Part shown: piece after piece, positions 1 through 64,000 of the stretch
Numbering within the stretch: position 1 is the stretch's first letter
How the letters are laid out: the number at the start of each line of letters is the position of its first letter
Source of the DNA: Phycisphaerales bacterium
GTDB lineage: Bacteria; Planctomycetota; Phycisphaerae; Tepidisphaerales; Tepidisphaeraceae
Length of the DNA stretch: 64,000 bases
Direction: 5' to 3'
Assembly: GCA_020847375.1 (NCBI GenBank)
Contig: JADLCB010000003.1
Span: 186,001-250,000, forward strand
The notes under the pieces: model-generated
Seen by the model: only the letters and a program-made list of their open reading frames with translations
The model's database searches: none
What the model was told of the DNA's origin: nothing
Program-made: the position numbers and the translations under genes

Positions 1-226
1 CATGCAGACTGCCGATCAAGAGCAACGGCGACATGACCATGCCATAAGCGCCGTAAATTTCTTTGGTTAAATAGGCGGCAAAAATGACATCACGCCCGAA
101 ATTGCCGATGCTGACCACCGCCTGATCGGTAATCGCCCATCCACCGCGGCGCAGGATTGCGCTCAACAAGCCGCGCACGCGCGACGGTGACGGATCATCT
201 TGCAAAGGTGGGACCAAATCAGTCAT
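1..226 (-). CDS. Oligosaccharide flippase-like membrane protein, N-terminal fragment
   Basis: This is the first 75 codons of a minus-strand gene cut off by the left window edge. The ATG is at 226-224. The peptide opens with a polar stretch (MTDLVPPLQDDPSPSRVRG), followed by a segment reading WAITDQAVVSIGNFGRDVI and then AAYLTKEIYGAYGMV. That layout matches the first membrane helix region of polysaccharide export flippases of the MATE/MviN-like superfamily (Wzx-type), where 'ADQ..VS..NF' is typical. Such proteins flip lipid-linked sugars across the inner membrane. The gene is transcribed away from dnaN, so the origin-like DNA lies between the two. The assignment rests on a short N-terminus only, so the family is likely but the exact role is unknown. 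Confidence 0.55.
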   Translation of the reverse strand, partial: MTDLVPPLQDDPSPSRVRGLLSAILRRGGWAITDQAVVSIGNFGRDVIFAAYLTKEIYGAYGMVMSPLLLIGSLH

Positions 227-632
227 TGTGGTATGGTGCTGTCAGGATGGTAAAACATCGTAATACTGCTCATCGGTCGAATCGCGCACGAACATACTGC
301 CTAAATTATTTGTGGATGATCGGTGGAAAATCATGCGCATAAACCGTGGGTTGATCCTTGGTAATGCGTGCATCAGTTGTCGTCAGAACCGCTTGGCTAT
401 CAACACGTGTTCCGTATAAGTCGTGGACAAGTTGATTTCGCCTGTCAGGGGCTGTTCCTGAATCTGGGAGGTTTTCGCCACTCCCGGTCATCTTAACAGC
501 ACCACCAGGGTTAAAATCGCTGGTTATCGATATTAATCGCTCCAGACAATGAACAACTTATCCACCGTGATAGTCTGATAATAAATAATCTAAGTTATTA
601 TTGTATCTAGCTTTACCGATCTTTATTTGAAA

Positions 633-641
633 TTATCCACA
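633..641 (+). promoter_or_regulatory. Perfect DnaA box TTATCCACA
   Basis: This is an exact match to the consensus DnaA binding site. It lies 123 bases before the dnaN start and 12 bases before the CTA triplet run. Confidence 0.7.
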
Positions 642-653
642 ATACGACAATCA

Positions 654-668
654 CTACTACTACTACTA
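654..668 (+). repeat. Five tandem CTA triplets (possible DnaA-trio element)
   Basis: There are five uninterrupted CTA repeats, read as 3'-GAT-5' on the other strand. They sit between a DnaA box and an AT-rich run, as in the origin-unwinding DnaA-trio. The function is inferred from position and sequence only. Confidence 0.5.
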
Positions 669-678
669 TCTATTTAAT

Positions 679-706
679 TTGTATCTCCGAACAGTCCCGT
701 TAAAGT
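679..706 (+). promoter_or_regulatory. Possible dnaN promoter
   Basis: TTGTAT (679-684) and TAAAGT (701-706) are separated by 16 bases, about 58 bases before the dnaN ATG. Both hexamers are imperfect, so this is only a candidate. Confidence 0.25.
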
Positions 707-713
707 AACAAAT

Positions 714-727
714 CCCCTTTCGAGGGG
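714..727 (+). other. Stem-loop with TTCG tetraloop in the dnaN leader
   Basis: CCCCT (714-718) and AGGGG (723-727) pair around a TTCG loop, the unusually stable UUCG type in RNA. It ends 36 bases before the dnaN ATG, so it would sit in the dnaN 5' leader. No T-tract follows, so it is not a normal terminator. Confidence 0.4.
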
Positions 728-763
728 GCTGGGAAACAATAACCACAGGGAAAGGGTTTGTAT

Positions 764-1867
764 ATGAAAGTGATCTGCAATCGAGGCGCTTTACTCAACG
801 CGCTGGCTGTCATGGGCAACGCTGTATCGACACGCACACCCAAACCCGCACTACTGTGCGTCAAACTCAGCGCCCAAAATGACCAGTTGACGGTTACAGC
901 CACCGATCTGGAGCTGGCACTGGAAATTTTTGATAACCAGGTTGAAATCAACCAACCGGGTGAATGTCTGCTACCTGTGGACAAATTCTATAGCATCGTC
1001 CGCGAATCGATTGATGACACCATCAGCATCGAAATCGAAAATACCACCGCTCATATCAAGGGGCGCGATTCGCATTTCAAGGTTTTCACCCAGCCGGTTG
1101 ATGAATTTCCCCCAATTCCCGAATTCACCGATAAAGCCGATCTGCAGATCCAGGGTGGGGTACTCAAACGGCTGATCAACCAGACGTTGTTCGCAGCGGC
1201 CAAGGAAAGCTCACGGTACGCCTTTAATGGGGTGCTGGTCAGTGCAGCGGGAAAGAAGGTCACGCTGGTCAGTACCGATGGGCGGCGGCTGGCGCTGGCC
1301 AAGGGAGACCTTGTAACCGCCAGCGACAAAAAAGTGGGTTCGGCCATCATCCCCTGCAAAGCGCTGCAACTGGTGGATAAGCTGATTGACAACGATCAAC
1401 TGGAGGAAGTCGTTTCGATTCAGATTCGTGAAAACCGGGTGAACTTCAAAGTAGGTAACGCCACGCTGACCAGCTCGCTGATCGAGGGGCAGTTTCCTCC
1501 CTATGAAGATGTGATTCCCAAGGATGCTGACAAGAAGATGAGCGCCAATACGGCTGAATTTCTCAGTGCCATCAAACGTGCTGCCCTGCTGAGCACGGAG
1601 GAAAGCAAAGGCGTGCGGATGCAGTTCAGTAAAAATGGGTTGATTTTGACCAGCCGTTCACCCGAAGCAGGTGAAGCAACCATCAACTTCCCGTGCAAAT
1701 TTGAGGGTGATGATGTGGAAATCGGGTTTAATCCCGCCTTTCTGGTTGATACGCTGAAAGTGGTTAACAGCGACGAAATTTCCCTTGAACTTTCAGCAGC
1801 CAATCGACCGGGTCTGGTGAAAAGTGGATCTGATTTTCTCTATGTGATCATGCCGGTGAATCTTTAG
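764..1867 (+). CDS. dnaN: DNA polymerase III beta subunit (sliding clamp)
   Basis: This encodes a 367-residue beta clamp, the usual family length for three repeated domains. The dimeric ring encircles DNA and tethers DNA polymerase III and repair polymerases. The N-terminus MKVICNRGALLNAL, the internal LATDLELAL-like stretch (VTATDLELALEI), FNGVLV and STDGRRLA, and the C-terminus YVIMPVNL are all characteristic. I place the start at the ATG at 764, which has the purine-rich AGGGAAAGGG 8-17 bases before it; an upstream in-frame TTG at 758 would add only two residues. The gene follows the oriC candidate directly and is followed after 19 bases by the dciA-like gene, so the two are probably co-transcribed. 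dnaA, the usual upstream neighbour, is absent. Confidence 0.97.
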   Translation: MKVICNRGALLNALAVMGNAVSTRTPKPALLCVKLSAQNDQLTVTATDLELALEIFDNQVEINQPGECLLPVDKFYSIVRESIDDTISIEIENTTAHIKGRDSHFKVFTQPVDEFPPIPEFTDKADLQIQGGVLKRLINQTLFAAAKESSRYAFNGVLVSAAGKKVTLVSTDGRRLALAKGDLVTASDKKVGSAIIPCKALQLVDKLIDNDQLEEVVSIQIRENRVNFKVGNATLTSSLIEGQFPPYEDVIPKDADKKMSANTAEFLSAIKRAALLSTEESKGVRMQFSKNGLILTSRSPEAGEATINFPCKFEGDDVEIGFNPAFLVDTLKVVNSDEISLELSAANRPGLVKSGSDFLYVIMPVNL

Positions 1868-1886
1868 TGGATGAGACAGACCAGCG

Positions 1887-2339
1887 ATGAAACCCCGTAA
1901 ATCCGTTCCAGCCGCCAGCTCATCGCCACCCACCCGTGCGGTGTCAGTGGGTCATCCGCTGCAGAGCATCGAGCGGTTGTGGAACCATAAGCGGGCTGAC
2001 CACCATGATGCGGATCATCTCGGTGAGAATCTGGTCAGTTTCTTCAAACAGTCGGTCAAAAAACGGCAGGGAAAATTCACCGCCATTGCAGGCGCGTGGG
2101 AAAAGCTCGTACCCGAGTTTCTCTGTGATCGCTGCGCCCTGGAGAGTTTTTACCGGGGAACGTTGACAGTGATTGTTGATTCATCGGCGCATTTGTATGA
2201 GCTGAGGCAGCTCCTGCTGGCGGGGGTGGAAGATCAGCTCCGTCTGGCGTGCCGATCATCCGGTCTGCGCAAGGTTACACTTAAACCCGGGCGCTGGTAT
2301 GAAGACCGCGGGAACGGGCGCGTGCTTGATTTTGATTGA
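1887..2339 (+). CDS. DUF721 protein, likely DciA-type helicase-loading factor
   Basis: This 150-residue protein carries a DUF721 domain at about residues 45-140. Visible hallmarks are the amphipathic start LVSFFKQSVKKRQGKF, the W-K-LVP segment (AWEKLVPEFL), the strand GTLTVIVDSSAHLYEL and the end KVTLKPG. DUF721 proteins include DciA, the ancestral factor that assists DnaB helicase loading in bacteria lacking DnaC or DnaI. The residue 1-40 tail is Ser/Pro/His-rich and probably disordered. The gene starts 19 bases after dnaN, matching the dnaN-DUF721 order common in planctomycetes and actinobacteria. Assignment to DUF721 is firm; the helicase-loading role is from family knowledge and gene position. 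Confidence 0.8.
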   Translation: MKPRKSVPAASSSPPTRAVSVGHPLQSIERLWNHKRADHHDADHLGENLVSFFKQSVKKRQGKFTAIAGAWEKLVPEFLCDRCALESFYRGTLTVIVDSSAHLYELRQLLLAGVEDQLRLACRSSGLRKVTLKPGRWYEDRGNGRVLDFD

Positions 2340-2378
2340 TTGATTGATTTGAGGCGTTGCCCGCAATTCATCCGTGCA

Positions 2379-3080
2379 TCACTTGAAGTGCAGCTCACCA
2401 AAATACTGAGGTTGATGAAAGTTTGGCGGGCCACCGATCATGCTCCAGCAGGCGTAGTGGGGCAGGCCGGATAGCTCAGCACATTTATAAAAATTACCGC
2501 GCGCTTTCCAACCCGATTGAATTATCGCGCTTCCGGTTTGCTGCGCAATCCAGTCGAGGCCGATGCGCGCCCCCAACGTCCAGTCCTGGGTTGCAGCCGT
2601 CTGGTTTTTAACATCGTCAGAACTGAGCGACGGATAAGTCAGCACGTGCGCTAAATCGGCTGGTTCAATGACGCGAAAACGGGCAAAACCGTCGTTCGTC
2701 CGTGTGGCATCTTCGATGAAGTAGCACAGCAGAACGCCGCGGCAATTAAATTCAAAATTGAGATAACCCGGTTGACGCGGATCAGGCTGAAAGAAAAATT
2801 CGACACAGCTATCCTCGCAGACCATCGAACCCAAAGCCGCGTGGCGGGCGGTGACATTTTTTTCGCCAATGACACGATATTGCAGATAAAGCGCCTGGTC
2901 ATCATGGACAAGTCGCACCTGCACCTGCGGCCGATTGGCCGAACTGCTCGGCAGAAAGCGATCGATTGGCGCAGCAACCACACCCGCCCAGGCGGCGTGT
3001 TGCCAGTTCGTCAGTGCCTCGGTTGGAATCGTACGTTGTTCGACGGTGTAAATCTTCGGTGCAAGGTCAGGTTTAGTCAT
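2379..3080 (-). CDS. CBM9-like carbohydrate-binding protein
   Basis: This is a 233-residue protein made almost wholly of one CBM9-like (DOMON-type) beta-sandwich. Recognisable parts are VQVRLVHDDQALYLQYRV early on, the EDSCVEFFFQPDP motif (metal/ligand-edge strand), GYLNFEFNCRGVL and the end PHYACWSMIGGPPNFHQPQYFGEL, which recur in stand-alone CBM9-like proteins. No signal peptide is visible, so it may act in the cytoplasm or be exported another way. Its ATG overlaps the last 8 bases of the upstream PEP-CTERM gene, so translation is probably coupled. It likely binds sugars linked to the neighbouring arabinose and polysaccharide genes; the ligand is unknown. Confidence 0.75.
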   Translation of the reverse strand: MTKPDLAPKIYTVEQRTIPTEALTNWQHAAWAGVVAAPIDRFLPSSSANRPQVQVRLVHDDQALYLQYRVIGEKNVTARHAALGSMVCEDSCVEFFFQPDPRQPGYLNFEFNCRGVLLCYFIEDATRTNDGFARFRVIEPADLAHVLTYPSLSSDDVKNQTAATQDWTLGARIGLDWIAQQTGSAIIQSGWKARGNFYKCAELSGLPHYACWSMIGGPPNFHQPQYFGELHFK

Positions 3081-4230
3081 GAGTGTTCAAAGAGTGCGAC
3101 TTTGTGCAACGGTTGCGACTACGGCGCAGCAAACCGATTCCCAGCATGATCGGCAGCAGTAGTGACGCCGGTTCGGGAACAAACTCAAAAGAAATCAATC
3201 GATTGGCGCTCAGTGGGTCGTTACCGGCGTTGTTATCCACAACACCCAGGATAACCCAGCTACCGTTGGCGAGCTGCGGCCCCAGTGCCAGACCCTCAAG
3301 ATTGCCCAAAGAGCCACCCAAAGCCGTTTTATTCGACCAAAGCAATGTTTTGGTGACGCTGGTATAGGTCTGGCCGATTAATGAAGACAGCCCGGAGACA
3401 TCCGTTGCCCCCTGCGGATCAACCAGATAGATGCGCGTTTGATAGCTGCTGGAGAGATCCCACAAACCACTTTTAGCAAAAGAGCGCTCCAGTGTCAGCA
3501 GCCGGCCATCGGGCAACACGACCATATCCGCCAGCCCGCTGCGACTGGTCGTACCGCTGGTTGTGCGCGGGCCATCATTGATTGAATCGTGAATCGGCGC
3601 GGTGGTGTACGCGTATTGTGGGCCAGCCGAGACGGGATTGTTCAGATCAAAATGCTGCAGGCGAATGGTCGTACCGTTACTGGGAGTGGAGAGCGCGCCA
3701 TCAACACTCAGAGCTTCTTCATTGCCCGTCCAGAGACTCTGGCCGCGGCGCGAGAGTGCTTCCAAGCCAAGATTCGTCTGACGATTGGTATAAACCGACG
3801 GCAGGGGCAGCGTGCCCATCAAAGCGCCGGTGGTGAGGTTGTATTGCCGGATCGAAGGCGTTGCCTCTTCGCTGGCGTAAACGCTTTGACCACCGGCAGC
3901 CAGAGCAATGCCTTCAAAATCTTTGCTTTCGCTGAGTGTCAGCCCGCCAGCAACCGATTTGGCTGAGATTGACCCGTCAGAATTAAAATTGACACTCAAT
4001 TTGACCAGCTTGTCGCTGTTGTCCATGATCGACCAGAAGGTGTTGCCACCGGCGTAGGTGATCCCGCTCAAGCCTTGAATGGTGAATGAGGCATTATTCT
4101 GATCGGTTGCGGTGTTGGTGGGCAGCGTGGTGATAGTACGCTGAATCAATGTTTGAGCACTGGCTGAGCTGACCGAACCGAGGAGAAGAACAACGCCCGT
4201 TAGCGCCATGGCGCCAGAAATACGACTCAT
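3073..4230 (-). CDS. Secreted esterase-like phytase-family protein with PEP-CTERM anchor
   Basis: This 385-residue protein has a signal peptide (MSRISGAMALTGVVLLLGSVSSASAQ), a beta-propeller-type 'esterase-like activity of phytase' domain, and a C-terminal PEP-CTERM sorting signal. The domain is marked by LSGITYAGGNTFWSIMDNSD, DFEGIALA, GLEALSRRGQSLW and GNLEGLALGP. The sorting signal is VPEPASLLLPIMLGIGLLRR followed by Arg/Lys. PEP-CTERM proteins are processed by exosortase at the envelope; no exosortase gene is in this window. The start at 4230 is preceded by AGGAAGGG; a longer frame to 4320 lacks a sensible signal peptide. It overlaps the CBM9-like gene downstream. The substrate is unknown. 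Confidence 0.8.
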   Translation of the reverse strand: MSRISGAMALTGVVLLLGSVSSASAQTLIQRTITTLPTNTATDQNNASFTIQGLSGITYAGGNTFWSIMDNSDKLVKLSVNFNSDGSISAKSVAGGLTLSESKDFEGIALAAGGQSVYASEEATPSIRQYNLTTGALMGTLPLPSVYTNRQTNLGLEALSRRGQSLWTGNEEALSVDGALSTPSNGTTIRLQHFDLNNPVSAGPQYAYTTAPIHDSINDGPRTTSGTTSRSGLADMVVLPDGRLLTLERSFAKSGLWDLSSSYQTRIYLVDPQGATDVSGLSSLIGQTYTSVTKTLLWSNKTALGGSLGNLEGLALGPQLANGSWVILGVVDNNAGNDPLSANRLISFEFVPEPASLLLPIMLGIGLLRRSRNRCTKSHSLNTHD

Positions 4231-4340
4231 ATACGCCCTTCCTGAAACAAAACAAAATAATACAACTAAACAGTTGCGTTTTGCGCGCACTGTCCACATT
4301 TTGCAATTCCAGCATACCACGAATTATGACAAAAAAAAGA

Positions 4341-5048
4341 TTATTTTGTCTTCTGGCCGTAATACGCCCCCGGGCCATGTTTTCGGAAAAAATGCTTGTT
4401 GAGCAGCGGTTGCGGGATGCCGGCCAGTTGCGGATTTAATTGCAGGCTGGCCAGCGCCATCCGGGCGGAAAACTCCAGCACAATCGAATTTTCAATCGCT
4501 GCGGCAATCGATGGCCCCCAGGTAAACGGCGCATGGCTGGCGACCAGCACACCGGGAACCTGGACAGGATCGATGTTGCTTTTTGTGAAAGTCTCAACGA
4601 TCGCCCGGGCGGTGTTCAACTCGTAATCCGTGTCGATTTCTTGTGCAGTTAAGGGACGGGTGACAGGGACAGCCCCATAAAAATTATCCGCGTGGGTTGT
4701 ACCGAAACAGGGGATTGGCTGGTGCGCCTGAGCGAAGCTGGTGGCGCAGGCTGAATGGGTATGAACAACCCCGCTGATGGAAGGGAAGGATTGATACAGG
4801 TGCAGGTGGGTCGGGGTGTCGGATGAGGGGCGGGCGGTTCCTTCGATAATGCGGCCGGAGGCGATTTCCAATACAACAATATCATCGGCGGACAGACGGT
4901 CATAAGGAACACCGCTGGGTTTGATCGCCATGACACCGGCAGCACGGTCGGCGGCACTGGCGTTGCCCCAGGTCAATACCACCAGCCCAGCCTTGACCAG
5001 ATCCAGATTGGCTTGGCAGGCGAGTTGTTTCAGTGCGGCGTAAGACAT
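4341..5048 (-). CDS. araD: L-ribulose-5-phosphate 4-epimerase
   Basis: This 235-residue class II aldolase-fold enzyme converts L-ribulose 5-phosphate to D-xylulose 5-phosphate, the last step of arabinose catabolism. Zinc ligands are seen as His96 and His98 in the HTHS motif and His172 in SHAPF. Asp77 lies in SSDTPTHLHLY, Asp121 in THADNFYG, and the tyrosine pair 229-230 is in the terminal GAYYGQK. These match the catalytic set known for AraD of similar length. It is the last gene of araB-araA-araD, 76 bases after araA. An inverted repeat GCAATGG/CCATTGC lies in that gap and may affect relative expression. Confidence 0.95.
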   Translation of the reverse strand: MSYAALKQLACQANLDLVKAGLVVLTWGNASAADRAAGVMAIKPSGVPYDRLSADDIVVLEIASGRIIEGTARPSSDTPTHLHLYQSFPSISGVVHTHSACATSFAQAHQPIPCFGTTHADNFYGAVPVTRPLTAQEIDTDYELNTARAIVETFTKSNIDPVQVPGVLVASHAPFTWGPSIAAAIENSIVLEFSARMALASLQLNPQLAGIPQPLLNKHFFRKHGPGAYYGQKTK

Positions 5049-5124
5049 TGATAGCGCTCGATTCGTTCAAAAAGGTGGCAATGGTTGGACGTTTGCCATT
5101 GCGCAATTGTTATGACCACGCATT

Positions 5125-6630
5125 TTACAACCCGCGGGCTAGGTGATAATAAATTTCACCAAGGCGCAGATCCTGTAGAAAACGGTTCAATTCGGTCTGC
5201 TGGTCAATGACGACAATTTCAATGTCAGCCATCGTAGCCAAATCGCGCAGGTGCTCGGTGTTGACCGCGTAACTGAAGCTGGTGTGATGGGCACCACCAG
5301 CATGAATCCAGGCAGCACAGGCGGTCTGGAAGTCAGGCCGCGTGCGCCAGACAGCGCGGGCGACAGGCAGCTTGGGCAGAGGAGCTGGTGGAACCACAAC
5401 ATCGATCTCACCGACGATCAGGCGGAAGCGGTTGCCCAGATCGATCAGGGAGGCATTGATCGCCCGACCGGCGGGTGCATCAAAGACCAGACGGGCAGGG
5501 TCAGCCTTTGCACCAATGCCCAGCGGATGAACCTGCAGCGACGGTTGGCCAGCGGCGATCGACGGGCAGATTTCCAACATATGTGCGCCCAAGACCAGAT
5601 GATTGCCCGGCTCGAGATGATAAGTGTAATCTTCCATGAACGAGACACCGCCCTTGAGGTCAGCATCCATCACTTTCATGGCGCGTACCAAGGCAGCGGT
5701 TTTCCAGTCTCCCTCGCCGCCAAAACCGTAACCGTCAGCCATCAGGCGCTGAACCGCCAGGCCCGGCAACTGGGTCAGGCCATGCAGGTCTTCAAAGGTA
5801 TCGGTGAAGGCGCTGAACTGACCCTGTTCCAGAAACGCGCGCAGGCCCAGCTCGATACGCGCCGCCTGGCGTACGCTGGTATGACGGGCGCCCCCTTTGC
5901 GCAAGTCAGCCGCGATGGTGTAGCAATTTTCATATTCGGCAACGAGTTGATCCACCGCTGCATCTGTGACATGGTTGACAAGCGCCACCAGATCGCCCAC
6001 GCCGTAGGTGTTGACGGAAAACCCCAACGCTGCTTCAGCCGAGACCTTGTTGCCTTCAGTGACAGCCACATAGCGCATGTTGTCGCCAAAACGGGCCACT
6101 TTCAGATGTTGAAGCTCATCCCAGCCCCGCGCTGCCCGCATCCAGGTCCCCAGCGACGCCTGCGTTGATGGATCCGACCAGTGCCCCACAACGACCTTGC
6201 GCTGAAGGCGCAAACGGGTGTGCAGAAACCCTGCCTCACGGTCGCCATGTGCGGCTTGGTTGAGGTTCATGAAGTCCATGTCGATATCCGCCCAGGGGAG
6301 ATCGCGGTTGAACTGGGTATGCAGATGCACGAGTGGTTTACGCAAGGCGGTCAGGCCGGCGATCCACATCTTGGCGGGGGAAAAAGTGTGCATCCACACG
6401 ATCAAACCGGCGCAGGTATCCGCTGCACTGGCCTGCTGGCAGAGCTGGCGGATGGCGTCGGGTGTGGTAAGCACGGGTTTGTGAACGATGCGGGCGGGCA
6501 ACTGGCCGCTGGCGTTGAGCGCATCGACAATCTGGCGTGAGTTGACGCCGACCTGTTCGATGGCAGCCGGGCCGTAAAGATGTTGGCTGCCGGTGGCAAA
6601 CCAGAATTCGATCGGGCGAAGATTTTTCAT
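5125..6630 (-). CDS. araA: L-arabinose isomerase
   Basis: This 501-residue enzyme is the normal length of bacterial AraA, which interconverts L-arabinose and L-ribulose with a divalent metal. The manganese-binding residues fall at the E. coli positions: Glu306 (GGEGDWK), Glu333 (SFMEDYTYH) and His350 (VLGAHMLE). The N-terminal [13 protein letters not shown] and the [10 protein letters not shown] segment are also typical. The gene lies 49 bases after araB on the same strand and is followed by araD. The cytoplasmic product should be a homo-oligomer. Confidence 0.97.
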
Positions 6631-6679
6631 GTCTATTTCCTGAAAAAGGTCGGACGGGCTGATTCAGTCAACAACAAAT

Positions 6680-8380
6680 CTATGACTTTTTACTGGCCAG
6701 CGCCGCATCACGGATAATCAGCAGCTCTTTCATCACGTCACTTAGTTGGGCGGTGTGGCCCGCGATACCAAAAGCATCATGCAGGCGCAGGTAGAGCTGG
6801 TACAGTTTTTCATAAATCGCTGCCCGGGCGGGGTCAGGCTGGAAGATGCGCGACTGGACAGCGGTCATCTTCTCGATCGCCTGTTCAAAGCGATCGTAAC
6901 CGCCGGATTGTTGACCGGCGACGACCGCACCAGCCATGGCAGCGCCAAGAGCGCAGGTCTGGGTGCTGCGGGAAATGGCGATGGGACGGTTGGTGACATC
7001 AGCGTAGATTTGCATGGTCAACGGGCTGCGGGCAGCGATGCCGCCGCAGTTGACGATGCGCTGAACCGGCACGTCATATTTTTCCAGTCGTTCGATGATG
7101 ACCCGCGCGCCCATGGCGGTGGCTTCGAGCAACGAGCGGTAGATTTCCGCCGGTGTGCTGGCCAGGGTTAAACCGACGATCAGGCCGGTGAGGCGCTGAT
7201 CGACCAGAACGGTGCGATTGCCGTTCATCCAGTCCAGTGTCAATAAACCACTTTCGCCGGGGGAGAGTTTTTCCGCCCCCGCGGTCAGCGCCTCGTGTGA
7301 AGCGGCGCTAGTGCCGCCGGGCTGGATGGTTTTCACAAACCAGTTGAAAATATCCCCAACCGCCGACTGGCCGGCTTCCAGGCCGAAGTATTCCGGCAGG
7401 ACCGACTCGGGGACAATCCCGCAAAGTCCGGGGATATCCGCCAGTTTCTGTTTCATCGGGCTGACCATGATATCGCAGGTGCTGGTACCGATGATCTTCA
7501 CGAGCGTGCCCGTGCCAATGCCAGCCCCGACAGCGCCCAGATGCGCATCAAACGCGCCGATGGCGATGGGAATACCAGCCGGTAAACCCAGCCGACTCGC
7601 CCATTGGCTGGTCAATCCACCGGCTGATTCAGCAATCGACCAGGCACGATCAGGCAGCGTCTGGCGCACGCGCGCCAGGCGCGGATCGAGTTGCGACAGG
7701 AAATCCACATCGGGATAACCACCCCACTGCTGATTAAAAAAGGCTTTGTGACCGGCAGCACAGATGCTGCGTTTGAGCGCGGCGGGGTTGGTCGAACCGG
7801 TCAGCAGGGCTGGAATCCAGTCGGCCAGTTCGACCCAGGTATAAGCAGCGTCAAATACCTCGGGCGCGACGCGGGCGCAGCGCAGAATCTTGGCCCAGAA
7901 CCATTCTGATGAATAGCGCCCGCCACATTTGGCCAGATAGTGCGGACGATGACGGGCAGCGGTTTGGGTGAGTTGTTCGGCTTCGGCGTGAGAAGTGTGA
8001 TCCTTCCACAACCAGACCATGGCGTGGAGGTTTTTTTGGAATTGTTCATTCAATCCCAGCGGCGTGCCGGTTTGATCGACGGGGATCGGCGTGCTGCCGG
8101 TGGTATCAACGCCGATACCGATCACGCGCGACGCGGAAAAATGTTGATCCTGACTGGCCTGCTGCAAAGCGCCGATGATCGTTTTTTCAATGCCCGTGAC
8201 GTAATCCGCTGGATGCTGGCGCGCCAGATCGGGATCGGCCGAATCCAGCAGTATTCCCGCCTGGCCGTGCTGATATTCCCAGATGGATGAACCCAGCTCG
8301 CGTCCATCGGAGACATCGACCACCAGGGCGCGAACCGAATTCGTTCCAAAATCAAGACCGATGGTGTAGTGACGGGACAT
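6680..8380 (-). CDS. araB: L-ribulokinase
   Basis: This FGGY-family sugar kinase is about 566 residues when started at the ATG at 8380, which has GAGAGG just upstream; a longer frame starts at 8419. It phosphorylates L-ribulose to L-ribulose 5-phosphate. The N-terminal phosphate-binding GLDFGTNSVRALVVDV, the IGVDTTGSTPIPVD strand, the GAFDAHLGAVGAG segment and the C-terminal adenosine motif CGGIAARSPLTMQIYADV are all present. The length and the long insert fit AraB rather than glycerol or xylulose kinases. It heads the araB-araA-araD cluster; the region upstream holds a candidate promoter and inverted repeats, so arabinose-responsive repression is likely. Confidence 0.95.
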   Translation of the reverse strand: MSRHYTIGLDFGTNSVRALVVDVSDGRELGSSIWEYQHGQAGILLDSADPDLARQHPADYVTGIEKTIIGALQQASQDQHFSASRVIGIGVDTTGSTPIPVDQTGTPLGLNEQFQKNLHAMVWLWKDHTSHAEAEQLTQTAARHRPHYLAKCGGRYSSEWFWAKILRCARVAPEVFDAAYTWVELADWIPALLTGSTNPAALKRSICAAGHKAFFNQQWGGYPDVDFLSQLDPRLARVRQTLPDRAWSIAESAGGLTSQWASRLGLPAGIPIAIGAFDAHLGAVGAGIGTGTLVKIIGTSTCDIMVSPMKQKLADIPGLCGIVPESVLPEYFGLEAGQSAVGDIFNWFVKTIQPGGTSAASHEALTAGAEKLSPGESGLLTLDWMNGNRTVLVDQRLTGLIVGLTLASTPAEIYRSLLEATAMGARVIIERLEKYDVPVQRIVNCGGIAARSPLTMQIYADVTNRPIAISRSTQTCALGAAMAGAVVAGQQSGGYDRFEQAIEKMTAVQSRIFQPDPARAAIYEKLYQLYLRLHDAFGIAGHTAQLSDVMKELLIIRDAALASKKS

Positions 8381-8430
8381 GAATAACCTCTCTTTTTTCT
8401 GAAATTGATGCGCACTCAAGCAAGGTGTTT

Positions 8431-8458
8431 ACCATACGAAAATAAGGAGTTCTGACAA
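8431..8458 (-). promoter_or_regulatory. Candidate araBAD promoter
   Basis: On the minus strand TTGTCA (8458-8453) and TATGGT (8436-8431) are separated by 16 bases, about 50 bases before the araB ATG. The spacing is good and the hexamers are near consensus. Palindromic sites lie directly upstream. Confidence 0.5.
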
Positions 8459-8470
8459 GGCCGTACGAGG

Positions 8471-8499
8471 GACAAATTTTGTCATAATCGCGACAAATT
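8471..8499. promoter_or_regulatory. Candidate operator cluster upstream of araBAD
   Basis: There is a perfect 13-base palindrome GACAAATTTTGTC (8471-8483), followed by a further half-site GACAAATT at 8492-8499. The right half TTTGTC and the next GACAAA form a second inverted repeat with a spacer of about 8 bases. It sits just upstream of the candidate araB promoter. The regulator is not encoded nearby. Confidence 0.45.
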
Positions 8500-8574
8500 G
8501 AGTTTGCGTCCATGCCTTGGTGGGGTGCGCCCAAATTATCGGGCAACCGACCGCGCCCCGCCGTAAACGAGTGC

Positions 8575-8580
8575 TATAAT
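8575..8580 (+). promoter_or_regulatory. -10 element TATAAT before the SDR epimerase gene
   Basis: This is a perfect TATAAT 42 bases before the ATG at 8623. No good -35 is seen at the right distance. Confidence 0.35.
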
Positions 8581-8622
8581 GGCGCGATAAATTTGAATGA
8601 TTTTGCAACGGGTTGAAGTTGG

Positions 8623-9516
8623 ATGAGCGCGAAATTGATGAAATTAGTGGTGACCGGTGGCAGCGGGCATATCGGGAGTGTTGTCGTCAAGCATCTGGCA
8701 GCATGTGGGCATGAGGTGACCAACATTGATCACCAGTTTACCGATGGTTTGCCTGCGCGGTTTGTGTATATGGATTTGCGCCATCGGGAATTGTTGCAAC
8801 CGATTTTGCAGCAGGCCGATGCGGTGGTGCATCTGGGCGAACTGCCCAGCCCCTATGGACACAGTGATGACAGCGTCTATTCGCATAACACCTGTATCGC
8901 TGCCACTGTGCTGACAACAGCCGCGGAATTGAAGCTGCAGCGGGTGATCTATACCAGCTCGGTTCAGGCCTACGGATTCCAGGCGCTAAGAAATTGTCCG
9001 AGTTCCGTACCCGACTATCTGCCGGTGGACGAAGTGCATCCGGTGCATCCCAATAACAGTTATGCGCTGGCCAAGTGTGCGGGAGAGAGTTATTGCCGGT
9101 TCATGAACGAGAAATATGGACAGCGGATTTCAATTTTTCGTCTGCCCATGGTTCTATACCAGAATATAAATACACCGGATCATCTGCAGCAGCATCGGCG
9201 AAATGCGCAAAGGCAGACTTTGGAATTCCTGGGCGCTTATCTGCATCCCGAGGATGTGGCGAGGGCTTATCAAGCAGCGCTTGATCGTGATCTGGATGGG
9301 TGCAGGACGTACAATCTTTGTGCGGATGACAGTTACCTGGTCAGGAATGTGCATGCCCTGCGGGATGAGTATCATCCACAATGGCCGCAACCAGCCAGTG
9401 ACTGGCCTGATGACAAACCATTATTGTTGAACGAACAGGCCAAGGCGGAGCTGGGCTGGACGCCGCAGTGGAGTATGCGCCGCCGCTATCAGGAGTTGAC
9501 CGGCGAGTCGTGGTAG
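8623..9516 (+). CDS. NAD(P)-dependent epimerase/dehydratase (extended SDR)
   Basis: This is a 297-residue extended short-chain dehydrogenase. The Rossmann glycine motif GGSGHIG is at residues 12-18, the catalytic serine lies in YTSSVQAYG, and the active-site pair is in YALAK at about residue 150. The family acts on nucleotide sugars or free sugars, using NAD(P) to epimerise or dehydrate. It reads away from the araBAD operon, and a perfect TATAAT lies upstream. The start could also be the second ATG at 8638; neither has a strong ribosome site. A role in sugar metabolism is likely from context; the substrate cannot be told. Confidence 0.85.
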   Translation: MSAKLMKLVVTGGSGHIGSVVVKHLAACGHEVTNIDHQFTDGLPARFVYMDLRHRELLQPILQQADAVVHLGELPSPYGHSDDSVYSHNTCIAATVLTTAAELKLQRVIYTSSVQAYGFQALRNCPSSVPDYLPVDEVHPVHPNNSYALAKCAGESYCRFMNEKYGQRISIFRLPMVLYQNINTPDHLQQHRRNAQRQTLEFLGAYLHPEDVARAYQAALDRDLDGCRTYNLCADDSYLVRNVHALRDEYHPQWPQPASDWPDDKPLLLNEQAKAELGWTPQWSMRRRYQELTGESW

Positions 9517-9608
9517 CCAAGGATCAGTGCAAGCAGAACAGATGTTTGTTGCCAGCCGCGGGGGGCGGGGAACCGGGGCTAGCCAGTTTTCAGATTGGAG
9601 GTCAGGTT

Positions 9609-10436
9609 ATGAAGGCAGACATCGGTACCGACAGCCATCGTCTGGCCAGCCAGGTGTATCGCAATCAATGGTTGAAATTCGGTTTCTCGCTAGTGGAACT
9701 GCTGGTCGTGATCGGGATTATCGCGATCCTGATTTCGCTGCTCCTGCCGTCAATCCAAGGGGCGCGCCGACAGGCCAACCAGGTTAAATGCGCCGCCCAA
9801 CTGAAACAGATCGGCGATTACATCAATATGTACGCCAACAGCTATCGGGGATGGATTTTTCCCGTGGGTCAACTTGATCCCAACAGCCCCAATGCGGAAA
9901 ACCAGTATGAATCGCTGGGGGCGAACAAGCTGCCGTGGCAGCGCTGGCCGGTGGTGGTGTTCAGCGACATCAACTGGCCCGAGCCGCCAGCCTCGCCCCA
10001 GCCGCTGAATTATTACAACGATGATCCTGTCGGACAGGCGCTGGGACGGAAATGGAGTCCGCCGATCATGCTGTGCCCGGAAGATAATGATCCGCCGTCG
10101 GGCACGTCCTACATCGTCAATAAATATCTGGTTAAGTCCGCCAGTGAAGTGATGAAGATTTCCAGTCGTCCGATGGGCGGCAAAGCATCATCGGAAATTG
10201 TTGTGATGGGGGAAAAAAAGACTCAGACAATGGATTATTACATGGAGGGTTTTGGCCGGGCTGCCGATGGTTCGATCGATCAAAGCACCACAACGGAATT
10301 TTTCAAAGTGGTGGAACTGTCACGTCATGGCGTGAAGCTGGGCAGCAACTATCTTTACCTTGACTGGCACGTCGATCTGCGGCCACCGGCCAATGATGAT
10401 GCGATTGACCCGTGGTATGTCCCTTCGGGCAACTGA
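9609..10436 (+). CDS. Prepilin-type cleavage/methylation protein (pseudopilin-like)
   Basis: This 275-residue protein has a class III prepilin signal after a 25-residue leader: GFSLVELLVVIGIIAILISLLLP, where cleavage after Gly and N-methylation would occur. It continues as the long helix into GARRQANQVKCAAQLKQIG. The C-terminus RHGVKLGSNYLYLDWHVD corresponds to the H-X9-DG motif typical of planctomycete pseudopilins, but the DG is replaced by DW. GGAGG lies 8-12 bases before the ATG at 9609, which fixes this start rather than the frame opening at 9468. No pilus assembly genes are near. The role is unknown, probably an envelope or secretion component. Confidence 0.8.
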   Translation: MKADIGTDSHRLASQVYRNQWLKFGFSLVELLVVIGIIAILISLLLPSIQGARRQANQVKCAAQLKQIGDYINMYANSYRGWIFPVGQLDPNSPNAENQYESLGANKLPWQRWPVVVFSDINWPEPPASPQPLNYYNDDPVGQALGRKWSPPIMLCPEDNDPPSGTSYIVNKYLVKSASEVMKISSRPMGGKASSEIVVMGEKKTQTMDYYMEGFGRAADGSIDQSTTTEFFKVVELSRHGVKLGSNYLYLDWHVDLRPPANDDAIDPWYVPSGN

Positions 10437-10523
10437 AAAATCCGGGCTGGAATGAGTCCAAAGCCGCTCGCCGGTGGGAATTGTGATTGCGCTGTGCTGG
10501 GGGTTGGTTCAAGGGTGGCTGGT

Positions 10524-11198
10524 TCAAGTTGCCGGGCCGGCCGGCGGTGATTGTAAAATCTGCTCCGCGCTGATGCCCATGGAAACATAAATGCCCATCA
10601 GCGCTTCGACACTCAGATCGGTTGGCTGAACCTGTTCAACCGGGACAAAAAGCATCCCACCCCCCACGGGTACTGGGGCGGTGGGAACGATCACGCAAAG
10701 AAACTCGCGATCATTAAAAGTAAAACGTTTGGGCGATACCAGCAGAGCCAGCACCCCGACGCCTCCGCTGGCAGCGAACTGGCAGAAGACCGCGCTCATG
10801 CCCTGAAGGTCGGCGGGGTCGCGTTTGTCCAGCATGGAGACAAGCTGGCGCGACGTATCGTAGATGCTGCCCACGACAGGGATGCGGATCAGCAGGCGTT
10901 TGAGTGCGTTCTGAATGCTGGTGCGGGCGCCAAGATCAACCAGAATACCCAGCCCGAAGATCAAACCAATCACGACAACAATACCAATGCCATAAGCAAG
11001 GGTGGTATCGGAAACGAAGTTCAATCCCAAACCGCGGATACCCCTGCCGATAACGGAATCCGGCCCGAGAAAACGCTGAAGGAATGAACCGACCCAGGCA
11101 ATGACAATGATCGTGATGACCAGCGGCAGGATGGTTAATACGCCGGCGATGAACGGTCGCAACAGGCGTCGAATGGCACTGCGGAAGATTGCTCGCAT
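10524..11198 (-). CDS. DUF502 family membrane protein
   Basis: This 224-residue inner-membrane protein belongs to DUF502. Two hydrophobic helices are evident: FIAGVLTILPLVITIIVIAWVG near residues 16-37 and AYGIGIVVVIGLIFGLGILV near 68-87. Family marks include LLIRIPVVGSIYDTSRQLV, the later FLCVIVPTAPVPVGGGMLFVP and LSVEALMGIYVSMG. DUF502 proteins are widespread but uncharacterised. The gene is followed by a Pro/Gly-rich tail and stops convergent with the pseudopilin gene. It lies 136 bases after the start-side end of the ABC permease gene and may be a separate unit. Confidence 0.85.
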   Translation of the reverse strand: MRAIFRSAIRRLLRPFIAGVLTILPLVITIIVIAWVGSFLQRFLGPDSVIGRGIRGLGLNFVSDTTLAYGIGIVVVIGLIFGLGILVDLGARTSIQNALKRLLIRIPVVGSIYDTSRQLVSMLDKRDPADLQGMSAVFCQFAASGGVGVLALLVSPKRFTFNDREFLCVIVPTAPVPVGGGMLFVPVEQVQPTDLSVEALMGIYVSMGISAEQILQSPPAGPAT

Positions 11199-11334
11199 GG
11201 GTCGGTTCCTTCTGTAATGGCTGGAGGGTTTGATTCACAAACCAGCCCGTGCGCGGCAGGCGGGTGATTGTTCGACGGATCAAAACGATCAACCAGGCTG
11301 CCGGGGCGCACGGCGTTTTGTACGTTGTGGCCAA

Positions 11335-13029
11335 TCAGCCGCGGCGCATCAGCGCTGCCAGACGCAACCATGCGACGACCAGCATGGCAAGGGTCAAAAA
11401 GCCCATCAGATAAAGGTGCGCGTTGTACAAACCTTGCTGGCTCAGTGCAGCCCAGCCATTGGGCAGAACGTTGACCGCGACCACCAGCGGCGAAAGAAAA
11501 CCGATGTAGGCGGCAATTTTGGGTGACAGCACCACCCCGCTGGCGGACCAGGCAATCATCGGCCCGACGAACAGCGCGGCGGTGAGCAGATAGGCGGTGA
11601 CCGTTGCCCGCGCAGTGTTGGGGATGAGCGTCGAACACATCAGCCCCAGGGTGCAGCAAAAAGCCGCCGCCAGCAGCACCACCGGCAAGACCATGAAGAA
11701 ATAAACCTGATAACTGGGCTGAACGAACCAGAGCGCACCGTAGGCTGGCAGCAGCGCCACAATTGGAAGCAACGCGGGCAGGAAGGCGGGGATGAATTTA
11801 CCCCAGAAGATGCGCCAGCCGCTCAGGGGGGTGAGGCGGAGAACTTCCCACGTGCCGTTTTCGATTTCGGTGCTGACGGTGCTGCTGGTAAGACTGGGGC
11901 TGACCAGTGCCACCAGCCCCACCTGAAAAGTGATGACGACGGCGGCGACATATTCCAACAGGTCCTGATATTCAGTGCCGCTGTAGAGCGCCATGACACT
12001 GAGCATCAGCGAGATTAACAGCGAAGCATAAAAAATACGGATCATCCAGCGGCCGCTGCGCAGTTGATTGGTGCGCCGCTCCTTGGCGATGACGGGATTG
12101 AATGAACCGAAGGGCTTGGGCGTTTTATTGGGGTCGATCAGATACATGATGCGGTGCAAAGCGCCGCCATGATGCTGCTGGTCGCCGCGGCCGAAACCAG
12201 CCGCCGCATTGGGCGCTTTACGCAGGCGCACCACGAGGATGAGAAAGCTGACAAGAATCACCAGGCCGGCAGCAGGTAGAAAAGCAATCCACAGCGGAGC
12301 CAGCCCCGGGCGGTTGCTGCCGCTGAAATCGTACTGATCCGGCGCCAGCAGGCTGAGTGAAGCGGCGACGGGTGACAATGAACGGGAATAATGCAGTAGC
12401 TGAGCGGACAGACCATCCTGGCTTTTGAGCATGATGGCGGCCGGAACCAGAACGGCGCCGCAGATCGCCAGCACCGTGATGTAGCTGATGACCAGGGCGG
12501 AGGAACTTTGTTCGCACAGGGCTGAGATGACCAGACACAACAGCGCCAGGAAGACAGCCGTAACCAGCAGCAGCAGATAGGCCCAGAGCAGCTCGTCGCC
12601 GCGCACATCTCCGCGAAAATAAAGCAATGCGACAAACGGCAGTGCGCTTAAAAGCAGCAGCACCGGATAAGCAATGGCGAATCCGACTTTCCCCCAGACG
12701 ATCTGGGCGGGGCTGAGGCGCGACGCATAGAGCATTTCCAGCGTACCGCCCTCTTTTTCGCCGGTTAAAGCGACGCCGGCGATGCCCGGGACGAATAAAG
12801 TCAACAGCACGATCTGACCAATGACCAGCCCCAGGAGCAGTTGATCCTGCCCGCGCGCGACGCTGGCGATTTTATCGCCACTGGCACCAAAAGACCCTTC
12901 CAGCACGCCGGCTTGCGGCCAGGTGAGCAGTACCAGCAGCGCCAGCACCAGCAGGAAAAATACCTGAATCGCCGCCACGCGCTTCAGTCGCAGCAGGCCA
13001 ATGAGATCTTTTAAAAGGACAGGGTTCAT
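11335..13029 (-). CDS. Double-length ABC-2 type permease
   Basis: This 564-residue membrane protein looks like two ABC-2 permease halves in one chain. The first half starts VLLKDLIGLLRLKRVA and contains EKEGGTLEMLYASRLSPAQI-VWGK. The second starts VIAKERRTNQLRSGRW and contains EIENGTWEVLRLTPLSGWRI-FWGK, clearly the same coupling-helix region repeated about 300 residues later. Each half has about six hydrophobic helices. It should pair with the ATPase encoded 61 bases upstream to form an exporter. ABC-2 systems usually use two separate or identical permease chains, so the fusion makes a single-chain transmembrane unit. The substrate is unknown. Confidence 0.85.
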   Translation of the reverse strand: MNPVLLKDLIGLLRLKRVAAIQVFFLLVLALLVLLTWPQAGVLEGSFGASGDKIASVARGQDQLLLGLVIGQIVLLTLFVPGIAGVALTGEKEGGTLEMLYASRLSPAQIVWGKVGFAIAYPVLLLLSALPFVALLYFRGDVRGDELLWAYLLLLVTAVFLALLCLVISALCEQSSSALVISYITVLAICGAVLVPAAIMLKSQDGLSAQLLHYSRSLSPVAASLSLLAPDQYDFSGSNRPGLAPLWIAFLPAAGLVILVSFLILVVRLRKAPNAAAGFGRGDQQHHGGALHRIMYLIDPNKTPKPFGSFNPVIAKERRTNQLRSGRWMIRIFYASLLISLMLSVMALYSGTEYQDLLEYVAAVVITFQVGLVALVSPSLTSSTVSTEIENGTWEVLRLTPLSGWRIFWGKFIPAFLPALLPIVALLPAYGALWFVQPSYQVYFFMVLPVVLLAAAFCCTLGLMCSTLIPNTARATVTAYLLTAALFVGPMIAWSASGVVLSPKIAAYIGFLSPLVVAVNVLPNGWAALSQQGLYNAHLYLMGFLTLAMLVVAWLRLAALMRRG

Positions 13030-13069
13030 GGATGAGTGCCACCGGTTATCAATAATCTTGAATAAAGCG

Positions 13070-13083
13070 ACCGATCGATCGGT
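13070..13083. repeat. 14-base palindrome ACCGATCGATCGGT between ABC genes
   Basis: This is a perfect palindrome in the 61-base gap between the ATPase stop and the permease start. It could be an operator or a chance GATC run; no T-tract follows. Confidence 0.3.
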
Positions 13084-13090
13084 TTGTTGG

Positions 13091-14071
13091 TCAGTGTGTC
13101 AGGCTCATAAAGACATCTTCCAGATCAGCCGGCACTTCGGCGAAGTTGACCACGGGGATGCCATTTTTGCTCAGGTTGTATAAGACGCTGGCCAGTTCCT
13201 TTTCGTCGGCCTGCACTTCGTAGCGCAGGGTCAGGCCATCGCGGTGCACCAGTTCCCACGTGCCCGGGCCGGCACCGATGAGTTCCTGTGCCTTGTCGGC
13301 ATTTTTCAAAAGCGTGATCGACATGGCGCGTTTCTGCTGAACCGTGTGCATGATCTGGCGCACCGGGCCGGCGGCGATGAGCTTGCCGGAGGAGAGGATG
13401 CCCACGGTGTCGCAGACATCCGCCAGCTCGGGCAGGATGTGGCTGGAGACCAGCACCGCCTTGCCCAGGTCTGCCAGTTCGCGCAGAAGCTGGCGCATCT
13501 GAATGCGCGCCCGGGGGTCGATGGTGGCAGCCGGTTCGTCAAGGATAATGACCTGGGGGTCGTGAATCAGCGTCTTGGCAATGCCGACACGCTGTTTCAT
13601 CCCGCGCGACAGTGCGCCCATCAGTTTGTCACGAAATTCGTAACTGTTGGCGATGTTCAGGCATTTGTCGATGCGCTCGGCGCGTTGTTTTTTGGGTATG
13701 CGATAGGCGGCGGCGAAGAAGTCGAGATATTCCCAGACGCGCAAGGTCGGGTAGACGCCGAAATTGTCCGGCAGATACCCGACAACCTGTTTGATGAGGT
13801 CTTTGTTGCCGGTGACATCTTTATCCGCCACGATGGCGCGCCCGCTGGTGGGATCGAGCAACCCGCAGAGAATACGGAAGGTCGTGGTTTTTCCCGAACC
13901 ATTGGGGCCGATGTAACCAAAAACCTCGCCACGGTGAATGGTGATGTTCAGATTATCCAGGGCGGTGTGCGAGCCATATTTTTTAGTCAGATTTTCCGTG
14001 CGCAGAATCGGGCTGCTGCGATCAACGACGGATGGTTTGCGCAAAGTTGATGGTTGGGGTTCAGTGGTCAT
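13091..14071 (-). CDS. ABC transporter ATP-binding protein
   Basis: This 326-residue ATPase of an ABC-2 exporter has Walker A GPNGSGKTT near residue 54, signature LSRGMKQRV, Walker B VIILDEPAATID and the switch histidine in VSSHILPELAD. After the nucleotide domain (to about residue 245) comes a C-terminal extension (TLLKNADKAQELIGAGPGTWE and onward) as in CcmA/NatA-like multidrug-type ATPases. It is transcribed before the double-length permease and after the large exported protein, so all three are probably one operon. It powers export from the cytoplasmic face; the cargo is unknown. Confidence 0.93.
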   Translation of the reverse strand: MTTEPQPSTLRKPSVVDRSSPILRTENLTKKYGSHTALDNLNITIHRGEVFGYIGPNGSGKTTTFRILCGLLDPTSGRAIVADKDVTGNKDLIKQVVGYLPDNFGVYPTLRVWEYLDFFAAAYRIPKKQRAERIDKCLNIANSYEFRDKLMGALSRGMKQRVGIAKTLIHDPQVIILDEPAATIDPRARIQMRQLLRELADLGKAVLVSSHILPELADVCDTVGILSSGKLIAAGPVRQIMHTVQQKRAMSITLLKNADKAQELIGAGPGTWELVHRDGLTLRYEVQADEKELASVLYNLSKNGIPVVNFAEVPADLEDVFMSLTH

Positions 14072-14114
14072 AGGGTCTGGTCTCCAGATCGTCTTGGAAC
14101 ATTCGCTATTGTAT

Positions 14115-16667
14115 TCAACCCGCCAGCAGCGCCGGCCAAGTCTGGCTGAGGTGCGGCTGAGCGGTTGAAGGTTGATGAACGGGGTTTATAACACGGGTGT
14201 GATGATCGGCAGGTTCAGCCTGAGCGGCATCTGGGCGCGGGGCGCTATCGCCCCCTTCGGCGCTGGCGTTGCGCAAGCTCATGTTGCCGGGGGATTTGGG
14301 CGGCGCAATAACCTGGCCTTGCAAGCCGACACGCAGCCAGCGCATATGCCAGGTCGGCGCGATCTCGCCAGCGACCGGTTGACCAACTCGCTGGACTTTT
14401 AATGAAAGCCAGACCGTGCCGTTTTCGTCAACATCAGCCGGTGAAAGTTCCAGCGTGCCTGACTGGGCCGACGCCGACGCCTGCCAGGTAAGCTGCTGAC
14501 CGCCTTGACGGGTGGCCAGGGTAATGCTGTGGCGCGGCGCGTCAAAATCGATGCTGATCGAAGCGCGGGTGGGTTGAAGCACGCCAGCCTGCCACGGTGC
14601 AGCAAACCCCACGATGTACGTGGCATCCTGCTGAGTGGGCAACCACTCATGCCGGGAAGAATCATAGGGGAGTCCCAGGCTGTCACGACCGATCACCATC
14701 TGCACCAGCGGCGCGGGGACGCGCACGGACTGGCCGACAGGTGTTGGTTGAAACGTCAGCGGCAGACGAAGCAGCGCCTGGGTGCGGGGAAGCAGGTCAC
14801 TATCGATCGGGGTGCTGATCAGGCGCGGGACTGCGGCATCAGGCACGAAGGCGGTGAGCATGGGCGGCGGTGGCGCGAAATTTGGGTTGATAAACCCGGC
14901 ATGATCGGGCAGCGACGCCTGGAGGATGGTTTGATGCAATTTATCCTGACCGGAGACCAGCAGGGTTGAATCCGTGTCGTCGTCAGCAGCGCGGGTGGTC
15001 TGACCGACGGGCAGGGTCTGACCCAGGCCCAGAACCACATCATCCCAGACGAAACGCGGCGATTGCAAAACAGCGGAAAGACGATTGTCAACTTCCACCT
15101 GCAGACCTTGTTCCGTTAACTGTGCGGTGGCGTGCACCTGAAAATCGTCCGGCAGAGGCGACTGCGCATGCCACAGGCGCTGGTAGCTTTCCTGCAACAT
15201 GCCGGCGTGCGGCACGATGAAGGGCTGCTGCAGCACGATGGGCTGGTCGCCACGGGTGAAGGTCTGTTCGACGCGCAGGGCGATATCATCGCTGGTGGCG
15301 TGCAGCGCCAGATCCGGCAGCGACCGGCCGACATAGGCGACCGATTCCTGCATCAGGCCGCCGCCGTAGGGGTTGAGATCGAGCGTGGCCAGACGGGCAA
15401 CCATGGGGACCTGCTCGCCGGTGCGAATCAGTCCGGCCACGACCAGCACCAGGCTGAACAGGCCGGCGATAACAAGAGTCAGACTGAAGGCATGTGGCCG
15501 ACGGGCACCGCCCAGAACCAACTGAACGATGATCACCAGCAGCACATAACCGCCGACCACGCCGGCGGCCAGCGCCCAGGGGGCAACGGTCTTACCGATG
15601 ATGCGGCTGAGAATATCATTGCGCACCGCGGGGAGTTTGGTTGTTGTCCAGTTGGTTTGCGGGGCGCCGGTTTGCAGGAGTTGTTTCCACAGTTGAGAGG
15701 TGGCAGCCGTCTTGGCATCCAGGGCATTGATCGGGAACGAGGTGAAGATGATTCGCCCCAGGCCGATCGTACGATAGGCCACATGGACGTAATCCTGGTC
15801 GGCAATCACGACATTGCCCTGATCCGCGATGGCTTCGGTGACGGGATTGTAGCTGATGAACGGGATGGTTTGACCGCTGAAGGAGATTTGATTGGCCAGA
15901 TGCTGACCATAAAGACGCACCGGCAGATACTGGCTTAGCCAACTGGCAGCGAAGATCTGCGGATCGGGAGCGTTGACGAGCAGAATGCCGCCGCCGGAGA
16001 TGAAATCGAGCAGATTCTGACGCTGTTGAGGATCAAGCTGATCCGGATCGATCGGGCCTAGCGTAATGGCGGCAACACCATTGAGCGCGATACGATCGTG
16101 CGGAAATTGTTCGGAATCGAGCGAAGTCACGGTGGTGTTGTAGTTAATCAGGTCAGCGACAGTTTCCACGAAAATAAATGGGTCGAAGGCGTCGCCCTCC
16201 TGAAAACTGTCCGCCAGCAGTATGGTGAAAGCGGACAGGGTGTTTGACCCTGGGATAGCGCGCAGCAGAGCGGTTTGGCGCGTCAGCATGCCACCGGAGG
16301 AATTGAGCAGTTCAATCGTCAGGGAGGTATTTGGGGTAGCGAGGGTATTGTCGGTCGGGCCACCGCCTTCCAGCGGGGGAAACCAGACAAAGAGGTCTTT
16401 GCTTACCTGGGAGTGGGCGGGCACTTGCATGGGCAGGCGCACCCGCGAGGCCGGATTGGCGTCGGCGATCTGCAGCTCAACGATGCCGTCCAACGGGCGC
16501 GAGGTGTTATTACGCACCGTAGCACGCAGCGGGACCCATTTAGACAGGGGATAAAACGATCCATAGACCTGGGTGGCCGAAAGGGAATAGTCGGTTGACT
16601 GAGCCTGCAGAACCGTAGCGGACAGCAGCAATGCAAACAGGCAGACGATCCAGATGCAGCGATTCAT
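14115..16667 (-). CDS. Large exported, membrane-anchored protein of an ABC export operon
   Basis: This is an 850-residue protein I cannot place in a named family. It opens with a signal peptide (MNRCIWIVCLFALLLSATVLQAQS). Next comes a beta-sandwich-like region (WVPLRATVRNNTSRPLDGIVEL), then a Rossmann or amidotransferase-like segment with QNLLDFISGGGILLVNAPDP. A pair of membrane helices follows near the middle (APWALAAGVVGGYVLLVIIV and LTLVIAGLFSLVLVVAGL), and then a long periplasmic C-terminal part. The start at 16667 has GGAGA upstream; a longer frame to 17036 lies over the HIT gene and is not credible. It precedes the ATPase and permease genes, so it may work with that exporter, loosely like GldG-type accessory proteins. 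Confidence 0.7.
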   Translation of the reverse strand: MNRCIWIVCLFALLLSATVLQAQSTDYSLSATQVYGSFYPLSKWVPLRATVRNNTSRPLDGIVELQIADANPASRVRLPMQVPAHSQVSKDLFVWFPPLEGGGPTDNTLATPNTSLTIELLNSSGGMLTRQTALLRAIPGSNTLSAFTILLADSFQEGDAFDPFIFVETVADLINYNTTVTSLDSEQFPHDRIALNGVAAITLGPIDPDQLDPQQRQNLLDFISGGGILLVNAPDPQIFAASWLSQYLPVRLYGQHLANQISFSGQTIPFISYNPVTEAIADQGNVVIADQDYVHVAYRTIGLGRIIFTSFPINALDAKTAATSQLWKQLLQTGAPQTNWTTTKLPAVRNDILSRIIGKTVAPWALAAGVVGGYVLLVIIVQLVLGGARRPHAFSLTLVIAGLFSLVLVVAGLIRTGEQVPMVARLATLDLNPYGGGLMQESVAYVGRSLPDLALHATSDDIALRVEQTFTRGDQPIVLQQPFIVPHAGMLQESYQRLWHAQSPLPDDFQVHATAQLTEQGLQVEVDNRLSAVLQSPRFVWDDVVLGLGQTLPVGQTTRAADDDTDSTLLVSGQDKLHQTILQASLPDHAGFINPNFAPPPPMLTAFVPDAAVPRLISTPIDSDLLPRTQALLRLPLTFQPTPVGQSVRVPAPLVQMVIGRDSLGLPYDSSRHEWLPTQQDATYIVGFAAPWQAGVLQPTRASISIDFDAPRHSITLATRQGGQQLTWQASASAQSGTLELSPADVDENGTVWLSLKVQRVGQPVAGEIAPTWHMRWLRVGLQGQVIAPPKSPGNMSLRNASAEGGDSAPRPDAAQAEPADHHTRVINPVHQPSTAQPHLSQTWPALLAG

Positions 16668-16860
16668 GGTGATGCGGTCTCCACAGGTTGCCAGAAGGAT
16701 ATTGAATTGCAGTATAACCGGCCAGATAAACAAACAAAACAAATCCCAATGCCAGGACAAGAAACGATCAAAACAAAAACGACCCACCAGAGATCGATTG
16801 CCCAGCGTCGAGCGCCTCAAGGCAGGCGTATTGAGGGCACCGCAGCCGCGTAAACCCGAC

Positions 16861-17193
16861 TCACCCCGGTGGCCAGGTGAAACTGCGACCGGCCAGCACA
16901 TGCAGATGCAGGTGAAAGACGACTTGCTGGGCGCCAGGTCCGCAGTTGAAAACCGTGCGATAGTCACTGTGGCCCAGATCAGCCATGACCCGGGCAGCAA
17001 CACGGAACAAATGCCCGACCAGAGGCCCATCCGCATCAGTCACATCGTTGAGGGTGGGGATGACTTTGCGCGGGATCACCAGCAGATGCACTGGGGCCTG
17101 CGGGTTAATATCGTGGATGACGATACATTGCTCGTCTTCGTACTGGACTTTGGCGGGGATCTGACCAGCCATAATTTTTTCAAACAAGGTCAT
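16861..17193 (-). CDS. HIT family nucleotide hydrolase
   Basis: This is a 110-residue histidine-triad protein. The active-site triad HLHLHVLAGR is at the C-terminus, and the N-terminal LFEKIMAGQIPAKVQYEDEQ-CIVIHDINPQAPVHLLVIPRK is typical of the HINT/Hit subgroup. Such proteins cleave purine nucleoside phosphoramidates or adenylated compounds in the cytoplasm. The ATG at 17193 is preferred over a TTG seven codons upstream. It lies between the Na/Pi transporter gene and the exported ABC partner on the same strand, with 193 bases before the latter, so it may be its own unit. Confidence 0.92.
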   Translation of the reverse strand: MTLFEKIMAGQIPAKVQYEDEQCIVIHDINPQAPVHLLVIPRKVIPTLNDVTDADGPLVGHLFRVAARVMADLGHSDYRTVFNCGPGAQQVVFHLHLHVLAGRSFTWPPG

Positions 17194-17288
17194 GCAAAGG
17201 ATTTTATCAGACAAAGTCGATTACTCGAAACGTTTTTATCATTACGACAGATGAACCGTTCCAGTGCAAAGCACTTTGTCGGACAGAT

Positions 17289-18905
17289 TTACGGATTTGC
17301 CCCGGCGGTGGCGGACCGGGTCGAGCCGAGTTCGGGATAAGCGACATGCGACAGGCTGTTGTTGATACGTTTGAGGTTGGACAGCAGGTCGAGATGAATC
17401 GAGTTGCTGTCATACGTCCCACGGGTCAGCCACTGGTCGGTCAACCGGCGGTAGTGGTCGCCCAGCCACTGTTTATGACGCAAAAGCTGTTCAGCCAGCA
17501 CACGATCGCGCGTCTGAAAGACATTTTCCGCGATCAGCATGTTTTCCTGAACACGGGTGCAGAAATCGCTTAATGCTGTCCAGGTGGGGGCATCGATGTG
17601 GGCTTTATGGCTGATTTTTTTCAGTGCCAGCTCGGACAGGTTTTTATCGACAATATCACCGATGGCTTCGATCTCGCTGAGATAGCGCAGCTGGCGCAGT
17701 TGCTCAGCGCTGGTCTCATCATCAATGTCATGCCCGGCCACTTCCGACAGAAAGCGCTTGATTTCCAGATCGAGCAGATCAACCTCATCATCGCGCTGGC
17801 TGACCGCATGGGCCAGTTCTTCGTCGCCGGTCTCGATGGCGTGCCAGAGATCCTTGAGCATCTGGCGCACAATTTCGGCTGCCCGCAGGATTTCGCGTTG
17901 CGATTGACCCAGTGCCAAAGCCGGACTTTCGCGCGCTTCGCGCCCCAGGTAGCGCGGGCCAAACGGTTCAGCCTCTTTGGCTGACGGGGAAGGAATCACC
18001 CAACCCGCCAGCAGGGTCAGGGGGTATTTGGCGACCAGACACAGCAGCGCGACCGCCAGATTGAAACCCAGGTGGGTCATGGCGACACGCATACTGTATC
18101 CCAGCGGCAACAGCTCAAACCAGGAGGCGATGACGGGATACCAAAGCCCGACCGCAATCGCGATGGTCCCCCGCCCCACCAGCAAAATGGCGGCCAGACG
18201 GCGGGTCTGTTCGTGTGGCCAGCCGATGCCCAACCGGATCGCGGCGGTACCCATATTCGCACCAACCGTCACCAGTAACGCCAGCGGCAGATCCAGGGCG
18301 CCGGTGGAACCAAAACCAGCGATCAGCAGAATTGTGGCGGTGGCTGATTGCAGAAGTAATGCAGTGACGCCGGCCAGAATGATCAGGATAAATGGATAAT
18401 CACGGGCAACACCAATCAGCGTCGCCAGGTCTTTGTTGCCAGCCACCTCCTGACCGACGGTGGAAAAGATGCCGGAAGCCATCAGCACCAAGGCCAGACT
18501 CAACAAAATTTGTCCGATGGCGCGTGAGCGTGAACGACGGGCAAACTGGTACAGACCCACGCCGACGATAATCAGCAGCGGAATCGCATCGCGCACATGC
18601 AGTGATGTAAACAGCACCAGCGCGGTTGAGCCAATATCGGTTCCAATCGCCAGTGGCAGTGCGCGTAAAGCGGTGAGTTGAGAGGCGGTCACCGCCTGCA
18701 TGACCAGGGCTGCCACCGAAGCACTGGATGGAACCGCCACGCCAATGGCGACGCCGGTGGCGATGGCGCGCAATGGTCTGGAAACAACGCCCTGCGCCAG
18801 ATCGTTGGAGCGCGAACCCATTAAACTGGTCACGCCATTTTTAAGGAAGCGGATGGCAAACAGCAGCAAGCCGACACCGCTGAGAATCTGCAGAAAATGC
18901 CACAT
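17289..18905 (-). CDS. Na/Pi cotransporter family protein with PhoU-like domain
   Basis: This 538-residue protein combines an NptA/YjbB-type transporter (residues 1 to about 320) with a cytoplasmic PhoU-like helical domain. Repeat motifs are visible as VPSSASVAALVMQAVTA in the first half and LLQSATATILLIAGFGSTGA in the second; the first is weaker than the usual QSSSATT. The PhoU part has DLWHAIETGDEELAHAVSQR and DEVDLLDLEIKRFLSEVAG. The family imports or exports phosphate driven by sodium. The altered first motif may affect ion or phosphate binding. The gene sits alone upstream of the HIT gene. Confidence 0.88.
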   Translation of the reverse strand: MWHFLQILSGVGLLLFAIRFLKNGVTSLMGSRSNDLAQGVVSRPLRAIATGVAIGVAVPSSASVAALVMQAVTASQLTALRALPLAIGTDIGSTALVLFTSLHVRDAIPLLIIVGVGLYQFARRSRSRAIGQILLSLALVLMASGIFSTVGQEVAGNKDLATLIGVARDYPFILIILAGVTALLLQSATATILLIAGFGSTGALDLPLALLVTVGANMGTAAIRLGIGWPHEQTRRLAAILLVGRGTIAIAVGLWYPVIASWFELLPLGYSMRVAMTHLGFNLAVALLCLVAKYPLTLLAGWVIPSPSAKEAEPFGPRYLGREARESPALALGQSQREILRAAEIVRQMLKDLWHAIETGDEELAHAVSQRDDEVDLLDLEIKRFLSEVAGHDIDDETSAEQLRQLRYLSEIEAIGDIVDKNLSELALKKISHKAHIDAPTWTALSDFCTRVQENMLIAENVFQTRDRVLAEQLLRHKQWLGDHYRRLTDQWLTRGTYDSNSIHLDLLSNLKRINNSLSHVAYPELGSTRSATAGANP

Positions 18906-19146
18906 TGACCATACCGTCGGGGAGTTACTTGCACGTTGCTCGAAGTATTAAAACGTTAATACCGAGGAGCTAGTTTATCACGATTATGATGAGCGGCCAA
19001 CAAGAGACGATGAATTTGCAGCATCGCGCGTCTTATCGGACGTGAGCACGTCATCAAGGCGACATGGGCATGCAGCCATGCAACAGGCAAGACAGCCACC
19101 GACACGTCGTTGCAGTCCCGCCAACCTTGGGATAAGAACATCGCCA

Positions 19147-20037
19147 GTGAAGCGTCATCAATTTACGATTCATCGCCGGGCAGATCTTTTGCAGTCGCTG
19201 GGACTGGTTGATCTTCCGTCCGTGCGCAACTGGCCGGGGAAACCGATCAAGCTGCAACGAGGTCGTCGTGATGTCTGCCGGTTGCAGCCAGCCGGCCAGA
19301 CCGAAGTGCTGTATCTCAAGCGCAATCTCAAGCCATATCGCAAACATGCCTTGATGGCGGTGATTCGTTACGGTCGGTTGATCTCCTCAGCCCAGATGGA
19401 AGCTGAAGCGCTTAAGAGACTTGCCACCGCCGGTCTGCCAACCAGCCCCTGTATCGCCAGCGGAGCGGAGTTTAACCTGCTGGGGGAGACGTTCAGTTTT
19501 CTCATCACCGAAGCTGCGCGGGGTGTTTGTCTGGATGACTGGCTGGCTCAGTCGCCCAGCCAAATCCAGCTGAATAGAGTCAGTGTGCGGCTGGCTGGTC
19601 AATTGCGCCAGGTGCATGATGCGGGCATCGGCCTGCCCACCTTGATGGGGCGCCATCTGTTCGTCGATTTTGCGCATGATGGTCAATTGCAACTGACCAT
19701 GATCGATGTTGATCGGTTGATCCATCGGCGCTGGATGATGCGCCAGCGTGTGCGCGATCTGGCTCAGCTTCATTTTTCCATTCCGCTGACAAGGCTCAGT
19801 TTATCCCGACGGTTGCGGCTATTGCGCGATTATGCCCGGGGGGATGAAAAGTTGTTCCGCCGTCTGCTATCAGCGATTGTTCAGCGCACCAATTATCTGC
19901 TGTTGCGTCGCCGTCGGCGGGCGCTTGAGTTTTTGGCGGGATTGGCCGACCGGAAAATCGATCAGATCATTCGCCGTGCGCGCCAGCAGCAACGGTGGCG
20001 CTGGATGATTATTCGGTTGTCGCAGATTTGGCGATGA
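19147..20037 (+). CDS. Kdo/lipopolysaccharide kinase (InaA)-like protein with altered catalytic loop
   Basis: This protein of about 296 residues has the fold pattern of the Kdo kinase/InaA family: LYLKRNLKPYRKH (nucleotide-binding lysine), SSAQMEAEALKRL, SFLITEAARGVCLDDWL and a metal-binding MIDVDR. The catalytic loop, usually of the type LH-GI-HRD-Y--H, reads VHDAGIGLPTLMGRHLFV, so HRD is replaced by LPT and the catalytic Asp is missing. It may be a pseudokinase or use another residue. The start is uncertain: GTG 19147 follows GGGATAAGA, while GTG 19042 and ATG 19078 would add a basic, low-information tail. Neighbours do not suggest a pathway, although family members act on lipid A core sugars. 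Confidence 0.75.
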   Translation: MKRHQFTIHRRADLLQSLGLVDLPSVRNWPGKPIKLQRGRRDVCRLQPAGQTEVLYLKRNLKPYRKHALMAVIRYGRLISSAQMEAEALKRLATAGLPTSPCIASGAEFNLLGETFSFLITEAARGVCLDDWLAQSPSQIQLNRVSVRLAGQLRQVHDAGIGLPTLMGRHLFVDFAHDGQLQLTMIDVDRLIHRRWMMRQRVRDLAQLHFSIPLTRLSLSRRLRLLRDYARGDEKLFRRLLSAIVQRTNYLLLRRRRRALEFLAGLADRKIDQIIRRARQQQRWRWMIIRLSQIWR

Positions 20038-20072
20038 ACTGCACCGTCGTATCAGCACAAAAGCATGCAGCT

Positions 20073-21299
20073 TCAGGCGCCCAGCATCGCCTCTTCGGGC
20101 TGGGCAATTTCCTCATCACTCAGGTAGCAACCCGGATCTGATGCCCACGGGTCGCCCGTCATTGCTTCAGCTCGGGCACGAAGGCCACCGCCGCAGATAT
20201 CACGGAATCGACACGTGCTGCAGCGCCCTTTCAACAGCGGCAGGCGATCTTTCAATCCGGCCATGATCGGGTGGCTGAGATCCTGCCAGATTTCGCTGAA
20301 TTTGCGCAGTTTGACGTTGCCGAAGCTGCGGAACATGGAGAACTGGTCAGCGTGAACATTACCGTTGAAATCAATATCCGCCACGCCGACACCGGAGCTG
20401 TAGCGCGCCCCGCCGTTCCACTGGAGCATCTCCATGACCTGCTGGGCACGCGGATTGCCCTCGCGCTGCATGCGCATGTACAAATACGCAGCATCGCAAT
20501 GATTATCGACGGTGAGTATTTCGACCCGTCGGCCACGATCCAGCATCTCCTTCGTGCGATCCAGAATTGTATCGACTGCGTGGCGTGACTGTTCAGCCGT
20601 CAAGGTGCTCAACCCGCGCCCGCGACCGGCCGGGCACAAATGATAAAAGCAGGCGCGATTGATTCCTTCGCGGTCGATCAGGTCAAAAATCGTATCCAGA
20701 TTTTCAACCGTATGTGGGGTGAGTGTCAGGCGCAACCCGACTTTCTGCCCGGCAGCCACACAATTGCGGAAACCGCGCATCGACCGTTCAAACGCCCCTT
20801 TGACACCGCGGAACTTGTCGTGGGTGGAGGGATCAGCGCTATCCAGACTGATACCGACGTAGGCAAATTCCAGCTCATGCAGGCGTTTGGCCACTTCGGC
20901 GGTAATCAGGGTTCCATTGGTCGATAGAACCACATGCACGCCGCGCGTGCGGGCATGGGCAGCCAGTTCATAAATATCCTGGCGCACCAGAGGTTCGCCG
21001 CCGCTGAACAAAACGCCGGGGACTTTGAAATCCGCCAGATCGTTCATCACCGCCATCGCCTGTTCAGTGGTCAGCTCGTTGGGATAACGGCGTGCTTCGG
21101 AATCGGAATAGCAATGCACGCATTTCAGATTGCAGGTGCGCGTCAGATTCCACACCACAATCGGGCGGCGCTCGGCTGCAGTGGCTGCCAGGGCATGACG
21201 CTGATGTTTGGGCGGATCGATCTGCGTGATTTTCCGACCATAGCGATGGGGTGTACTGGCTGTTTCCAACCCGCCGTAAAGTGCACTGATGTCAATCAT
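20073..21299 (-). CDS. AhbC/NirJ-type radical SAM enzyme (alternative heme pathway)
   Basis: This is a 408-residue radical SAM-SPASM protein. The N-terminus MIDISALYGGLETAS-PHRYGRK and the segment RPIVVWNLTRTCNLKCVHCY carry the CxxxCxxC iron-sulfur motif. GVLFSGGEPLVRQDIYEL is the SAM-binding region. The C-terminal cysteines CSTCRFRDICGG and DPGCYLSDEEI fit the SPASM pattern of AhbC, the 12,18-didecarboxysiroheme deacetylase, and its relative NirJ. These enzymes trim acetate side chains in siroheme-dependent heme b or heme d1 synthesis. The other pathway genes (ahbA/B, ahbD) are not here. The family is firm; AhbC versus NirJ is less sure. Confidence 0.8.
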   Translation of the reverse strand: MIDISALYGGLETASTPHRYGRKITQIDPPKHQRHALAATAAERRPIVVWNLTRTCNLKCVHCYSDSEARRYPNELTTEQAMAVMNDLADFKVPGVLFSGGEPLVRQDIYELAAHARTRGVHVVLSTNGTLITAEVAKRLHELEFAYVGISLDSADPSTHDKFRGVKGAFERSMRGFRNCVAAGQKVGLRLTLTPHTVENLDTIFDLIDREGINRACFYHLCPAGRGRGLSTLTAEQSRHAVDTILDRTKEMLDRGRRVEILTVDNHCDAAYLYMRMQREGNPRAQQVMEMLQWNGGARYSSGVGVADIDFNGNVHADQFSMFRSFGNVKLRKFSEIWQDLSHPIMAGLKDRLPLLKGRCSTCRFRDICGGGLRARAEAMTGDPWASDPGCYLSDEEIAQPEEAMLGA

Positions 21300-21338
21300 G
21301 GAACAACCTCAAAAAGTACGCTGGGGCGCATCGATGCA

Positions 21339-21353
21339 ATTATAACCGGTTAT
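21339..21353 (-). promoter_or_regulatory. -10 element and ATAACCGGTTAT palindrome before the radical SAM gene
   Basis: On the minus strand TATAAT (21344-21339) overlaps a perfect 12-base palindrome ATAACCGGTTAT (21342-21353), about 40 bases before the ATG. No good -35 is seen. The overlap suggests an operator placed on the promoter. Confidence 0.4.
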
Positions 21354-21433
21354 CTGGCGATATCTCCATTGAGTCGATTGCGCCCCACCGCCACGCATCG
21401 CGCTGGTGATAATAGCAGGCGGTTATTGTCGGC

Positions 21434-21449
21434 CGCAGCTGTAGCTGCG
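21434..21449 (-). other. Stem-loop after rny
   Basis: CGCAGCT (21434-21440) and AGCTGCG (21443-21449) form a perfect 7-base-pair stem, 37 bases after the rny stop. No T-tract follows, so a terminator role is doubtful. Confidence 0.3.
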
Positions 21450-21485
21450 ATGTTCACCGGGCGATGATCTTCGTTTTCGCGGGAT

Positions 21486-23039
21486 TTATCGGGCATATTC
21501 CACGGTTCGCACTTCGCGGATCAGGGTTACCTTGATTTCACCGGGGTAGGTCAAATCCCGCTGAATTTTCTGGGCGATATCACGGGCGATCTTGGCGCTG
21601 ATTTTGTCATCCACGCTGCGGGCATCGACGATGACCCGCACTTCGCGGCCAGCCTGAATCGCATAGGCTTGGCGCACGCCATTAAAACCGGTTGCCAGTT
21701 CCTCCAGCTCCTGCAGGCGCTTGATGTAGCGTTCGAGGCTTTCGCGCCGGGCGCCGGGGCGGCTGGCACTGATGGCGTCGGCAGCCATGACCAGCGGCGT
21801 GTAGGGCGTGGTCGGCGGAACATCGCCATGATGGGCCAGGCAGGCGTTGAGCACCGCTTCGCTTTCATTGAACCTGCGCAGAAACTCCATGCCGATCTGC
21901 GGGTGCCCGCCCTCTTGTTCGTGGTCCATCGCCTTGCCAATGTCATGCAGCAGACCGGCGCGACGGGCAATGGTTCCGTCCAGGCCAAGCTCATCGGCCA
22001 TGACCTGGGTCAGATACGCCACCTCAAGCGAGTGCTTGAGTACGTTCTGGCCATAACTGGTTCGAAACGCCAGTCGCCCCAGCATGGGGATAATGGGTCG
22101 GGGCAAATTCGGCAGTTGCGCATCCTGTGCCGCCTGTTTGCCCAGTCGCAGCAGTTCCTCCTCCATCTCTTTGTTGGTCGCCGCAACAAGCTCCTCGATC
22201 CGGGCGGGATGAATGCGTCCGTCGGCCACCAGTTTTTCCAGGGACAGTTTGGCGACCTGTCGCCGCACCGGATCAAAACAGGAGACAATCACCACGCCCG
22301 GCGTGTCGTCAATGATGACATCCACGCCGGTCGCTTTTTCAAACGCCCGGATGTTGCGCCCTTCGCGCCCGATGACCCGGCCTTTCATTTCGTCATTGGG
22401 GATCGACACCGATGAAACCGTGTGTTCGGCGGTTTGATCGGCAGCATAACGCTGAATGGCCTGGACGATGATTTCGCGGCTTTTTTCCCTGGCTTCTTCC
22501 TGGGCTTGTTCGGTCATTTTGCGGATCAACTCGCCGCACTCGCCGCGATATTCGTCTTCCAGACGCTGGAGCAGAAGGCTCTTGGCTTGATCCACCGACA
22601 AATTGGTAATGTTCAACAACCGGTCACGCTGCTCCTGCAGTACTTCACCCAGCGCTTTTTCGTTGGCAGCCACATTTTTTTCGCGCGTCGTCAGTTGTCG
22701 CTCCTGATCATCGAGCTGGCGTTCCTTGACGGTCAGGGTGTCCAGTTTGCGATCAAGGGTGTCCTCGCGGTTGCCCAGCCGCTGCTCAAGCTGTTTCAAC
22801 TCCAGGCGCGTACCGGCAATCTCCTGATCCAGTTGCACACGAATTTTCTGCTGCTGCTCCTTGGCAGCCAGTTCGATTTCCTTGGCATTGGTCTGGGCTT
22901 CGCGGGCAGAGGTTTCGGTAATCTTCTTTGCATCCGCCCGCGCCCGATTGAGAACCGAGGTCGCCACCCTGGAGAAGTAGATCGCAGCGGCGATAGCGCC
23001 CAAAACCAACCCGATTAAAATTCCAATGATGTAGGACAT
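21486..23039 (-). CDS. rny: Ribonuclease Y
   Basis: This 517-residue membrane-anchored endoribonuclease starts RNA turnover. The N-terminal helix [20 protein letters not shown] anchors it in the inner membrane, a long charged coiled coil (about residues 30-200) follows, then a KH domain with [19 protein letters not shown] and an HD domain with [12 protein letters not shown] and the LAHHGD segment. The length and domain order are standard for RNase Y. It stands alone on the minus strand; a hairpin-rich non-coding stretch lies upstream. Confidence 0.97.
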
Positions 23040-23742
23040 GCCAACCTGCTCTTATCTCGCGATTTTCCACTGTACCGGTTGGTGAGGCCTGTTCGGCAAC
23101 TCCAGCGGCGCAATATCGCGTCCGGTTGTTCAATAGCGGATCAGAAAAGAGGACAGGTTTTGATGTGCAGCGGCAACCGATTCAGACACGCTGCCGAATC
23201 GGTCGGGCGAAAAAGCCCGTTGATCGGCAGCAGTTCAAGACTGACGACAAGACGAGTCTTGTCGAAACATCCAGAGGAAATCCGGTCAATGCTCCAGCTT
23301 GCTGCTTCCGGGGCGCTGTGCCCCAACCAGCCAGCCAGTCAGCCAGCCACTGATGACTCAGCCTGGGTGAAGACGCGGATGCGGGTTGCGCTTTTTTTGC
23401 TTGCAACCAACACGCTACGTGTAGCGCAGTAATTAGCCGCGCCATCAACCCAACGATGGTTGATAACACCTGCTGCACCAGTAACAAGTTGACTCCGGAA
23501 TTTTCCACGTTTCGGTTCCAACCCTCGCAATGACATGCGTTTACACGCATTTATATCCTGCGAGACGGGACATCAAAAGCCTGTTTCAGGCGCTGGCGAC
23601 TCCGCTTTGCTCGCCGGCCCGTGATGACGGGAGAAAAATATCCTATCTGCCCCGTACATCAAACACACTCCCCTTATCCTACGATCAGTCGCGCTTGCAG
23701 ACAAGAAGACTCGTCGATAGCAAACAGGGGCGCGCGATTTTG
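23040..23742. other. Hairpin-rich non-coding region between rny and mfd
   Basis: This 700-base gap has no convincing protein gene; the possible short ORFs look random. It holds many perfect inverted repeats in a row. ACCGATTC/GAATCGGT is at 23176-23203, CGGGC/GCCCG with a GAAAAA loop at 23204-23219, CGACAAGAC/GTCTTGTCG at 23245-23264, and GGGGC/GCCCC at 23310-23324. GGTTGC/GCAACC is at 23384-23408, CGCTAC/GTAGCG at 23413-23426, and ATCAACC/GGTTGAT at 23444-23464. A nested pair follows, CTCGCA/TGCGAG enclosing ATGCGT/ACGCAT at 23524-23564, and then CCCGT/ACGGG at 23618-23631. The region may encode a structured RNA or be decayed sequence. It does not match tmRNA, RNase P or SRP RNA as far as I can see. 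Confidence 0.45.
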
Positions 23743-26700
23743 TCAGCCTGCGGCGGCCGTTGTTGCGGTCGCCATCGCGGGCATCGGCGGGACAGATGGC
23801 TGGGCGTGGTCCCGGTCATACGCTTTGCGCAGCAGATTACGAAGCACCATCAACAGGGCATCGCTTTCCATAAATGTCGGGGGCATACGCAGGTAGACGG
23901 TTTTTTCATCAATAACGCGCAAAGTCCCCGGAGCGCCGGTCAGTGCCTGCTGGGCGCGGGCGGCGTTGTGCACCGTCAGAACACAATCAGGCTCTTTTTT
24001 GATAATGCTTTCAATACCATACACCCCCGCCAGCAGGCGCAGTTCGGTCAGCGTGATCAACACCATCACCTGTCGCGGGATTTCGCCAAAAGCATCAACC
24101 AGGTCATTGGAGAGATTTTGCAGCATCTCCAGATTACCGCAGCGGGTCAGTCGGCGGTAAACATCCATGCGCTGACGATCGGCGGCGATGTAGGTCTTGG
24201 GGATAAATGCGCTGATGCCAATATCCACATGGGCTTCGGGCAGCACGGCTTTGGGTTGGTTTTTCAGTTGGTTGGTCGCCTGCTCCAGAAGCTGACAATA
24301 CATCTCATAACCGACGGTCGCGATATGTCCTGACTGTTCGGGGCCGAGGATATTGCCTGCGCCGCGCAGCTCCAGGTCGCGCATGGCGATTTTGAATCCC
24401 GCCCCCAGGTGGCTGTATTCTTCAATCGCTTTGAGGCGCTTGGCTGCCACCGGTGTCACCGGTCGGTTCGGCGGCAGCAGCAGGTAGCAATACGCGCGAT
24501 GCTTCCATCGGCCCACGCGCCCGCGCAACTGGTGCAGCTCGCTCAGTCCGAAACGATCCGCCTGATTAATGATCATCGTGTTGACGTTGGGGATATCCAG
24601 CCCGCTTTCAATGATCGTCGTACAAACCAGCACATCGGCTTCATGGCGGATAAAGGCCAGCATCACTTTTTCCAGCTCACCTTCAGGCATTTGCCCGTGG
24701 CCGATGAGAATACGCGCATCGGGCACCAGTTGATGAATCTCATCCGCCACTTCAATAATGCTGTGCACGCGGTTATGCACGAAATAAATCTGACCGTTGC
24801 GGTTCATTTCCCGCAGAATCGCCTGCTTAATCCGTTGTTTATCGTAGGGGACGATCTCGGTGACGATGCTGCGCCGGTTCTGCGGCGCTGTGGTCAATGA
24901 ACTGATATCACGCAGCCCCAGCATGGAAAGGTGCAGCGTGCGCGGAATGGGCGTGGCGGACATGGTCAGCACATCCACCAGCTTGCGCATTTGCTTGAGT
25001 CGCTCTTTATGGGTTACACCAAAGCGCTGCTCCTCGTCGATCACCACCAGCCCCAGGTCGGCAAATTTCACATCTTTGCTGAGCAGCCGGTGTGTACCGA
25101 TCAGCACATCCACTTCGCCCCGACTGGCGCGGGTGAGAATATCCTTCGCCTGACGCGCGGTCTTGAAACGGCTGATCGACTCAACCACAAACGGATATCC
25201 CGCCAGCCGCTCCTTGAAAGATCGATAATGTTGTTCGGCCAGCACGGTTGTCGGAACCAACACAGCGACTTGTTTGCCAAATTCAGCCGCTTTGAAGGCA
25301 GCCCGCATCGCCAGTTCCGTCTTACCGTAACCGACATCGCCACACAGCAGGCGATCCATCGGACGAATTTTCTGGAGATCCGCCTTGATTTCGGCGGCGG
25401 CAACCAGTTGGTCGGGTGTGGGGTCGTAGGGAAATTCTTCTTCAAACTCTTTTTGCCACTGGGTATCAACCGGATAAGGCTGACCGGTTTCGGCGTTACG
25501 GGCAGCCTGAATCTCGATCAGTTCCGAAGCCAGGTCCATCACGGCTTCAGCGACCTTGGCTTTTTGTTTCTCCCAGACACCCGAACCCAGCCGCGAAAGC
25601 TGCGGGCGACCGGTCAACCCCCCGATATATTTCTGGATCAGGTTGATGCGGGCTGCCGGGACATGCAGCGTGGCACTATCGGCAAAACGCAGCGTGAGAT
25701 ACTCCTCATTTTTGCCCTCCTTGGCGATGGTGCGCATGCCCATGAAACGGGCAATCCCGTGCGCCACATGCACCACATAATCGCCGTCTTTCAAATCAAG
25801 AAACGAATCGACCGGCCGCGAAGCGGTCACTTTCTGGGTGCGCCGCCGCTGCTCGTAACGATGAAAAAGCTCGTGATGCCCCAGCAGCGCAATGCCCGAC
25901 GGGCCAGCCGACCGGGGGGCTGCGCTCTGGTTCTCATCGGCAGTACGGGCGGTGTCGGCGTGATCAAGACTTGCAGCCGAGTTGGCGCCATGCCACAAAA
26001 ACCCGCGATGCAGATAGCCCAGCGGCATTTTGATGCGTCGGCTGAGTCCCGGCTGCTCAGCATCGGTCAGTTCGATCAGGCGCTTTTTTTCGCCTTCATT
26101 TTCGCAGAAGACGACGACTTCATTTTCCCGCGTCAATTCCGCCAGTTCGGCAATGGCTTTTTTGACCTCGGTTTCAAAACGGACCAGTGAGCTGATGGGC
26201 AGGGCAACGTGTTGTGCCGGGCTGCCCATCAGGCTGGCGGTTGCCATCAACGCCTGATCGAACTGGCTCAACTCCAGACGATTGAATCGCTGCGTGTGTT
26301 TCAACACAGCGCTCAGCGGATAAATCCCCCTCACTTCCTCGGGCAGACGATCCAGATAGGAGCGCGCCTGTTCGGCAATTTCCATCGGTGCCCATAACAC
26401 AATGATCGTGTCATCGGGTAGATAGCTCAGCAGATGTGTGCTGGCGCTGGCCTCGGGCAGCGCTCCGTTCAGATCGACCAGCGTGACTTGATCCAGCGCC
26501 TGCTGCGACCCCAGCGAATCCAGATCAAAGCGCTTGATCGATTCCAGCTCGTCATCGAAAAAATCCAGCCGCGCCGTCAACCCCACCAGCTCACCCGCCT
26601 GGGCATGTTCGCCGGGCAGATAGATATCGATGATCCCGCCGCGCACCGCGAAATCTCCGGGTACTTCGACCTGATCCAGACGGTTGTAACCATGGTCGCT

Positions 26701-27177
26701 CAGCCAGACGATCAGCTTTTCCGGCTCGAGCTTCATCCCGGGTTTGAGTGTCCACAACAATTGCGCCAGTTGCTGCGACGATGGCACCGGCTGCATGAGC
26801 GACTGAATCGGCGCAACGAGCAGCGATTCGCGGCTGGACGACAGACGCCAGACCAGTTGCAGGCGATTGGAAACCTGCTCTTCGCTCAGTTTCCCCAGGC
26901 TGCTGGCCAGTTCCAGCGCAGGCACGACCTGCGGACGTTTGCCATGAAACAGCTCCATGTCATCGGCCAGATCATCGGCTTCATCGACGTGGCCGCAGAT
27001 CACCAGAATCGGGCGGCGCAGTTGCTGCTGCAGGGCCGCAGTCACCATCGCGACGCTGCTGCCCCAAAGGCCTGAAGCGCCCGCGCAGCCGTTTTCGTTG
27101 ACCAGATCGGCCAGTTTGGTCAGTTCGCGCGCAGCAACGAGCCGCGAGATCGCCTCGCAGGAGGGTGTATCAGCCAT
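23743..27177 (-). CDS. mfd: Transcription-repair coupling factor
   Basis: This 1144-residue ATP-dependent translocase removes stalled RNA polymerase and recruits UvrA. Domain order matches Mfd. An N-terminal UvrB-like module contains VPGDFAVRGGIIDIYLPG. The RNA-polymerase-interacting CarD-like domain contains LKDGDYVVHVAHGIARFMG. RecG-like helicase motifs follow (GDVGYGKTELAMRAAF, VIDEEQRFGV, SATPIPRTLHLSM, GRVGR), and the C-terminal TRCF domain contains DVGISAFIPKTYI. The extreme C-terminus (PPMPAMATATTAAAG) is low complexity. The length is close to E. coli Mfd (1148). The gene has no obvious operon partner. Confidence 0.97.
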   Translation of the reverse strand: MADTPSCEAISRLVAARELTKLADLVNENGCAGASGLWGSSVAMVTAALQQQLRRPILVICGHVDEADDLADDMELFHGKRPQVVPALELASSLGKLSEEQVSNRLQLVWRLSSSRESLLVAPIQSLMQPVPSSQQLAQLLWTLKPGMKLEPEKLIVWLSDHGYNRLDQVEVPGDFAVRGGIIDIYLPGEHAQAGELVGLTARLDFFDDELESIKRFDLDSLGSQQALDQVTLVDLNGALPEASASTHLLSYLPDDTIIVLWAPMEIAEQARSYLDRLPEEVRGIYPLSAVLKHTQRFNRLELSQFDQALMATASLMGSPAQHVALPISSLVRFETEVKKAIAELAELTRENEVVVFCENEGEKKRLIELTDAEQPGLSRRIKMPLGYLHRGFLWHGANSAASLDHADTARTADENQSAAPRSAGPSGIALLGHHELFHRYEQRRRTQKVTASRPVDSFLDLKDGDYVVHVAHGIARFMGMRTIAKEGKNEEYLTLRFADSATLHVPAARINLIQKYIGGLTGRPQLSRLGSGVWEKQKAKVAEAVMDLASELIEIQAARNAETGQPYPVDTQWQKEFEEEFPYDPTPDQLVAAAEIKADLQKIRPMDRLLCGDVGYGKTELAMRAAFKAAEFGKQVAVLVPTTVLAEQHYRSFKERLAGYPFVVESISRFKTARQAKDILTRASRGEVDVLIGTHRLLSKDVKFADLGLVVIDEEQRFGVTHKERLKQMRKLVDVLTMSATPIPRTLHLSMLGLRDISSLTTAPQNRRSIVTEIVPYDKQRIKQAILREMNRNGQIYFVHNRVHSIIEVADEIHQLVPDARILIGHGQMPEGELEKVMLAFIRHEADVLVCTTIIESGLDIPNVNTMIINQADRFGLSELHQLRGRVGRWKHRAYCYLLLPPNRPVTPVAAKRLKAIEEYSHLGAGFKIAMRDLELRGAGNILGPEQSGHIATVGYEMYCQLLEQATNQLKNQPKAVLPEAHVDIGISAFIPKTYIAADRQRMDVYRRLTRCGNLEMLQNLSNDLVDAFGEIPRQVMVLITLTELRLLAGVYGIESIIKKEPDCVLTVHNAARAQQALTGAPGTLRVIDEKTVYLRMPPTFMESDALLMVLRNLLRKAYDRDHAQPSVPPMPAMATATTAAAG

Positions 27178-27326
27178 AAGTGTTATTATCGTAGGTTTGC
27201 ACGGGCAGCGGGTAAAGCCAGCCTGACCAACAATTCACCAGAACCAGCGCTTGTACAACATCCAGTTCGCTGCACGAGCGCCATGGGTTGCTGCCTGCGA
27301 GCAGCGGCAAGTCAAACGCCACGATT

Positions 27327-29159
27327 TTATTTTTCCGTCGGCACGACAATGCCGCGCATGATTGTCCTCTGGGTTACGAGGAAGATCAGCAATGTCGGCA
27401 GGCTGGTGATGACCACCGAAGCAAAGACACCGCCGGAAGAATTGTTCATCTGAAACTGATACAACCAGACGCTGATCAGCCACATCTTCGGGTTGGGAGC
27501 GACCAGCAACGGGTAAAGGAATGCGCTGTACGCCGCATTGAACGTGCCCAGCGCCAGTACAGCCAGGATCGGCTTGGACAGCGACATGGCGATTTGAAAG
27601 AACATGCGGATTTCGCCGGCGCCGTCGATCATCGCGGCTTCGTACAATTCGCCGGGCAGCGAATCAAAAAAGCCTTTAAGCAGAAAGATCAGGTACCCGT
27701 TGGCAGCCAGAGGCAGAACCAGGGCGGCGAACGTATTGAGCAGATCCAGTTTGCGCAGGATGATGAACTGCGGGATCATCCCCACCATTGGCGGAAACGC
27801 CATCGTCGCCATGAGGATCAGCAGAATTTTATAGGTTCCCGGAAGCTTGTAGCGACTCATCGCGTAGGCAGCCAGCGGATTGATCAGCAACGATACCACA
27901 ATTGCCAGGATGCAGAAGACGAGCGTGTTGACCATTGCCCGGCCTTCAAAAAGCATCTGATCCAGCACGTTGAGATAATTACGAATGGTGTACGTCCAGC
28001 GCAGCGCGCCGGTGTGATTCAAAACGTACGCATATTCCATCGCCGCGGCCGGTATCGGCTGGGGGGTAAGATTCTGACTGACCTGCCAGTCGCGCCAGGC
28101 ATATTCCGGGCCGGTCAGGCGGAGTTGCTCGATCGGCTGGGCGTCAAGAAATTCCTGGTAGTCCAGTCGATGCTGACCACTGAGCCAGTGTTGACCGTCG
28201 GGCAGCGCAATCTGATCAAAAGAAGAATAATCACTGTGCCAGGCGTCGTTCAACTTCGGCAGATGGTGCTGGTATGCTTGTTGGAGAAATGTCACAAATG
28301 CCATTTTATCCCCTGTGAAAACGACAAAATTCGGATTCACTTCCTTGCGGACAAACTCCGTCCATTCATTGCGCAACTGCTGATCGGCGGATGAGGGAAC
28401 CGTGGCAGATAGTTGAAAATCCGACCATTTTTTCAGCGGCTGCTGATGCTGGGCGTTGTAGGCATTGGTATTGACCCGGCCATAGGCAGGATAAATCATC
28501 GAGTTGAGAAACAAGCCGGTCAATGAGACGTATTGCACATTGCTCGGATCGGCTTCATCGAGCATTTGAAAGTACGTCTGCTGAATTGGATTGTCGGCGT
28601 AATCGAAGCGCCGACTGGACCATTCGGGTACGGCAATGACGATGGTAGTCCAGCTCGGGATCAAGGCCCCGACCGCGAAGTTCAACGCTTCAATGTCGCC
28701 ATTAAATTGATGGCGCAGACGCTTGCGCAGTTCGCGCAACCCCTCCGGGACTGTCATTGTGCCAAAAGTGCCGCCAAGAATGCGCCAGTGTCGGGGGAAA
28801 TTCGCCTGTTGCAAAAAGCGCCGAAACAGCGCGATCTGCTCATCGGCTGCCGGGCCGGCCTGGGGGACCGGGACATCACGAAAACTGAAAAAGGTATCGT
28901 TGTACGCCTGACCGAGGGCACTGACATCCTGGTTGTACTTGGTCTCCAGGAACTTGCGATAGAGCATGTCCGAATCAACCCAATAGCGTGGGATCAGGCC
29001 CATATCGACCTGATCCAGATCGCTGCGCACCGAACCGGAGAGCATGGTCAGGAAGGGGTACAGAATAGAGATCGAACCCAGGCACAGCACGAGAATAATC
29101 GCCGCATACAACAGGCGGCCGCGCCAGCTCCGGGCCTCGATGGATGACATTATTGCCAT
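27327..29159 (-). CDS. Carbohydrate ABC permease (MalG-like) with large periplasmic insert
   Basis: This 610-residue permease is about twice the length of normal MalG-type proteins. The first helix is at about residues 15-38 (LLYAAIILVLCLGSISILYPFLTML). Then comes an extra-membrane region of roughly 340 residues, and only after that the remaining five helices. The cytoplasmic EAA loop reads YEAAMIDGAGEIRMFFQIAM, the site that contacts the ATPase. Homologues normally have only a short first periplasmic loop. It starts 12 bases after the SBP-permease fusion and is the last gene of the minus-strand sugar operon. The insert may help capture or dock substrate. Confidence 0.88.
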   Translation of the reverse strand: MAIMSSIEARSWRGRLLYAAIILVLCLGSISILYPFLTMLSGSVRSDLDQVDMGLIPRYWVDSDMLYRKFLETKYNQDVSALGQAYNDTFFSFRDVPVPQAGPAADEQIALFRRFLQQANFPRHWRILGGTFGTMTVPEGLRELRKRLRHQFNGDIEALNFAVGALIPSWTTIVIAVPEWSSRRFDYADNPIQQTYFQMLDEADPSNVQYVSLTGLFLNSMIYPAYGRVNTNAYNAQHQQPLKKWSDFQLSATVPSSADQQLRNEWTEFVRKEVNPNFVVFTGDKMAFVTFLQQAYQHHLPKLNDAWHSDYSSFDQIALPDGQHWLSGQHRLDYQEFLDAQPIEQLRLTGPEYAWRDWQVSQNLTPQPIPAAAMEYAYVLNHTGALRWTYTIRNYLNVLDQMLFEGRAMVNTLVFCILAIVVSLLINPLAAYAMSRYKLPGTYKILLILMATMAFPPMVGMIPQFIILRKLDLLNTFAALVLPLAANGYLIFLLKGFFDSLPGELYEAAMIDGAGEIRMFFQIAMSLSKPILAVLALGTFNAAYSAFLYPLLVAPNPKMWLISVWLYQFQMNNSSGGVFASVVITSLPTLLIFLVTQRTIMRGIVVPTEK

Positions 29160-29171
29160 GTCAATAAATCC

Positions 29172-31922
29172 TCATACACGCGTGGCGGTTTTGAACTCCG
29201 CACCGGAGAGCATTCTGAGCTGATACGCTGTGAAGGCGATCAACAAAGCGCCAAGAATCCAAGCCATCGCCGCACCGGAACCAAACTGCAGCTCCATGAA
29301 CGTGCGGACGAAAATTTCCAGATCCAGGATATTGGTTGCATCGCCGGGACCGCCACCGGTCAGCGCCAGGATGTAATCCGTTCCACCCTTGAACGCCCCG
29401 ACCACGGCTGCGATGAACTGGATGCTGATCAGATATTTCATACGAGGCAGCGTGATATAAAACAGCTTATGCCAGTAGTTGGCGCCATCAATATCCGCTG
29501 CTTCGTATAAATCGCCTTGCACGGTTTTCAGTGCGGCCAGATAGAGCAGACATCCCGGCCCCGCGCCGGCCCAGACCAGCGGGATGATCGTGCAGAGCAT
29601 GGCCAGTTGGGGCGACTGGATCCAGCGGATCGGTTCGATGGCGAATTGGCCGAAGAACAGGCTGAAAACAGCCGTCGGGCCGAGTGTGATCAATGGATAG
29701 ATCGTCAACGCCACAAATGCCAGCGCCACCAGCGCCAGCACGGCACGGAACCGCCGCGTGGTTTCGCTCAACCGGATCGGCAGCATGATCAAAAAGTAGA
29801 CCAGGCTTATCCACACCCCCAGCAGCATCAGCTTGATCAGGATCGCGATTGGGGCCGGCAGATCATTAAGCAGCAGCACCACCTGGTTGAGCATGCCGCT
29901 GGAGGAAGGGTCGTAGAACTGCTTCCACATGATCATGATCACCACGCCGACGATGACTGCGGGCAGGTAAAAGATCGTGCGAAAAATATATTTCAGCGTC
30001 GCGGTCGGAACCTCATCGAGCAGAATTGCCAGGAGGATCGGCGGCCAAAAGCCCAGCCCGATGGACAGGGCAACAAAATAAAACGTGTGTCCCAGTGATG
30101 ACCAGAAGCGCGGATCAAACAGGGCGTTGGCGTAGTTATCAACACCCACCCACACGCTGTCCAGAACAATGCGGTAGTCGCTGAGCGAGATCCCCGCACC
30201 GCCGAGCAGCGGCAGATAGGCCCAACCGAGCGTTAGCAGTAATCCCGGTGCCAAAAGTACATAACCGTAGATGTAGCGCCGCCAGCGACCATCCTCCACC
30301 CGAACCGGCGAAACCCTGGTGAAATAGCGCCAGACGGAAACCATCCCGAAAATAAAGATGGCAGCGACCAGCAGCATCACGGCTGAACCGGCAATGCGCC
30401 GCGTTCGCATCTCGGATGGGGTGATATTGCCCAGAACCCGCACGTTGACCTGTTCGGCGGATGCCTTGAGCACTTGTTCGATCCGGTCGACGCGCTGGTC
30501 ATAATTCAAGTGCGACAGATCCATCTCCGTCGCGAGGTACATCGGGTCGCTGAGATAACGATAGATGTTCTGGGTATTGCGACCGTACGGTTCGGGCACA
30601 CCGCCAGCCAGGCCACTTTGATAAGCCTGGCGCCAAGCCGGCGGGATTGTTTGCAAAATGCGGTCATAGCCGAACTTGGCCAGCAGAGCAGGGTTGACAA
30701 ACTGACCATAACCGAAATCGACATACGTCGCCGTGCGAATCCGCTGGGCCTGTTCACTGGTGACAAACCAGATGTAGCGCATCGCCTCCAGTTGCTGCGC
30801 CAGTGAAGAACCGCTGTAAACGCCCAGCATCGAGCAATTCAATTCGCCATTGGCCTGACCACTGGGGCCGGTGGGTACGGCAGCCAGTCCGACCAGTTGC
30901 GGGTTGATGGTGCTGAGTATCTCATCGGTGAGATAGGCGAAGCGCATGGCGATGCGCCCTTCCTTCCACAATTGTTCAAGCTCCGCCGTGCCGGTATAAA
31001 CGGCGCCGGGGATTTTCTGACCATCACGCTCGAATGGCTGGCGCATCAACCGCCAGAGAAACTCCACACCGATGGCTGCTTGGCGCGACCCATAGGCGGC
31101 ATACCAGTTGCCGTTCTCATCGCGCTGGACAGCCCGACCACCGGCGGAAACCAGGAAGGTATACGCCCCCCAACCCAGTGTCTGACCTCCGACCATCATC
31201 AGTCCATATTGATTACGCGACGGGATGGTGAGCTTGCGGGCATACTCCAGAAATTCATCCCAGTTCCGCGGTGGTCGCTCGGGATCGAGTCCGGCGGCGA
31301 CGAACAAGTCCTTGCGATATTGCATCCCCATGACGAACGTTCCCGTGGGAACAGCCCAGGCATGGCGTTCATCGGAGCGGCCGCTTTCGTCCTGCCGATA
31401 AATCACCGGCCAGGCCGGGGCGGGAACACGCTGGCGAATCAATTCCAGGGCATGGGCGACTTCCTCGGGGGTTGGATCAGCAGCCCAGTGTTTGTCGTCA
31501 ATAATCTGCCTGACCTTGGGGTTATCAGAAAGGATTCGCGCCAGCAGAATTTCAGTCGGTTGCAAAAACCCCTGCGCCAGATAGGTCGAACTCATCCGAA
31601 AGTTGACGTAAATGACATGTGGGGGGATGCCGGCAGCAATCGCCATCAGCGGCCCGGAGTCCATGGCGGAACCACCGATGACGGGCATGACGAATGGCTG
31701 GATATCGACATTCGGATGTGTCTTGAGATATTCGCGCAACAACGCACGGGAGGCGATGGCTGTAACACCGGTTGACCGCGGATCTGGTTGATCCTGCGAA
31801 CGGAAGGAGATTTTTTCTGTTGGCTCTTGCGCGTGTTGATCAGCGCCATGGAGCTGGCTGGCCACCATGAAAAGAATGGCCAGACCAATCACCCAACAAT
31901 GATGCAAATGCCTTGGTCTCAC
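29172..31922 (-). CDS. Solute-binding protein fused to MalF-like ABC permease
   Basis: This is a 916-residue fusion. After an N-terminal hydrophobic segment (WVIGLAILFMVASQLHG), residues up to about 520 form an extracellular sugar-binding protein (PHVIYVNFRMSSTYLAQGF, WDEFLEYARKLT, SAGGRAVQRDENGNW, GPSGQANGELNCSMLGVYSG). A helix follows, then a complete MalF-type permease (YGYVLLAPGLLLTLGWAYLPL, and an EAA loop in LYEAADIDGANYWHKLFYIT). A GTG start at 31922 is chosen because GAGGATT lies upstream, as it does before the next gene; a frame from 32024 is longer. No ABC ATPase gene is nearby, so a shared MsmK/UgpC-like ATPase elsewhere is implied. Probable import of oligosaccharide products. Confidence 0.85.
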   Translation of the reverse strand: MRPRHLHHCWVIGLAILFMVASQLHGADQHAQEPTEKISFRSQDQPDPRSTGVTAIASRALLREYLKTHPNVDIQPFVMPVIGGSAMDSGPLMAIAAGIPPHVIYVNFRMSSTYLAQGFLQPTEILLARILSDNPKVRQIIDDKHWAADPTPEEVAHALELIRQRVPAPAWPVIYRQDESGRSDERHAWAVPTGTFVMGMQYRKDLFVAAGLDPERPPRNWDEFLEYARKLTIPSRNQYGLMMVGGQTLGWGAYTFLVSAGGRAVQRDENGNWYAAYGSRQAAIGVEFLWRLMRQPFERDGQKIPGAVYTGTAELEQLWKEGRIAMRFAYLTDEILSTINPQLVGLAAVPTGPSGQANGELNCSMLGVYSGSSLAQQLEAMRYIWFVTSEQAQRIRTATYVDFGYGQFVNPALLAKFGYDRILQTIPPAWRQAYQSGLAGGVPEPYGRNTQNIYRYLSDPMYLATEMDLSHLNYDQRVDRIEQVLKASAEQVNVRVLGNITPSEMRTRRIAGSAVMLLVAAIFIFGMVSVWRYFTRVSPVRVEDGRWRRYIYGYVLLAPGLLLTLGWAYLPLLGGAGISLSDYRIVLDSVWVGVDNYANALFDPRFWSSLGHTFYFVALSIGLGFWPPILLAILLDEVPTATLKYIFRTIFYLPAVIVGVVIMIMWKQFYDPSSSGMLNQVVLLLNDLPAPIAILIKLMLLGVWISLVYFLIMLPIRLSETTRRFRAVLALVALAFVALTIYPLITLGPTAVFSLFFGQFAIEPIRWIQSPQLAMLCTIIPLVWAGAGPGCLLYLAALKTVQGDLYEAADIDGANYWHKLFYITLPRMKYLISIQFIAAVVGAFKGGTDYILALTGGGPGDATNILDLEIFVRTFMELQFGSGAAMAWILGALLIAFTAYQLRMLSGAEFKTATRV

Positions 31923-32093
31923 TATGTCACAATCCTCATCAACAAACGGACGTAATAGGAGCACACCAATATTTGGACAGCGACCGGCGACTCTAGCAAA
32001 AGTGATCATCATTAACCAGAGCATGGAAGCAGATTTGGCGCATGATTTCAGGGTTGGGTTCTTCTCCCGTGCGTCATTCGCGTGCGGTTGATT

Positions 32094-34670
32094 TTACGCC
32101 CTGCCCCACCAGCTCGTCCAAGTGCCATCAGGGGCAGGATCATCTTTGCGCAACTGAATCGGCCCGGTAAACGACCACGGTTCGTTGGGTTGTTCCTGTG
32201 GTATATCGATTGCAATGTCGCCTGGTTCCTGGCCTTGGCGCGCCAGCAAAAGTGGTTGATCCGCGACCAGATTCAAGACCAGGTGGCCATCAGCGTCGAT
32301 TGATTCAGGGTGGGTCGTCGCGCCGCTGGTGGTGTCAATCACCACGATTTGTTCCAGCGATATTTCTGGCCAGGGGTTGCGCAGGCGGATGGTGCATGGA
32401 TGCTGGGCATTGAGCACAACCCACCGTGTTGCCCCATTTTCCCACTGGGCTGAGACCAGCACGCCCGGGCGGGCGCGCAATTGAATGAAGCGGACCTGAT
32501 CCCAACTGCCGGGCATGGCGGGGAAAATCTGAATGACGCCGGAGTGACTTTGCAGGAGCATTTCATTGACGCCATTGGTCAGGCCGCAGAGTTGATTCTG
32601 CATCCACATCATGCCCGGGCGCTCCTGCGGGGCGCGCGACTGTTCGGATAAAAATCCGTTGCTCTTAAGGGTGCTGGTGACCCAGCCGTTGAGCAGTGCA
32701 TCCAGTGCCCCATCGCCATCGCCCATCCATGCCCGTGCGACGCCGATCCACCCCATCGACAAATCGTCGTTCCAGCGCAGACGCTGCTGATCGGGTTGGC
32801 CCATGGTGACGCGCGACGAACAGCGCCAGATATGTTTCAGTGTCCGCTGGGCGACGGGCAGGAGTTCCTGCGGGCCAAGCTGCGTTACCAGGCCGGTGGG
32901 ATAGATCGGGACAATGGTATAGGGATGCGAGATGGGTACATCCAGCGATACGTCGCGCGCCAGGGCGAATTCGCCGTTGATCTGCGGCACGCCATTCAAA
33001 TTGGCCAGTGTCTGGCGGTAACGGTTGGCATCGACCGTCAGGCCCAGTGCATCGGCGGCTTGGGCGGCATCGCGCAAATGCCCATGTACCGCCGTAAGAT
33101 CCATCCCCGCATCGCGCACCAGACGCTGCGATGGCGCCACGTTGAACATGGTGTCTTCGCATAGTTTGCTCAGGGGCAGGGACAACTTACCGGTGGCGGG
33201 GTCGGTCTCCAGATAGTTGACATAAAACTCAGCCACGCCACGGATCAATCCCCAGCCATAATCTCTCAGCCAGTCGCGGTCGCCGGTAAATTCATAATGC
33301 CACCAGGCGACCTGCGCCAACCAAGCCGAGACAAACAGCTCATAGCGCCAGTAACCCACACCCCAGTGATCGATGCCACGTCCGATGCTCGCAAATGGTA
33401 CTTTGATTCCGTCTATGCCCCAGACGCGCCGCGTCTCCATTTCCATTTCCGGCATGACGGACCAGAAGTGACGGATGTAGGGCTTGAGTAAATCACACTG
33501 GTTGCTGGCCAGCAGCGGCCAGTAGCACATCTGCGAGTTGATGTTGTTGTGGTAGTCGCCGCCATAGGGCTGGGCCAGCGACAGATTCCAGGCGGACATC
33601 AGCGGCGCGGGATAAGCGCCGCGGCTGCTCGAAGCCATGGTGTATGTGGTGTAGCACCACAACGCCTCCAGAACACGTTCGGGCAACTGCACCGACGAGC
33701 GCAACCAGCGCTCGTGCCAGATATTTTCATGGTCATAGCGCAAACGATCAAAACCGCGCTGCCAGGCGGTCTCCAGCAACAACCCCGCACGCCGCGACAA
33801 AAAAGCGCCTTCACGCGAGGTTACGATCGTCAACAGGATTTCAGCCGAATCGTCTTCGACGACCAACCGGGCCATGGACGCAGCCTGATCTTCGGTTTCG
33901 AGTCTGGCGCCACGCACCTGGAAAAACAAAAGCGAGCGATGTCCGTCGGCGTAATCGATCTGCAATGAACCTTGCTTGTCGGTCCATTGGCGCTTCAGTT
34001 GACGGAAGACTTCGCGGCGGATGGATTGCTGCAATTCACCGTCGTGCTCGGTGCCGATGATGTCAACCGCTTCGGGGCTTGGCTGCAGTTGCAACTCCCG
34101 GCCGCGCAGACCACTGAGGCGCAGCGCCAGCACGTTGCCATCAGCGTAGACAAAGCTTTCGACCCGTCCGCCACCGATCAGTTCCATCGTGTGGCTGGCC
34201 CGATAGAGATCCAGCTCCTGGCGGCGCACGGATAAATCCTGACCATCAAGGCTGCTCAGCCACAAACCGCCGGCGGGCAGGAAACAGGGAAAATAAGTTC
34301 GAAAATCCCATTCTTCCTCGTTGATCTGATCGGTGAGCAGATGATTGCCATCGTGCTGAAAAATCTGGCGCATGGTCTGATGTTTGACCCACGGTACAAC
34401 CGGGTGGCGCAAATCGCGCACATCGGATTTGGTCAGCCCCCAACACAGTGCGCCGGCTGGTTGGTAGGTCATGGCAGCCAGGTCGCCATTGCCCAGCGGC
34501 AGACCATCGGTCCATTTTTCGGCCGGGCCATTATAGATCAGACGATGCTGGCCGACGCGCTTTTGCAGATCGACGGCAACGGGCACGCCCGGATAGCGCG
34601 CGTGGGCATCATAGTGACCGCGCGAACCACCCGGTGCGTGATGCCAGTGCGCCAGAATTTTTCTTCCCAT
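32094..34670 (-). CDS. GH95-like glycoside hydrolase (putative alpha-L-fucosidase/galactosidase)
   Basis: This 858-residue enzyme has the GH95 (clan with GH65) layout. The N-terminal beta-sandwich signature is YNGPAEKWTDGLPLGNGDLA, followed by an (alpha/alpha)6 catalytic barrel with GGDYHNNINSQMCYWPLLAS and later a long C-terminal beta domain. GH95 enzymes remove terminal alpha-L-fucose or alpha-L-galactose. No signal peptide is visible, so it may act on imported oligosaccharides. AGGAGA lies about a dozen bases before the ATG at 34670. It is flanked by GH36-like and transporter genes on the same strand. Divergence from classic GH95 sequences means the exact specificity is unsure. Confidence 0.75.
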   Translation of the reverse strand: MGRKILAHWHHAPGGSRGHYDAHARYPGVPVAVDLQKRVGQHRLIYNGPAEKWTDGLPLGNGDLAAMTYQPAGALCWGLTKSDVRDLRHPVVPWVKHQTMRQIFQHDGNHLLTDQINEEEWDFRTYFPCFLPAGGLWLSSLDGQDLSVRRQELDLYRASHTMELIGGGRVESFVYADGNVLALRLSGLRGRELQLQPSPEAVDIIGTEHDGELQQSIRREVFRQLKRQWTDKQGSLQIDYADGHRSLLFFQVRGARLETEDQAASMARLVVEDDSAEILLTIVTSREGAFLSRRAGLLLETAWQRGFDRLRYDHENIWHERWLRSSVQLPERVLEALWCYTTYTMASSSRGAYPAPLMSAWNLSLAQPYGGDYHNNINSQMCYWPLLASNQCDLLKPYIRHFWSVMPEMEMETRRVWGIDGIKVPFASIGRGIDHWGVGYWRYELFVSAWLAQVAWWHYEFTGDRDWLRDYGWGLIRGVAEFYVNYLETDPATGKLSLPLSKLCEDTMFNVAPSQRLVRDAGMDLTAVHGHLRDAAQAADALGLTVDANRYRQTLANLNGVPQINGEFALARDVSLDVPISHPYTIVPIYPTGLVTQLGPQELLPVAQRTLKHIWRCSSRVTMGQPDQQRLRWNDDLSMGWIGVARAWMGDGDGALDALLNGWVTSTLKSNGFLSEQSRAPQERPGMMWMQNQLCGLTNGVNEMLLQSHSGVIQIFPAMPGSWDQVRFIQLRARPGVLVSAQWENGATRWVVLNAQHPCTIRLRNPWPEISLEQIVVIDTTSGATTHPESIDADGHLVLNLVADQPLLLARQGQEPGDIAIDIPQEQPNEPWSFTGPIQLRKDDPAPDGTWTSWWGRA

Positions 34671-34744
34671 AACTTTGACTTTCTCCTGTATGTGACAGGA
34701 TTGCTGAGTCGGTTGAACCGGCGAAGCGGCGCATCTGGCCGCGA

Positions 34745-36799
34745 TTATCTGGCGGACAGATCGACCAGCAGATGTTCGCGCGGTTTGAGTCTGGCGCGCA
34801 GGACGCCATCTTGAATCGGAAGTTCCCGGCCGCTCCAGAAGGAGCTGGCCCAGACCGGCAGGCGCACCAGACCCAGTTCGGTCAGGGAGACTTCGACATC
34901 CTGAATAACAGGCTGCCAGTTAAATAACCCCACCGTTGCCAGGATTCCGAACTGCTGCTGGGTCTTGCTGCGGCGCGGATGAATGCGCGCCAGCACTGCC
35001 GGCAGAGGCCGACCGAAAAAGGCTGTGCGATCGGGGACCATCACCTTGCCTCCCTGATCGCAGCGGCGCGATAACAGGCGATAGTCGCGGAGCATTTGCG
35101 AATCGAATTTTTCCAGCGGCCCGGAAATGTCGATCATCCCGCCGGTGAGATAACCCACCGCGGATCGGAAGCGCCGTTCATTGGCCGGGTACTGGGGCGA
35201 ACCCATGAAGCTGTCCATATCCGCAAACCAGGTGCGCCGGCCCGTCGCGGTGATCGAAGCCAGCAGCCACGAACTGTTGGCGACATGGTGATCCCAGTCG
35301 CCATTATCAATATCGCTGCCGGCGCGATAACTGTCGCAACCATCCAGCGCCAAAAATGGATTGCCCAGCGGACAGGAGACACAGTGCAGAAAATAGCCTT
35401 TAGGCCCCAGCTCGCGTCGCACCGTTTCAATCAGCCAGCGCCGCCACTGAACGCTGGTTCCGCCATGACGATAGACCACGTCCGGTGCTTCAAACGCCCA
35501 GGAAAAGAAGTCGAGCTTGATCCCGCCAAAGCCCCATTCATGGATCACTTTGCGGATCGTATGTTCGATAAATTCGCGCACCTGGGGTACGGAGTAATCC
35601 GGATGCAGGTCGCCGACATGCGCAATGGGCTGGCCGTGTTTGTCGTTGGCGATCCATTCCGGATGCTCCTGCGAGATCGGCCCGCCGATGTCGATGCGCG
35701 GTGTCCACCAGATGGCAGGAACCAACCCGTGCTGGCGGGCGGTTTCCGTGATGCGCTTTGGTCCGTCGGGGAAACGAACCTTGTCCCACGTGTTGGCGGT
35801 GTCGGGGTAATACGCATCCATGTATCCCCATGACGTATGGATTCCGTGCTGCGGTTGGTACCCGTGATCCAGTTGGAAAATACCGCCGCGCTGGGCTTTG
35901 GCGGCGATGTCGATGCGCTTGAGACAGTCAGCCTGGGTGATGTTGGTGTAAACGCCGTAATTCCAACTGCAATAAACCGGCTCGTGCGCCAGCAGGCTGT
36001 TGGTTCCGGCAAAACGGCGGCCATACAAACTGGCTAGATCGTTGATGTAGGCGTCGTAGAATCGATCGACCGTTGCATTGACGATCAGATAGAGATTGCT
36101 TTCCAACTCCAGCGTTTGTCCGGCGGCGACTTGTTCCTGCGAAGCGCCGTTCCAGAAAAACTCGCTGCGATATTCAGCCAGCCGCCCGTCGGCCTGCGGT
36201 AAGCCCAATTGCCACGAACCGGCATGGCGCTGCTGCGAGGCAGCCCCTTCAACCAGCCAGCGATCACCATCCAGCCGGCCAATGACCATCACCGGCATGG
36301 GGCCGACACCCTGACGCCCGAACCAGCGCGTACTTTCGGGAATCGGGCGGATGAATGGAAAAGTCGGCCGGGATTGCGGCAAGACTTCGTAGCGCAGGTT
36401 TTCCGAGTGGGCAAAGACCGGCAACCCGCGCCCTTGCAACCACGGGCCGCGTGCTTTATCGGTAATTTCCATCCCGTAACCGGTGAAGTGTACAGGTTTG
36501 CGCCCCTGATTTGTCAGGCTGGTCTTGAGCAGAATGCCGCGGCTGGTCGGGGCGGGCTGGGCGTCGAAATTGACCACCAGATCGTCGGACAACCGGGCCT
36601 GCCAGGTGAGCTTGTTGCCGCGCCGGCGCAGTTGCTGGACGGCGCCACTCAGCAGTTTTTGGAGCGGTGTCTGCAGATAAAACTGCAGACCGTGCCATCC
36701 TTCACCACTGGCTGAATCGACAAGATCGACAGCGGCCGATCGACTCGATGCCACTACATTCAAACCAGAAATACGAATTTTTTTCTGACTCTTTTCCAT
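34745..36799 (-). CDS. GH36-like alpha-galactosidase family enzyme
   Basis: This 684-residue protein has an N-terminal beta-supersandwich and a TIM barrel of the alpha-galactosidase clan (GH36/GH27). The barrel shows CSWNYGVY, FQLDHGYQ, ATWW-like IWWTPRIDIGG, the nucleophile motif GFGGIKLDFFSW and a likely acid/base aspartate in CDSYRAGSDID. The C-terminal beta domain ends the protein. It should hydrolyse alpha-galactosides or related alpha-sugars. No signal peptide is seen, so cytoplasmic action on imported sugars is likely. ATG 36799 is chosen; a GTG three codons earlier is possible. It is part of the minus-strand sugar operon. Confidence 0.8.
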   Translation of the reverse strand: MEKSQKKIRISGLNVVASSRSAAVDLVDSASGEGWHGLQFYLQTPLQKLLSGAVQQLRRRGNKLTWQARLSDDLVVNFDAQPAPTSRGILLKTSLTNQGRKPVHFTGYGMEITDKARGPWLQGRGLPVFAHSENLRYEVLPQSRPTFPFIRPIPESTRWFGRQGVGPMPVMVIGRLDGDRWLVEGAASQQRHAGSWQLGLPQADGRLAEYRSEFFWNGASQEQVAAGQTLELESNLYLIVNATVDRFYDAYINDLASLYGRRFAGTNSLLAHEPVYCSWNYGVYTNITQADCLKRIDIAAKAQRGGIFQLDHGYQPQHGIHTSWGYMDAYYPDTANTWDKVRFPDGPKRITETARQHGLVPAIWWTPRIDIGGPISQEHPEWIANDKHGQPIAHVGDLHPDYSVPQVREFIEHTIRKVIHEWGFGGIKLDFFSWAFEAPDVVYRHGGTSVQWRRWLIETVRRELGPKGYFLHCVSCPLGNPFLALDGCDSYRAGSDIDNGDWDHHVANSSWLLASITATGRRTWFADMDSFMGSPQYPANERRFRSAVGYLTGGMIDISGPLEKFDSQMLRDYRLLSRRCDQGGKVMVPDRTAFFGRPLPAVLARIHPRRSKTQQQFGILATVGLFNWQPVIQDVEVSLTELGLVRLPVWASSFWSGRELPIQDGVLRARLKPREHLLVDLSAR

Positions 36800-36818
36800 G
36801 GGTATCACTTACAAATGT

Positions 36819-36831
36819 TCCGACCGTCGGA
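36819..36831. repeat. Palindrome TCCGACCGTCGGA before the GH36-like gene
   Basis: This is a perfect 13-base palindrome in the 68-base gap between the DUF6067 gene and the GH36-like gene. Followed on the plus strand by five T. It may be an operator or chance. Confidence 0.25.
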
Positions 36832-36867
36832 TTTTTCAAAACACTATTGGTCAACGGGGCGCGATCG

Positions 36868-39800
36868 TTACCAGCCGGGGCTGGCGCTGGGACCCAGAAG
36901 CATCACACGAAAATCATGGCGGCGAATTTTGATGTCATTCCACCGGCCATCATCTTTCTTCACCGGATCACGATTCCAGTCTTCCAGATCGTGCAGCGTC
37001 AGGTCGTCGGTGCCGATCAGTTTCTGACCATCCGCACTCAAACTCACGCTGGTCGGCCCGTCGCCTTTATTGAACAGCACAACCATCACGCCGGGGGTCT
37101 GTTCGGGCAACTGGCGCACATAAAGCGTGGCCACCACATCCGGGTTGCCCGTCTGGACCAGTGCGCTGGTGCGCCAGTAGGGAATCCACTGCACCTGATC
37201 ATTGAAGTAATCAAATTTGCGCAGATCTTCGACCAGTTCATTGCGCGTTTTGTCATCCACCGCGCCACCTTCAACACCCACGCCCACGTCAAACAGCAGC
37301 CCGACACCCAGGCACGAACGGGTCTGCCAGGCGTCGTCCTTGTTGCGATCCTGCGTTTCATTGCGCATGGTGACTGGCGTACCTTGATAGGTCTGCAACA
37401 AGGGGCGGATGCCATCCAGCCCGCCGCGGATATTATCCAGCAGACTGACCTTGTCGCTGTTGAGATACCAGGGGCCTTCAATCGCCCACAACCACTGCAT
37501 GAATCCACCGACCGGGCCGATTTCGCCGTGTGAATAATAACCCTGGAACGGGATCGTATGGTTGTTGTACGCGACGACCGCCATGCGCTTCATCATCTGG
37601 CGCATCAGGCCGATGTTGTAAATACCCTGGACCTGGCCATCATCGCGGATATAGGCTGAACCCTTGATCAAATCGCCACCGGTCCAGAACCGGCTGTGAT
37701 CCCACCAGTAACCATTCATACCCGCCTGCTTTTGCTGCTGATCGTAGGAATAGACGCGGCAATCAATGGTTGACTGCACCAGATCAGCATACGCCCGCGA
37801 CTGCTGGCGCGGGGTGGTCCACTGGCCCCACTCGTTGGTGAAGTTGACGTAATCCTCCTGCGGCGTCGGTCGGGGCGTTGTCAGGCCGACCCATTCACCG
37901 CAATAGGTGTCGTATTCAGGCATGGCGTAACCCATGGTGTTGGTCGCCATGTACCAGGCGCTCATTGGCAGGAATTTGGGGCCGGGGACGGTCTCGGCTC
38001 CCACGCGCACACGCCGACGATCCTGTTCCAAACGCTCCTTGAGAATGTCCAACTGTTCCTGTGTCTGAAAACTCACGGTCGGGCCGGCGCCGTATGCCCA
38101 CATGCCGCTGCCCTGAAAACCATTCATCCAGCCAAACGGCGCATTGACCGTGCCCCAGGCGCGGTAACGATGTTCGGCCGGCAGTGGTTTGATGGGCATG
38201 GCGGTCAACATGAAGCGAATGGTGCGTGCTTCGTTCAACACCGAAGCCGTGTTGACGAACCGCGCCCGCATGAGAATCTGCCCATCGCGCCGTTCCAGAA
38301 AAAACGACGGCTTGTTGTCGTCGAGCATCCAGCCCTGATCGGAATCCGCCGCCCAGGACAAACCACGCTCACCATCGGAGATGACGCAATACGGTAAAAA
38401 CGTTCCGTGAATAAAGGCAGCGGCGGGTAGTTGCGATGAATCCCAGAAGACGCCATCGTGATCTGGAACATTGCCATACGGCACATCACGACCGCTGCTG
38501 CGGACCGCCTGCCAGTCCGTCAGTTTCTGCAGCGGGATCACCAGTTCCAACTGATCAACCTGCACCTGCTTTTCCCGCGCCGGCGCGACCGTCAGTGTGT
38601 AAAACGTCGTGCCGTCATATTCCGTATCGGCTTGCACGGTCACGTTGACGTGTTCACCCAGACGACCTTGCGCTTCCAGGGTGGCGTTGTGATCCTGCAC
38701 CTGGGTCCACCGAGCCTGATCCGCCTGCAACTGCACATCGGCGCCTTCCACCTGCCCCTGCAGACGGATCGGCGAAGCCAGCATTTCCTGACCTTTGGAC
38801 TGAATCGATGTCGGCAGGCCGCTGGCGGCAAAATCATAGGTTCGGCCCCACACCTGCAGCTTCATCCCATCAACCTGCACCGGCGTAAACGGAGCGATGA
38901 CAATCTTCTCCATTCCCAGTTGGTTGCCTTCCCACGGGAAACTTTGCACCACAAAGGGGTCAACGCGCTCAGCCAGCACCTGTCCGTCGGCTGCGAGAAT
39001 CTGGCTGATGACCTGATAATCGCCGTCAGCCAATTTGCCGGTACTGACCTGCACATGCCCCTGACCCTGGGGGTTGATCGTCGCCTGAGCCGAGAGTAAA
39101 TCCTGATCCTGGTGACGCAGTGCTGTGCGGAAGGTGGTTGCTGCCCGGATGGCGGGATCGATTTTAAGAATGTCCACATCGCATGACGCGGTGAGCTGAG
39201 CCTGGCTGTGGTAATAACAGGAATTGATGACCGGCTGACCGGCACCTTTGCGCCCGGTTGCCATCGTGTCGTACCAGCGCTGCATGTCAGCATCGCTGCG
39301 GTTTTCAAAGGACAGACCGGCGGAGTAAATGATCTTGTCCTGACCCTCGGCGCCGGGTTGATCGACAAGAATCTCCAGCTTGTTGCGCTTGTCGGTCAGC
39401 GGCAGGTTTTCTGGTTTGAACTGGAGACGGACGGGCTGATCACCGGCCGGGGCGGTCTGGGTCTGGGCAAATAACTCCCTGCCCTGCTGATCGATCACGC
39501 GCACGCGCATCTGCACGGGCGGCTGACCGGCGGGTGTGGAAATTTCGGCGATAACATCGAGTTTTCCGCGCTCCAACTCACCGGTCTGCAAAAGGTGAAA
39601 CACCGGTGTATGCGAATCGAAAATGACGGCGGGCATGAAGTCCCAGTTGGTCCAGAGCACCGGTTGCCAGGCGTTGTAGAAAAACCCGCTGTCGCTGGCA
39701 CTGACGAGCTGGATGAACCAGGTGGTGTTATCCTTCAGACCGTCGGGATGTCCCAAGTTTTGCAACGGAATGGCCATTTCCATCGTCCAGCCATCGTCGC

Positions 39801-40395
39801 TGGAACGGGCAGCGACCCTGGCTTTGGATTCCCATTCCGTGCCCATCCAACCGACCGACCACTCCGTGCGCTGATCGACCACCGCGCCGTACGGGTTGGT
39901 CATAATCTTGTAGAAATACTGTTTGATCGCCTGTTCGCGGGCGGGAAGATCGCAGATTTGGATCTCCACATGATCATCACCGAGAATGGCATCGTTCAGA
40001 GGATTCTGACCGCCGTTGTCACCCTGTTTGACGTGGGCTTTGATCGTCCCCTTGGGGTAGACCGGTGAATACTGCGCCAGGTAGAGATACTGATGGTCAT
40101 AACCGAGGTACCAGACTGGCTGCATCGCTGCCGGTGCCAGGGCGCGCGGGCCAAACTCCTGAAACCCCGTAAGGCGTGCAGCCTGCGCCCATTCCTGCTC
40201 ATCCAGTTGTCCGTCCAACACTGGTGGTTTAGAGAGCTGACCGATCCGCAACGTCGGAATGTCCTGTCCCTGTACGATGGATGCGCTGAGAAAAAACAGT
40301 CCGGGAATCAATGCGGATCGACACTGACCCATCAAGGCCTTTGTGAAATAAACTGGCAGGAAGGAAGAGAGGAACTTGGCAGCGCGGTAAACCAT
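36868..40395 (-). CDS. Secreted CBM9-like/DUF6067 (GH123-type) protein
   Basis: This 1175-residue exported protein starts with a signal region ending LIPGLFFLSASIVQGQD. Residues about 50-270 form a CBM9-like domain (PPVLDGQLDEQEWAQA, DDHVEIQICDLP, WTMEMAIPLQNLG). A linker of beta domains follows, and then a DUF6067/GH123-N-like region with PFTPVQVDGMKLQVWGRTYDF and GVFWDSSQLPAAAF. A probable TIM-barrel-like part holds GYWWDHSRFW and GYYSHGEIGPVGGFMQWLW. GGAAAGGA lies before the ATG at 40395. It heads the minus-strand sugar operon, so it may make the first outside cut or bind polysaccharide. Catalysis is not proven. Confidence 0.75.
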   Translation of the reverse strand: MVYRAAKFLSSFLPVYFTKALMGQCRSALIPGLFFLSASIVQGQDIPTLRIGQLSKPPVLDGQLDEQEWAQAARLTGFQEFGPRALAPAAMQPVWYLGYDHQYLYLAQYSPVYPKGTIKAHVKQGDNGGQNPLNDAILGDDHVEIQICDLPAREQAIKQYFYKIMTNPYGAVVDQRTEWSVGWMGTEWESKARVAARSSDDGWTMEMAIPLQNLGHPDGLKDNTTWFIQLVSASDSGFFYNAWQPVLWTNWDFMPAVIFDSHTPVFHLLQTGELERGKLDVIAEISTPAGQPPVQMRVRVIDQQGRELFAQTQTAPAGDQPVRLQFKPENLPLTDKRNKLEILVDQPGAEGQDKIIYSAGLSFENRSDADMQRWYDTMATGRKGAGQPVINSCYYHSQAQLTASCDVDILKIDPAIRAATTFRTALRHQDQDLLSAQATINPQGQGHVQVSTGKLADGDYQVISQILAADGQVLAERVDPFVVQSFPWEGNQLGMEKIVIAPFTPVQVDGMKLQVWGRTYDFAASGLPTSIQSKGQEMLASPIRLQGQVEGADVQLQADQARWTQVQDHNATLEAQGRLGEHVNVTVQADTEYDGTTFYTLTVAPAREKQVQVDQLELVIPLQKLTDWQAVRSSGRDVPYGNVPDHDGVFWDSSQLPAAAFIHGTFLPYCVISDGERGLSWAADSDQGWMLDDNKPSFFLERRDGQILMRARFVNTASVLNEARTIRFMLTAMPIKPLPAEHRYRAWGTVNAPFGWMNGFQGSGMWAYGAGPTVSFQTQEQLDILKERLEQDRRRVRVGAETVPGPKFLPMSAWYMATNTMGYAMPEYDTYCGEWVGLTTPRPTPQEDYVNFTNEWGQWTTPRQQSRAYADLVQSTIDCRVYSYDQQQKQAGMNGYWWDHSRFWTGGDLIKGSAYIRDDGQVQGIYNIGLMRQMMKRMAVVAYNNHTIPFQGYYSHGEIGPVGGFMQWLWAIEGPWYLNSDKVSLLDNIRGGLDGIRPLLQTYQGTPVTMRNETQDRNKDDAWQTRSCLGVGLLFDVGVGVEGGAVDDKTRNELVEDLRKFDYFNDQVQWIPYWRTSALVQTGNPDVVATLYVRQLPEQTPGVMVVLFNKGDGPTSVSLSADGQKLIGTDDLTLHDLEDWNRDPVKKDDGRWNDIKIRRHDFRVMLLGPSASPGW

Positions 40396-40603
40396 AAAGT
40401 CCTTTCCGACTGAGCGCGTCTGCGGCAGTTTTGCACGATGTTGCGTCCCAAGAGATCTTTTGACCGATCTGACGGGATTGCAGCGCTCAGCAGATTGTTG
40501 TTATGTTGTCAGGGAAAACACAAACTTGGAAATGAGCGTCCTGACGAGCGGCGAAGGAGTTGGAATTGTCCTTCGAGAACACACCGCCAGCATCCGCGGG
40601 GAT

Positions 40604-40629
40604 TATTTTACCTGATGAACGGTAAAATA
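40604..40629. promoter_or_regulatory. Operator-like inverted repeat TATTTTACC-N8-GGTAAAATA
   Basis: These are perfect 9-base arms around an 8-base spacer. A related near-palindrome GGCAAAATTTTAC lies at 40704-40716, next to the promoter at 40717. Both are probably sites for one sugar-responsive regulator. Confidence 0.5.
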
Positions 40630-40716
40630 CAAAACAATAATTTCTCCACAAATCACTACGGACGCAGCCAGAAAAGGTTCAAAATTTTTTGTTTCGTCAA
40701 AATGGCAAAATTTTAC

Positions 40717-40746
40717 TTGGACACTGCTGCATTTGTGTGCTATTGT
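40717..40746 (+). promoter_or_regulatory. Candidate promoter for the plus-strand pseudopilin/PEP-CTERM arm
   Basis: TTGGAC (40717-40722) and TATTGT (40741-40746) are separated by 18 bases. It abuts an operator-like near-palindrome, and about 200 bases separate it from the pseudopilin gene. Confidence 0.4.
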
Positions 40747-40948
40747 ATGGATGCTTTCCCTAGTCTCAGACGTGTTCTCAGCAGTCAAACAGGCTGCTGC
40801 CGTTGCGTGACGGGCCTAATGGACTGGCAAAATCCGCCGCATTTTGGTTTGGTTGTACCGCGGTCGATGGCTTACTGCTTTTATTGACACTTTGAGTGTT
40901 ATCATCTCGCGGTTCGATCATTTCTGAAATGCGTTGTTCGATTGTGCC

Positions 40949-41878
40949 ATGGCATTGATGTACATAGTGCCAAGCCAAAAATGTCCAAGAAAAGCCGGCT
41001 TCACGCTGGTGGAGCTGCTGGTGGTCATCGGCATCATCGCGATGTTGATCGCCATGTTGTTGCCAGCGCTCAATAAAGCGCGGTTCAGCGCGCGGGTTGT
41101 GGCGTGCGCCAGTAATCAACATCAGATCTATCTGGCGGTGGCGATGTACGCCAACGATAACCACGGCGCCTTGCCGGGAACCAACGCGTGGCAGCGGGCA
41201 CGGGGCGCGGAAATCATTCAATCGTATGGCGCGTATCCGTGGGAATTCGATCTTGCCAATGATCTATGGCTGGACGGCTCGCGGACGCTTCCACCGGATG
41301 TCACCTGGGGTTCAACGGTCCGCTGGTACGGCATTGGTCAACTGGTTCACCTGAACTACATGCCGCCAAGCAACGCCATCTCCTGTCCTGATTTTCAAAC
41401 CGCCAATACGGTTAATTTCGCAGCCAACAACGGTTTTTCCTTCACCGATGCCTACGCCCGATATAACGGCGATCCCGATCAGATCTGGGCCAATACCGGC
41501 GCCAATCAAACATCCTATGTTCTGAATACCGTTCCGTATTACCTGAAAAATGGCGCCGTCAGTGCCAATGGGAAACTGGGTCGGCCCGGGCGCGACGGCG
41601 GATTCTGGTCAACAGGGCAGCTACTGCGCGTTGCCCAGCAGCGTGCCTTTCTCATGTGTCTGACCAGTTACGGCGATGGCGTCGGCGGGGTTAGTCCGCT
41701 CAGCAGCGCGCACGACCGCAAAGGGGTGAACGTCACCTACATCGACGGGCATGTGGTCTGGCAGGCGATTGACAAGAAAACAGAGGCCCTGCTCAACGAT
41801 CAGTGGCTTAACAGCAGCGGCGATGACCTGGGCGGCTATTTTAATTCTTTCTGGGCCTGGGCCAGCAAAGTGGAGTGA
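40949..41878 (+). CDS. Prepilin-type protein with H-X9-DG tail
   Basis: This pseudopilin-like protein of about 309 residues has the cleavage/methylation motif GFTLVELLVVIGIIAMLIAML close to its N-terminus. The C-terminal SSAHDRKGVNVTYIDGHVVW is the H-X9-DG motif (His, nine residues, Asp-Gly). The family is abundant in planctomycetes, often next to PEP-CTERM and sugar-active genes, and is thought to be envelope-located; function unknown. The start is uncertain: ATG 40949 or ATG 40958, both with weak ribosome sites, while a TTG at 40934 opens the frame. It is transcribed toward a PEP-CTERM gene 156 bases on. Confidence 0.8.
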   Translation: MALMYIVPSQKCPRKAGFTLVELLVVIGIIAMLIAMLLPALNKARFSARVVACASNQHQIYLAVAMYANDNHGALPGTNAWQRARGAEIIQSYGAYPWEFDLANDLWLDGSRTLPPDVTWGSTVRWYGIGQLVHLNYMPPSNAISCPDFQTANTVNFAANNGFSFTDAYARYNGDPDQIWANTGANQTSYVLNTVPYYLKNGAVSANGKLGRPGRDGGFWSTGQLLRVAQQRAFLMCLTSYGDGVGGVSPLSSAHDRKGVNVTYIDGHVVWQAIDKKTEALLNDQWLNSSGDDLGGYFNSFWAWASKVE

Positions 41879-42034
41879 AATACGGGAAAGCGACACATGT
41901 TGTTATTACAAAAATGAAGAAGGGAGAAATTGTTCGGAATGATGAAAATGGGAAAGCAATTCGAGTGTTCAGAATCAACCAGTTTTAACGGTATGGCCCC
42001 AACCAACCAACGGCCAGCCAAGGAGAGAATGTCT

Positions 42035-42913
42035 ATGAATACCATGACCAAATGTTTTGTCGGCTGCGCAGCAGCCCTTGTTATGTCCACAGGCACCGCC
42101 AGCTTCGGCGCAATGACCGATGAACTGACGGGGAATCTGTTCCATCAGACCGGTGCGCCGTATGACACCAATGTGAGTATTGCACCCAACAACCCGCAAA
42201 ATATGGGGGGTGGCAGCGCTGTTACCGGGTCGAGTAACTACCCGGTTGGCGTTGGGGATAGTGCGCCGCTTGATGGCGATGTCTCCACTGGCTGGGGCAG
42301 TGGTACGTTCGGTGGTGGCAGTATGCTCAACGTCGGTTTGACGCGCGGAGCGTACAACGTTGGCAGTGGTTTCACCACCACTGCGTTTGATGAGATTACC
42401 ATGGTGCGCATCTGGTTCGGTGAGTATGTCAATAACGATCAAAGCTACTGGCAGAAGTTCCCGACCCAGGTCAAAATCGCCTATACCGATACGACGAACT
42501 TTTATCCCGGCAACGGCTACACCTATAACAGCACGACGCTGGGGGTTACACCGGCAGACTGGGACACGAACGCCACCATCACTTTGGTCAACGGCGCAGC
42601 CCCGTCGGCTCCGGGCAATGCATCTTACGCGACCGGCGATGGCTGGGTCAGTCTGGATGGCGTGTTCGACGCCGGTCATACTCAGAGCGTCACCGGTAAT
42701 TTGACCTATGGTTACGTTGACCTGGCCGTCAGTATTCCCGCCGGAACGACGAGCATTCTTTTTTCGTTCGGTGAGGTCAATTCGGGCACGGGCAACCAGG
42801 GTGGTCTGGATATTCGTGAATTCCAGGCGATTCCCGAACCGGCTTCACTGAGCCTGTTGGGGATGGCTGGTCTGGCGCTTCTGGCGCGCCGCCGCAGTAC
42901 GGTCAGCGCCTGA
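42035..42913 (+). CDS. PEP-CTERM sorting domain protein
   Basis: This 292-residue secreted protein has a signal peptide (MNTMTKCFVGCAAALVMSTGTASFGA) and a Gly/Ser/Thr-rich beta-structured body of unknown family (DAPLDGDVSTGWGSGTF-like stretch, EITMVRIWFGEYVNNDQSYW). It ends with the sorting signal IPEPASLSLLGMAGLALLAR plus Arg-rich tail. The body resembles discoidin-like/galactose-binding folds (a 'DGDVSTGW' loop is common there), but this is a guess. AAGGAGA is 8 bases before the ATG at 42035, which fixes the start. A strong terminator follows. It is likely a surface-anchored binding protein for the polysaccharide locus. Confidence 0.85.
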   Translation: MNTMTKCFVGCAAALVMSTGTASFGAMTDELTGNLFHQTGAPYDTNVSIAPNNPQNMGGGSAVTGSSNYPVGVGDSAPLDGDVSTGWGSGTFGGGSMLNVGLTRGAYNVGSGFTTTAFDEITMVRIWFGEYVNNDQSYWQKFPTQVKIAYTDTTNFYPGNGYTYNSTTLGVTPADWDTNATITLVNGAAPSAPGNASYATGDGWVSLDGVFDAGHTQSVTGNLTYGYVDLAVSIPAGTTSILFSFGEVNSGTGNQGGLDIREFQAIPEPASLSLLGMAGLALLARRRSTVSA

Positions 42914-42961
42914 GTATGAACATTGGCGGGCAGATGCTTGCATGATGATCGTGATGTGCTG

Positions 42962-43005
42962 GGCGGCAAACGAGCGCACGCGCGCTTCCTTTGCCGCCTT
43001 TTTTT
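42962..43005 (+). terminator. Strong Rho-independent terminator
   Basis: GGCGGCAAA (42962-42970) and TTTGCCGCC (42990-42998) form a perfect 9-base-pair stem, with an inner AGCGC/GCGCT stem, followed by seven T (42999-43005). It lies 49 bases after the PEP-CTERM gene and 38 bases before the next gene. Confidence 0.9.
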
Positions 43006-43042
43006 GGCAACGTGCCTTAACCGGCATGCGGAAAGGTTTTGT

Positions 43043-46000
43043 GTGAATTTACGCGCATGGATGCTCTGGGCGATTGGCCTGTTTATTGCGGTTTGTCCCT
43101 CGATCACCCCGGCGGACGAACCAGCCAGGATCAACGAATTCACCTTCATGATCGGGCCTTATCCGACCAAGGGGGTCTTTGAATATCATCTGGATGCCGG
43201 TCAGATCCGGCAGGTTTATCCCAGTGCTGCCAGTTGGGTGCTGGTGGTCGATCGCGATGGTCAGCGCATCAAGAGCCAGACCGACACGCTTCCCGTCAAT
43301 GGTGTTGTCAAGGGGTTCATTGATGTTGGCGCCATGCCCGACGGAGCCAAATACACCCTTGGCGCCATCGTGCGGGACGACAAGAACCAGGGGCTGGTTC
43401 GCCAGGAAAAAACATTTACGCGACAGGTTCAGCCGTTTGAAAACGCGCCGCAGGTTGGTTTGAGTGACATTATTGTCCCGCCGTTCACCGCGCCAGTGCT
43501 GGCCGGTGACGATGCTTCGGTCTGGGGCCGGACGTATCACCATAGTGCTGACGGGTTGATGGAACAGATCACCGCCGCGGACAAGCCCCTGCTGGCTGCG
43601 CCGGCGCGGTTTCGGGTGCGCATTGGCGATGAGCCTCTGACAACGCTGACCGGCAGCGCCCCGGAGTTGACCCGTGACGGGCCGAACCGCATCAACTACA
43701 CGCAATCGTTCAGCGCCCAGGGACTCAAGCTCACGGTGCATGGCGTATTGGACTATGACGGATTTTACCGCTTCAGCGTGACCATGGCGCCCGATGCCGG
43801 CGAACTTTTGATCCATGAGCTGCGCCTGGATATTCCGTTCCGAAATGACATTGCCCAGCTTCTGGAAGCGGCTGTCACCTGGCGGCGCAATCATGGGCCG
43901 CAGAAGGAAGTGATGGGCGAGGTCGATCCCAAACAGGGCCTTCTCTGGGACTCGCATACATTCCCATCCAGTGTCGGGGCACGTATCGGCAATATGCCCC
44001 CCTTCTTCTGGATCGGCGATGATGACCGCGGACTGACCTGGTCCAACGCCAGCGAGCAGGGGATGCACAATGACGAAAACAAAGCCGCCGCCCAGCTTGA
44101 GCGCCAAGGGGATCAGGTCATCTACACCGTTTGGTTTGTCAACAGCGATTTACAGTTGACCACCCCGCGCACCTTTGAATTTGCCCTGCAGGCCAGCCCC
44201 TTCAAAGCCATGCCCGACAACGCCAGGCTGTGGCGCAATGTGCTGGCGCGCATGCCTTATCGCAATGGCATTTTATTCACCAACTGGTTTACCGATGGTT
44301 CGTATCCCACCTACGGGCGTTTTTTGACGCTCGAGCTGCTCAAAAAATATGCCGACAGCACCGGCGCCGATCAGGTGGGTGTGATGGCGTCGGCCGTCAG
44401 CGAATGTGGCGGCACGCCGGAATACCTGCAGTTCTGGCATGAGTGGGGTTCGGATCTCTACTGGCCGCTGCTGAAGCGCGGTGCGCCCGATGACTGGGCG
44501 GTTAAAATGATGGAGGAGGCCAACCTCCCCGTCAATCCCTATATTCGGGTGGAATCCAGCTCCAACGTCTCATCCACCAACGTCCAGTACCGCACCTGGT
44601 GGTTCGATCAGGAAGTGAAGCACTCGAATATCAGCTACATCTATCAGGACAATCCGCCGTATGTCTATTATTACGATCCGCCCAGTGGTTATGGATATAC
44701 GCGCGATGATGGGCGGCACGAATCGACCAGTGCCATCTGGAACTCGCGCGATTTTGCCAAGCGTATTGCGACCATTGCCATTGACAACGGCAAAACCGAA
44801 AGCCCCTATCTCTGGGTGAACGCCATCAGCACCATGCTGCCCGGGCGCAGCTTTGCGCGCAAGATGCTCAACGGCGAATATCTGTACACCAAGTTGCTGA
44901 CGCTGGGACAGATTCGCGTCATGGCCAGCAAACAATGGGGCATGGTGCTGGACTGGTATCCCTTCCCGCAGACGGAGGAATCGCCCTACCCCAACGTCGG
45001 GCCGGTCCGTAAATACTGGCGCGAAGTCTTCAGCCGATTGTTCCTGCATGACATCACCAACATTTCCGGCAGCGATGATGCCGGTTATAGCGAAAACTGG
45101 TTCAACGCGCTGGATCTGTTCTGGCTAGATGATCCGACGGTGCAGTGGCATCCGTATTACCGCAATGACACCAAGCCCGTCACCCAACATCAAACCACGC
45201 ACGTTTCCACCTACACCGCCAAAGATCGGGCGCTCTGGTTTATTTCCAACCAAAGCGCTGAGGATGTGGTGGAAAGTGTCCGCAGCGAAAATCTCGCCGC
45301 ATTCCCAACGGGACAGTTGCGCTATTTTTATGATGCCGAGACTGGCGAGCGCATTGAAGTGGGCAATGGCCGGGCATTGAAACTGTTTATCCCCGCTTTT
45401 GATTATCGCATTGTGATCGGCCTGCCGGCAGCGTGGGAATATGCTGCCGGAAACGGGATCGAAGGTTACAGCCTGAGTCTGGGCGAGATCGCCGCTCAGT
45501 CAACGGTCGATGCGCGCCAGACGCTCAACGCCATCAGCCAGCAGTTATTGACCTCCCCCACGCTGCGCCCGATTCCCCGCGCCCACAAACTTTATGAGCG
45601 CTGGATGCAGCAGGTGCTGGGCGAATTAGCCAGTGATGCTGACCGTGTGCAATACTACAATGCCAGCGCCATGGCGGATATCGACTTTGGTCAACCGGGT
45701 ATCAAGTGTTCCGTTTTCTTTGATAAAAAGCGTGATGCCCTGCTGGTCAGTTATTACAACGAGTCTGACAATGATGTTGCCCTGAATCAGCAGGTGCGCC
45801 ACCAGATTGCGACCAAGGTTGGCAAAGGTGGTCATAATTTCATCATTCATCCGGTTTACGGGAATTCCGAATGGGCGTTTATCGATATTCCTGCCAAAAG
45901 CGGGTTGCTGGAAATTTATTACAGCAATTCCGAAGACTTCTGGGGGCCGCGGCGTGGGCCATACAAGGCGGGCACGATGCTCGGCAATATGCGCCACGTG

Positions 46001-46048
46001 CTTGACCTGAAACAAGAGGCGATGGGTGGTCGGCCGCTGGCTAAATAA
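43043..46048 (+). CDS. Secreted DUF6067 (GH123-type) family protein
   Basis: This exported protein of about 1001 residues is homologous in part to the one at 36868-40395. Shared landmarks are IIVPPFTAPVLAGDDASVWGRTYHHSADGL, GLLWDSHTFPSS and FFWIGDDDRGLTWSNASEQG. It lacks the CBM9-like front domain. A GTG start at 43043 is chosen because GGAAAGG sits 7-13 bases before it and a signal peptide (WMLWAIGLFIAVCPSITPADE) follows directly; the frame is open from 42923, but that part crosses the terminator. The C-terminal two thirds (FTNWFTDGSYPTYGRFL, WWFDQEV) may be a TIM barrel. Function is likely glycan cleavage or binding. Confidence 0.75.
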   Translation: MNLRAWMLWAIGLFIAVCPSITPADEPARINEFTFMIGPYPTKGVFEYHLDAGQIRQVYPSAASWVLVVDRDGQRIKSQTDTLPVNGVVKGFIDVGAMPDGAKYTLGAIVRDDKNQGLVRQEKTFTRQVQPFENAPQVGLSDIIVPPFTAPVLAGDDASVWGRTYHHSADGLMEQITAADKPLLAAPARFRVRIGDEPLTTLTGSAPELTRDGPNRINYTQSFSAQGLKLTVHGVLDYDGFYRFSVTMAPDAGELLIHELRLDIPFRNDIAQLLEAAVTWRRNHGPQKEVMGEVDPKQGLLWDSHTFPSSVGARIGNMPPFFWIGDDDRGLTWSNASEQGMHNDENKAAAQLERQGDQVIYTVWFVNSDLQLTTPRTFEFALQASPFKAMPDNARLWRNVLARMPYRNGILFTNWFTDGSYPTYGRFLTLELLKKYADSTGADQVGVMASAVSECGGTPEYLQFWHEWGSDLYWPLLKRGAPDDWAVKMMEEANLPVNPYIRVESSSNVSSTNVQYRTWWFDQEVKHSNISYIYQDNPPYVYYYDPPSGYGYTRDDGRHESTSAIWNSRDFAKRIATIAIDNGKTESPYLWVNAISTMLPGRSFARKMLNGEYLYTKLLTLGQIRVMASKQWGMVLDWYPFPQTEESPYPNVGPVRKYWREVFSRLFLHDITNISGSDDAGYSENWFNALDLFWLDDPTVQWHPYYRNDTKPVTQHQTTHVSTYTAKDRALWFISNQSAEDVVESVRSENLAAFPTGQLRYFYDAETGERIEVGNGRALKLFIPAFDYRIVIGLPAAWEYAAGNGIEGYSLSLGEIAAQSTVDARQTLNAISQQLLTSPTLRPIPRAHKLYERWMQQVLGELASDADRVQYYNASAMADIDFGQPGIKCSVFFDKKRDALLVSYYNESDNDVALNQQVRHQIATKVGKGGHNFIIHPVYGNSEWAFIDIPAKSGLLEIYYSNSEDFWGPRRGPYKAGTMLGNMRHVLDLKQEAMGGRPLAK

Positions 46049-46062
46049 ATCGGCATTGGTCG

Positions 46063-46076
46063 TGCCACGTGTGGCA
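46063..46076. repeat. 14-base palindrome TGCCACGTGTGGCA
   Basis: This is a perfect palindrome between the DUF6067 gene and the fucosidase gene, 47 bases before the fucosidase ATG. It may be an operator. Its core is off-centre from the parS core, so it is not parS. Confidence 0.3.
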
Positions 46077-46123
46077 GATTTCGTCATCGGTGTGGATGGA
46101 GTGGTTTGTTTGTGGAGAGGTCA

Positions 46124-47440
46124 ATGGCGCCAGCGCGATGGTCGGCTTTGAGTTCGTCGGCGGTTCTTACCCCTGAGTCGTTCAGCCAGTTACGTTATGG
46201 ACTATTCGTCCATTACGGGTTGTACAGTCTGCTGGTCAGCGGTGAATGGGTGATGAACCGCCAGCGCATTGCGCCGGATGAGTATCGCCAGTTGGCGGAT
46301 CGTTTCACAGCGGAACATTTTGATGCTGATCAATTGTGTGATCTGGCGGTCAGCGCGGGGATGCGCTACGTTGTTTTCACCACGATGCACCATGATGGGT
46401 TTCGCCTGTATGACACCGAGTTGAGTGATTTTAATTCGGTTCGCTCGGCCTGTCGTCGGGATTTGACGGCGGAGATGGTCGCGGCTGCCCGGCGGCGCGG
46501 TTTGCGCATCGGTCTGTATCACAGCTTGAATAACTGGATGGAACAACCCGATGGTGTGGCAGCCCTGGAACAGGCTGATGCGCGTCAGGTATTTATCGAA
46601 CGGACGCATCAGCGTGTGGAGGAATTGGCGCGTCGATACAGCCCGGTCGATATTTTCTGGTACGACGGCTGGTGGCCATTCAATGCAGACGGCTGGCAGA
46701 GCCAGCGCATGAACCAGACGATCCGCAATCATCAGCCGCATATTTTGTTCAATGGGCGCAATGGTCTGGCGGGTGATTTTGCCACGCCGGAAGGCCATCT
46801 GGGTGCGCCGGATCCCTGGCGCAGTTGGGAGGCGTGCATCACACTGAACAACAGTTGGGGTTATCACGCCGGCGATCATGACTGGAAGTCGCCGCAGCAG
46901 GTGGTGGATATGCTGGCGACGGTGGCGAATCAGCGCGGTAATCTGCTGCTGAATGTCGGCCCGCGCGGTGATGGTTCAATCCCCCAGCCATCGAGCGATG
47001 TGCTGATGGCTGTCGGGCAGTGGCTGCGGCGCTGCGGCCAGTGCGTCGATAACACGGACTGTTTCACAGTTGGTTTGCAGGAGCGCAACGGACACCGATC
47101 GGATTGGTCGCATCATGGGCCGTTTACCGCCAGTGGGAACAATCTCTATCTGTTGCTGCGGCGCTGGCCTGGTCGGCAGTTGGTCATTGCGGGTTTGCAA
47201 GCCAGGGTTTTGCGCGCCCAGATGCTGGCCGAACAACCGTGCGGCGTGAAACTGACGCAAATGGATGACAAGCTGACGATCGACCATCTGCCCGAGCTGC
47301 CGCCGGATCCGGTTTGCCCGGTGCTTCACCTGGAGTGCGATCGCCCGCCGGAGTTGTATCTCACAGGCGGCATGCGCATCCCGCGCGTGGCGCATCCGCC
47401 GTATGATCCGTGCCCATCGGATCTGCTGCGTCCGTTGTAG
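46124..47440 (+). CDS. Alpha-L-fucosidase (GH29)
   Basis: This 438-residue GH29-type enzyme hydrolyses terminal alpha-L-fucose. Family landmarks are LRYGLFVHYGLYSLL, GMRYVVFTTMHHDGFRLYDTE, LRIGLYHSLNNW, the nucleophile aspartate in DIFWYDGWW, and the C-terminal WGYHAGDHDWKSP and GNLLLNVGPRGDGSIP. No signal peptide is visible. GGAGAGG lies before the ATG at 46124, so the longer frame from 46106 is not needed. It ends the plus-strand arm of the utilisation locus and pairs with the GH95-like enzyme on the other arm, both fitting fucosylated substrates. Confidence 0.93.
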   Translation: MAPARWSALSSSAVLTPESFSQLRYGLFVHYGLYSLLVSGEWVMNRQRIAPDEYRQLADRFTAEHFDADQLCDLAVSAGMRYVVFTTMHHDGFRLYDTELSDFNSVRSACRRDLTAEMVAAARRRGLRIGLYHSLNNWMEQPDGVAALEQADARQVFIERTHQRVEELARRYSPVDIFWYDGWWPFNADGWQSQRMNQTIRNHQPHILFNGRNGLAGDFATPEGHLGAPDPWRSWEACITLNNSWGYHAGDHDWKSPQQVVDMLATVANQRGNLLLNVGPRGDGSIPQPSSDVLMAVGQWLRRCGQCVDNTDCFTVGLQERNGHRSDWSHHGPFTASGNNLYLLLRRWPGRQLVIAGLQARVLRAQMLAEQPCGVKLTQMDDKLTIDHLPELPPDPVCPVLHLECDRPPELYLTGGMRIPRVAHPPYDPCPSDLLRPL

Positions 47441-47545
47441 TTGCGCAGTTGATCAAGCGCCGCACCAGTGCCACCATCAAAAGCCTGCGTCAATCGAATC
47501 GCACGGCGTCGATCAAGCGATCAGCGTTGAATCGGCTGAAGTTCG

Positions 47546-47574
47546 TTGCAGCTCCATTGGCGCAGCGATATACT
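47546..47574 (+). promoter_or_regulatory. Promoter for the DUF2231 gene
   Basis: TTGCAG (47546-47551) and TATACT (47569-47574) are separated by 17 bases, 28 bases before the ATG. Confidence 0.5.
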
Positions 47575-47602
47575 TTTGATCAAATAACGAAAGGCATGGC
47601 TT

Positions 47603-48205
47603 ATGTGGTTCCCGACACTTCCAGGACATGAGGGGATGCATCCGTTGATGGTTCACTTCCCGATCGCGCTGTTGTTGATCGGGCCGCTGCTTCTGTTGAT
47701 CGGGTTGTTGATGGGTAAGTTCGGGCGCGGGGTGATTTTATCAGCGCTGATTGTGATGATCTTCGGGGCGATCACGATCAATCTGGCTGCCATTTCAGGC
47801 CACGCCGCCGAACATGCCGTTAAGGACGCCGGACAGATCAACCCCGCCAACCACGCCATGCTGAATCAGCACGAACATTACGCTGATATGGCGCGATTTT
47901 CGTTTTCAGCTTTAACAGGCCTGTTTCTGTTGACGGTCATTATTCTGGCGATCTTTGGCAAACGCCTGAAGGCATGGGTTCGCCCGGTGTGTTACGTCGT
48001 TATTCTGCTGCTATGCGTCCCGGCAATTTTGCTGCTGATTAATGCAGCGGACATGGGCGCACTGCTTGTCCATAAACATGGCGTGCACGTGCGGTTGACC
48101 GTGGATGACCCAGCCGTGGTGAAAGAAAAAGCCAGGGAGTATCAGACGGATGCCTCGGAAGCAGCGCCTGCCCCACCGGCGATGAATCACGACATGGATC
48201 ACTGA
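47603..48205 (+). CDS. DUF2231 membrane protein
   Basis: This 200-residue protein has four hydrophobic helices. The N-terminal HEGMHPLMVHFPIALLLIGP is the DUF2231 hallmark with its paired histidines; more histidines follow (GHAAEHA, NQHEHYADMARF), and a His-rich C-terminus ends MNHDMDH. Such histidine patterns suggest metal or heme binding, as proposed for DUF2231 proteins near cytochrome and copper genes, but no reaction is known. GAAAGG lies before the ATG. It has its own promoter and precedes the porin gene by 161 bases; a weak stem-loop with a T run lies between them. Confidence 0.85.
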   Translation: MWFPTLPGHEGMHPLMVHFPIALLLIGPLLLLIGLLMGKFGRGVILSALIVMIFGAITINLAAISGHAAEHAVKDAGQINPANHAMLNQHEHYADMARFSFSALTGLFLLTVIILAIFGKRLKAWVRPVCYVVILLLCVPAILLLINAADMGALLVHKHGVHVRLTVDDPAVVKEKAREYQTDASEAAPAPPAMNHDMDH

Positions 48206-48327
48206 TACTCATTTGCATAATCAAGCATGGCGTAATGCGGCTGGAGATAAATCTGGTCCGCCAGGTGCTGTAATTGACGAATGGAACAGGCAGCACGGGC
48301 GTTTTGTTCGTCTGTGGGGTTGCCATG

Positions 48328-48352
48328 ACCGAAATGATCGGTGGATTTTTTT
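48328..48352 (+). terminator. Weak stem-loop with T run before the porin gene
   Basis: ACCGA/TCGGT (48328-48332 and 48338-48342) forms a 5-base-pair stem, followed after GGA by seven T. It could end the DUF2231 transcript or attenuate the porin. Confidence 0.35.
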
Positions 48353-48366
48353 GAAAGACTCTTCCC

Positions 48367-49833
48367 ATGAACCTTAAATTAACGGGTTGGATCGTCGCGG
48401 GACTAATTTTCAACCTGGCAAGTATTACCGTCAGGCCGGCGCTGGCGCAGGACTCAGCCGCAGTGCCGTCGCCGCAAGCGGCCCAGATTGAAAAGCTGAC
48501 GCAGCGTCTGGATCAGGCCACCCGGGAAATTGAATCGCTGCGCCAGGAGGTTCAACTGCTGCGTCAGCAACAGGTTCAGAACCAGACCCCAACCGCCCCG
48601 TCTGATAGTGCAGGCACCCAAGCCGAAGCGGGTTCCCAGCCATCAGCCAAGACAATCCAAGCTAGTCCGGCAGACTCAGGCACAACAACCACCCTGCCAA
48701 CCGCCACCGCCAAGGCACTGACCGCTGGTTACGATGGCGAGCACTTTTTCATCGCCTCAGACGATCATCGGTTCAAGTTGAGCATCGAAGGCCAGTTGCA
48801 ATTGCGCTACATCTACAACAATCGTGGTGAGCCAACGGACGGGGATGACGATGTCCTGGGTTTCCAGACCCGCCGCGCCAAGCTGGGGATCAAAGGTCAA
48901 CTGGATGACCCCAGGGTTAGTTTCAAAATTAAGGGCGCGTTTAACCGCAGTGCCAGCAGCATGTATCTGTCCGATGCGTGGGTTGGTTATGACTTTGATG
49001 ACAACTGGTTTGCCAAGGCGGGTATTTTTGACAACTATTTTTCGCGGGAAGGGGTGGTCAGCTCCAAGGATCAACAAGCCGTGGAGCGCTCCGCCGTGAC
49101 AAAATACTACTGGGATAACACCACCAAAGGTCTCATGGCCACCTACAAGAATGATCGCTGGCGCGTCAATGGTGCCTTGACCGCCGGCCCGGATCAGGCC
49201 ACCACCGATTTCGACACCAGCAGCCGCCGCTATGAATGGGCCTTGACCAATCGCACTGAATACCTGGTGGCGGGCAAATGGAAACAGTTCGACGATTTCG
49301 CCGCCTGGGCTGACCAGCCCTTTGGTCTGCTGCTGGGTGCCGGTGTCAGCTACAACAAAGGAGCCAATTACACCGGCTCCGACAAGGCCAATCTTCTGAA
49401 GTATACGATTGATGCGTCGGCCAAACTGGGCAACGGAATCAATCTGACCGGCGCCTTTTTCGGTCAGCATGTTGATGCGCGCAGCGGTGATCCAGAACCT
49501 GGCGGTGACCAACTGGGGTTTGTCACACACATCGGCGCTTTTATCGTGCCGGACAAATTGGATGTTTTCGCCCGTTATGAATATGCCGACCTGCGCGGAG
49601 CCTCAGTGAGCAACGGCAGCGACAGTGTTTCCCTGATCAGCGATGATAAAATCAACATGCTGACCCTGGGCACCAACTATTATTTCAGCAAGCATCGCGC
49701 CAAGCTGACGCTGGATGTGGTCTATACGCTCGATCCACTGGACAGCAGCCTGAGCAGCACCAGCACCGGATTGCTGCCGGATATGGATCGTGGACAGACA
49801 GCGGTGCGGTCGCAGCTACAGTTGCTGTTTTGA
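48367..49833 (+). CDS. Outer-membrane porin, OprO/OprP-like
   Basis: This 488-residue protein has a signal peptide (MNLKLTGWIVAGLIFNLASITVRPALAQ), a short coiled coil (IEKLTQRLDQATREIESLRQEVQLLRQQQ) and a linker. A beta-barrel of the phosphate-selective porin O/P family begins at FKLSIEGQLQLRYIYNN, with FQTRRAKLGIKGQLDDP, VGYDFDDNWFAKAGIFDNYF and the final strand TAVRSQLQLLF. The N-terminal coiled coil probably contacts peptidoglycan or forms a periplasmic trimer stalk. The family forms outer-membrane channels for phosphate or other anions. The strand pattern and terminal phenylalanine fit an outer-membrane barrel. Confidence 0.88.
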   Translation: MNLKLTGWIVAGLIFNLASITVRPALAQDSAAVPSPQAAQIEKLTQRLDQATREIESLRQEVQLLRQQQVQNQTPTAPSDSAGTQAEAGSQPSAKTIQASPADSGTTTTLPTATAKALTAGYDGEHFFIASDDHRFKLSIEGQLQLRYIYNNRGEPTDGDDDVLGFQTRRAKLGIKGQLDDPRVSFKIKGAFNRSASSMYLSDAWVGYDFDDNWFAKAGIFDNYFSREGVVSSKDQQAVERSAVTKYYWDNTTKGLMATYKNDRWRVNGALTAGPDQATTDFDTSSRRYEWALTNRTEYLVAGKWKQFDDFAAWADQPFGLLLGAGVSYNKGANYTGSDKANLLKYTIDASAKLGNGINLTGAFFGQHVDARSGDPEPGGDQLGFVTHIGAFIVPDKLDVFARYEYADLRGASVSNGSDSVSLISDDKINMLTLGTNYYFSKHRAKLTLDVVYTLDPLDSSLSSTSTGLLPDMDRGQTAVRSQLQLLF

Positions 49834-49860
49834 ACGGATTTGCCGGACTGGCTTGAAGCG

Positions 49861-50076
49861 TCAATCGTTTGGCGGGATCAGGTCGTTGCAGCGGCTCTGC
49901 CGATTCAACCGGATCATCAATTCGTCCAGTCTGTGGGCAGCAGCGATCAGATCGTCGAGGAACTGTAATTGCCCCGCCCCGGATGCGAGCGTTTCCAGTG
50001 CGCTCAGACATAAACGCAGACTGTTCAAACAGCCGCGAATATCGTGAACGAGTTGGCGGGTCGAATCGTGCTCCAT
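49861..50076 (-). CDS. Small DHp-like (HisKA-type) protein
   Basis: This is a 71-residue ORF. Its sequence STRQLVHDIRGCLNSLRLCL resembles the phosphoacceptor helix of histidine kinases (H-[DE]-[IL]-R-x-x-L-N), and a second helix follows (QFLDDLIAAAHRLDELMIRL). There is no ATPase domain. It could be a phosphotransfer mini-protein or a remnant of a kinase. It lies between the porin and the GTPase genes and converges with the porin. Coding is plausible but unproven because of its small size. Confidence 0.5.
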   Translation of the reverse strand: MEHDSTRQLVHDIRGCLNSLRLCLSALETLASGAGQLQFLDDLIAAAHRLDELMIRLNRQSRCNDLIPPND

Positions 50077-50178
50077 CGCTGAATCCCGATTTTAGCAGAT
50101 GATGCGGTTGATTGCCGGTTCAGGCATTGTCACAGCCTGCTAAACTTTCAGGCATGACAGGGTTACAATTATCTGCTC

Positions 50179-51939
50179 ATGGCTGAGCCTGCAACAACCG
50201 CGGAACAACTGGCATCCCAACTGCAATCACTGCTGATGGAGCTGGGCGTAGCTGATGACGCGATGACCCGGGCGATTGCGCATGCGCGTCGTGATCTATC
50301 CGCGTTTCAGTTTCATCTGACCTACAGTGGTCCGCCGCTGGTGGCGCTGCTCGGCGGTACCGGTACGGGCAAAAGTACGTTGCTGAATCGTCTGCTGGGT
50401 AAAACCATTTCGGCTGCCAGTACGCTGCGCACCTACACCGCCGGGCCCATTGCGGTTGCTCCGGAAGGACTGACGATTCTTCCGCGCTGGTTGGATCTGC
50501 CGCATGTCCAAGCGCGTGAATTGCCTGTTCGTGGCAATACGCAGCAGCTTATGGTTGTTACCGCCCCGCCGGAGGCGCAGATGACCAGCGTGATTCTGAT
50601 TGACACGCCTGATCTGGATGGGGATCAACCCGCCCACCACGATGTGGCGGAGCGAATCTTTCGCTGGGCGACGGGCGTGATCTTCGTCACTTCGCCGGAG
50701 AAATATCAAAAGAGGGAACTACTGCCCTACTACCGCCTGGCTAGTCGTTATGGTCTGGATGTTTTGTTCGTGATGAACAAAGCGGAAAATCAGGGGGTAA
50801 TCGACGATTATAAAAATCAGTTGGCGTTGAATTCCTGGCCGGGCGCGCGGTTGTTCGCCGTTCCGCGTGATGACAGCCCGCTGACGATTGCGCCGCAGGC
50901 AACGCTGGAGAAGTTGAAAGAGATGCTGCAGCGCAGCGGCGCACTGGTCTCTGAGGCAACGGGTCGTGCGGGGTATCTCAGTGTGCGGCGCGATGATCTG
51001 GTCAGCCGCCTGCTGGATCAGATCGTGGAACCGCTGCAACAGCTTCAGAAGATTATTGATGGCGCACGGGCTGGACTGAAGGCGCAAATGCGCCCGACGG
51101 CTGACGGCGATCTGCCGAACATGCCCCCGCTGGCTGAAGCGTTGCGCCGGCGGATGCGCGGTCAGAGCATTTTATATCTGCTCGGGCCACAACGCATGTG
51201 GGATCGCACCAGGCAAATCGGTCGTTTGGTTCGCGGCGGAGTTGCCAGCATCAATCCATTCAGTAAACAAACGCAAGAGCCTGAAATCGAAGGTGCTGGC
51301 GACAACGAACAAGACGCCCGTTTGAGAGAAAAGTATAAGAACAATCCTGCTGCCTATTTTGCCGACATTCTGGAGGACGTATTCCGGGCCAGGCAGACGG
51401 AAATCGAGGATAATCTGCGCAGCCAACCAGCCGTGGCAGACTGGATGAAGCAATACGAGGGCGCGGAGCTGGCGATTGCAACCAGCCGTAGCGATCCAGC
51501 CCTGGCGGGTGAAATCGCGCGGCAGGAAGTGGCGGCGCTGCAGGAGTGGATCGAAAAACAGCGTCATGAAAAACCGCGCGATACGCTGATTTTGCTGAAG
51601 ATTCTGCGCCTGTTGCCGGGTACGGGTTATTTGGTCAAGCTCTTTGAGGCCACACCGTGGGCCTTGTTGCTGCTGCTGGGTTTTGTCACCCATTATGGCG
51701 CGTGGGAATTGGTCATCAGTGGCGGTTATGCCGCTGTTGCCTATCTGATGGAGAAGCTGAGCGACGAAGTGCGCAGCCGCGTGAATCAAACGCAACAGCG
51801 AATCAGCCAGCGCTACGATGAGCTGGTGCGGCAGCAAATCAGGAAATATGAATCGTGGCTAAACAGCAAGGCCCCCACCACAGCGCAAATCGAAACCCTG
51901 CGCCAACTGGTGGAGCAATTCGCGCTGGCCAAGATATAG
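50179..51939 (+). CDS. Dynamin-like/YfjP-type membrane GTPase
   Basis: This 586-residue protein has an N-terminal GTPase domain with G1 LLGGTGTGKSTLLNRL, G3 LIDTPDLDGDQP and G4 VMNKAEN. A long helical region follows, with two hydrophobic segments near residues 500-535 (WALLLLLGFVTHYGAWELVI, GGYAAVAYLM) and a final coiled coil. This arrangement fits bacterial dynamin-like or YfjP-type GTPases that act at membranes. A TACAAT lies just 10 bases before the ATG, so a promoter there would give a nearly leaderless mRNA. The function is unknown; division, membrane repair and stress roles are known for relatives. Confidence 0.8.
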   Translation: MAEPATTAEQLASQLQSLLMELGVADDAMTRAIAHARRDLSAFQFHLTYSGPPLVALLGGTGTGKSTLLNRLLGKTISAASTLRTYTAGPIAVAPEGLTILPRWLDLPHVQARELPVRGNTQQLMVVTAPPEAQMTSVILIDTPDLDGDQPAHHDVAERIFRWATGVIFVTSPEKYQKRELLPYYRLASRYGLDVLFVMNKAENQGVIDDYKNQLALNSWPGARLFAVPRDDSPLTIAPQATLEKLKEMLQRSGALVSEATGRAGYLSVRRDDLVSRLLDQIVEPLQQLQKIIDGARAGLKAQMRPTADGDLPNMPPLAEALRRRMRGQSILYLLGPQRMWDRTRQIGRLVRGGVASINPFSKQTQEPEIEGAGDNEQDARLREKYKNNPAAYFADILEDVFRARQTEIEDNLRSQPAVADWMKQYEGAELAIATSRSDPALAGEIARQEVAALQEWIEKQRHEKPRDTLILLKILRLLPGTGYLVKLFEATPWALLLLLGFVTHYGAWELVISGGYAAVAYLMEKLSDEVRSRVNQTQQRISQRYDELVRQQIRKYESWLNSKAPTTAQIETLRQLVEQFALAKI

Positions 51940-52041
51940 AGGGCAAAAGAAATTGCGGATGGCGCGCTGCGGGCCGTCGCTGAAAATAGCCGGCGGGTGA
52001 GCTGGTGGGTCTGTTTGACCGTGCGGTTAGACAGTGCAAAT

Positions 52042-52088
52042 CAGAAAAAAAGAAACAGGCCGGTCAGTTGCTGCAAAACCGGCCTGTT
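52042..52088 (-). terminator. Rho-independent terminator after the winged-helix regulator gene
   Basis: AACAGGCCGGT (52054-52064) and ACCGGCCTGTT (52078-52088) form a perfect 11-base-pair stem. On the minus strand a T-rich run follows (TCTTTTTTTCTG). It lies 24 bases after the regulator's stop. Confidence 0.88.
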
Positions 52089-52111
52089 ATTTCAGGTTGT
52101 TTCGATCGGTT

Positions 52112-52534
52112 TCAATCGACCCATTCATCGACCGCTGCCGGAACCAGAATGCGCTGCTGGGGCTGCGGTGCTGGTGAAGACGGAGCCGTTCGGATGGGTG
52201 CTGCAACGGCCGGTCGGGCGACAGCCACAATGGGCTGATCGTGTGTTTCAATCTTGCGCGTGCTCAGTGCTGACATCAACCGGCGCACGTGCCCTTCCAA
52301 TGCCTGGCGGCCTTCGGTGGTCAGGCAGAACTGCGTCACCGGTTTGCCCTGTCGAAACGTCTTGTCGATTTCGATCATTCCCGCATCCTGCAGGCGACGG
52401 GCATGCGACGAAAGATTGCCATCCGTCAAGCGCGTGCGACGACGCAGCTCCACGAAATCCTGACGTTGTTCCACGGCTAAGGCAGCGAGAATCTGCAGCC
52501 GACCCGGATTAGTTACGATTGAATCGAAGAACAT
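52112..52534 (-). CDS. Winged-helix transcription regulator (HTH_34 type)
   Basis: This is a 140-residue protein. Residues 1-90 form a winged helix: SIVTNPGRLQILAAL, VELRRRTRLTDGNLSSHARR (recognition helix) and LQDAGMIEIDKTFRQGKPVTQFCLT (wing). This subfamily binds operators as dimers. A Pro/Ala-rich C-terminal tail of about 50 residues ends the protein. A strong terminator closes the unit, so it is monocistronic. The regulated genes are unknown; its own upstream gap is 134 bases. Confidence 0.85.
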   Translation of the reverse strand: MFFDSIVTNPGRLQILAALAVEQRQDFVELRRRTRLTDGNLSSHARRLQDAGMIEIDKTFRQGKPVTQFCLTTEGRQALEGHVRRLMSALSTRKIETHDQPIVAVARPAVAAPIRTAPSSPAPQPQQRILVPAAVDEWVD

Positions 52535-52668
52535 ACCAGACTTATCGGACGAGTGGCCCTGGCTTCATCAGTCAATTCTGCTTTGAAGCGGGGATGGCTT
52601 TAGCGGGAGGGGGAATAAAACGTTGGGCGCAAAGGACTTTGTGATCGCAAGCGGGTGTTAGCGCGTGG

Positions 52669-53445
52669 TTACGGTTTCAACCGCGCCTGGCAGATAATTC
52701 GCGGGGAAGTGCGCGTCACCGGTGAGGCCTTGTAGTCACCCCACATGATTTCAACCTTGAATCCGTGATGCTGCAACAATAGTTCCAGTTCGCGCGGGTA
52801 GATGTAGGTCAGATCAAAACTCACCTGCTGATGCTGGCGGCCGCGCTGGGGGTCAAACCAGTCGTAATGATGGATCACTCTCTGCAATTGAGGCTGGGGA
52901 AGCTGGCGGACTTCAATGGTTCGACAAACCGAGCGATCCAGATGATCGACATAAAACAGGTTCAAGTCGAGATTTTCCAGAACGGGCTGGGCGAGCACTT
53001 CGGGATTGGGATTGAAAATATCGATCCATATCCGACCGCGCGGTTGCAGGTGTTGTTTGATCGTTTGCAGCAACTGGTGTTGCTGGGCAGCGGTGGTGAA
53101 ATTGAGGAAGGTGTTGAAAAAGATGCAGGCCCAGTCAAAGTGCTGGCTGAGTTTCAGGCGCAGGATGTTGCTGCGCACCAGGCGCAGCGATCGATCATCC
53201 AGCGCGACACTGTCGCGCTTGCGTCGGGCCAGTGCCAGCATCGTTGGGTCATAATCCACCCCCACCACCCGATGCCCAGCCTGCGCCAGCGGAATGGCGG
53301 ATCGACCGGTGCCGGTGGCCAGATCGAGAATCTTCAATGACCGTCGCGGTAATTGCTGCAAAAACAGCGGCACGTCGTGCTGGAGCATCTCCAGTGATTC
53401 ATATTCCGCATCGTAATAATCAGCGATGGCGCGATAGCCCGTCAT
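52669..53445 (-). CDS. Class I SAM-dependent methyltransferase
   Basis: This 258-residue protein has the SAM-binding motif ILDLATGTGRSAIPLAQAGH, then VVGVDYDPTMLALARRK and a D/N-rich LRLVRSNILRLKL strand. The rest (IWIDIFNPNPEVLAQPV, VIHHYDWFDPQRGRQHQQVS) fits the 'class I methyltransferase' group of unknown substrate. It sits 80 bases before the MBL-fold gene's end on the same strand. No reaction can be assigned. Confidence 0.85.
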   Translation of the reverse strand: MTGYRAIADYYDAEYESLEMLQHDVPLFLQQLPRRSLKILDLATGTGRSAIPLAQAGHRVVGVDYDPTMLALARRKRDSVALDDRSLRLVRSNILRLKLSQHFDWACIFFNTFLNFTTAAQQHQLLQTIKQHLQPRGRIWIDIFNPNPEVLAQPVLENLDLNLFYVDHLDRSVCRTIEVRQLPQPQLQRVIHHYDWFDPQRGRQHQQVSFDLTYIYPRELELLLQHHGFKVEIMWGDYKASPVTRTSPRIICQARLKP

Positions 53446-53525
53446 GGTGGCATCCCGTGGTTAATTTCAGATTTCCACAACAACATCCCCACCATAATCA
53501 AACGTTGCCCGACAGCGCGGATGCG

Positions 53526-54311
53526 TCAATCAGGCAACTGTCCATGCACGCGCAGGCCATCATACGCCAGTTGCATATTGGGAGGTAGCTGGCGATTGGT
53601 CTGTTCGTGTCCGACGGCGTGGGCAATGTGCGTGAAGTAGGTCTGGCGGGCATTGATACGGCGGGCAGCTTCAATCGCCTGGGTCAGGGAAAAATGCGTG
53701 CTGTGCGTTTTCCATTGCAGGCCGTCGATGATCAGCACATCCAGATCGTGCAGCAGCGCCCACGACGAATCAGGAATACGATTGACATCCGTGCAGTACG
53801 CGATGGATCCGACGCGGAAACCCAGAATGGGCAGTTCGCCATGAAACAGACGGATGGGTTGCCAGGTGGCGCCGGCCACTGAAAAGTCACCGCTGATGAT
53901 CTGCGGCTGAAGATGGGGGCGATAGACTTTCTGGTCAGGATCAGGGGCGCGAAAAGCGTAATCGAAGCTGCAACGCAGTTTCTCCAGGGTTGGTGCCTCA
54001 GCCCACACATCCAGCGGCCCGCCTCGCAGCGTGTTGAAACGCCGCACATCGTCCAGCCCCATGATATGATCGGCGTGGGCGTGGGTGATCACCACCGCTT
54101 CAATCGCTTCCAGCCCGGTCGCCAGCGATTGCAGGCGCAGCTCGGGGGTGGTGTCCACGAGGACATTTATATTGTGATACGAGAAAACAACAGAACAGCG
54201 CGTGCGCCGGTCATGCGGATCGGCGCTGGTGCACACGGGGCAATGGCATCCGATCATCGGTACGCCGGCGCTGGTGCCTGTTCCAAGAAAAAGCAGTTGC
54301 AGATCAGCCAT
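53526..54311 (-). CDS. PhnP-like metallo-beta-lactamase fold hydrolase
   Basis: This is a 261-residue MBL-fold enzyme. The N-terminal FLGTGTSAGVPMIGCHCPVC followed by an RRTRCS motif is typical of PhnP-like proteins, including the zinc-binding cysteine cluster. The metal-binding HxHxDH motif is THAHADHIMG, and later metal ligands lie in FHGELP, CTDVNRIP and THFSLTQAIEAA. Relatives cleave cyclic phosphodiesters. It lies 28 bases after the small membrane protein gene on the same strand. The substrate is unknown. Confidence 0.88.
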   Translation of the reverse strand: MADLQLLFLGTGTSAGVPMIGCHCPVCTSADPHDRRTRCSVVFSYHNINVLVDTTPELRLQSLATGLEAIEAVVITHAHADHIMGLDDVRRFNTLRGGPLDVWAEAPTLEKLRCSFDYAFRAPDPDQKVYRPHLQPQIISGDFSVAGATWQPIRLFHGELPILGFRVGSIAYCTDVNRIPDSSWALLHDLDVLIIDGLQWKTHSTHFSLTQAIEAARRINARQTYFTHIAHAVGHEQTNRQLPPNMQLAYDGLRVHGQLPD

Positions 54312-54339
54312 GGAAGGAGTTCAGGCTACATCGGTTTCA

Positions 54340-54588
54340 TCAGGACGGAATGACCACGGAGCTGGGCGGCTGGGGTGGCGGCCCGGTTGGGCGCAACCGG
54401 CGCACGTTAAAGACCAACCAGACCATCGCGATCATAAAGACCACGACCACCACGACCATGGTCAGGAGTACGCGCCGGCCGGATACCGTGGGAAAATCGC
54501 GCGCCCGTGGCGCCCCGGCACGGTTTGAAAGATCGAGTTCATTCATCATCAATGGATTATAGGGCTGAGGGCGAATCGGGAACACCAT
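54340..54588 (-). CDS. Small single-pass membrane protein
   Basis: This 82-residue protein has one hydrophobic helix (VLLTMVVVVVVFMIAMVWLVF, residues about 40-60), flanked by a basic stretch and a Pro-rich end. Its ATG overlaps the stop of the preceding reductase gene as TGATG, so translation is probably coupled. Another start is ATG 54546 (second of the MM pair). No family is recognised. It may modulate its neighbours at the membrane. Confidence 0.6.
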   Translation of the reverse strand: MVFPIRPQPYNPLMMNELDLSNRAGAPRARDFPTVSGRRVLLTMVVVVVVFMIAMVWLVFNVRRLRPTGPPPQPPSSVVIPS

Positions 54589-55604
54589 CAGCGCAGGTTG
54601 GAGCTATGGCCGGGGAAAACATTGGCTTTGGGGTTGAGGTAATGGGCGGCGAAATTGACCGCGATCACGGCTTCACCAAATCCCGTGGCGATCAGTTTCA
54701 GTTTGGCTGAATGGGCGGTAATGTCACCGGCGGCGAAAATGCCCGGGCGGCTGGTCTGCATCTGGCTGTCCACCTGAATCTGCCCCCCCTGCATCTCCAG
54801 CCCCCAGTTGGCCAGCGGCCCCAGCGAGTTGATGAAACCAATGTTCACCAGCACCGCATCGACCTCCAGCGTCTGCTCGCTTTTACTACGATTGTCATAA
54901 ATAACAGCGCGTTCAACCCGTGAATTGCCTTCGATGGCGCGCAACTCATGCCACAAATGGATGTTGGTGCTGCCGGCCTTGAGCTGATCAACGCTGGCGG
55001 GGTGGGCGCGAAAACGGTCATTGCGATGGATCAGCCATAGTTTTTGCGTGATCGGTGCCAGAGTGTTGGACCAGTCCACCGCGCTATCCCCCCCACCGAC
55101 GACCAGAACGCGCTGATCGCGAAAAACCGTGGTGTCCGACACGAAGTAGGCCAGCCCCTTGTCTTCAAAGTAATCCGCGCCGGGGATGGAAACTTTGCGC
55201 GGCTGAAAAGCCCCGACACCGGCCGCAATCAGAACCGTGCGCGCCCGGTGCGTACTTTTGGAGGTGCTGACCAGAAAATGACCGGCCGATTCATCACGAT
55301 CCAGACTTTGCACCTGTTCATCGAGACAAACCTGCGGTTTATAGTACATCGCCTGCTCGACAAGCTGTTCGACCAGGTCTTTGGCCAGGATTTTAGGGAA
55401 CCCAGCCACATCGAAAATGTACTTTTCCGGATAAAGTGTACTGAGCTGACCACCGAGCAACGCGAGCGAGTCAACGATCCGCACACTCATGCTGCGCAAG
55501 CCGGCGTAGAAGGCTGCAAATAAGCCGGTTGGCCCCCCACCGATAATCAACAGGTCAACTACGGTGTCATTGTCGATCGACGAATTGTCAGTGTCTGAAT
55601 CCAT
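54588..55604 (-). CDS. Ferredoxin-NADP(+) reductase, thioredoxin-reductase-like type
   Basis: This flavoenzyme of about 338 residues is of the YumC/TrxR-like FNR type. It has an FAD motif LIIGGGPTGLFAAFYAGL, then LLGGQLSTLYPEKYIFDVAGFP (typical of this family), an NADPH motif VLVVGGGDSAVDWSNTL and a terminal FAD contact GIFAAGDITAH. It lacks the CxxC redox pair of real thioredoxin reductases. It transfers electrons between NADPH and ferredoxin. ATG 55604 is used; a GTG two codons earlier is possible. The stop overlaps the next gene's start. Confidence 0.92.
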   Translation of the reverse strand: MDSDTDNSSIDNDTVVDLLIIGGGPTGLFAAFYAGLRSMSVRIVDSLALLGGQLSTLYPEKYIFDVAGFPKILAKDLVEQLVEQAMYYKPQVCLDEQVQSLDRDESAGHFLVSTSKSTHRARTVLIAAGVGAFQPRKVSIPGADYFEDKGLAYFVSDTTVFRDQRVLVVGGGDSAVDWSNTLAPITQKLWLIHRNDRFRAHPASVDQLKAGSTNIHLWHELRAIEGNSRVERAVIYDNRSKSEQTLEVDAVLVNIGFINSLGPLANWGLEMQGGQIQVDSQMQTSRPGIFAAGDITAHSAKLKLIATGFGEAVIAVNFAAHYLNPKANVFPGHSSNLR

Positions 55605-55677
55605 GGTCACTTTGATTTTTGGCAGGCAATTCCGTCTTTTTAAGTTGTAAATAGTGTTTCGTCAATCAATTACGATA

Positions 55678-55737
55678 GTCTGCCAGGTGTCTGACACGCA
55701 TTAAAGCATGTCTGACATGCGTCAGTCGCTGGCAGAC
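55678..55737. repeat. Nested palindromes with two TGTCTGACA sites after the HTH gene
   Basis: Outer arms GTCTGCCAG (55678-55686) and CTGGCAGAC (55729-55737) enclose two perfect palindromes: GTGTCTGACAC (55687-55697) and GCATGTCTGACATGC (55706-55720). The centres of the inner pair are 21 bases apart, two helical turns. The right outer arm lies within the last codons of the HTH gene. Likely a protein-binding cluster. Confidence 0.6.
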
Positions 55738-56420
55738 AGGCTGCTGAGCAGCCGCCCTACCAGGCTGGACTGATTTTGTGTTGGTTGAGTGGTTGGGATA
55801 TTTTCCACAGCGACGCGAACGGGTTCTTTTCGAGCTTTGAGTTCACCTTCTGCCCGGGCTGCTGCCAGACGTGCATCATCGGCTTGCACCCGTAAGTTTT
55901 CAATTTCCGCCTTTTTACTGGCAGCATCACTTTGGATGAGGTTCAGCTCGCGTTGTACGCCGATCACTTCACTCTTGGCTTGGGTCAGTTTCTGGGTTGA
56001 CCAGACACCGATACCAAATAAAGCGATCAAACTCACGCCTACCATACCCCAGGCCGTGCGGGCCATGATCCGCGCCCGACGGGCTTCAGCGGCGGCAGTC
56101 ATGACCGACTGCTGGTATGCCAGTATGGCCAGATCTGTCCGACGCAGACGATCTTCATGCAATTGCAACATGGTATTGTGCATGTCAGGATGAATACTGG
56201 CAGACGAGTGGCTGACAGTCTGGCTGCTGCCTTCAAAAACGTCGGACTCAGCCGATGAAGGTTCGGTCACCACGGGATCAGAAATTTCGACAAAAACTTC
56301 GCGCCGACCGTTTTCCAAGCGCGACTGCACCTGGCCACTGGCCAAGCGACGATGCAAGGTACGAACGGAAATCCCCAGTGTTAATGCAGCTTCTTCTACG
56401 GTCTGCCATGCCTGTGCCAT
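55722..56420 (-). CDS. Membrane-anchored helix-turn-helix protein with coiled coil
   Basis: This is a 232-residue protein. Residues 1-47 are an excisionase/MerR-like HTH (VEEAALTLGISVRTLHRRLASG). A Ser-rich linker follows, then one membrane helix at about 123-141 (AWGMVGVSLIALFGIGVW), a heptad-like coiled coil at about 145-197, and a short tail. AAGGAGG lies 5 bases before the ATG. A TGTCAGACA palindrome sits in the spacer of its candidate promoter and two more lie just after its stop, suggesting self-regulation. Its position directly downstream of parB suggests a link between chromosome-site binding and the membrane. No family name is recognised. Confidence 0.75.
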   Translation of the reverse strand: MAQAWQTVEEAALTLGISVRTLHRRLASGQVQSRLENGRREVFVEISDPVVTEPSSAESDVFEGSSQTVSHSSASIHPDMHNTMLQLHEDRLRRTDLAILAYQQSVMTAAAEARRARIMARTAWGMVGVSLIALFGIGVWSTQKLTQAKSEVIGVQRELNLIQSDAASKKAEIENLRVQADDARLAAARAEGELKARKEPVRVAVENIPTTQPTQNQSSLVGRLLSSLSASD

Positions 56421-56491
56421 GTCTGCCTCCTTGCAGTTGGTCAGTTAGATAAGTTGTCGGCCAGATCCTCTGACCGTCTTGAGTCCGATAA

Positions 56492-56520
56492 AATGTAATG
56501 ACAAGATGTCAGACATTCAA
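56492..56520 (-). promoter_or_regulatory. Promoter of the membrane-HTH gene with palindrome in spacer
   Basis: On the minus strand TTGAAT (56520-56515) and TACATT (56497-56492) are separated by 17 bases. The palindrome ATGTCAGACAT (56506-56516) covers the -35 edge of the spacer, a classic repressor position. It starts 72 bases before the ATG. Confidence 0.5.
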
Positions 56521-56604
56521 GCGCAAATCATTTTTTAATAAAAATTCCATGGCCTGACCTATTTTGATCATCCCGACGACAAGTTAGGTAAATGTTTGAT
56601 GCAA

Positions 56605-56620
56605 TGTTCCACGTGGAACA
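56605..56620. other. parS: parS site downstream of parB
   Basis: This is the perfect 16-base palindrome TGTTCCACGTGGAACA, matching the ParB-binding parS consensus. It lies 32 bases after the parB stop codon. Confidence 0.9.
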
Positions 56621-56651
56621 TGCGCGCGGTTCATTTTGATCCTTTAGAGGA

Positions 56652-57599
56652 TTAATCTTCCAGACGAACACCCAACTGCGTTAGAAGCGTGTCGAACTGT
56701 TCAAGATTACCATAATGGATCACCACGCGGCCGCGCGAATTGCTCCCGCGGTTCACCCGAACCTGTACCCGCATACCCAGTTGACTGGCGATATTCTTCT
56801 CTAAATCCTTCAAATGAGCTGATTCCGCCGGTGGTTGACGGTGGGGGGCGGGTTGAGAATTAAGCAAACGCTCCAGATTACGAACGCTTAATTCCTGGCT
56901 GACCGCCAGTTTCGCCAGTCGTTCCTGTTCAACTGAATCGGCCACTCCGACTAAAACCTTGGCATGACCGACACTCAGTCTGCCATCACGGACAAGCTGA
57001 CGGACAGCCTCAGTTAAGTCAAGTAATCGCAAAAAGTTACTGACGGTGCTGCGATCTTCTCCCAAGCGGCCTGCCAGTTCATTTTGACTTAAGCCCAGCT
57101 TGGTAATTAAAGTTGAGTAGGCATTGGCACGGTCAATGGGGTTCAAATCTTCACGTTGAATATTTTCGATCAATGCCATCTGGGCTTGGGCAATTGCATC
57201 CACTTCCTGCCGGACCAGGGCGGGGATTGTTGCCATACCCGCCAGTCGGGCCGCGCGCAGACGCCGTTCACCGGCGATCAGCTCATACCCGTCAGCCGAC
57301 TGACGGACAACGACTGGCTGAATCAATCCGCTGACCTTCATACTGTCAGCCAACTCCTGCAGAGCAGTTTCATTGAATGACCGACGCGGTTGATGCGGAT
57401 TGGGTTGAATCTGATCAACTCCCACTTCAATGGCGTAAAGACGTTGGGTTTGACTGTCAGCCTGACTGTCGGCGGCAGACGTCTGACCGACATGGCCATC
57501 TGACACGTCCGACGTGTCAGCCGCATCCGTCAGCGAAGTGCTGGAGATTAAACTTGATAACCCGCGACCAAGACGAGGGCGATTAGGTGAACGATCCAT
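56652..57599 (-). CDS. parB: Chromosome-partitioning protein ParB
   Basis: This is a 315-residue ParB/Spo0J. The N-terminal RLGRGLSSLI is the ParA-contacting patch. The CTP-binding core has PNPHQPRRSFN, GERRLRAARLAG and LIENIQREDLNPID, and an HTH follows (GLSQNELAGRLGEDRSTVSNFLRLL). The C-terminal dimer domain ends GVRLED. GGAGG lies 7 bases before the ATG at 57599; a longer frame to 57806 would run through parS and is rejected. parS sites flank the gene. No parA is in the window. The linker region (about residues 20-50) is Asp/Ser-rich, and its DNA contains a 19-base palindrome. Confidence 0.95.
   Translation of the reverse strand: MDRSPNRPRLGRGLSSLISSTSLTDAADTSDVSDGHVGQTSAADSQADSQTQRLYAIEVGVDQIQPNPHQPRRSFNETALQELADSMKVSGLIQPVVVRQSADGYELIAGERRLRAARLAGMATIPALVRQEVDAIAQAQMALIENIQREDLNPIDRANAYSTLITKLGLSQNELAGRLGEDRSTVSNFLRLLDLTEAVRQLVRDGRLSVGHAKVLVGVADSVEQERLAKLAVSQELSVRNLERLLNSQPAPHRQPPAESAHLKDLEKNIASQLGMRVQVRVNRGSNSRGRVVIHYGNLEQFDTLLTQLGVRLED
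57501..57519. repeat. 19-base palindrome inside the parB linker
   Basis: TGACACGTCCGACGTGTCA is a perfect palindrome in the codons for the Asp/Ser-rich ParB linker. It belongs to a run rich in GTC and GAC. The encoded linker is not conserved, so a DNA-level role is possible. Confidence 0.45.
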
Positions 57600-57989
57600 A
57601 AAATACCTCCGCAGTCTTATCTGCCCACTGCAATGTTCCACGTGGAACATTGCACCAGACGAGCTAATTATCCAAAAAAAGCGTTCTGACTCAAATTTGT
57701 AGGTATCAATCGGACTAGGTTCAGCGCTGCTCGAGGCAGCCAGGCATCGGCAAAATAGCCGCGAGGCGAGAGGGCGGTGGTGGGGGGCCAGCAAATATGA
57801 AATCAATCGCTAACGTGAATTAGCCCAACCCATACGCGCGGTCAATTGGACCTCCCTTTGAGGAAGACACGCGAGCTGGTTATAAGTTAGGGAAATGTAT
57901 GGGTCTAGTTTAGAATGGATAACTGGTTATAATTCTGCACCTTGCAGATCGGCACGCACGGTGCTGCCGGTCTTCATCTGGAAAGACTC
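57600..57989. promoter_or_regulatory. Divergent region between parB and nuoD
   Basis: This 390-base gene-free stretch contains one parS site and a direct repeat CTGGTTATAA at 57876-57885 and 57923-57932. A TATAAT (57928-57933) lies 57 bases before the nuoD ATG. No good -35 is seen. The rest shows nothing clear. Confidence 0.45.
57634..57649. other. parS: parS site upstream of parB
   Basis: This is a second copy of TGTTCCACGTGGAACA, 35 bases before the parB ATG; the palindrome extends four further bases on each side. Confidence 0.92.
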
Positions 57990-59264
57990 ATGGCTTATAC
58001 ACTTACACCCGCCGAGCCGGAACAATTTGACGCGCAATCAACCCATGGCGATTCGGATAATCTCTGGACGCTGAACTTCGGCCCGCAGCACCCGGCGACC
58101 CACACCACCTTGCGCATTGTCCTGGAGCTCGATGGCGAGCGCATCGTCAAGTGCCTGCCGCACATTGGCTACCTGCACTCGGGTTTTGAGAAGCTGGGTG
58201 AAAATCTTAATTACAATCAATATGTCACCATTGTTGACCGGATGGATTATTCCGCGCCGATTTATAATGAACTGGCGTGGCACGGGGCGGCTGAAAAATT
58301 GATGGGCATCGAGCTGACGCCGCGCTGCAAGGTGTTGCGCACCATCGCCGGTGAACTGGGGCGCATCCAGTCGCACTTGCTGTGCATCGCAGCAGCCGGA
58401 CTCGACCTGGGCGCACTGACCGCGTTTCTCTACGGCTTTAACGAACGCGAAGTGATTTACGACATTGTTGAATACATGAGCGGCCAGCGCTTTCACACCA
58501 GTTGGACGCGCGTCGGCGGTTTGAACATGGATCTGCCCGATGAGGAAGTCTTTGTCCGCATGGTCAAGCGTTTCATCAACGAGCAGTTGCCGCGCGGCAT
58601 TGAGGACATTGAAAAACTGCTGAATCGCAATCGTATTTTCGTGGACCGCACCAAGGGTATCGGCATCATCAGCCGCGAAGATGCCATCGCCTGGTCGCTA
58701 TCAGGGCCGATGGCGCGGGCATCGGGCGTGGCGCGCGATATTCGCAAGGATGAACCGTATCTCTGTTTTGCGGACAACTGGGACAACCAGGGTTCGCCGG
58801 CGGTTAATTTCAAAGTGCCGATCATGACCACCGGCGATGTGTATGCCCGTTACCTCGTGCGCCTGGAGGAGGTTCGTCAGAGCATCCATATTATTCGTCA
58901 GCTCATCGACAACATCCCCGGCGGGGCGGTCAACGTCAGCCCCGAAGGCAAGGCTGTGCTGCCGCCCAAGTCGCAGGTCTATGGTTCCATCGAAGGGCTG
59001 ATTCAGCACTTTGAAATCATCATGACCAACCGTGGTTTCATTCCACCGCGCGGCGAAGTTTATAACTGTATCGAAACCGCCAACGGTGAGCTGGGTTATT
59101 ATATTGTCAGCGACGGCGGCAATGTTCCCTGGCGGGCGCGCACGCGGCCGTGCATTTATATCAACTATCAGGTCTTCCCTAAATTAGTCGAAGGCCATAT
59201 GGTTTCAGACGTGGTGGCCATTCTGGGCAGTGTCAACGTGATTGCGGCGGAGTTGGATCGTTAA
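57990..59264 (+). CDS. nuoD: NADH-quinone oxidoreductase subunit D
   Basis: This 424-residue 49-kDa subunit of complex I helps form the quinone-binding cavity in the peripheral arm. Typical segments are NFGPQHPATHTTLRIVLELDGE, PHIGYLHSGFEKLGENLNY, DRMDYSAPIYNELAW, GELGRIQSHLL, DEPYLCFADNWDNQ-like, and the C-terminal GEVYNCIETANGELGYYIVSD. The start ATG 57990 has GGAAAG upstream; a longer frame from 57942 lacks support. nuoE follows after 148 bases, but no other nuo genes are here, so the operon is split. Confidence 0.96.
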   Translation: MAYTLTPAEPEQFDAQSTHGDSDNLWTLNFGPQHPATHTTLRIVLELDGERIVKCLPHIGYLHSGFEKLGENLNYNQYVTIVDRMDYSAPIYNELAWHGAAEKLMGIELTPRCKVLRTIAGELGRIQSHLLCIAAAGLDLGALTAFLYGFNEREVIYDIVEYMSGQRFHTSWTRVGGLNMDLPDEEVFVRMVKRFINEQLPRGIEDIEKLLNRNRIFVDRTKGIGIISREDAIAWSLSGPMARASGVARDIRKDEPYLCFADNWDNQGSPAVNFKVPIMTTGDVYARYLVRLEEVRQSIHIIRQLIDNIPGGAVNVSPEGKAVLPPKSQVYGSIEGLIQHFEIIMTNRGFIPPRGEVYNCIETANGELGYYIVSDGGNVPWRARTRPCIYINYQVFPKLVEGHMVSDVVAILGSVNVIAAELDR

Positions 59265-59412
59265 CAGAATTGATCGTCGCCCGGCGGTGGCCAACGTGAC
59301 GCGAATACCGACAGGTCAATTGAAATTGCCCCAGCCGATGGCAGGGCGGCATTGAAATTTGAAATCAATTTTCGCTTCGTAAAAATTTTTCCCTTTCACC
59401 AGCGACAGACTT

Positions 59413-59994
59413 ATGGCTTGGATTGCTGAAAATCGTCGTGACCCGCAGGTCAAAACTTCGGATACCCCTTACCTCACCGATGCGCTCAAAGCCGTTTTGC
59501 GCGACCGGTATTTCCCGCGCTATCCAACCAAGCGGGCTGTGCTCCTGCCGGCGCTGCATCTGATTCAGCACACGTACGACTGGATTCCCACCCAGGCGCT
59601 GCAGGAAGTGGCGGAGTTTCTGGAGATCGCGCCGGCTGAGGCGCTGGATACCGCGACGTTTTACGAGGAATATTGGCTTAAACCCAAGGGTAAGTATCTG
59701 ATTGGTGTCTGTCGTTCGCTGGCCTGCGAGTTGTGCCAGTCTGCCAAGCTGACCGACACTGTCCGCCGCAAGTTGGGAATTGAGGTCGGGCAGACCACGA
59801 CTGACGGCCGCTTCACGCTGATCGAAATGGAATGTCTCGGTTCGTGCGGTTCAGCACCGGTGGCTTTGACCAACGAAGTGCTTCAGGAAAATCTCACCCC
59901 CGAAAAGCTCGAAAAGTTGATCGATTCATTGCCCGCCGACCCGCACGACTTCAAAGACCCGGGCATCACCTGGCCGGAAGATGACAAGCACTGA
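59413..59994 (+). CDS. nuoE: NADH-quinone oxidoreductase subunit E
   Basis: This is a 193-residue thioredoxin-like 2Fe-2S subunit of complex I. The four cluster cysteines are visible as CRSLAC (C-x4-C) and CLGSC (C-x3-C). The N-terminal helical part contains LPALHLIQHTYDWIPTQALQ and the EALDTATFYEEYW motif. It accepts electrons next to NuoF. The start is ATG 59413; no clear ribosome site is seen. It follows nuoD and precedes a small ORF, with no nuoF or nuoG next to it. Confidence 0.95.
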   Translation: MAWIAENRRDPQVKTSDTPYLTDALKAVLRDRYFPRYPTKRAVLLPALHLIQHTYDWIPTQALQEVAEFLEIAPAEALDTATFYEEYWLKPKGKYLIGVCRSLACELCQSAKLTDTVRRKLGIEVGQTTTDGRFTLIEMECLGSCGSAPVALTNEVLQENLTPEKLEKLIDSLPADPHDFKDPGITWPEDDKH

Positions 59995-60012
59995 CTGGCC
60001 GATCAGTAGTCG

Positions 60013-60276
60013 ATGACCAAACGGGATGATGCATCATCCAGCTTCGCCCGCTGGCTTGGCAGACAAGTCGGACACATCCGTTGCGCCATCCGCCAACACG
60101 TCGGCGAACCAGCCCAAACCATCTACCGCCACCAGACGGTTCAGCAACATGCTGCCCCGCACGATCCTGATTTGATTCTGCGCCGAACCATCACCGATGA
60201 AGTGCTTTGCCGGTCAAAGCCGCCATCGGCGACAAATTCGTGTCATGACGGCCAAAAGACTCGGTCGGCAGGGTAG
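60013..60276 (+). CDS. Small uncharacterised ORF after nuoE
   Basis: This 87-residue ORF starts 18 bases after nuoE. Its sequence ARWLGRQVGHIRCAIR followed by PDLILRRTITDEVL looks structured. I recall similar short proteins beside nuo genes in related bacteria, but this is memory only. The tail (CRSKPPSATNSC onward) looks less ordered. The ribosome site is weak. The rest of the gap to 60365 holds nothing clear. Confidence 0.45.
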   Translation: MTKRDDASSSFARWLGRQVGHIRCAIRQHVGEPAQTIYRHQTVQQHAAPHDPDLILRRTITDEVLCRSKPPSATNSCHDGQKTRSAG

Positions 60277-60365
60277 TCTCCCCGTGTATTGTTCCGCGCC
60301 ATCCGTCAGCACAACATCAACAACGGCGTTGATTTGATATTCGTGCCCCAGCACACGAGGGCAAA

Positions 60366-61670
60366 CTACTCATGTCGCAACGCTTCGATGGGGTTCATGC
60401 GCGCCGCCAGAATCGCAGGATAAAGCCCGAAGACAATTCCGATCATGGCGCTGATGATGAACGAAAGCAGGACGCTCCACATCGCGATGCTGGTGGGGTA
60501 CTCATCCGTGCTGAACGCGCGCACCACGTACGGCAGCACCTTGGCAAAGACAACACCCAGACCCACACCAATCAAACCACCCGCCAGTGAAATCACCGTG
60601 GTCTCGATCAGAAACTGCAGCGTAATGTGGCGCTGCTTGGCGCCCAACGCCCGACGGATACCGATTTCGCGCGTGCGCTCGGTCACACTGGCCAGCATGA
60701 TGTTCATGATTCCGATTCCGCCCACCAACAGCGAAAGACCAGCAATGAAACCCATCACAAAATTAAATATCCGCTGCGTGCGCTCGGCTGAACGCAGAAT
60801 CGAGATCGGGGCTTTGATCTCGTAATCCAGAATCGGGTGCATCTCGGCGATGCGACTTTGCACATTGGCCGCTACATGCTCCACCTTGTCCATGCTGCTG
60901 GCTTGCAACCAGATTTCGCTCACCTCGATCACCTTGCGTTCCATTGATCCGCTCTGGCGGCGAACAATCGTGTCGCTGAAAATCTGCCGCGCCACCGACA
61001 ACGGAAAATAAATGTCCTTGTCCAGATCGCGGTTGATCATCGCAGCCCCTTCGCCGCGCAGCCCGCTGGGATAGAGCACGCCAATCACCTCCAGAATCAC
61101 CAGCCCCGTTGAGGGCGCACCGACTTCAATCGTGCGTCCCAGCGGATCGTCGTAGGGGAAAAGTTGCGCTGCCACGGCTGAACCGATGACGCAGACCGGT
61201 GCCGCGCGGTCATAGTCAACCTGGGTGAATTGCCGCCCCCGCGCCAGTTCCAGGTTGATCACTTCAAATGCCTGCGGTGTCGTACCGATCGCCTCGGCAT
61301 TGGCGCGGACATCCTTGCGAACCACTTTTTGTTCCGTCAGGCGCAGCGGCACGATGCGCTGTACATCGGGAACCAGCGCTTCCAGTCGGGCCAGATCGGT
61401 TCGCGTCAATCCATAACGCAGTTCGCGTGTCGTGGCCTGCGAAGTGTCCTGACTTTCCGGCGGGCGGGCTGACCGAACCAGAATGTTCGTTGCGCCCAGT
61501 TCCTCCAACTGCTGCAGCGCCGCTTTTTTACTGCCTTCGCCAATGGCGACCATCGTGATCACCGCAGCCACGCCGATGATGATCCCCAGCGCCGTCAGCA
61601 GCGAACGCATTTTATGACGCCGCAGATTCCGCAGCCCCAGCGCGAATGTTTCCAGTAAAAAAATAAACAT
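60366..61670 (-). CDS. MacB/FtsX-type ABC permease
   Basis: This is a 434-residue protein. An N-terminal helix follows RNLRRHKMRSLLTALGIIIGVAAVITMVAIG, then comes a large periplasmic MacB-like core domain (about residues 45-290), then three helices (FVMGFIAGLSLLVGGIGIMNIM onward, ending PAILAARMNPIEALRHE). ERTREIGIRRALGAKQ is the typical coupling segment. Such mechanotransmitters work with a separate ATPase and often a periplasmic adaptor. Neither gene is within the window, although a partner may lie elsewhere. It is transcribed toward nuoE. Confidence 0.93.
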   Translation of the reverse strand: MFIFLLETFALGLRNLRRHKMRSLLTALGIIIGVAAVITMVAIGEGSKKAALQQLEELGATNILVRSARPPESQDTSQATTRELRYGLTRTDLARLEALVPDVQRIVPLRLTEQKVVRKDVRANAEAIGTTPQAFEVINLELARGRQFTQVDYDRAAPVCVIGSAVAAQLFPYDDPLGRTIEVGAPSTGLVILEVIGVLYPSGLRGEGAAMINRDLDKDIYFPLSVARQIFSDTIVRRQSGSMERKVIEVSEIWLQASSMDKVEHVAANVQSRIAEMHPILDYEIKAPISILRSAERTQRIFNFVMGFIAGLSLLVGGIGIMNIMLASVTERTREIGIRRALGAKQRHITLQFLIETTVISLAGGLIGVGLGVVFAKVLPYVVRAFSTDEYPTSIAMWSVLLSFIISAMIGIVFGLYPAILAARMNPIEALRHE

Positions 61671-61719
61671 CAGCTCGTGCTATTGTAGGTCAATACTTTT
61701 CGCATCGTCGAAACAAAAA

Positions 61720-63948
61720 TCAACTGCCACCGGCGAGCTGATATTCGCGGCGTGAGTATGTGTATAAATCCGCCCAGCTCCAGTAAAAGCGTACATTATA
61801 AATGGTCTGACCCGCGTACGCCCATCGGCCGCCCAAGGCCTCAGCCAGCGGGTCGGCAGCGCTGCGCGCCGATGTTTCATCAGGATATTGTTGCCAAACA
61901 ATGATACGCTGAGCCTGCGGCTGTTTTTTCAGTGCAGCCTTGACCGCTGCCGGCGAAGCATCTTCCCGCAGTTTCTCCTGCTCCCACGGCCTCCATCGTC
62001 CAAAGCGTTGTACCGATACGGGCTGATCACTTTGATGGGCAAAGTAGTACCGACCGACCCAATCCCAGACCATGCCTCCCCCCGGAGCCGCACCAAGATA
62101 ATTAACAGCCATCGTTTTATCGGCTGAATGGGTGCGTAGCGGTGGGGTGAAGGTGAGTGTCATCGGATCGGATCTGTCTGCCAGAATGTCTGACACAACC
62201 CGGTCAACCGGCGGTTCATTACCAATGAAAATTCGCCCGTACGCCTGACCAAGATTCATCAGCAAAACCAGCCCGATCGCCCCCCAGCGCAGCGGGCGGG
62301 TGGGAATCCGCACCAGCAGGGCACTGAGCGCCAGCACCACCGCTGGCCAGATAAACGCCAGATACCGCGGCATCCAGACCGATCCATCCATCGGTTTGAC
62401 AGACACAAAGATGATGTAGCACGCGCCCCACAATGCTGCACCGATCAACGCGACCAACGCGAATTTGCGCACGCGCTCTCGTGAATTGTCTCCGCAAAAA
62501 ACCCAGAGCAGGGCCACTGTCAGCATGAGCGCAGCCAGGTAAATACCATGGCCCAGATTCGCCTGTTGAGGCGTTTGCGGGTCGTACAAAGGCAGGAATC
62601 CTGATTCATCGACAGCGAGAATTATCGTGAGGATCAAGACCGAAAAAAGCGCAATTCCCGCCAGCAGTCGGGGAATAATTCGTCCCAGCAAACCAAGGGC
62701 GGCGATAAGAACCATCCCGCCAACCAGCAGAAAAGCGCGCGATGCCAGAAGGGCGCCAATCACTGTCATGCCACTGTCAGACACGTTGTCTGACACCCGC
62801 CATGGGCTGACCAACCAGCCTCCCAGCCGGCTTAACCACGCTATCGGGCTGACCACCTCCTCGCGCGGGAACGACAGGCAGTAAACCGCGTACAACGGTA
62901 CGACAATCCACAACCCGAGCCAAAGTACTTTGCGCCACCAAGGCTCCTGTGGGGGGTCGTCGAATCGATCTCCGCGTAATTTTTTCGACCAGGGTAATGC
63001 GCCCAGCAGGCACAACCCCAGCACCAACCCGAACCCTGCTGTCGCCGCCGTGACACGCGACGGTGTCATCTGTCGGACATTGCCTTCAGGGATGAAATCC
63101 CACGCCAGCAGATAAGCTGACAACGAATCAACCGTCTGTTCAATCGCACTGTGCTGCTTGTTGCGCCGCGTGACCCACTCAATGCCGGTGTAGCTCCATC
63201 CTTTTTCCTCAATTTTTTGGCCGAACGGGTTGAAAAATGCGTAATATCCTGCTGGCCCGGCGAAAATAATGATCAAGCCCAGCACAAATAAAAGACCCTG
63301 TCGCCAGTGTGGCCGGCGCTGCGTTAAAAGATAGATTGGCTGAAGCGCAATCACACCCAGCCCGCTGATATGCAGCCCCAATGTCGCCAGCCCGCTGGCA
63401 ATCCATCCCAACCACGCCAGGCTGCTGCGCGTGCGCATCCACCAGAAAAAGCAGGCCATGTTCACCGTCAGCGCCAGGAAAAAAGGCATGTACATCTTGG
63501 CGTCGCGGCTATAGGAAAAGATGTACGCGCTGCAGGCGGTGAACGCTGCGCTCAGCAGGGCGGCGCGCCGGTTTAATAACTGACGGGCCAGAAAATAGAT
63601 CGCCGGCGTCATCAGTGTTCCGCTGATCGCTGCCACCAGGCGCAGCCAGAAGGGGGTTAAACGCTGCTGCCCGGTTTTGATCGCCTGCTGCGCCACAAAC
63701 CCGCTGATGTCTCCTTGAATCAGCTTGATAAAAGCATCCGGATTGCCCACCGCCCAGATCGCCTGATAGTTCAGCGGCATGAAACGAGTCCGCTTCATCT
63801 CCTTCAGCAGATCATCGTAAGATCCCATCACCCGGACGTAGGTCGATGCTTCATCGCCCCAGATGGTCGGTCGATCCAACCACGCGAAATGTAAAACCCC
63901 GCCGCCGATACACAATAGAATCAGGATAACCCAGTGCCACCGCCCCAA
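61720..63948 (-). CDS. Polytopic glycosyltransferase-like (GT39/ArnT-type) membrane protein
   Basis: This protein has at least 742 residues and about ten or more hydrophobic helices. The first loop contains WLDRPTIWGDEASTYVRVMG, with the acidic pair typical of GT-C transferases (GT39/ArnT/PMT type). It would use lipid-linked sugars at the outer face of the inner membrane. A soluble C-terminal domain follows the helices. The frame is open from a TTG at 63948 through the right edge (in frame to 64000), so the true start may lie outside the window. The gene contains three TGTC(A/T)GACA palindromes. Substrate unknown. Confidence 0.75.
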   Translation of the reverse strand: MGRWHWVILILLCIGGGVLHFAWLDRPTIWGDEASTYVRVMGSYDDLLKEMKRTRFMPLNYQAIWAVGNPDAFIKLIQGDISGFVAQQAIKTGQQRLTPFWLRLVAAISGTLMTPAIYFLARQLLNRRAALLSAAFTACSAYIFSYSRDAKMYMPFFLALTVNMACFFWWMRTRSSLAWLGWIASGLATLGLHISGLGVIALQPIYLLTQRRPHWRQGLLFVLGLIIIFAGPAGYYAFFNPFGQKIEEKGWSYTGIEWVTRRNKQHSAIEQTVDSLSAYLLAWDFIPEGNVRQMTPSRVTAATAGFGLVLGLCLLGALPWSKKLRGDRFDDPPQEPWWRKVLWLGLWIVVPLYAVYCLSFPREEVVSPIAWLSRLGGWLVSPWRVSDNVSDSGMTVIGALLASRAFLLVGGMVLIAALGLLGRIIPRLLAGIALFSVLILTIILAVDESGFLPLYDPQTPQQANLGHGIYLAALMLTVALLWVFCGDNSRERVRKFALVALIGAALWGACYIIFVSVKPMDGSVWMPRYLAFIWPAVVLALSALLVRIPTRPLRWGAIGLVLLMNLGQAYGRIFIGNEPPVDRVVSDILADRSDPMTLTFTPPLRTHSADKTMAVNYLGAAPGGGMVWDWVGRYYFAHQSDQPVSVQRFGRWRPWEQEKLREDASPAAVKAALKKQPQAQRIIVWQQYPDETSARSAADPLAEALGGRWAYAGQTIYNVRFYWSWADLYTYSRREYQLAGGS
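62176..62195. repeat. Composite repeat GTCTGCCAG-N2-TGTCTGACA
   Basis: GTCTGCCAG (62176-62184) is followed two bases later by TGTCTGACA (62187-62195). The same two words occur in the same order at 55678-55696. Here they lie inside the glycosyltransferase-like gene. Confidence 0.55.
62775..62795. repeat. Paired palindromes TGTCAGACA-CGT-TGTCTGACA
   Basis: Two complementary 9-base copies lie 3 bases apart and form a 21-base inverted repeat inside the glycosyltransferase-like gene. Confidence 0.6.
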
Positions 63949-64000
63949 TACCGCCCGCCCGGCAGCACCCGTGCCATCACCCTTGTCACGCGGTACGAAT

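Follow-up and report, generated by a model that had tools for sequence, protein, structure and literature searches.

The window analysed here is a 64-kb stretch (C3:186001-250000) of the 501-kb contig C3, part of a 3.02-Mb source genome split into 31 contigs. Near its start, the replication genes dnaN and dciA adjoin a candidate chromosomal origin (oriC). The dnaN gene, encoding the DNA polymerase III beta clamp (TIGR00663, 8e-88), is 63-70% identical to its counterparts in four named relatives, which are Phycisphaerales, Tepidisphaeraceae and Planctomycetota MAGs, and the first-pass annotation had rightly placed the DNA in a planctomycete. It had also remarked that dnaA is not adjacent; the source genome carries two dnaA genes, on contigs C6 and C15, and neither sits beside the site. 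The divergent neighbour, which it had called a flippase gene, encodes a membrane-protein-like product of 431 aa (C3:184931-186226). The divergent orientation and a weak SpoVB/flippase match (SpoVB model, 2.3e-5) stand, but the match lies far under the model cut-off and a Pfam search of the protein returned no match. Farther into the window, on the minus strand, are a phytase-like protein (PF13449, 3073-4320), whose C-terminal end VPEPASLLL... resembles a PEP-CTERM sorting signal, and a sugar gene cluster (4341-8419) with a class II aldolase, an L-arabinose isomerase and an FGGY carbohydrate kinase. The position of dciA, a candidate helicase operator (PF05258, 7e-08), near dnaN matches the replication-operon context reported in Planctomycetes and other phyla (PMC5109545). 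The features of the locus are as follows, BUS denoting the unwinding element composed of a DnaA box and DnaA-trios.

1-226, minus strand: start of the divergent neighbour gene
311-319, minus strand: near-consensus DnaA box TCATCCACA, one mismatch, without a fixed place in relatives
322-330, minus strand: DnaA-box-like TTTTCCACC, pattern match
422-430, minus strand: distal DnaA box TTGTCCACG in inverted orientation, at -211 relative to the BUS box and 136 bp upstream of the middle box
558-566, plus strand: middle DnaA box TTATCCACC, located at exactly -75 relative to the BUS box
573-582, plus strand: extra conserved element GTCTGATAAT (family consensus GTCCGATAAT, reverse complement ATTATCGGAC)
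578-678, no strand: lowest-stability 100-bp stretch of the 64-kb window, nearest-neighbour sum 109.0
591-615, plus strand: TAAGT...CTTTA, a TAAG / ACTTA consensus pair between the boxes
633-641, plus strand: BUS DnaA box, perfect TTATCCACA, read directly
642-653, plus strand: 12-bp spacer ATACGACAATCA, read directly
654-668, plus strand: five CTA triplets CTACTACTACTACTA, equal to five 3'-GAT-5' DnaA-trios on the minus strand, read directly
764-1867, plus strand: dnaN, ATG at 764
976-984, minus strand: DnaA-box-like TTGTCCACA within dnaN, pattern match
1372-1380, minus strand: DnaA-box-like TTATCCACC within dnaN, pattern match
1887-2339, plus strand: dciA, adjoining dnaN

The perfect box, the 12 bases after it, the five CTA triplets and the T/A-rich run next to dnaN had been noticed in the first-pass annotation, and the bases are confirmed; the T/A-rich run extends to about 690. 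The DNA at the site is easily melted: in the 64-kb window the next lowest 100 bp has a stability sum of 124.1 and the mean is 150.4. The window's top-scoring inverted box match is located at -322 from the BUS box, not at the conserved -211 site. On visual inspection, family f5 of the class shows the TAAG / ACTTA pair as well.

A single TTATCCACA was rejected as evidence of an origin, since it occurs 21 times in the genome; in the 64-kb window, TTWTCCACA is seen four times against 0.95 expected. The combined pattern, TT[AT]TCCACA followed within 8-16 bp by at least three CTA triplets, has a single occurrence on the 501-kb contig and none in 20 first-order Markov copies of it. Runs of four or more CTA likewise number one on the contig and none in the copies. 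The box plus trios is not a product of chance. Four DnaA-box sites are gathered within 500 bp here, and other separate places on the contig hold at most two.

Within the order, dnaN was located in 24 of 26 genomes, and 21 non-redundant origin regions were aligned. They display a common geometry: an inverted box, 135-136 bp, a second box, 75 bp, the BUS box, about 12 bp and the trios. The middle box lies at -75 in 19 of the 21 origins and at -76 in one, and the best inverted box match falls at -210 to -212 in 15. Spacings of 75 and 211 bp equal about 7.1 and 20.1 helical turns, by arithmetic at 10.5 bp per turn. When the 21 origins are anchored on the BUS box and compared pairwise without gaps, identity is about 0.25 in flanking DNA and peaks at the elements alone, reaching 0.43 for the inverted box, 0.53-0.56 for the middle box and GTCCGATAAT, 0.68 for the BUS box and 0.54 for the trios. 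Two origin models were derived, R1 from all 21 sequences and R2 from the 20 relatives with the window excluded. Against the 3.02-Mb source genome, the sole R2 match, even at E <= 10, is this site (E = 1.9e-18). R1 at E <= 1 matches 23 of the 26 order genomes, 22 near full length and one partially (G002); 21 of the 22 are training sequences, and the untrained one, G003, scores E = 2e-13. By the listed coordinates, the best R1 matches in the order all lie before dnaN; four additional matches are weak (E 0.04 to 0.54), and G018 has dnaN and no R1 match. The conservation of box and triplets in relatives, proposed in the first-pass annotation as a check, is thus borne out by the sole R2 match and by the near-full-length R1 matches in 22 of 26 order genomes.

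GC skew, computed along contig C3, switches at the site. A local minimum of the cumulative skew lies at C3:187,151, about 0.5 kb from the BUS box, with a sign change from -0.062 to +0.021 over 40 kb and from -0.079 to +0.032 over 180 kb. The absolute minimum of the contig is found at 287.8 kb (287,776), 101 kb from the site, because the 240-287 kb interval returns to negative skew. The segment C3:240000-287000 (window 54000-64000 and beyond) has a skew sign opposite to its surroundings; our guess is that an inversion of this segment would account for the second minimum. A second origin near 287.8 kb was considered and rejected, since a box cluster and an R2 match are both absent there. Long stretches on both sides of dnaN were compared in five relatives, of which two have a clear sign change. 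The skew around dnaN passes from -0.13 to +0.11 in G012 and, mildly, from -0.026 to +0.018 in G001; it is near zero before dnaN in G009 and G025 and negative on both sides in G008, and on the upstream side of dnaN in G004, the one side covered, it is +0.017. The complete 7.19-Mb genome G005 was sampled in 40 stretches of 20 kb, or about 11% of its length: dnaN, at 3.67 Mb, does not coincide with a clear minimum, and the cumulative curve of the sample is lowest near 2.7 Mb. For the skew check named in the first-pass annotation, the site thus has a local minimum with a sign change, but the contig-wide minimum lies elsewhere and the relatives are mixed.

Beyond the order, matches to the origin models are encountered in several gene settings. 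R1 at E <= 0.1 matches 104 of 198 genomes of the class, 81 of them outside the order, and at least 20 of these 81 matches adjoin dnaN. At E <= 1e-3, 34 genomes outside the order are matched; in at least 12 the match adjoins dnaN, and in 10 further ones dnaN was not among the coordinates listed or was not found. The rest of these 34 lie at other places, and a weak match is therefore not necessarily an origin. R2 at E <= 1e-3 matches 22 of 294 genomes of the phylum; besides the window's own locus, tblastn places dnaA and/or dnaN no more than about 1.5 kb away at 14 of 19 fetched loci, and neither gene that close at the other five (four from family f4 and one from f13). The order dnaA1-oriC-dnaN is present on a single contig in G039, the match in G188 lies just past dnaA1 with dnaN at another place, and dnaA and dnaN flank the match at seven phylum loci (L267, L268, L270, L274-L277), with both nearby at L266. 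In eight f5 genomes the match is about 590-740 bp past the dnaN stop; G133 has a gene in the dciA position between dnaN and the match, and the gene in that place in G143 matches dciA at 4.7e-6. In the f5 loci L217-L222 (genus g71), the trio region after the BUS box is CGATGATGATG-like, not CTACTACTA, which represents a different triplet type or phase. Because related lineages keep dnaA-oriC-dnaN or dnaA-oriC, the absence of dnaA at the window is read as rearrangement, and, most simply, an ancestral dnaA-oriC-dnaN arrangement would have been split differently by lineage.

With the unique R2 match, the box cluster, the conservation and geometry of the elements, the local skew switch and the low duplex stability, together with the DnaA1 residues described below, the region at about 300-700 very probably serves this Phycisphaerae bacterium as its chromosomal oriC and contains a DnaA-trio (BUS) unwinding element, as the first-pass annotation had proposed. 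The region might instead be a mere dnaN promoter with DnaA-regulated transcription, and the true origin could be at another place such as the 287.8-kb skew minimum. DnaA boxes are also found in promoters, they are seen here upstream of dnaA2, and the absolute skew minimum of the contig does fall at 287,776. Against this, the 280-300 kb interval holds four scattered sites and no box cluster, the genome contains no second R2 site, the origin model also matches the dnaA-dnaN interval in other lineages, and a possible inversion would explain the second minimum; we regard the promoter explanation as very unlikely.

The CTA run could also be a chance microsatellite beside an ordinary DnaA box. The perfect five-fold CTA is confined to the window, and the trios are degenerate in relatives: at least three consecutive NTN triplets are present in 13 of the 21 origins, window included, and just one or two in the other eight, which would fit such an accident. 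Against it, trio-like sequence recurs 10-18 bp past the BUS box in relatives, in register, with an invariant A at position 109, and coincidence is left with next to no credibility.

The predicted oriC resembles a system known from other bacteria. BUS elements are found in 1755 of 2070 predicted origins, defined by a box with three or more trios no farther than 16 bp away, with a spacer peak of 10-13 bp (PMC8287927). The site, with a 12-bp spacer and five trios, falls within this definition; under the strict consecutive rule 13 of the 21 origins do, this one among them. Shared with Bacillus subtilis are the box, the 10-13-bp spacer, the 3'-GAT-5' trios by T/A-rich DNA and the DnaA domain III residues. 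The BUS of B. subtilis has a tandem box pair, whereas here there is one BUS box and the next box is 75 bp away; tandem boxes occur in 57% of published BUS cases and are not a required feature, because single-box BUS elements are also described (PMC8287927). The string 'planctomyc' is absent from the main text of that source. A dnaN-adjacent oriC is reported for cyanobacteria (DoriC 10.0, PMC6323995), with which the present site shares the position beside dnaN but differs in phylum, in its fixed three-box geometry and in carrying GTCCGATAAT. The classical dnaA-oriC-dnaN interval is matched by the model in other Planctomycetota, whereas dnaA1 of the source genome lies on a separate contig. No planctomycete oriC of this kind, and no planctomycete DnaA pair, was found in a literature search covering titles, the starts of abstracts and few subscription papers. 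The opening signal is already known from other bacteria, and the added conserved element GTCCGATAAT is extra.

The two DnaA proteins of the source genome, DnaA1 (471 aa, C6) and DnaA2 (509 aa, C15), score 473 and 404 bits against TIGR00362 (cut-off 343.9); these full-length paralog loci are C6:12025-12507 (L001) and C15:84309-84782 (L002). Both types are present in 21 of 26 order genomes, with one type in the other five, and two or three DnaA matches occur in 179 of 198 class genomes by hand count of the table. Aligned to the B. subtilis DnaA chain 8btg (9e-108), DnaA1 carries I and V at the positions of Ile190 and Ile193 and R at that of the arginine finger Arg264, and so possesses the ssDNA-binding residue and arginine finger expected of a BUS DnaA. 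Its helix is canonical (PRQ...GGRDHTT). All 22 DnaA2 proteins examined in the order carry KRNHSTVISACRR, with ARS or PRS replacing PRQ, in a segment that we take to be the DNA-recognition helix. In DnaA2 of the source genome, Leu occupies the Ile190 and Ile193 places and the arginine finger is kept.

According to the proposed mechanism, the perfect box at 633-641 would be bound by DnaA (most likely DnaA1, the canonical paralog), which would be steered over the 12-bp spacer onto the five minus-strand trios. A DnaA-ATP filament would then stretch the trio strand and melt the T/A-rich DNA in the direction of dnaN. The two upstream boxes, set at near-whole helical turns, may hold more DnaA and aid complex assembly. 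Helicase loading would follow, probably aided by DciA encoded just after dnaN.

The element GTCCGATAAT is present within two mismatches between the middle and BUS boxes in 16 of 21 origins. Its reverse complement contains TTATC, as the DnaA box does, and the element has three mismatches to TTATCCACA. The element is common to oriC and to upstream regions of dnaA2, for example L095, L197, L199 and L201. At one mismatch or fewer, TTATCGGAC occurs upstream of dnaA2 in 16 of 22 cases, all 23 sites on the same strand, upstream of dnaA1 in 0 of 23, and in 37 of 600 random 450-bp background windows; 300 shuffled 9-mers reach at best 13 of 22 upstream of dnaA2 (mean 1.7), and these locus counts are non-independent because the loci are related. 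The variant TTATCGGAT precedes slightly more dnaA2 genes (18 of 22), yet it is also found at 3 of 23 dnaA1 genes. The source genome's own dnaA2 upstream region has no GTCCGATAAT-type match. Across the order, a GTCCGATAAT-plus-TGTTG pattern matches at the origin and also elsewhere, and GTCCGATAAT is not visible by eye in 21 origin regions outside the order. A class-level comparison of DnaA2 with the presence of GTCCGATAAT is uninformative, because two or three DnaA matches are the rule (179 of 198 genomes) and the element is unseen in those 21 regions.

The element may be a DnaA2-specific site, a lead rather than a result. On this basis the origin might serve two initiators, DnaA1 using the TTATCCACA boxes and trios, DnaA2 reading GTCCGATAAT in oriC and before its own gene. 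The DNA-recognition helix of DnaA2 differs in a fixed way, with KRNHSTV for GRDHTTV, and the element keeps TTATC and has its second half changed. Such a division of labour is conceivable and rather improbable. We lean towards GTCCGATAAT being bound weakly by DnaA1 or recognised by some other regulator, which on present evidence is more likely than a DnaA2-specific site: ordinary DnaA boxes flank the element in several dnaA2 upstream regions, and low-affinity, poorly matching DnaA sites occur in model origins. The recurrence of the element at dnaA2, with 0 of 23 at dnaA1, speaks against this preferred reading.

In conclusion, the locus gives a planctomycete lineage that is largely uncultured a well-delimited, conserved predicted origin, whose fixed box spacing is testable. 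Among the loci examined, one origin element lies beside dnaN, beside dnaA or between them, depending on the lineage, which explains the 'missing' dnaA. The class-wide DnaA pair and the common GTCCGATAAT offer a concrete, cheap test of initiation divided between two DnaA paralogs; were the two-initiator reading true, it would mean a paralog-based control of initiation.

Follow-up and report, generated by a model that had tools for sequence, protein, structure and literature searches.

A local cluster of TGTC-N-GACA palindromes beside parB in a planctomycete family, and its candidate membrane-bound partner

Palindromes around parB and two parS sites

Six copies of the palindrome TGTCWGACA lie within 7.1 kb of the 64-kb window (the whole stretch of DNA that was analysed), beside parB and two perfect parS sites; the other genes of this region are a ferredoxin-NADP reductase-like gene, hth, nuoD/nuoE, an ABC permease gene and a glycosyltransferase-39-like gene (Table 1). 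All six copies are where the first-pass annotation had placed them and none is found in the rest of the window, and the over-representation that it claimed is borne out, 0.39 copies being expected in the window and none of 100 dinucleotide shuffles of it reaching six. With any base at the centre (TGTCnGACA) the window has ten sites, the S-centre variants starting at 10028, 17277, 55133 and 63071; the first of these had been placed at 10029, the other three correctly.

Table 1. Coordinates in the window of the genes, parS sites and palindromes of the parB region
Feature	Coordinates	Strand	Remarks
Ferredoxin-NADP reductase-like gene (Pyr_redox_2)	54588..55610	-	downstream of hth; syntenic in relatives
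TGTCCGACA, S centre	55133..55141		within reductase gene; may be background
Weak phased site AGTCTGCCA	55677..55685		11 bp before 55688
TGTCTGACA	55688..55696		between hth and reductase-like gene
TGTCTGACA	55709..55717		21 bp from 55688 site; directly past hth stop codon
hth, gene of proposed binding protein	55722..56420	-	ORF, 232 aa; orthologues; profile matches; AlphaFold model; hydropathy
Weak phased site TGGCAGACA	55730..55738		21 bp after 55709; within hth 3' end
TGTCAGACA	56507..56515		parB-hth intergenic; 87 bp before hth start
parS TGTTCCACGTGGAACA	56605..56620		perfect parS
parB	56652..57602	-	ParB_N, HTH_ParB and ParB_C domains
parS TGTTCCACGTGGAACA	57634..57649		perfect parS
TGTCTGACA	62187..62195		within glycosyltransferase-39-like gene; weak site TGTCTGCCA 12 bp before
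TGTCAGACA	62775..62783		within glycosyltransferase-39-like gene
TGTCTGACA	62787..62795		within glycosyltransferase-39-like gene; 12 bp from 62775 site
TGTCGGACA, S centre	63071..63079		within glycosyltransferase-like gene; may be background

Across the whole genome (3.02 Mb in 31 contigs) TGTCWGACA occurs 19 times, against 14 for a reversed control pattern. The frequency is thus about that of background, yet the spread is not even: six of the 19 are packed into 0.24% of the genome, a stretch for which the genome rate predicts about 0.045. With a genome-wide count so close to background the palindrome forms one local cluster, concentrated rather than abundant. A highly iterated palindrome of the HIP1 kind, which the first-pass annotation had entertained and which the palindromic form and local over-representation of the word might suggest, has for this reason a negligible chance of being correct. 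If up to one mismatch is allowed, the 8-kb stretch of the 501-kb contig with most sites is the parB cluster itself, with 22, and the runner-up has 11. This second stretch (contig C3, about 81.5-89.4 kb; L003 1454-9402), one of whose 11 sites is exact, may be a smaller array of its own or have arisen by chance. The part of parB that encodes the ParB linker region (57440-57550) is crowded with half-sites resembling GTCTGAC/GTCNGAC, with GTCNGAC at 57481 and 57507.

Chance, codon usage or a dispersed repeat might be thought to have produced the cluster, some copies being in coding sequence and the local density of GTC/GAC words being raised; we hold this to be very improbable in view of the shuffling result, of the presence of the same palindrome in four other genomes only together with hth, and of a spacing of 11/22/33 bp that codons do not explain. 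A longer dispersed repeat around the sites was rejected: the flanks carry almost no information and have nothing in common past the 9 bp, and a repeat search gave short imperfect families only.

The palindrome had been described as lying near parS, which is true of the two parS beside parB. The genome has eight perfect parS on seven contigs, and four of the six others were checked and found to have no cluster in their regions, so that the TGTCnGACA cluster is not a general parS partner. Nor is the palindrome itself a parS or ParB site, a candidate that we rejected: it is unrelated to TGTTCCACGTGGAACA, and the cluster is absent near parB in genomes lacking hth.

The parB region is likely to be origin-proximal. 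GC skew on its contig has a broad trough at about 170-290 kb, with parB inside it at 242 kb, and on the contig of the relative G007 the cumulative GC-skew minimum lies 1.5 kb from parS; however, skew follows gene direction too, and dnaA (C6:12025) is on another contig, 3 kb from another parS (C6:8963) and far from parB, so that origin proximity is no more than likely. No DnaA-box cluster was found near the parB locus, and in the complete genome G013 the skew is too weak to place an origin. Within the parB-nuo region of G007 (C39 10-30 kb; L066 4000-24000) the skew switches from about -0.4 to +0.3 in some 6 kb. parA is not beside parB, and in none of the eight genomes searched do ParA-like genes (PF13614) lie close to parB: in G013, which is one contig, the ParA-like gene is >1 Mb distant, and elsewhere such genes are on other contigs.

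Occurrence of hth and the palindrome among relatives

hth is known so far from one family of Phycisphaerae only. At 1e-12 it is matched in 11 of the 397 genomes of the class; strong orthologues, with 35-49% identity, are present in five other genomes of the same family (G007, G023, G019, G010 and G016) and divergent homologues in G022 (~31% identical) and G013, the latter (L072 9008-10051, - strand) a protein of 347 aa whose gene adjoins parB and whose recognition helix reads RTVNRHI. The homologue in G003 (L097 1447-2229, - strand) comprises the transmembrane and coiled-coil part, seemingly without the wHTH. The named records among the orthologues come from MAGs assigned to Phycisphaerales, Phycisphaerae and Humisphaera sp. 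The gene directly follows parB in G007, G023 and G019 and is 9 kb from it in G010; in G014 and G006 the reductase gene follows parB with no hth between them. The ParB phylogeny is too poorly resolved to give an exact count of how often hth was independently gained or lost.

The palindrome recurs in relatives, clustered at the parB loci of genomes with hth: seven TGTCnGACA sites in G007, five in G023 (a sister species of G007, the two counting once), eight in G019 and four in G010; ten parB loci without hth have two in 158 kb altogether. An unbiased scan, which avoids a preselected motif by scoring per locus the 3,328 palindromes made of all 4-base half-sites with gaps of 0-12, ranks TGTCnGACA first in the genome of the window (p 1.7e-9), in G007 (4e-8), in G023 (2e-5) and in G019 (1.3e-10), and fifth in G010; it is missing from the scan's lists for loci without hth. 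Wider counts follow the same distribution. Seven of the eight sites of a 146-kb stretch of G007 fall within 9 kb; in G019 the parB contig has seven of the ten W-centre sites genome-wide (among the matches listed, 50 of 58 sites); of the 19 in G010 the parB contig, 51.5 kb long, has four; and in genomes without hth such sites are scattered, with none on the parB contig. The parB locus of G003 has no TGTCnGACA; that of G013 has no cluster despite its divergent homologue, and no single-step half-site variant is enriched there; and G016, whose hth has TIARRI and whose contigs are just 5 and 3 kb, likewise shows neither the motif nor an enriched single-step variant.

A different motif is found where the recognition helix differs. 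This helix reads PRTIERRIK in G022 and (S/T/V)RTLHRR(I/L) in the others (SVRTLHRRL in the genome of the window), and six TGCCnGGCA crowd into 1.8 kb of the G022 locus, 0.42 being expected in 12 kb; the whole 4.2-Mb genome has 176, and a 77-kb sample of it one. The change amounts to one base per half-site (TGTC to TGCC) together with a single recognition-helix residue, number 23, that is likely to contact the DNA (His to Glu). A single case, found post hoc with 13 half-site variants tested (the original and its single-step changes), it suggests a natural specificity switch; if hth reads the sites, the G022 domain would prefer TGCCNGGCA over TGTCNGACA.

The hint given at first pass, that the HTH protein encoded at 55722-56420 is the binder, is thus strongly supported: the cluster tracks the gene across relatives and stays with it even in G010, where hth does not adjoin parB. 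On the sequence evidence TGTCnGACA is very probably the recognition site of the hth protein. That a different protein of the locus, or a nucleoid protein, ParB for example, binds the sites instead would suit a cluster that surrounds parB and parS, but genomes with parB/parS and without hth have no cluster and in G022 the motif shifts together with the hth recognition helix; we regard this as improbable.

Where the sites lie is less constant. Between G007 and G023 they are retained in three of seven and three of five cases, against a background of 0.32, which is not clearly better in a comparison of no statistical power. The same intergenic position between parB and hth holds sites in the genome of the window, G007, G023 and G019, and G019 has a pair 22 bp apart (L068 3001/3023) at the place equivalent to the pair at 55688/55709. 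The sites in the parB-hth and hth-reductase intergenic regions, being at homologous positions, may be operators. Sites in coding sequence are in different genes from one genome to another, and at differing places within the reductase gene; since genes and positions shift in this way, density rather than position seems to be under selection.

The hth protein and the helical spacing of its putative sites

According to the AlphaFold model, hth has a wHTH at residues 1-46, a low-confidence linker, a long helix at 78-205 and a C-terminal helix at 218-229. Hydropathy predicts a transmembrane stretch at ~122-140 inside the long helix, preceded by basic residues and followed by a predicted coiled coil; in the seven members tested KD19 hydropathy is 1.5-1.95, with 3-5 basic residues predicted before the stretch and 1-3 after it. 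HTH_17 matches all six strong members weakly (best E 6e-4; below the Pfam cut-off for member 1, at 19.6 against 27 bits), as does the TIGR01764 excisionase profile, in all six below threshold. The top Foldseek matches of the wHTH include Xis (4j2n, TMt 0.60-0.62) and BldC (6ama, TMt up to 0.60), these two with rmsd ~2 A over ~40 residues, as well as RdfS and RacA-DNA (5i44, matching only the wHTH domain, E 0.59); E-values are weak, at best 0.09 and 0.09-0.22 for the Xis/BldC-type matches, probably because the domain is short. The predicted fold of the N-terminus fits the HTH_17/excisionase-type wHTH superfamily, and the Pfam matches listed up to E 1 include no OmpR-type (Trans_reg_C) domain. 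hth can thus be modelled as an N-terminal wHTH of Xis/BldC/RacA type with a predicted transmembrane helix and a predicted long coiled coil.

The same-helix-face spacing remarked on at first pass for the pair at 55688 and 55709 proves to be a broader helical phasing. Secondary sites (at most two mismatches) tend to fall 11-12, 21-22 and 33 bp from exact sites, with 32 such pairs against 17.8 expected among 27 exact sites, G023 being left out. The Rayleigh p for a period of 11 is 6e-7; nine control palindromes that yielded enough pairs gave 0.057 at best. Proteins with a wHTH of the BldC, RdfS and phage Xis type bind DNA cooperatively, and in BldC filaments successive protomers are one DNA turn apart (PMC11963761), close to the 11-bp phasing seen here. 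These proteins provide the best fold matches of the hth wHTH; unlike hth they are small, without transmembrane helix or coiled coil, and recognize direct repeats or show weak preference rather than binding a 9-bp palindrome.

A possible anchor for the parB/parS region

Regulators of the ToxR/CadC type have an N-terminal wHTH of OmpR type in the cytoplasm, a single transmembrane helix and a C-terminal part outside, in the periplasm. The predicted domain order of hth is the same, and its predicted topology, with basic residues before the transmembrane stretch and a coiled coil after it, fits their layout. hth could accordingly be a membrane-bound one-component regulator of this kind, with TGTCNGACA sites as operators that serve chiefly hth itself and the reductase gene, the remaining sites being auxiliaries or relics. 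Plain autoregulation would fit the intergenic sites that precede hth and the reductase gene, which are in homologous positions in the genome of the window and in G019; G007 and G023 have related sites. Coding sequence, however, holds about half of the sites, at distances from hth of up to 6-8 kb and in a different set of genes from genome to genome; W-centre sites in G010 are 15-35 kb away; no second regulon is seen, genome-wide counts being at background; and the hth wHTH is HTH_17/Xis-like, not of OmpR type. We consider this reading possible, though on the doubtful side. Regulator and anchor might both be true together, and of the functions proposed at first pass both the operator family and the chromosome-organising site remain viable.

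The best explanation we can offer, and one that we regard as equally liable to prove right or wrong, is that hth is a local DNA-membrane anchor for parB/parS acting through the TGTCNGACA array. The hth wHTH would bind TGTCNGACA as its recognition site; strong sites and helically phased weak sites would make up a compact array of ~8-10 kb around parB/parS, wider in G010; binding of hth to this array would be cooperative, neighbouring wHTH domains being spaced by one helical turn as in BldC; and the transmembrane helix and coiled coil would tether the parB/parS region to the membrane. Bound at the intergenic sites, hth would probably act in addition as a regulator of its own gene and of the reductase gene. 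It is from sequence-based observations, namely the cluster, its co-occurrence with hth, the phasing and the change of motif with recognition helix, that we infer binding, membrane insertion, anchoring and any role in segregation.

RacA of Bacillus subtilis has an N-terminal HTH and links DNA to membrane through ram sites that are dense near the origin and found also across the rest of the chromosome, reaching the pole through DivIVA (PMC6593407). It has in common with hth the N-terminal HTH, with a structural match of the wHTH to 5i44, and does what is proposed for hth in linking DNA to membrane; the palindromes ascribed to hth are concentrated at parB. It differs in that hth carries its own predicted transmembrane helix and in that the hth cluster spans ~10 kb, with a motif distinct from ram, which is a GC-rich inverted repeat. 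RocS of Streptococcus pneumoniae, a segregation protein, has an N-terminal DNA-binding domain, a coiled coil and a C-terminal amphipathic membrane-binding helix (PMC11500499). For hth a wHTH, a coiled coil and a C-terminal helix (218-229) are predicted, but its predicted transmembrane stretch is in mid-protein and RocS has the amphipathic helix instead. By analogy hth may work in outline like RacA/ram or RocS; we claim membership of neither family.

A literature search, with most subscription journals outside its coverage, gave no paper joining ParB, a planctomycete and an HTH/transmembrane protein, and occurrences of the word TGTCTGACA were mainly in unrelated mouse and human papers. That the locus represents an undescribed single-protein centromere-to-membrane anchor of one planctomycete family, with a phased TGTC-N-GACA array and a specificity that co-evolves from TGTC to TGCC, we put forward tentatively, at somewhat less than an even chance.

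Many Planctomycetes divide without FtsZ, and to our knowledge the placement and separation of their chromosomes are largely unstudied. The locus offers a concrete pair of protein and DNA site beside ParB, with a putative natural specificity switch built in. If a single polypeptide does anchor DNA directly to the membrane, the arrangement would be simpler than that of RacA and DivIVA and could be put to use in placing DNA within cells. Clustered at parB only where hth is also present, the palindrome suggests a new means of holding one region of the chromosome at the cell membrane.
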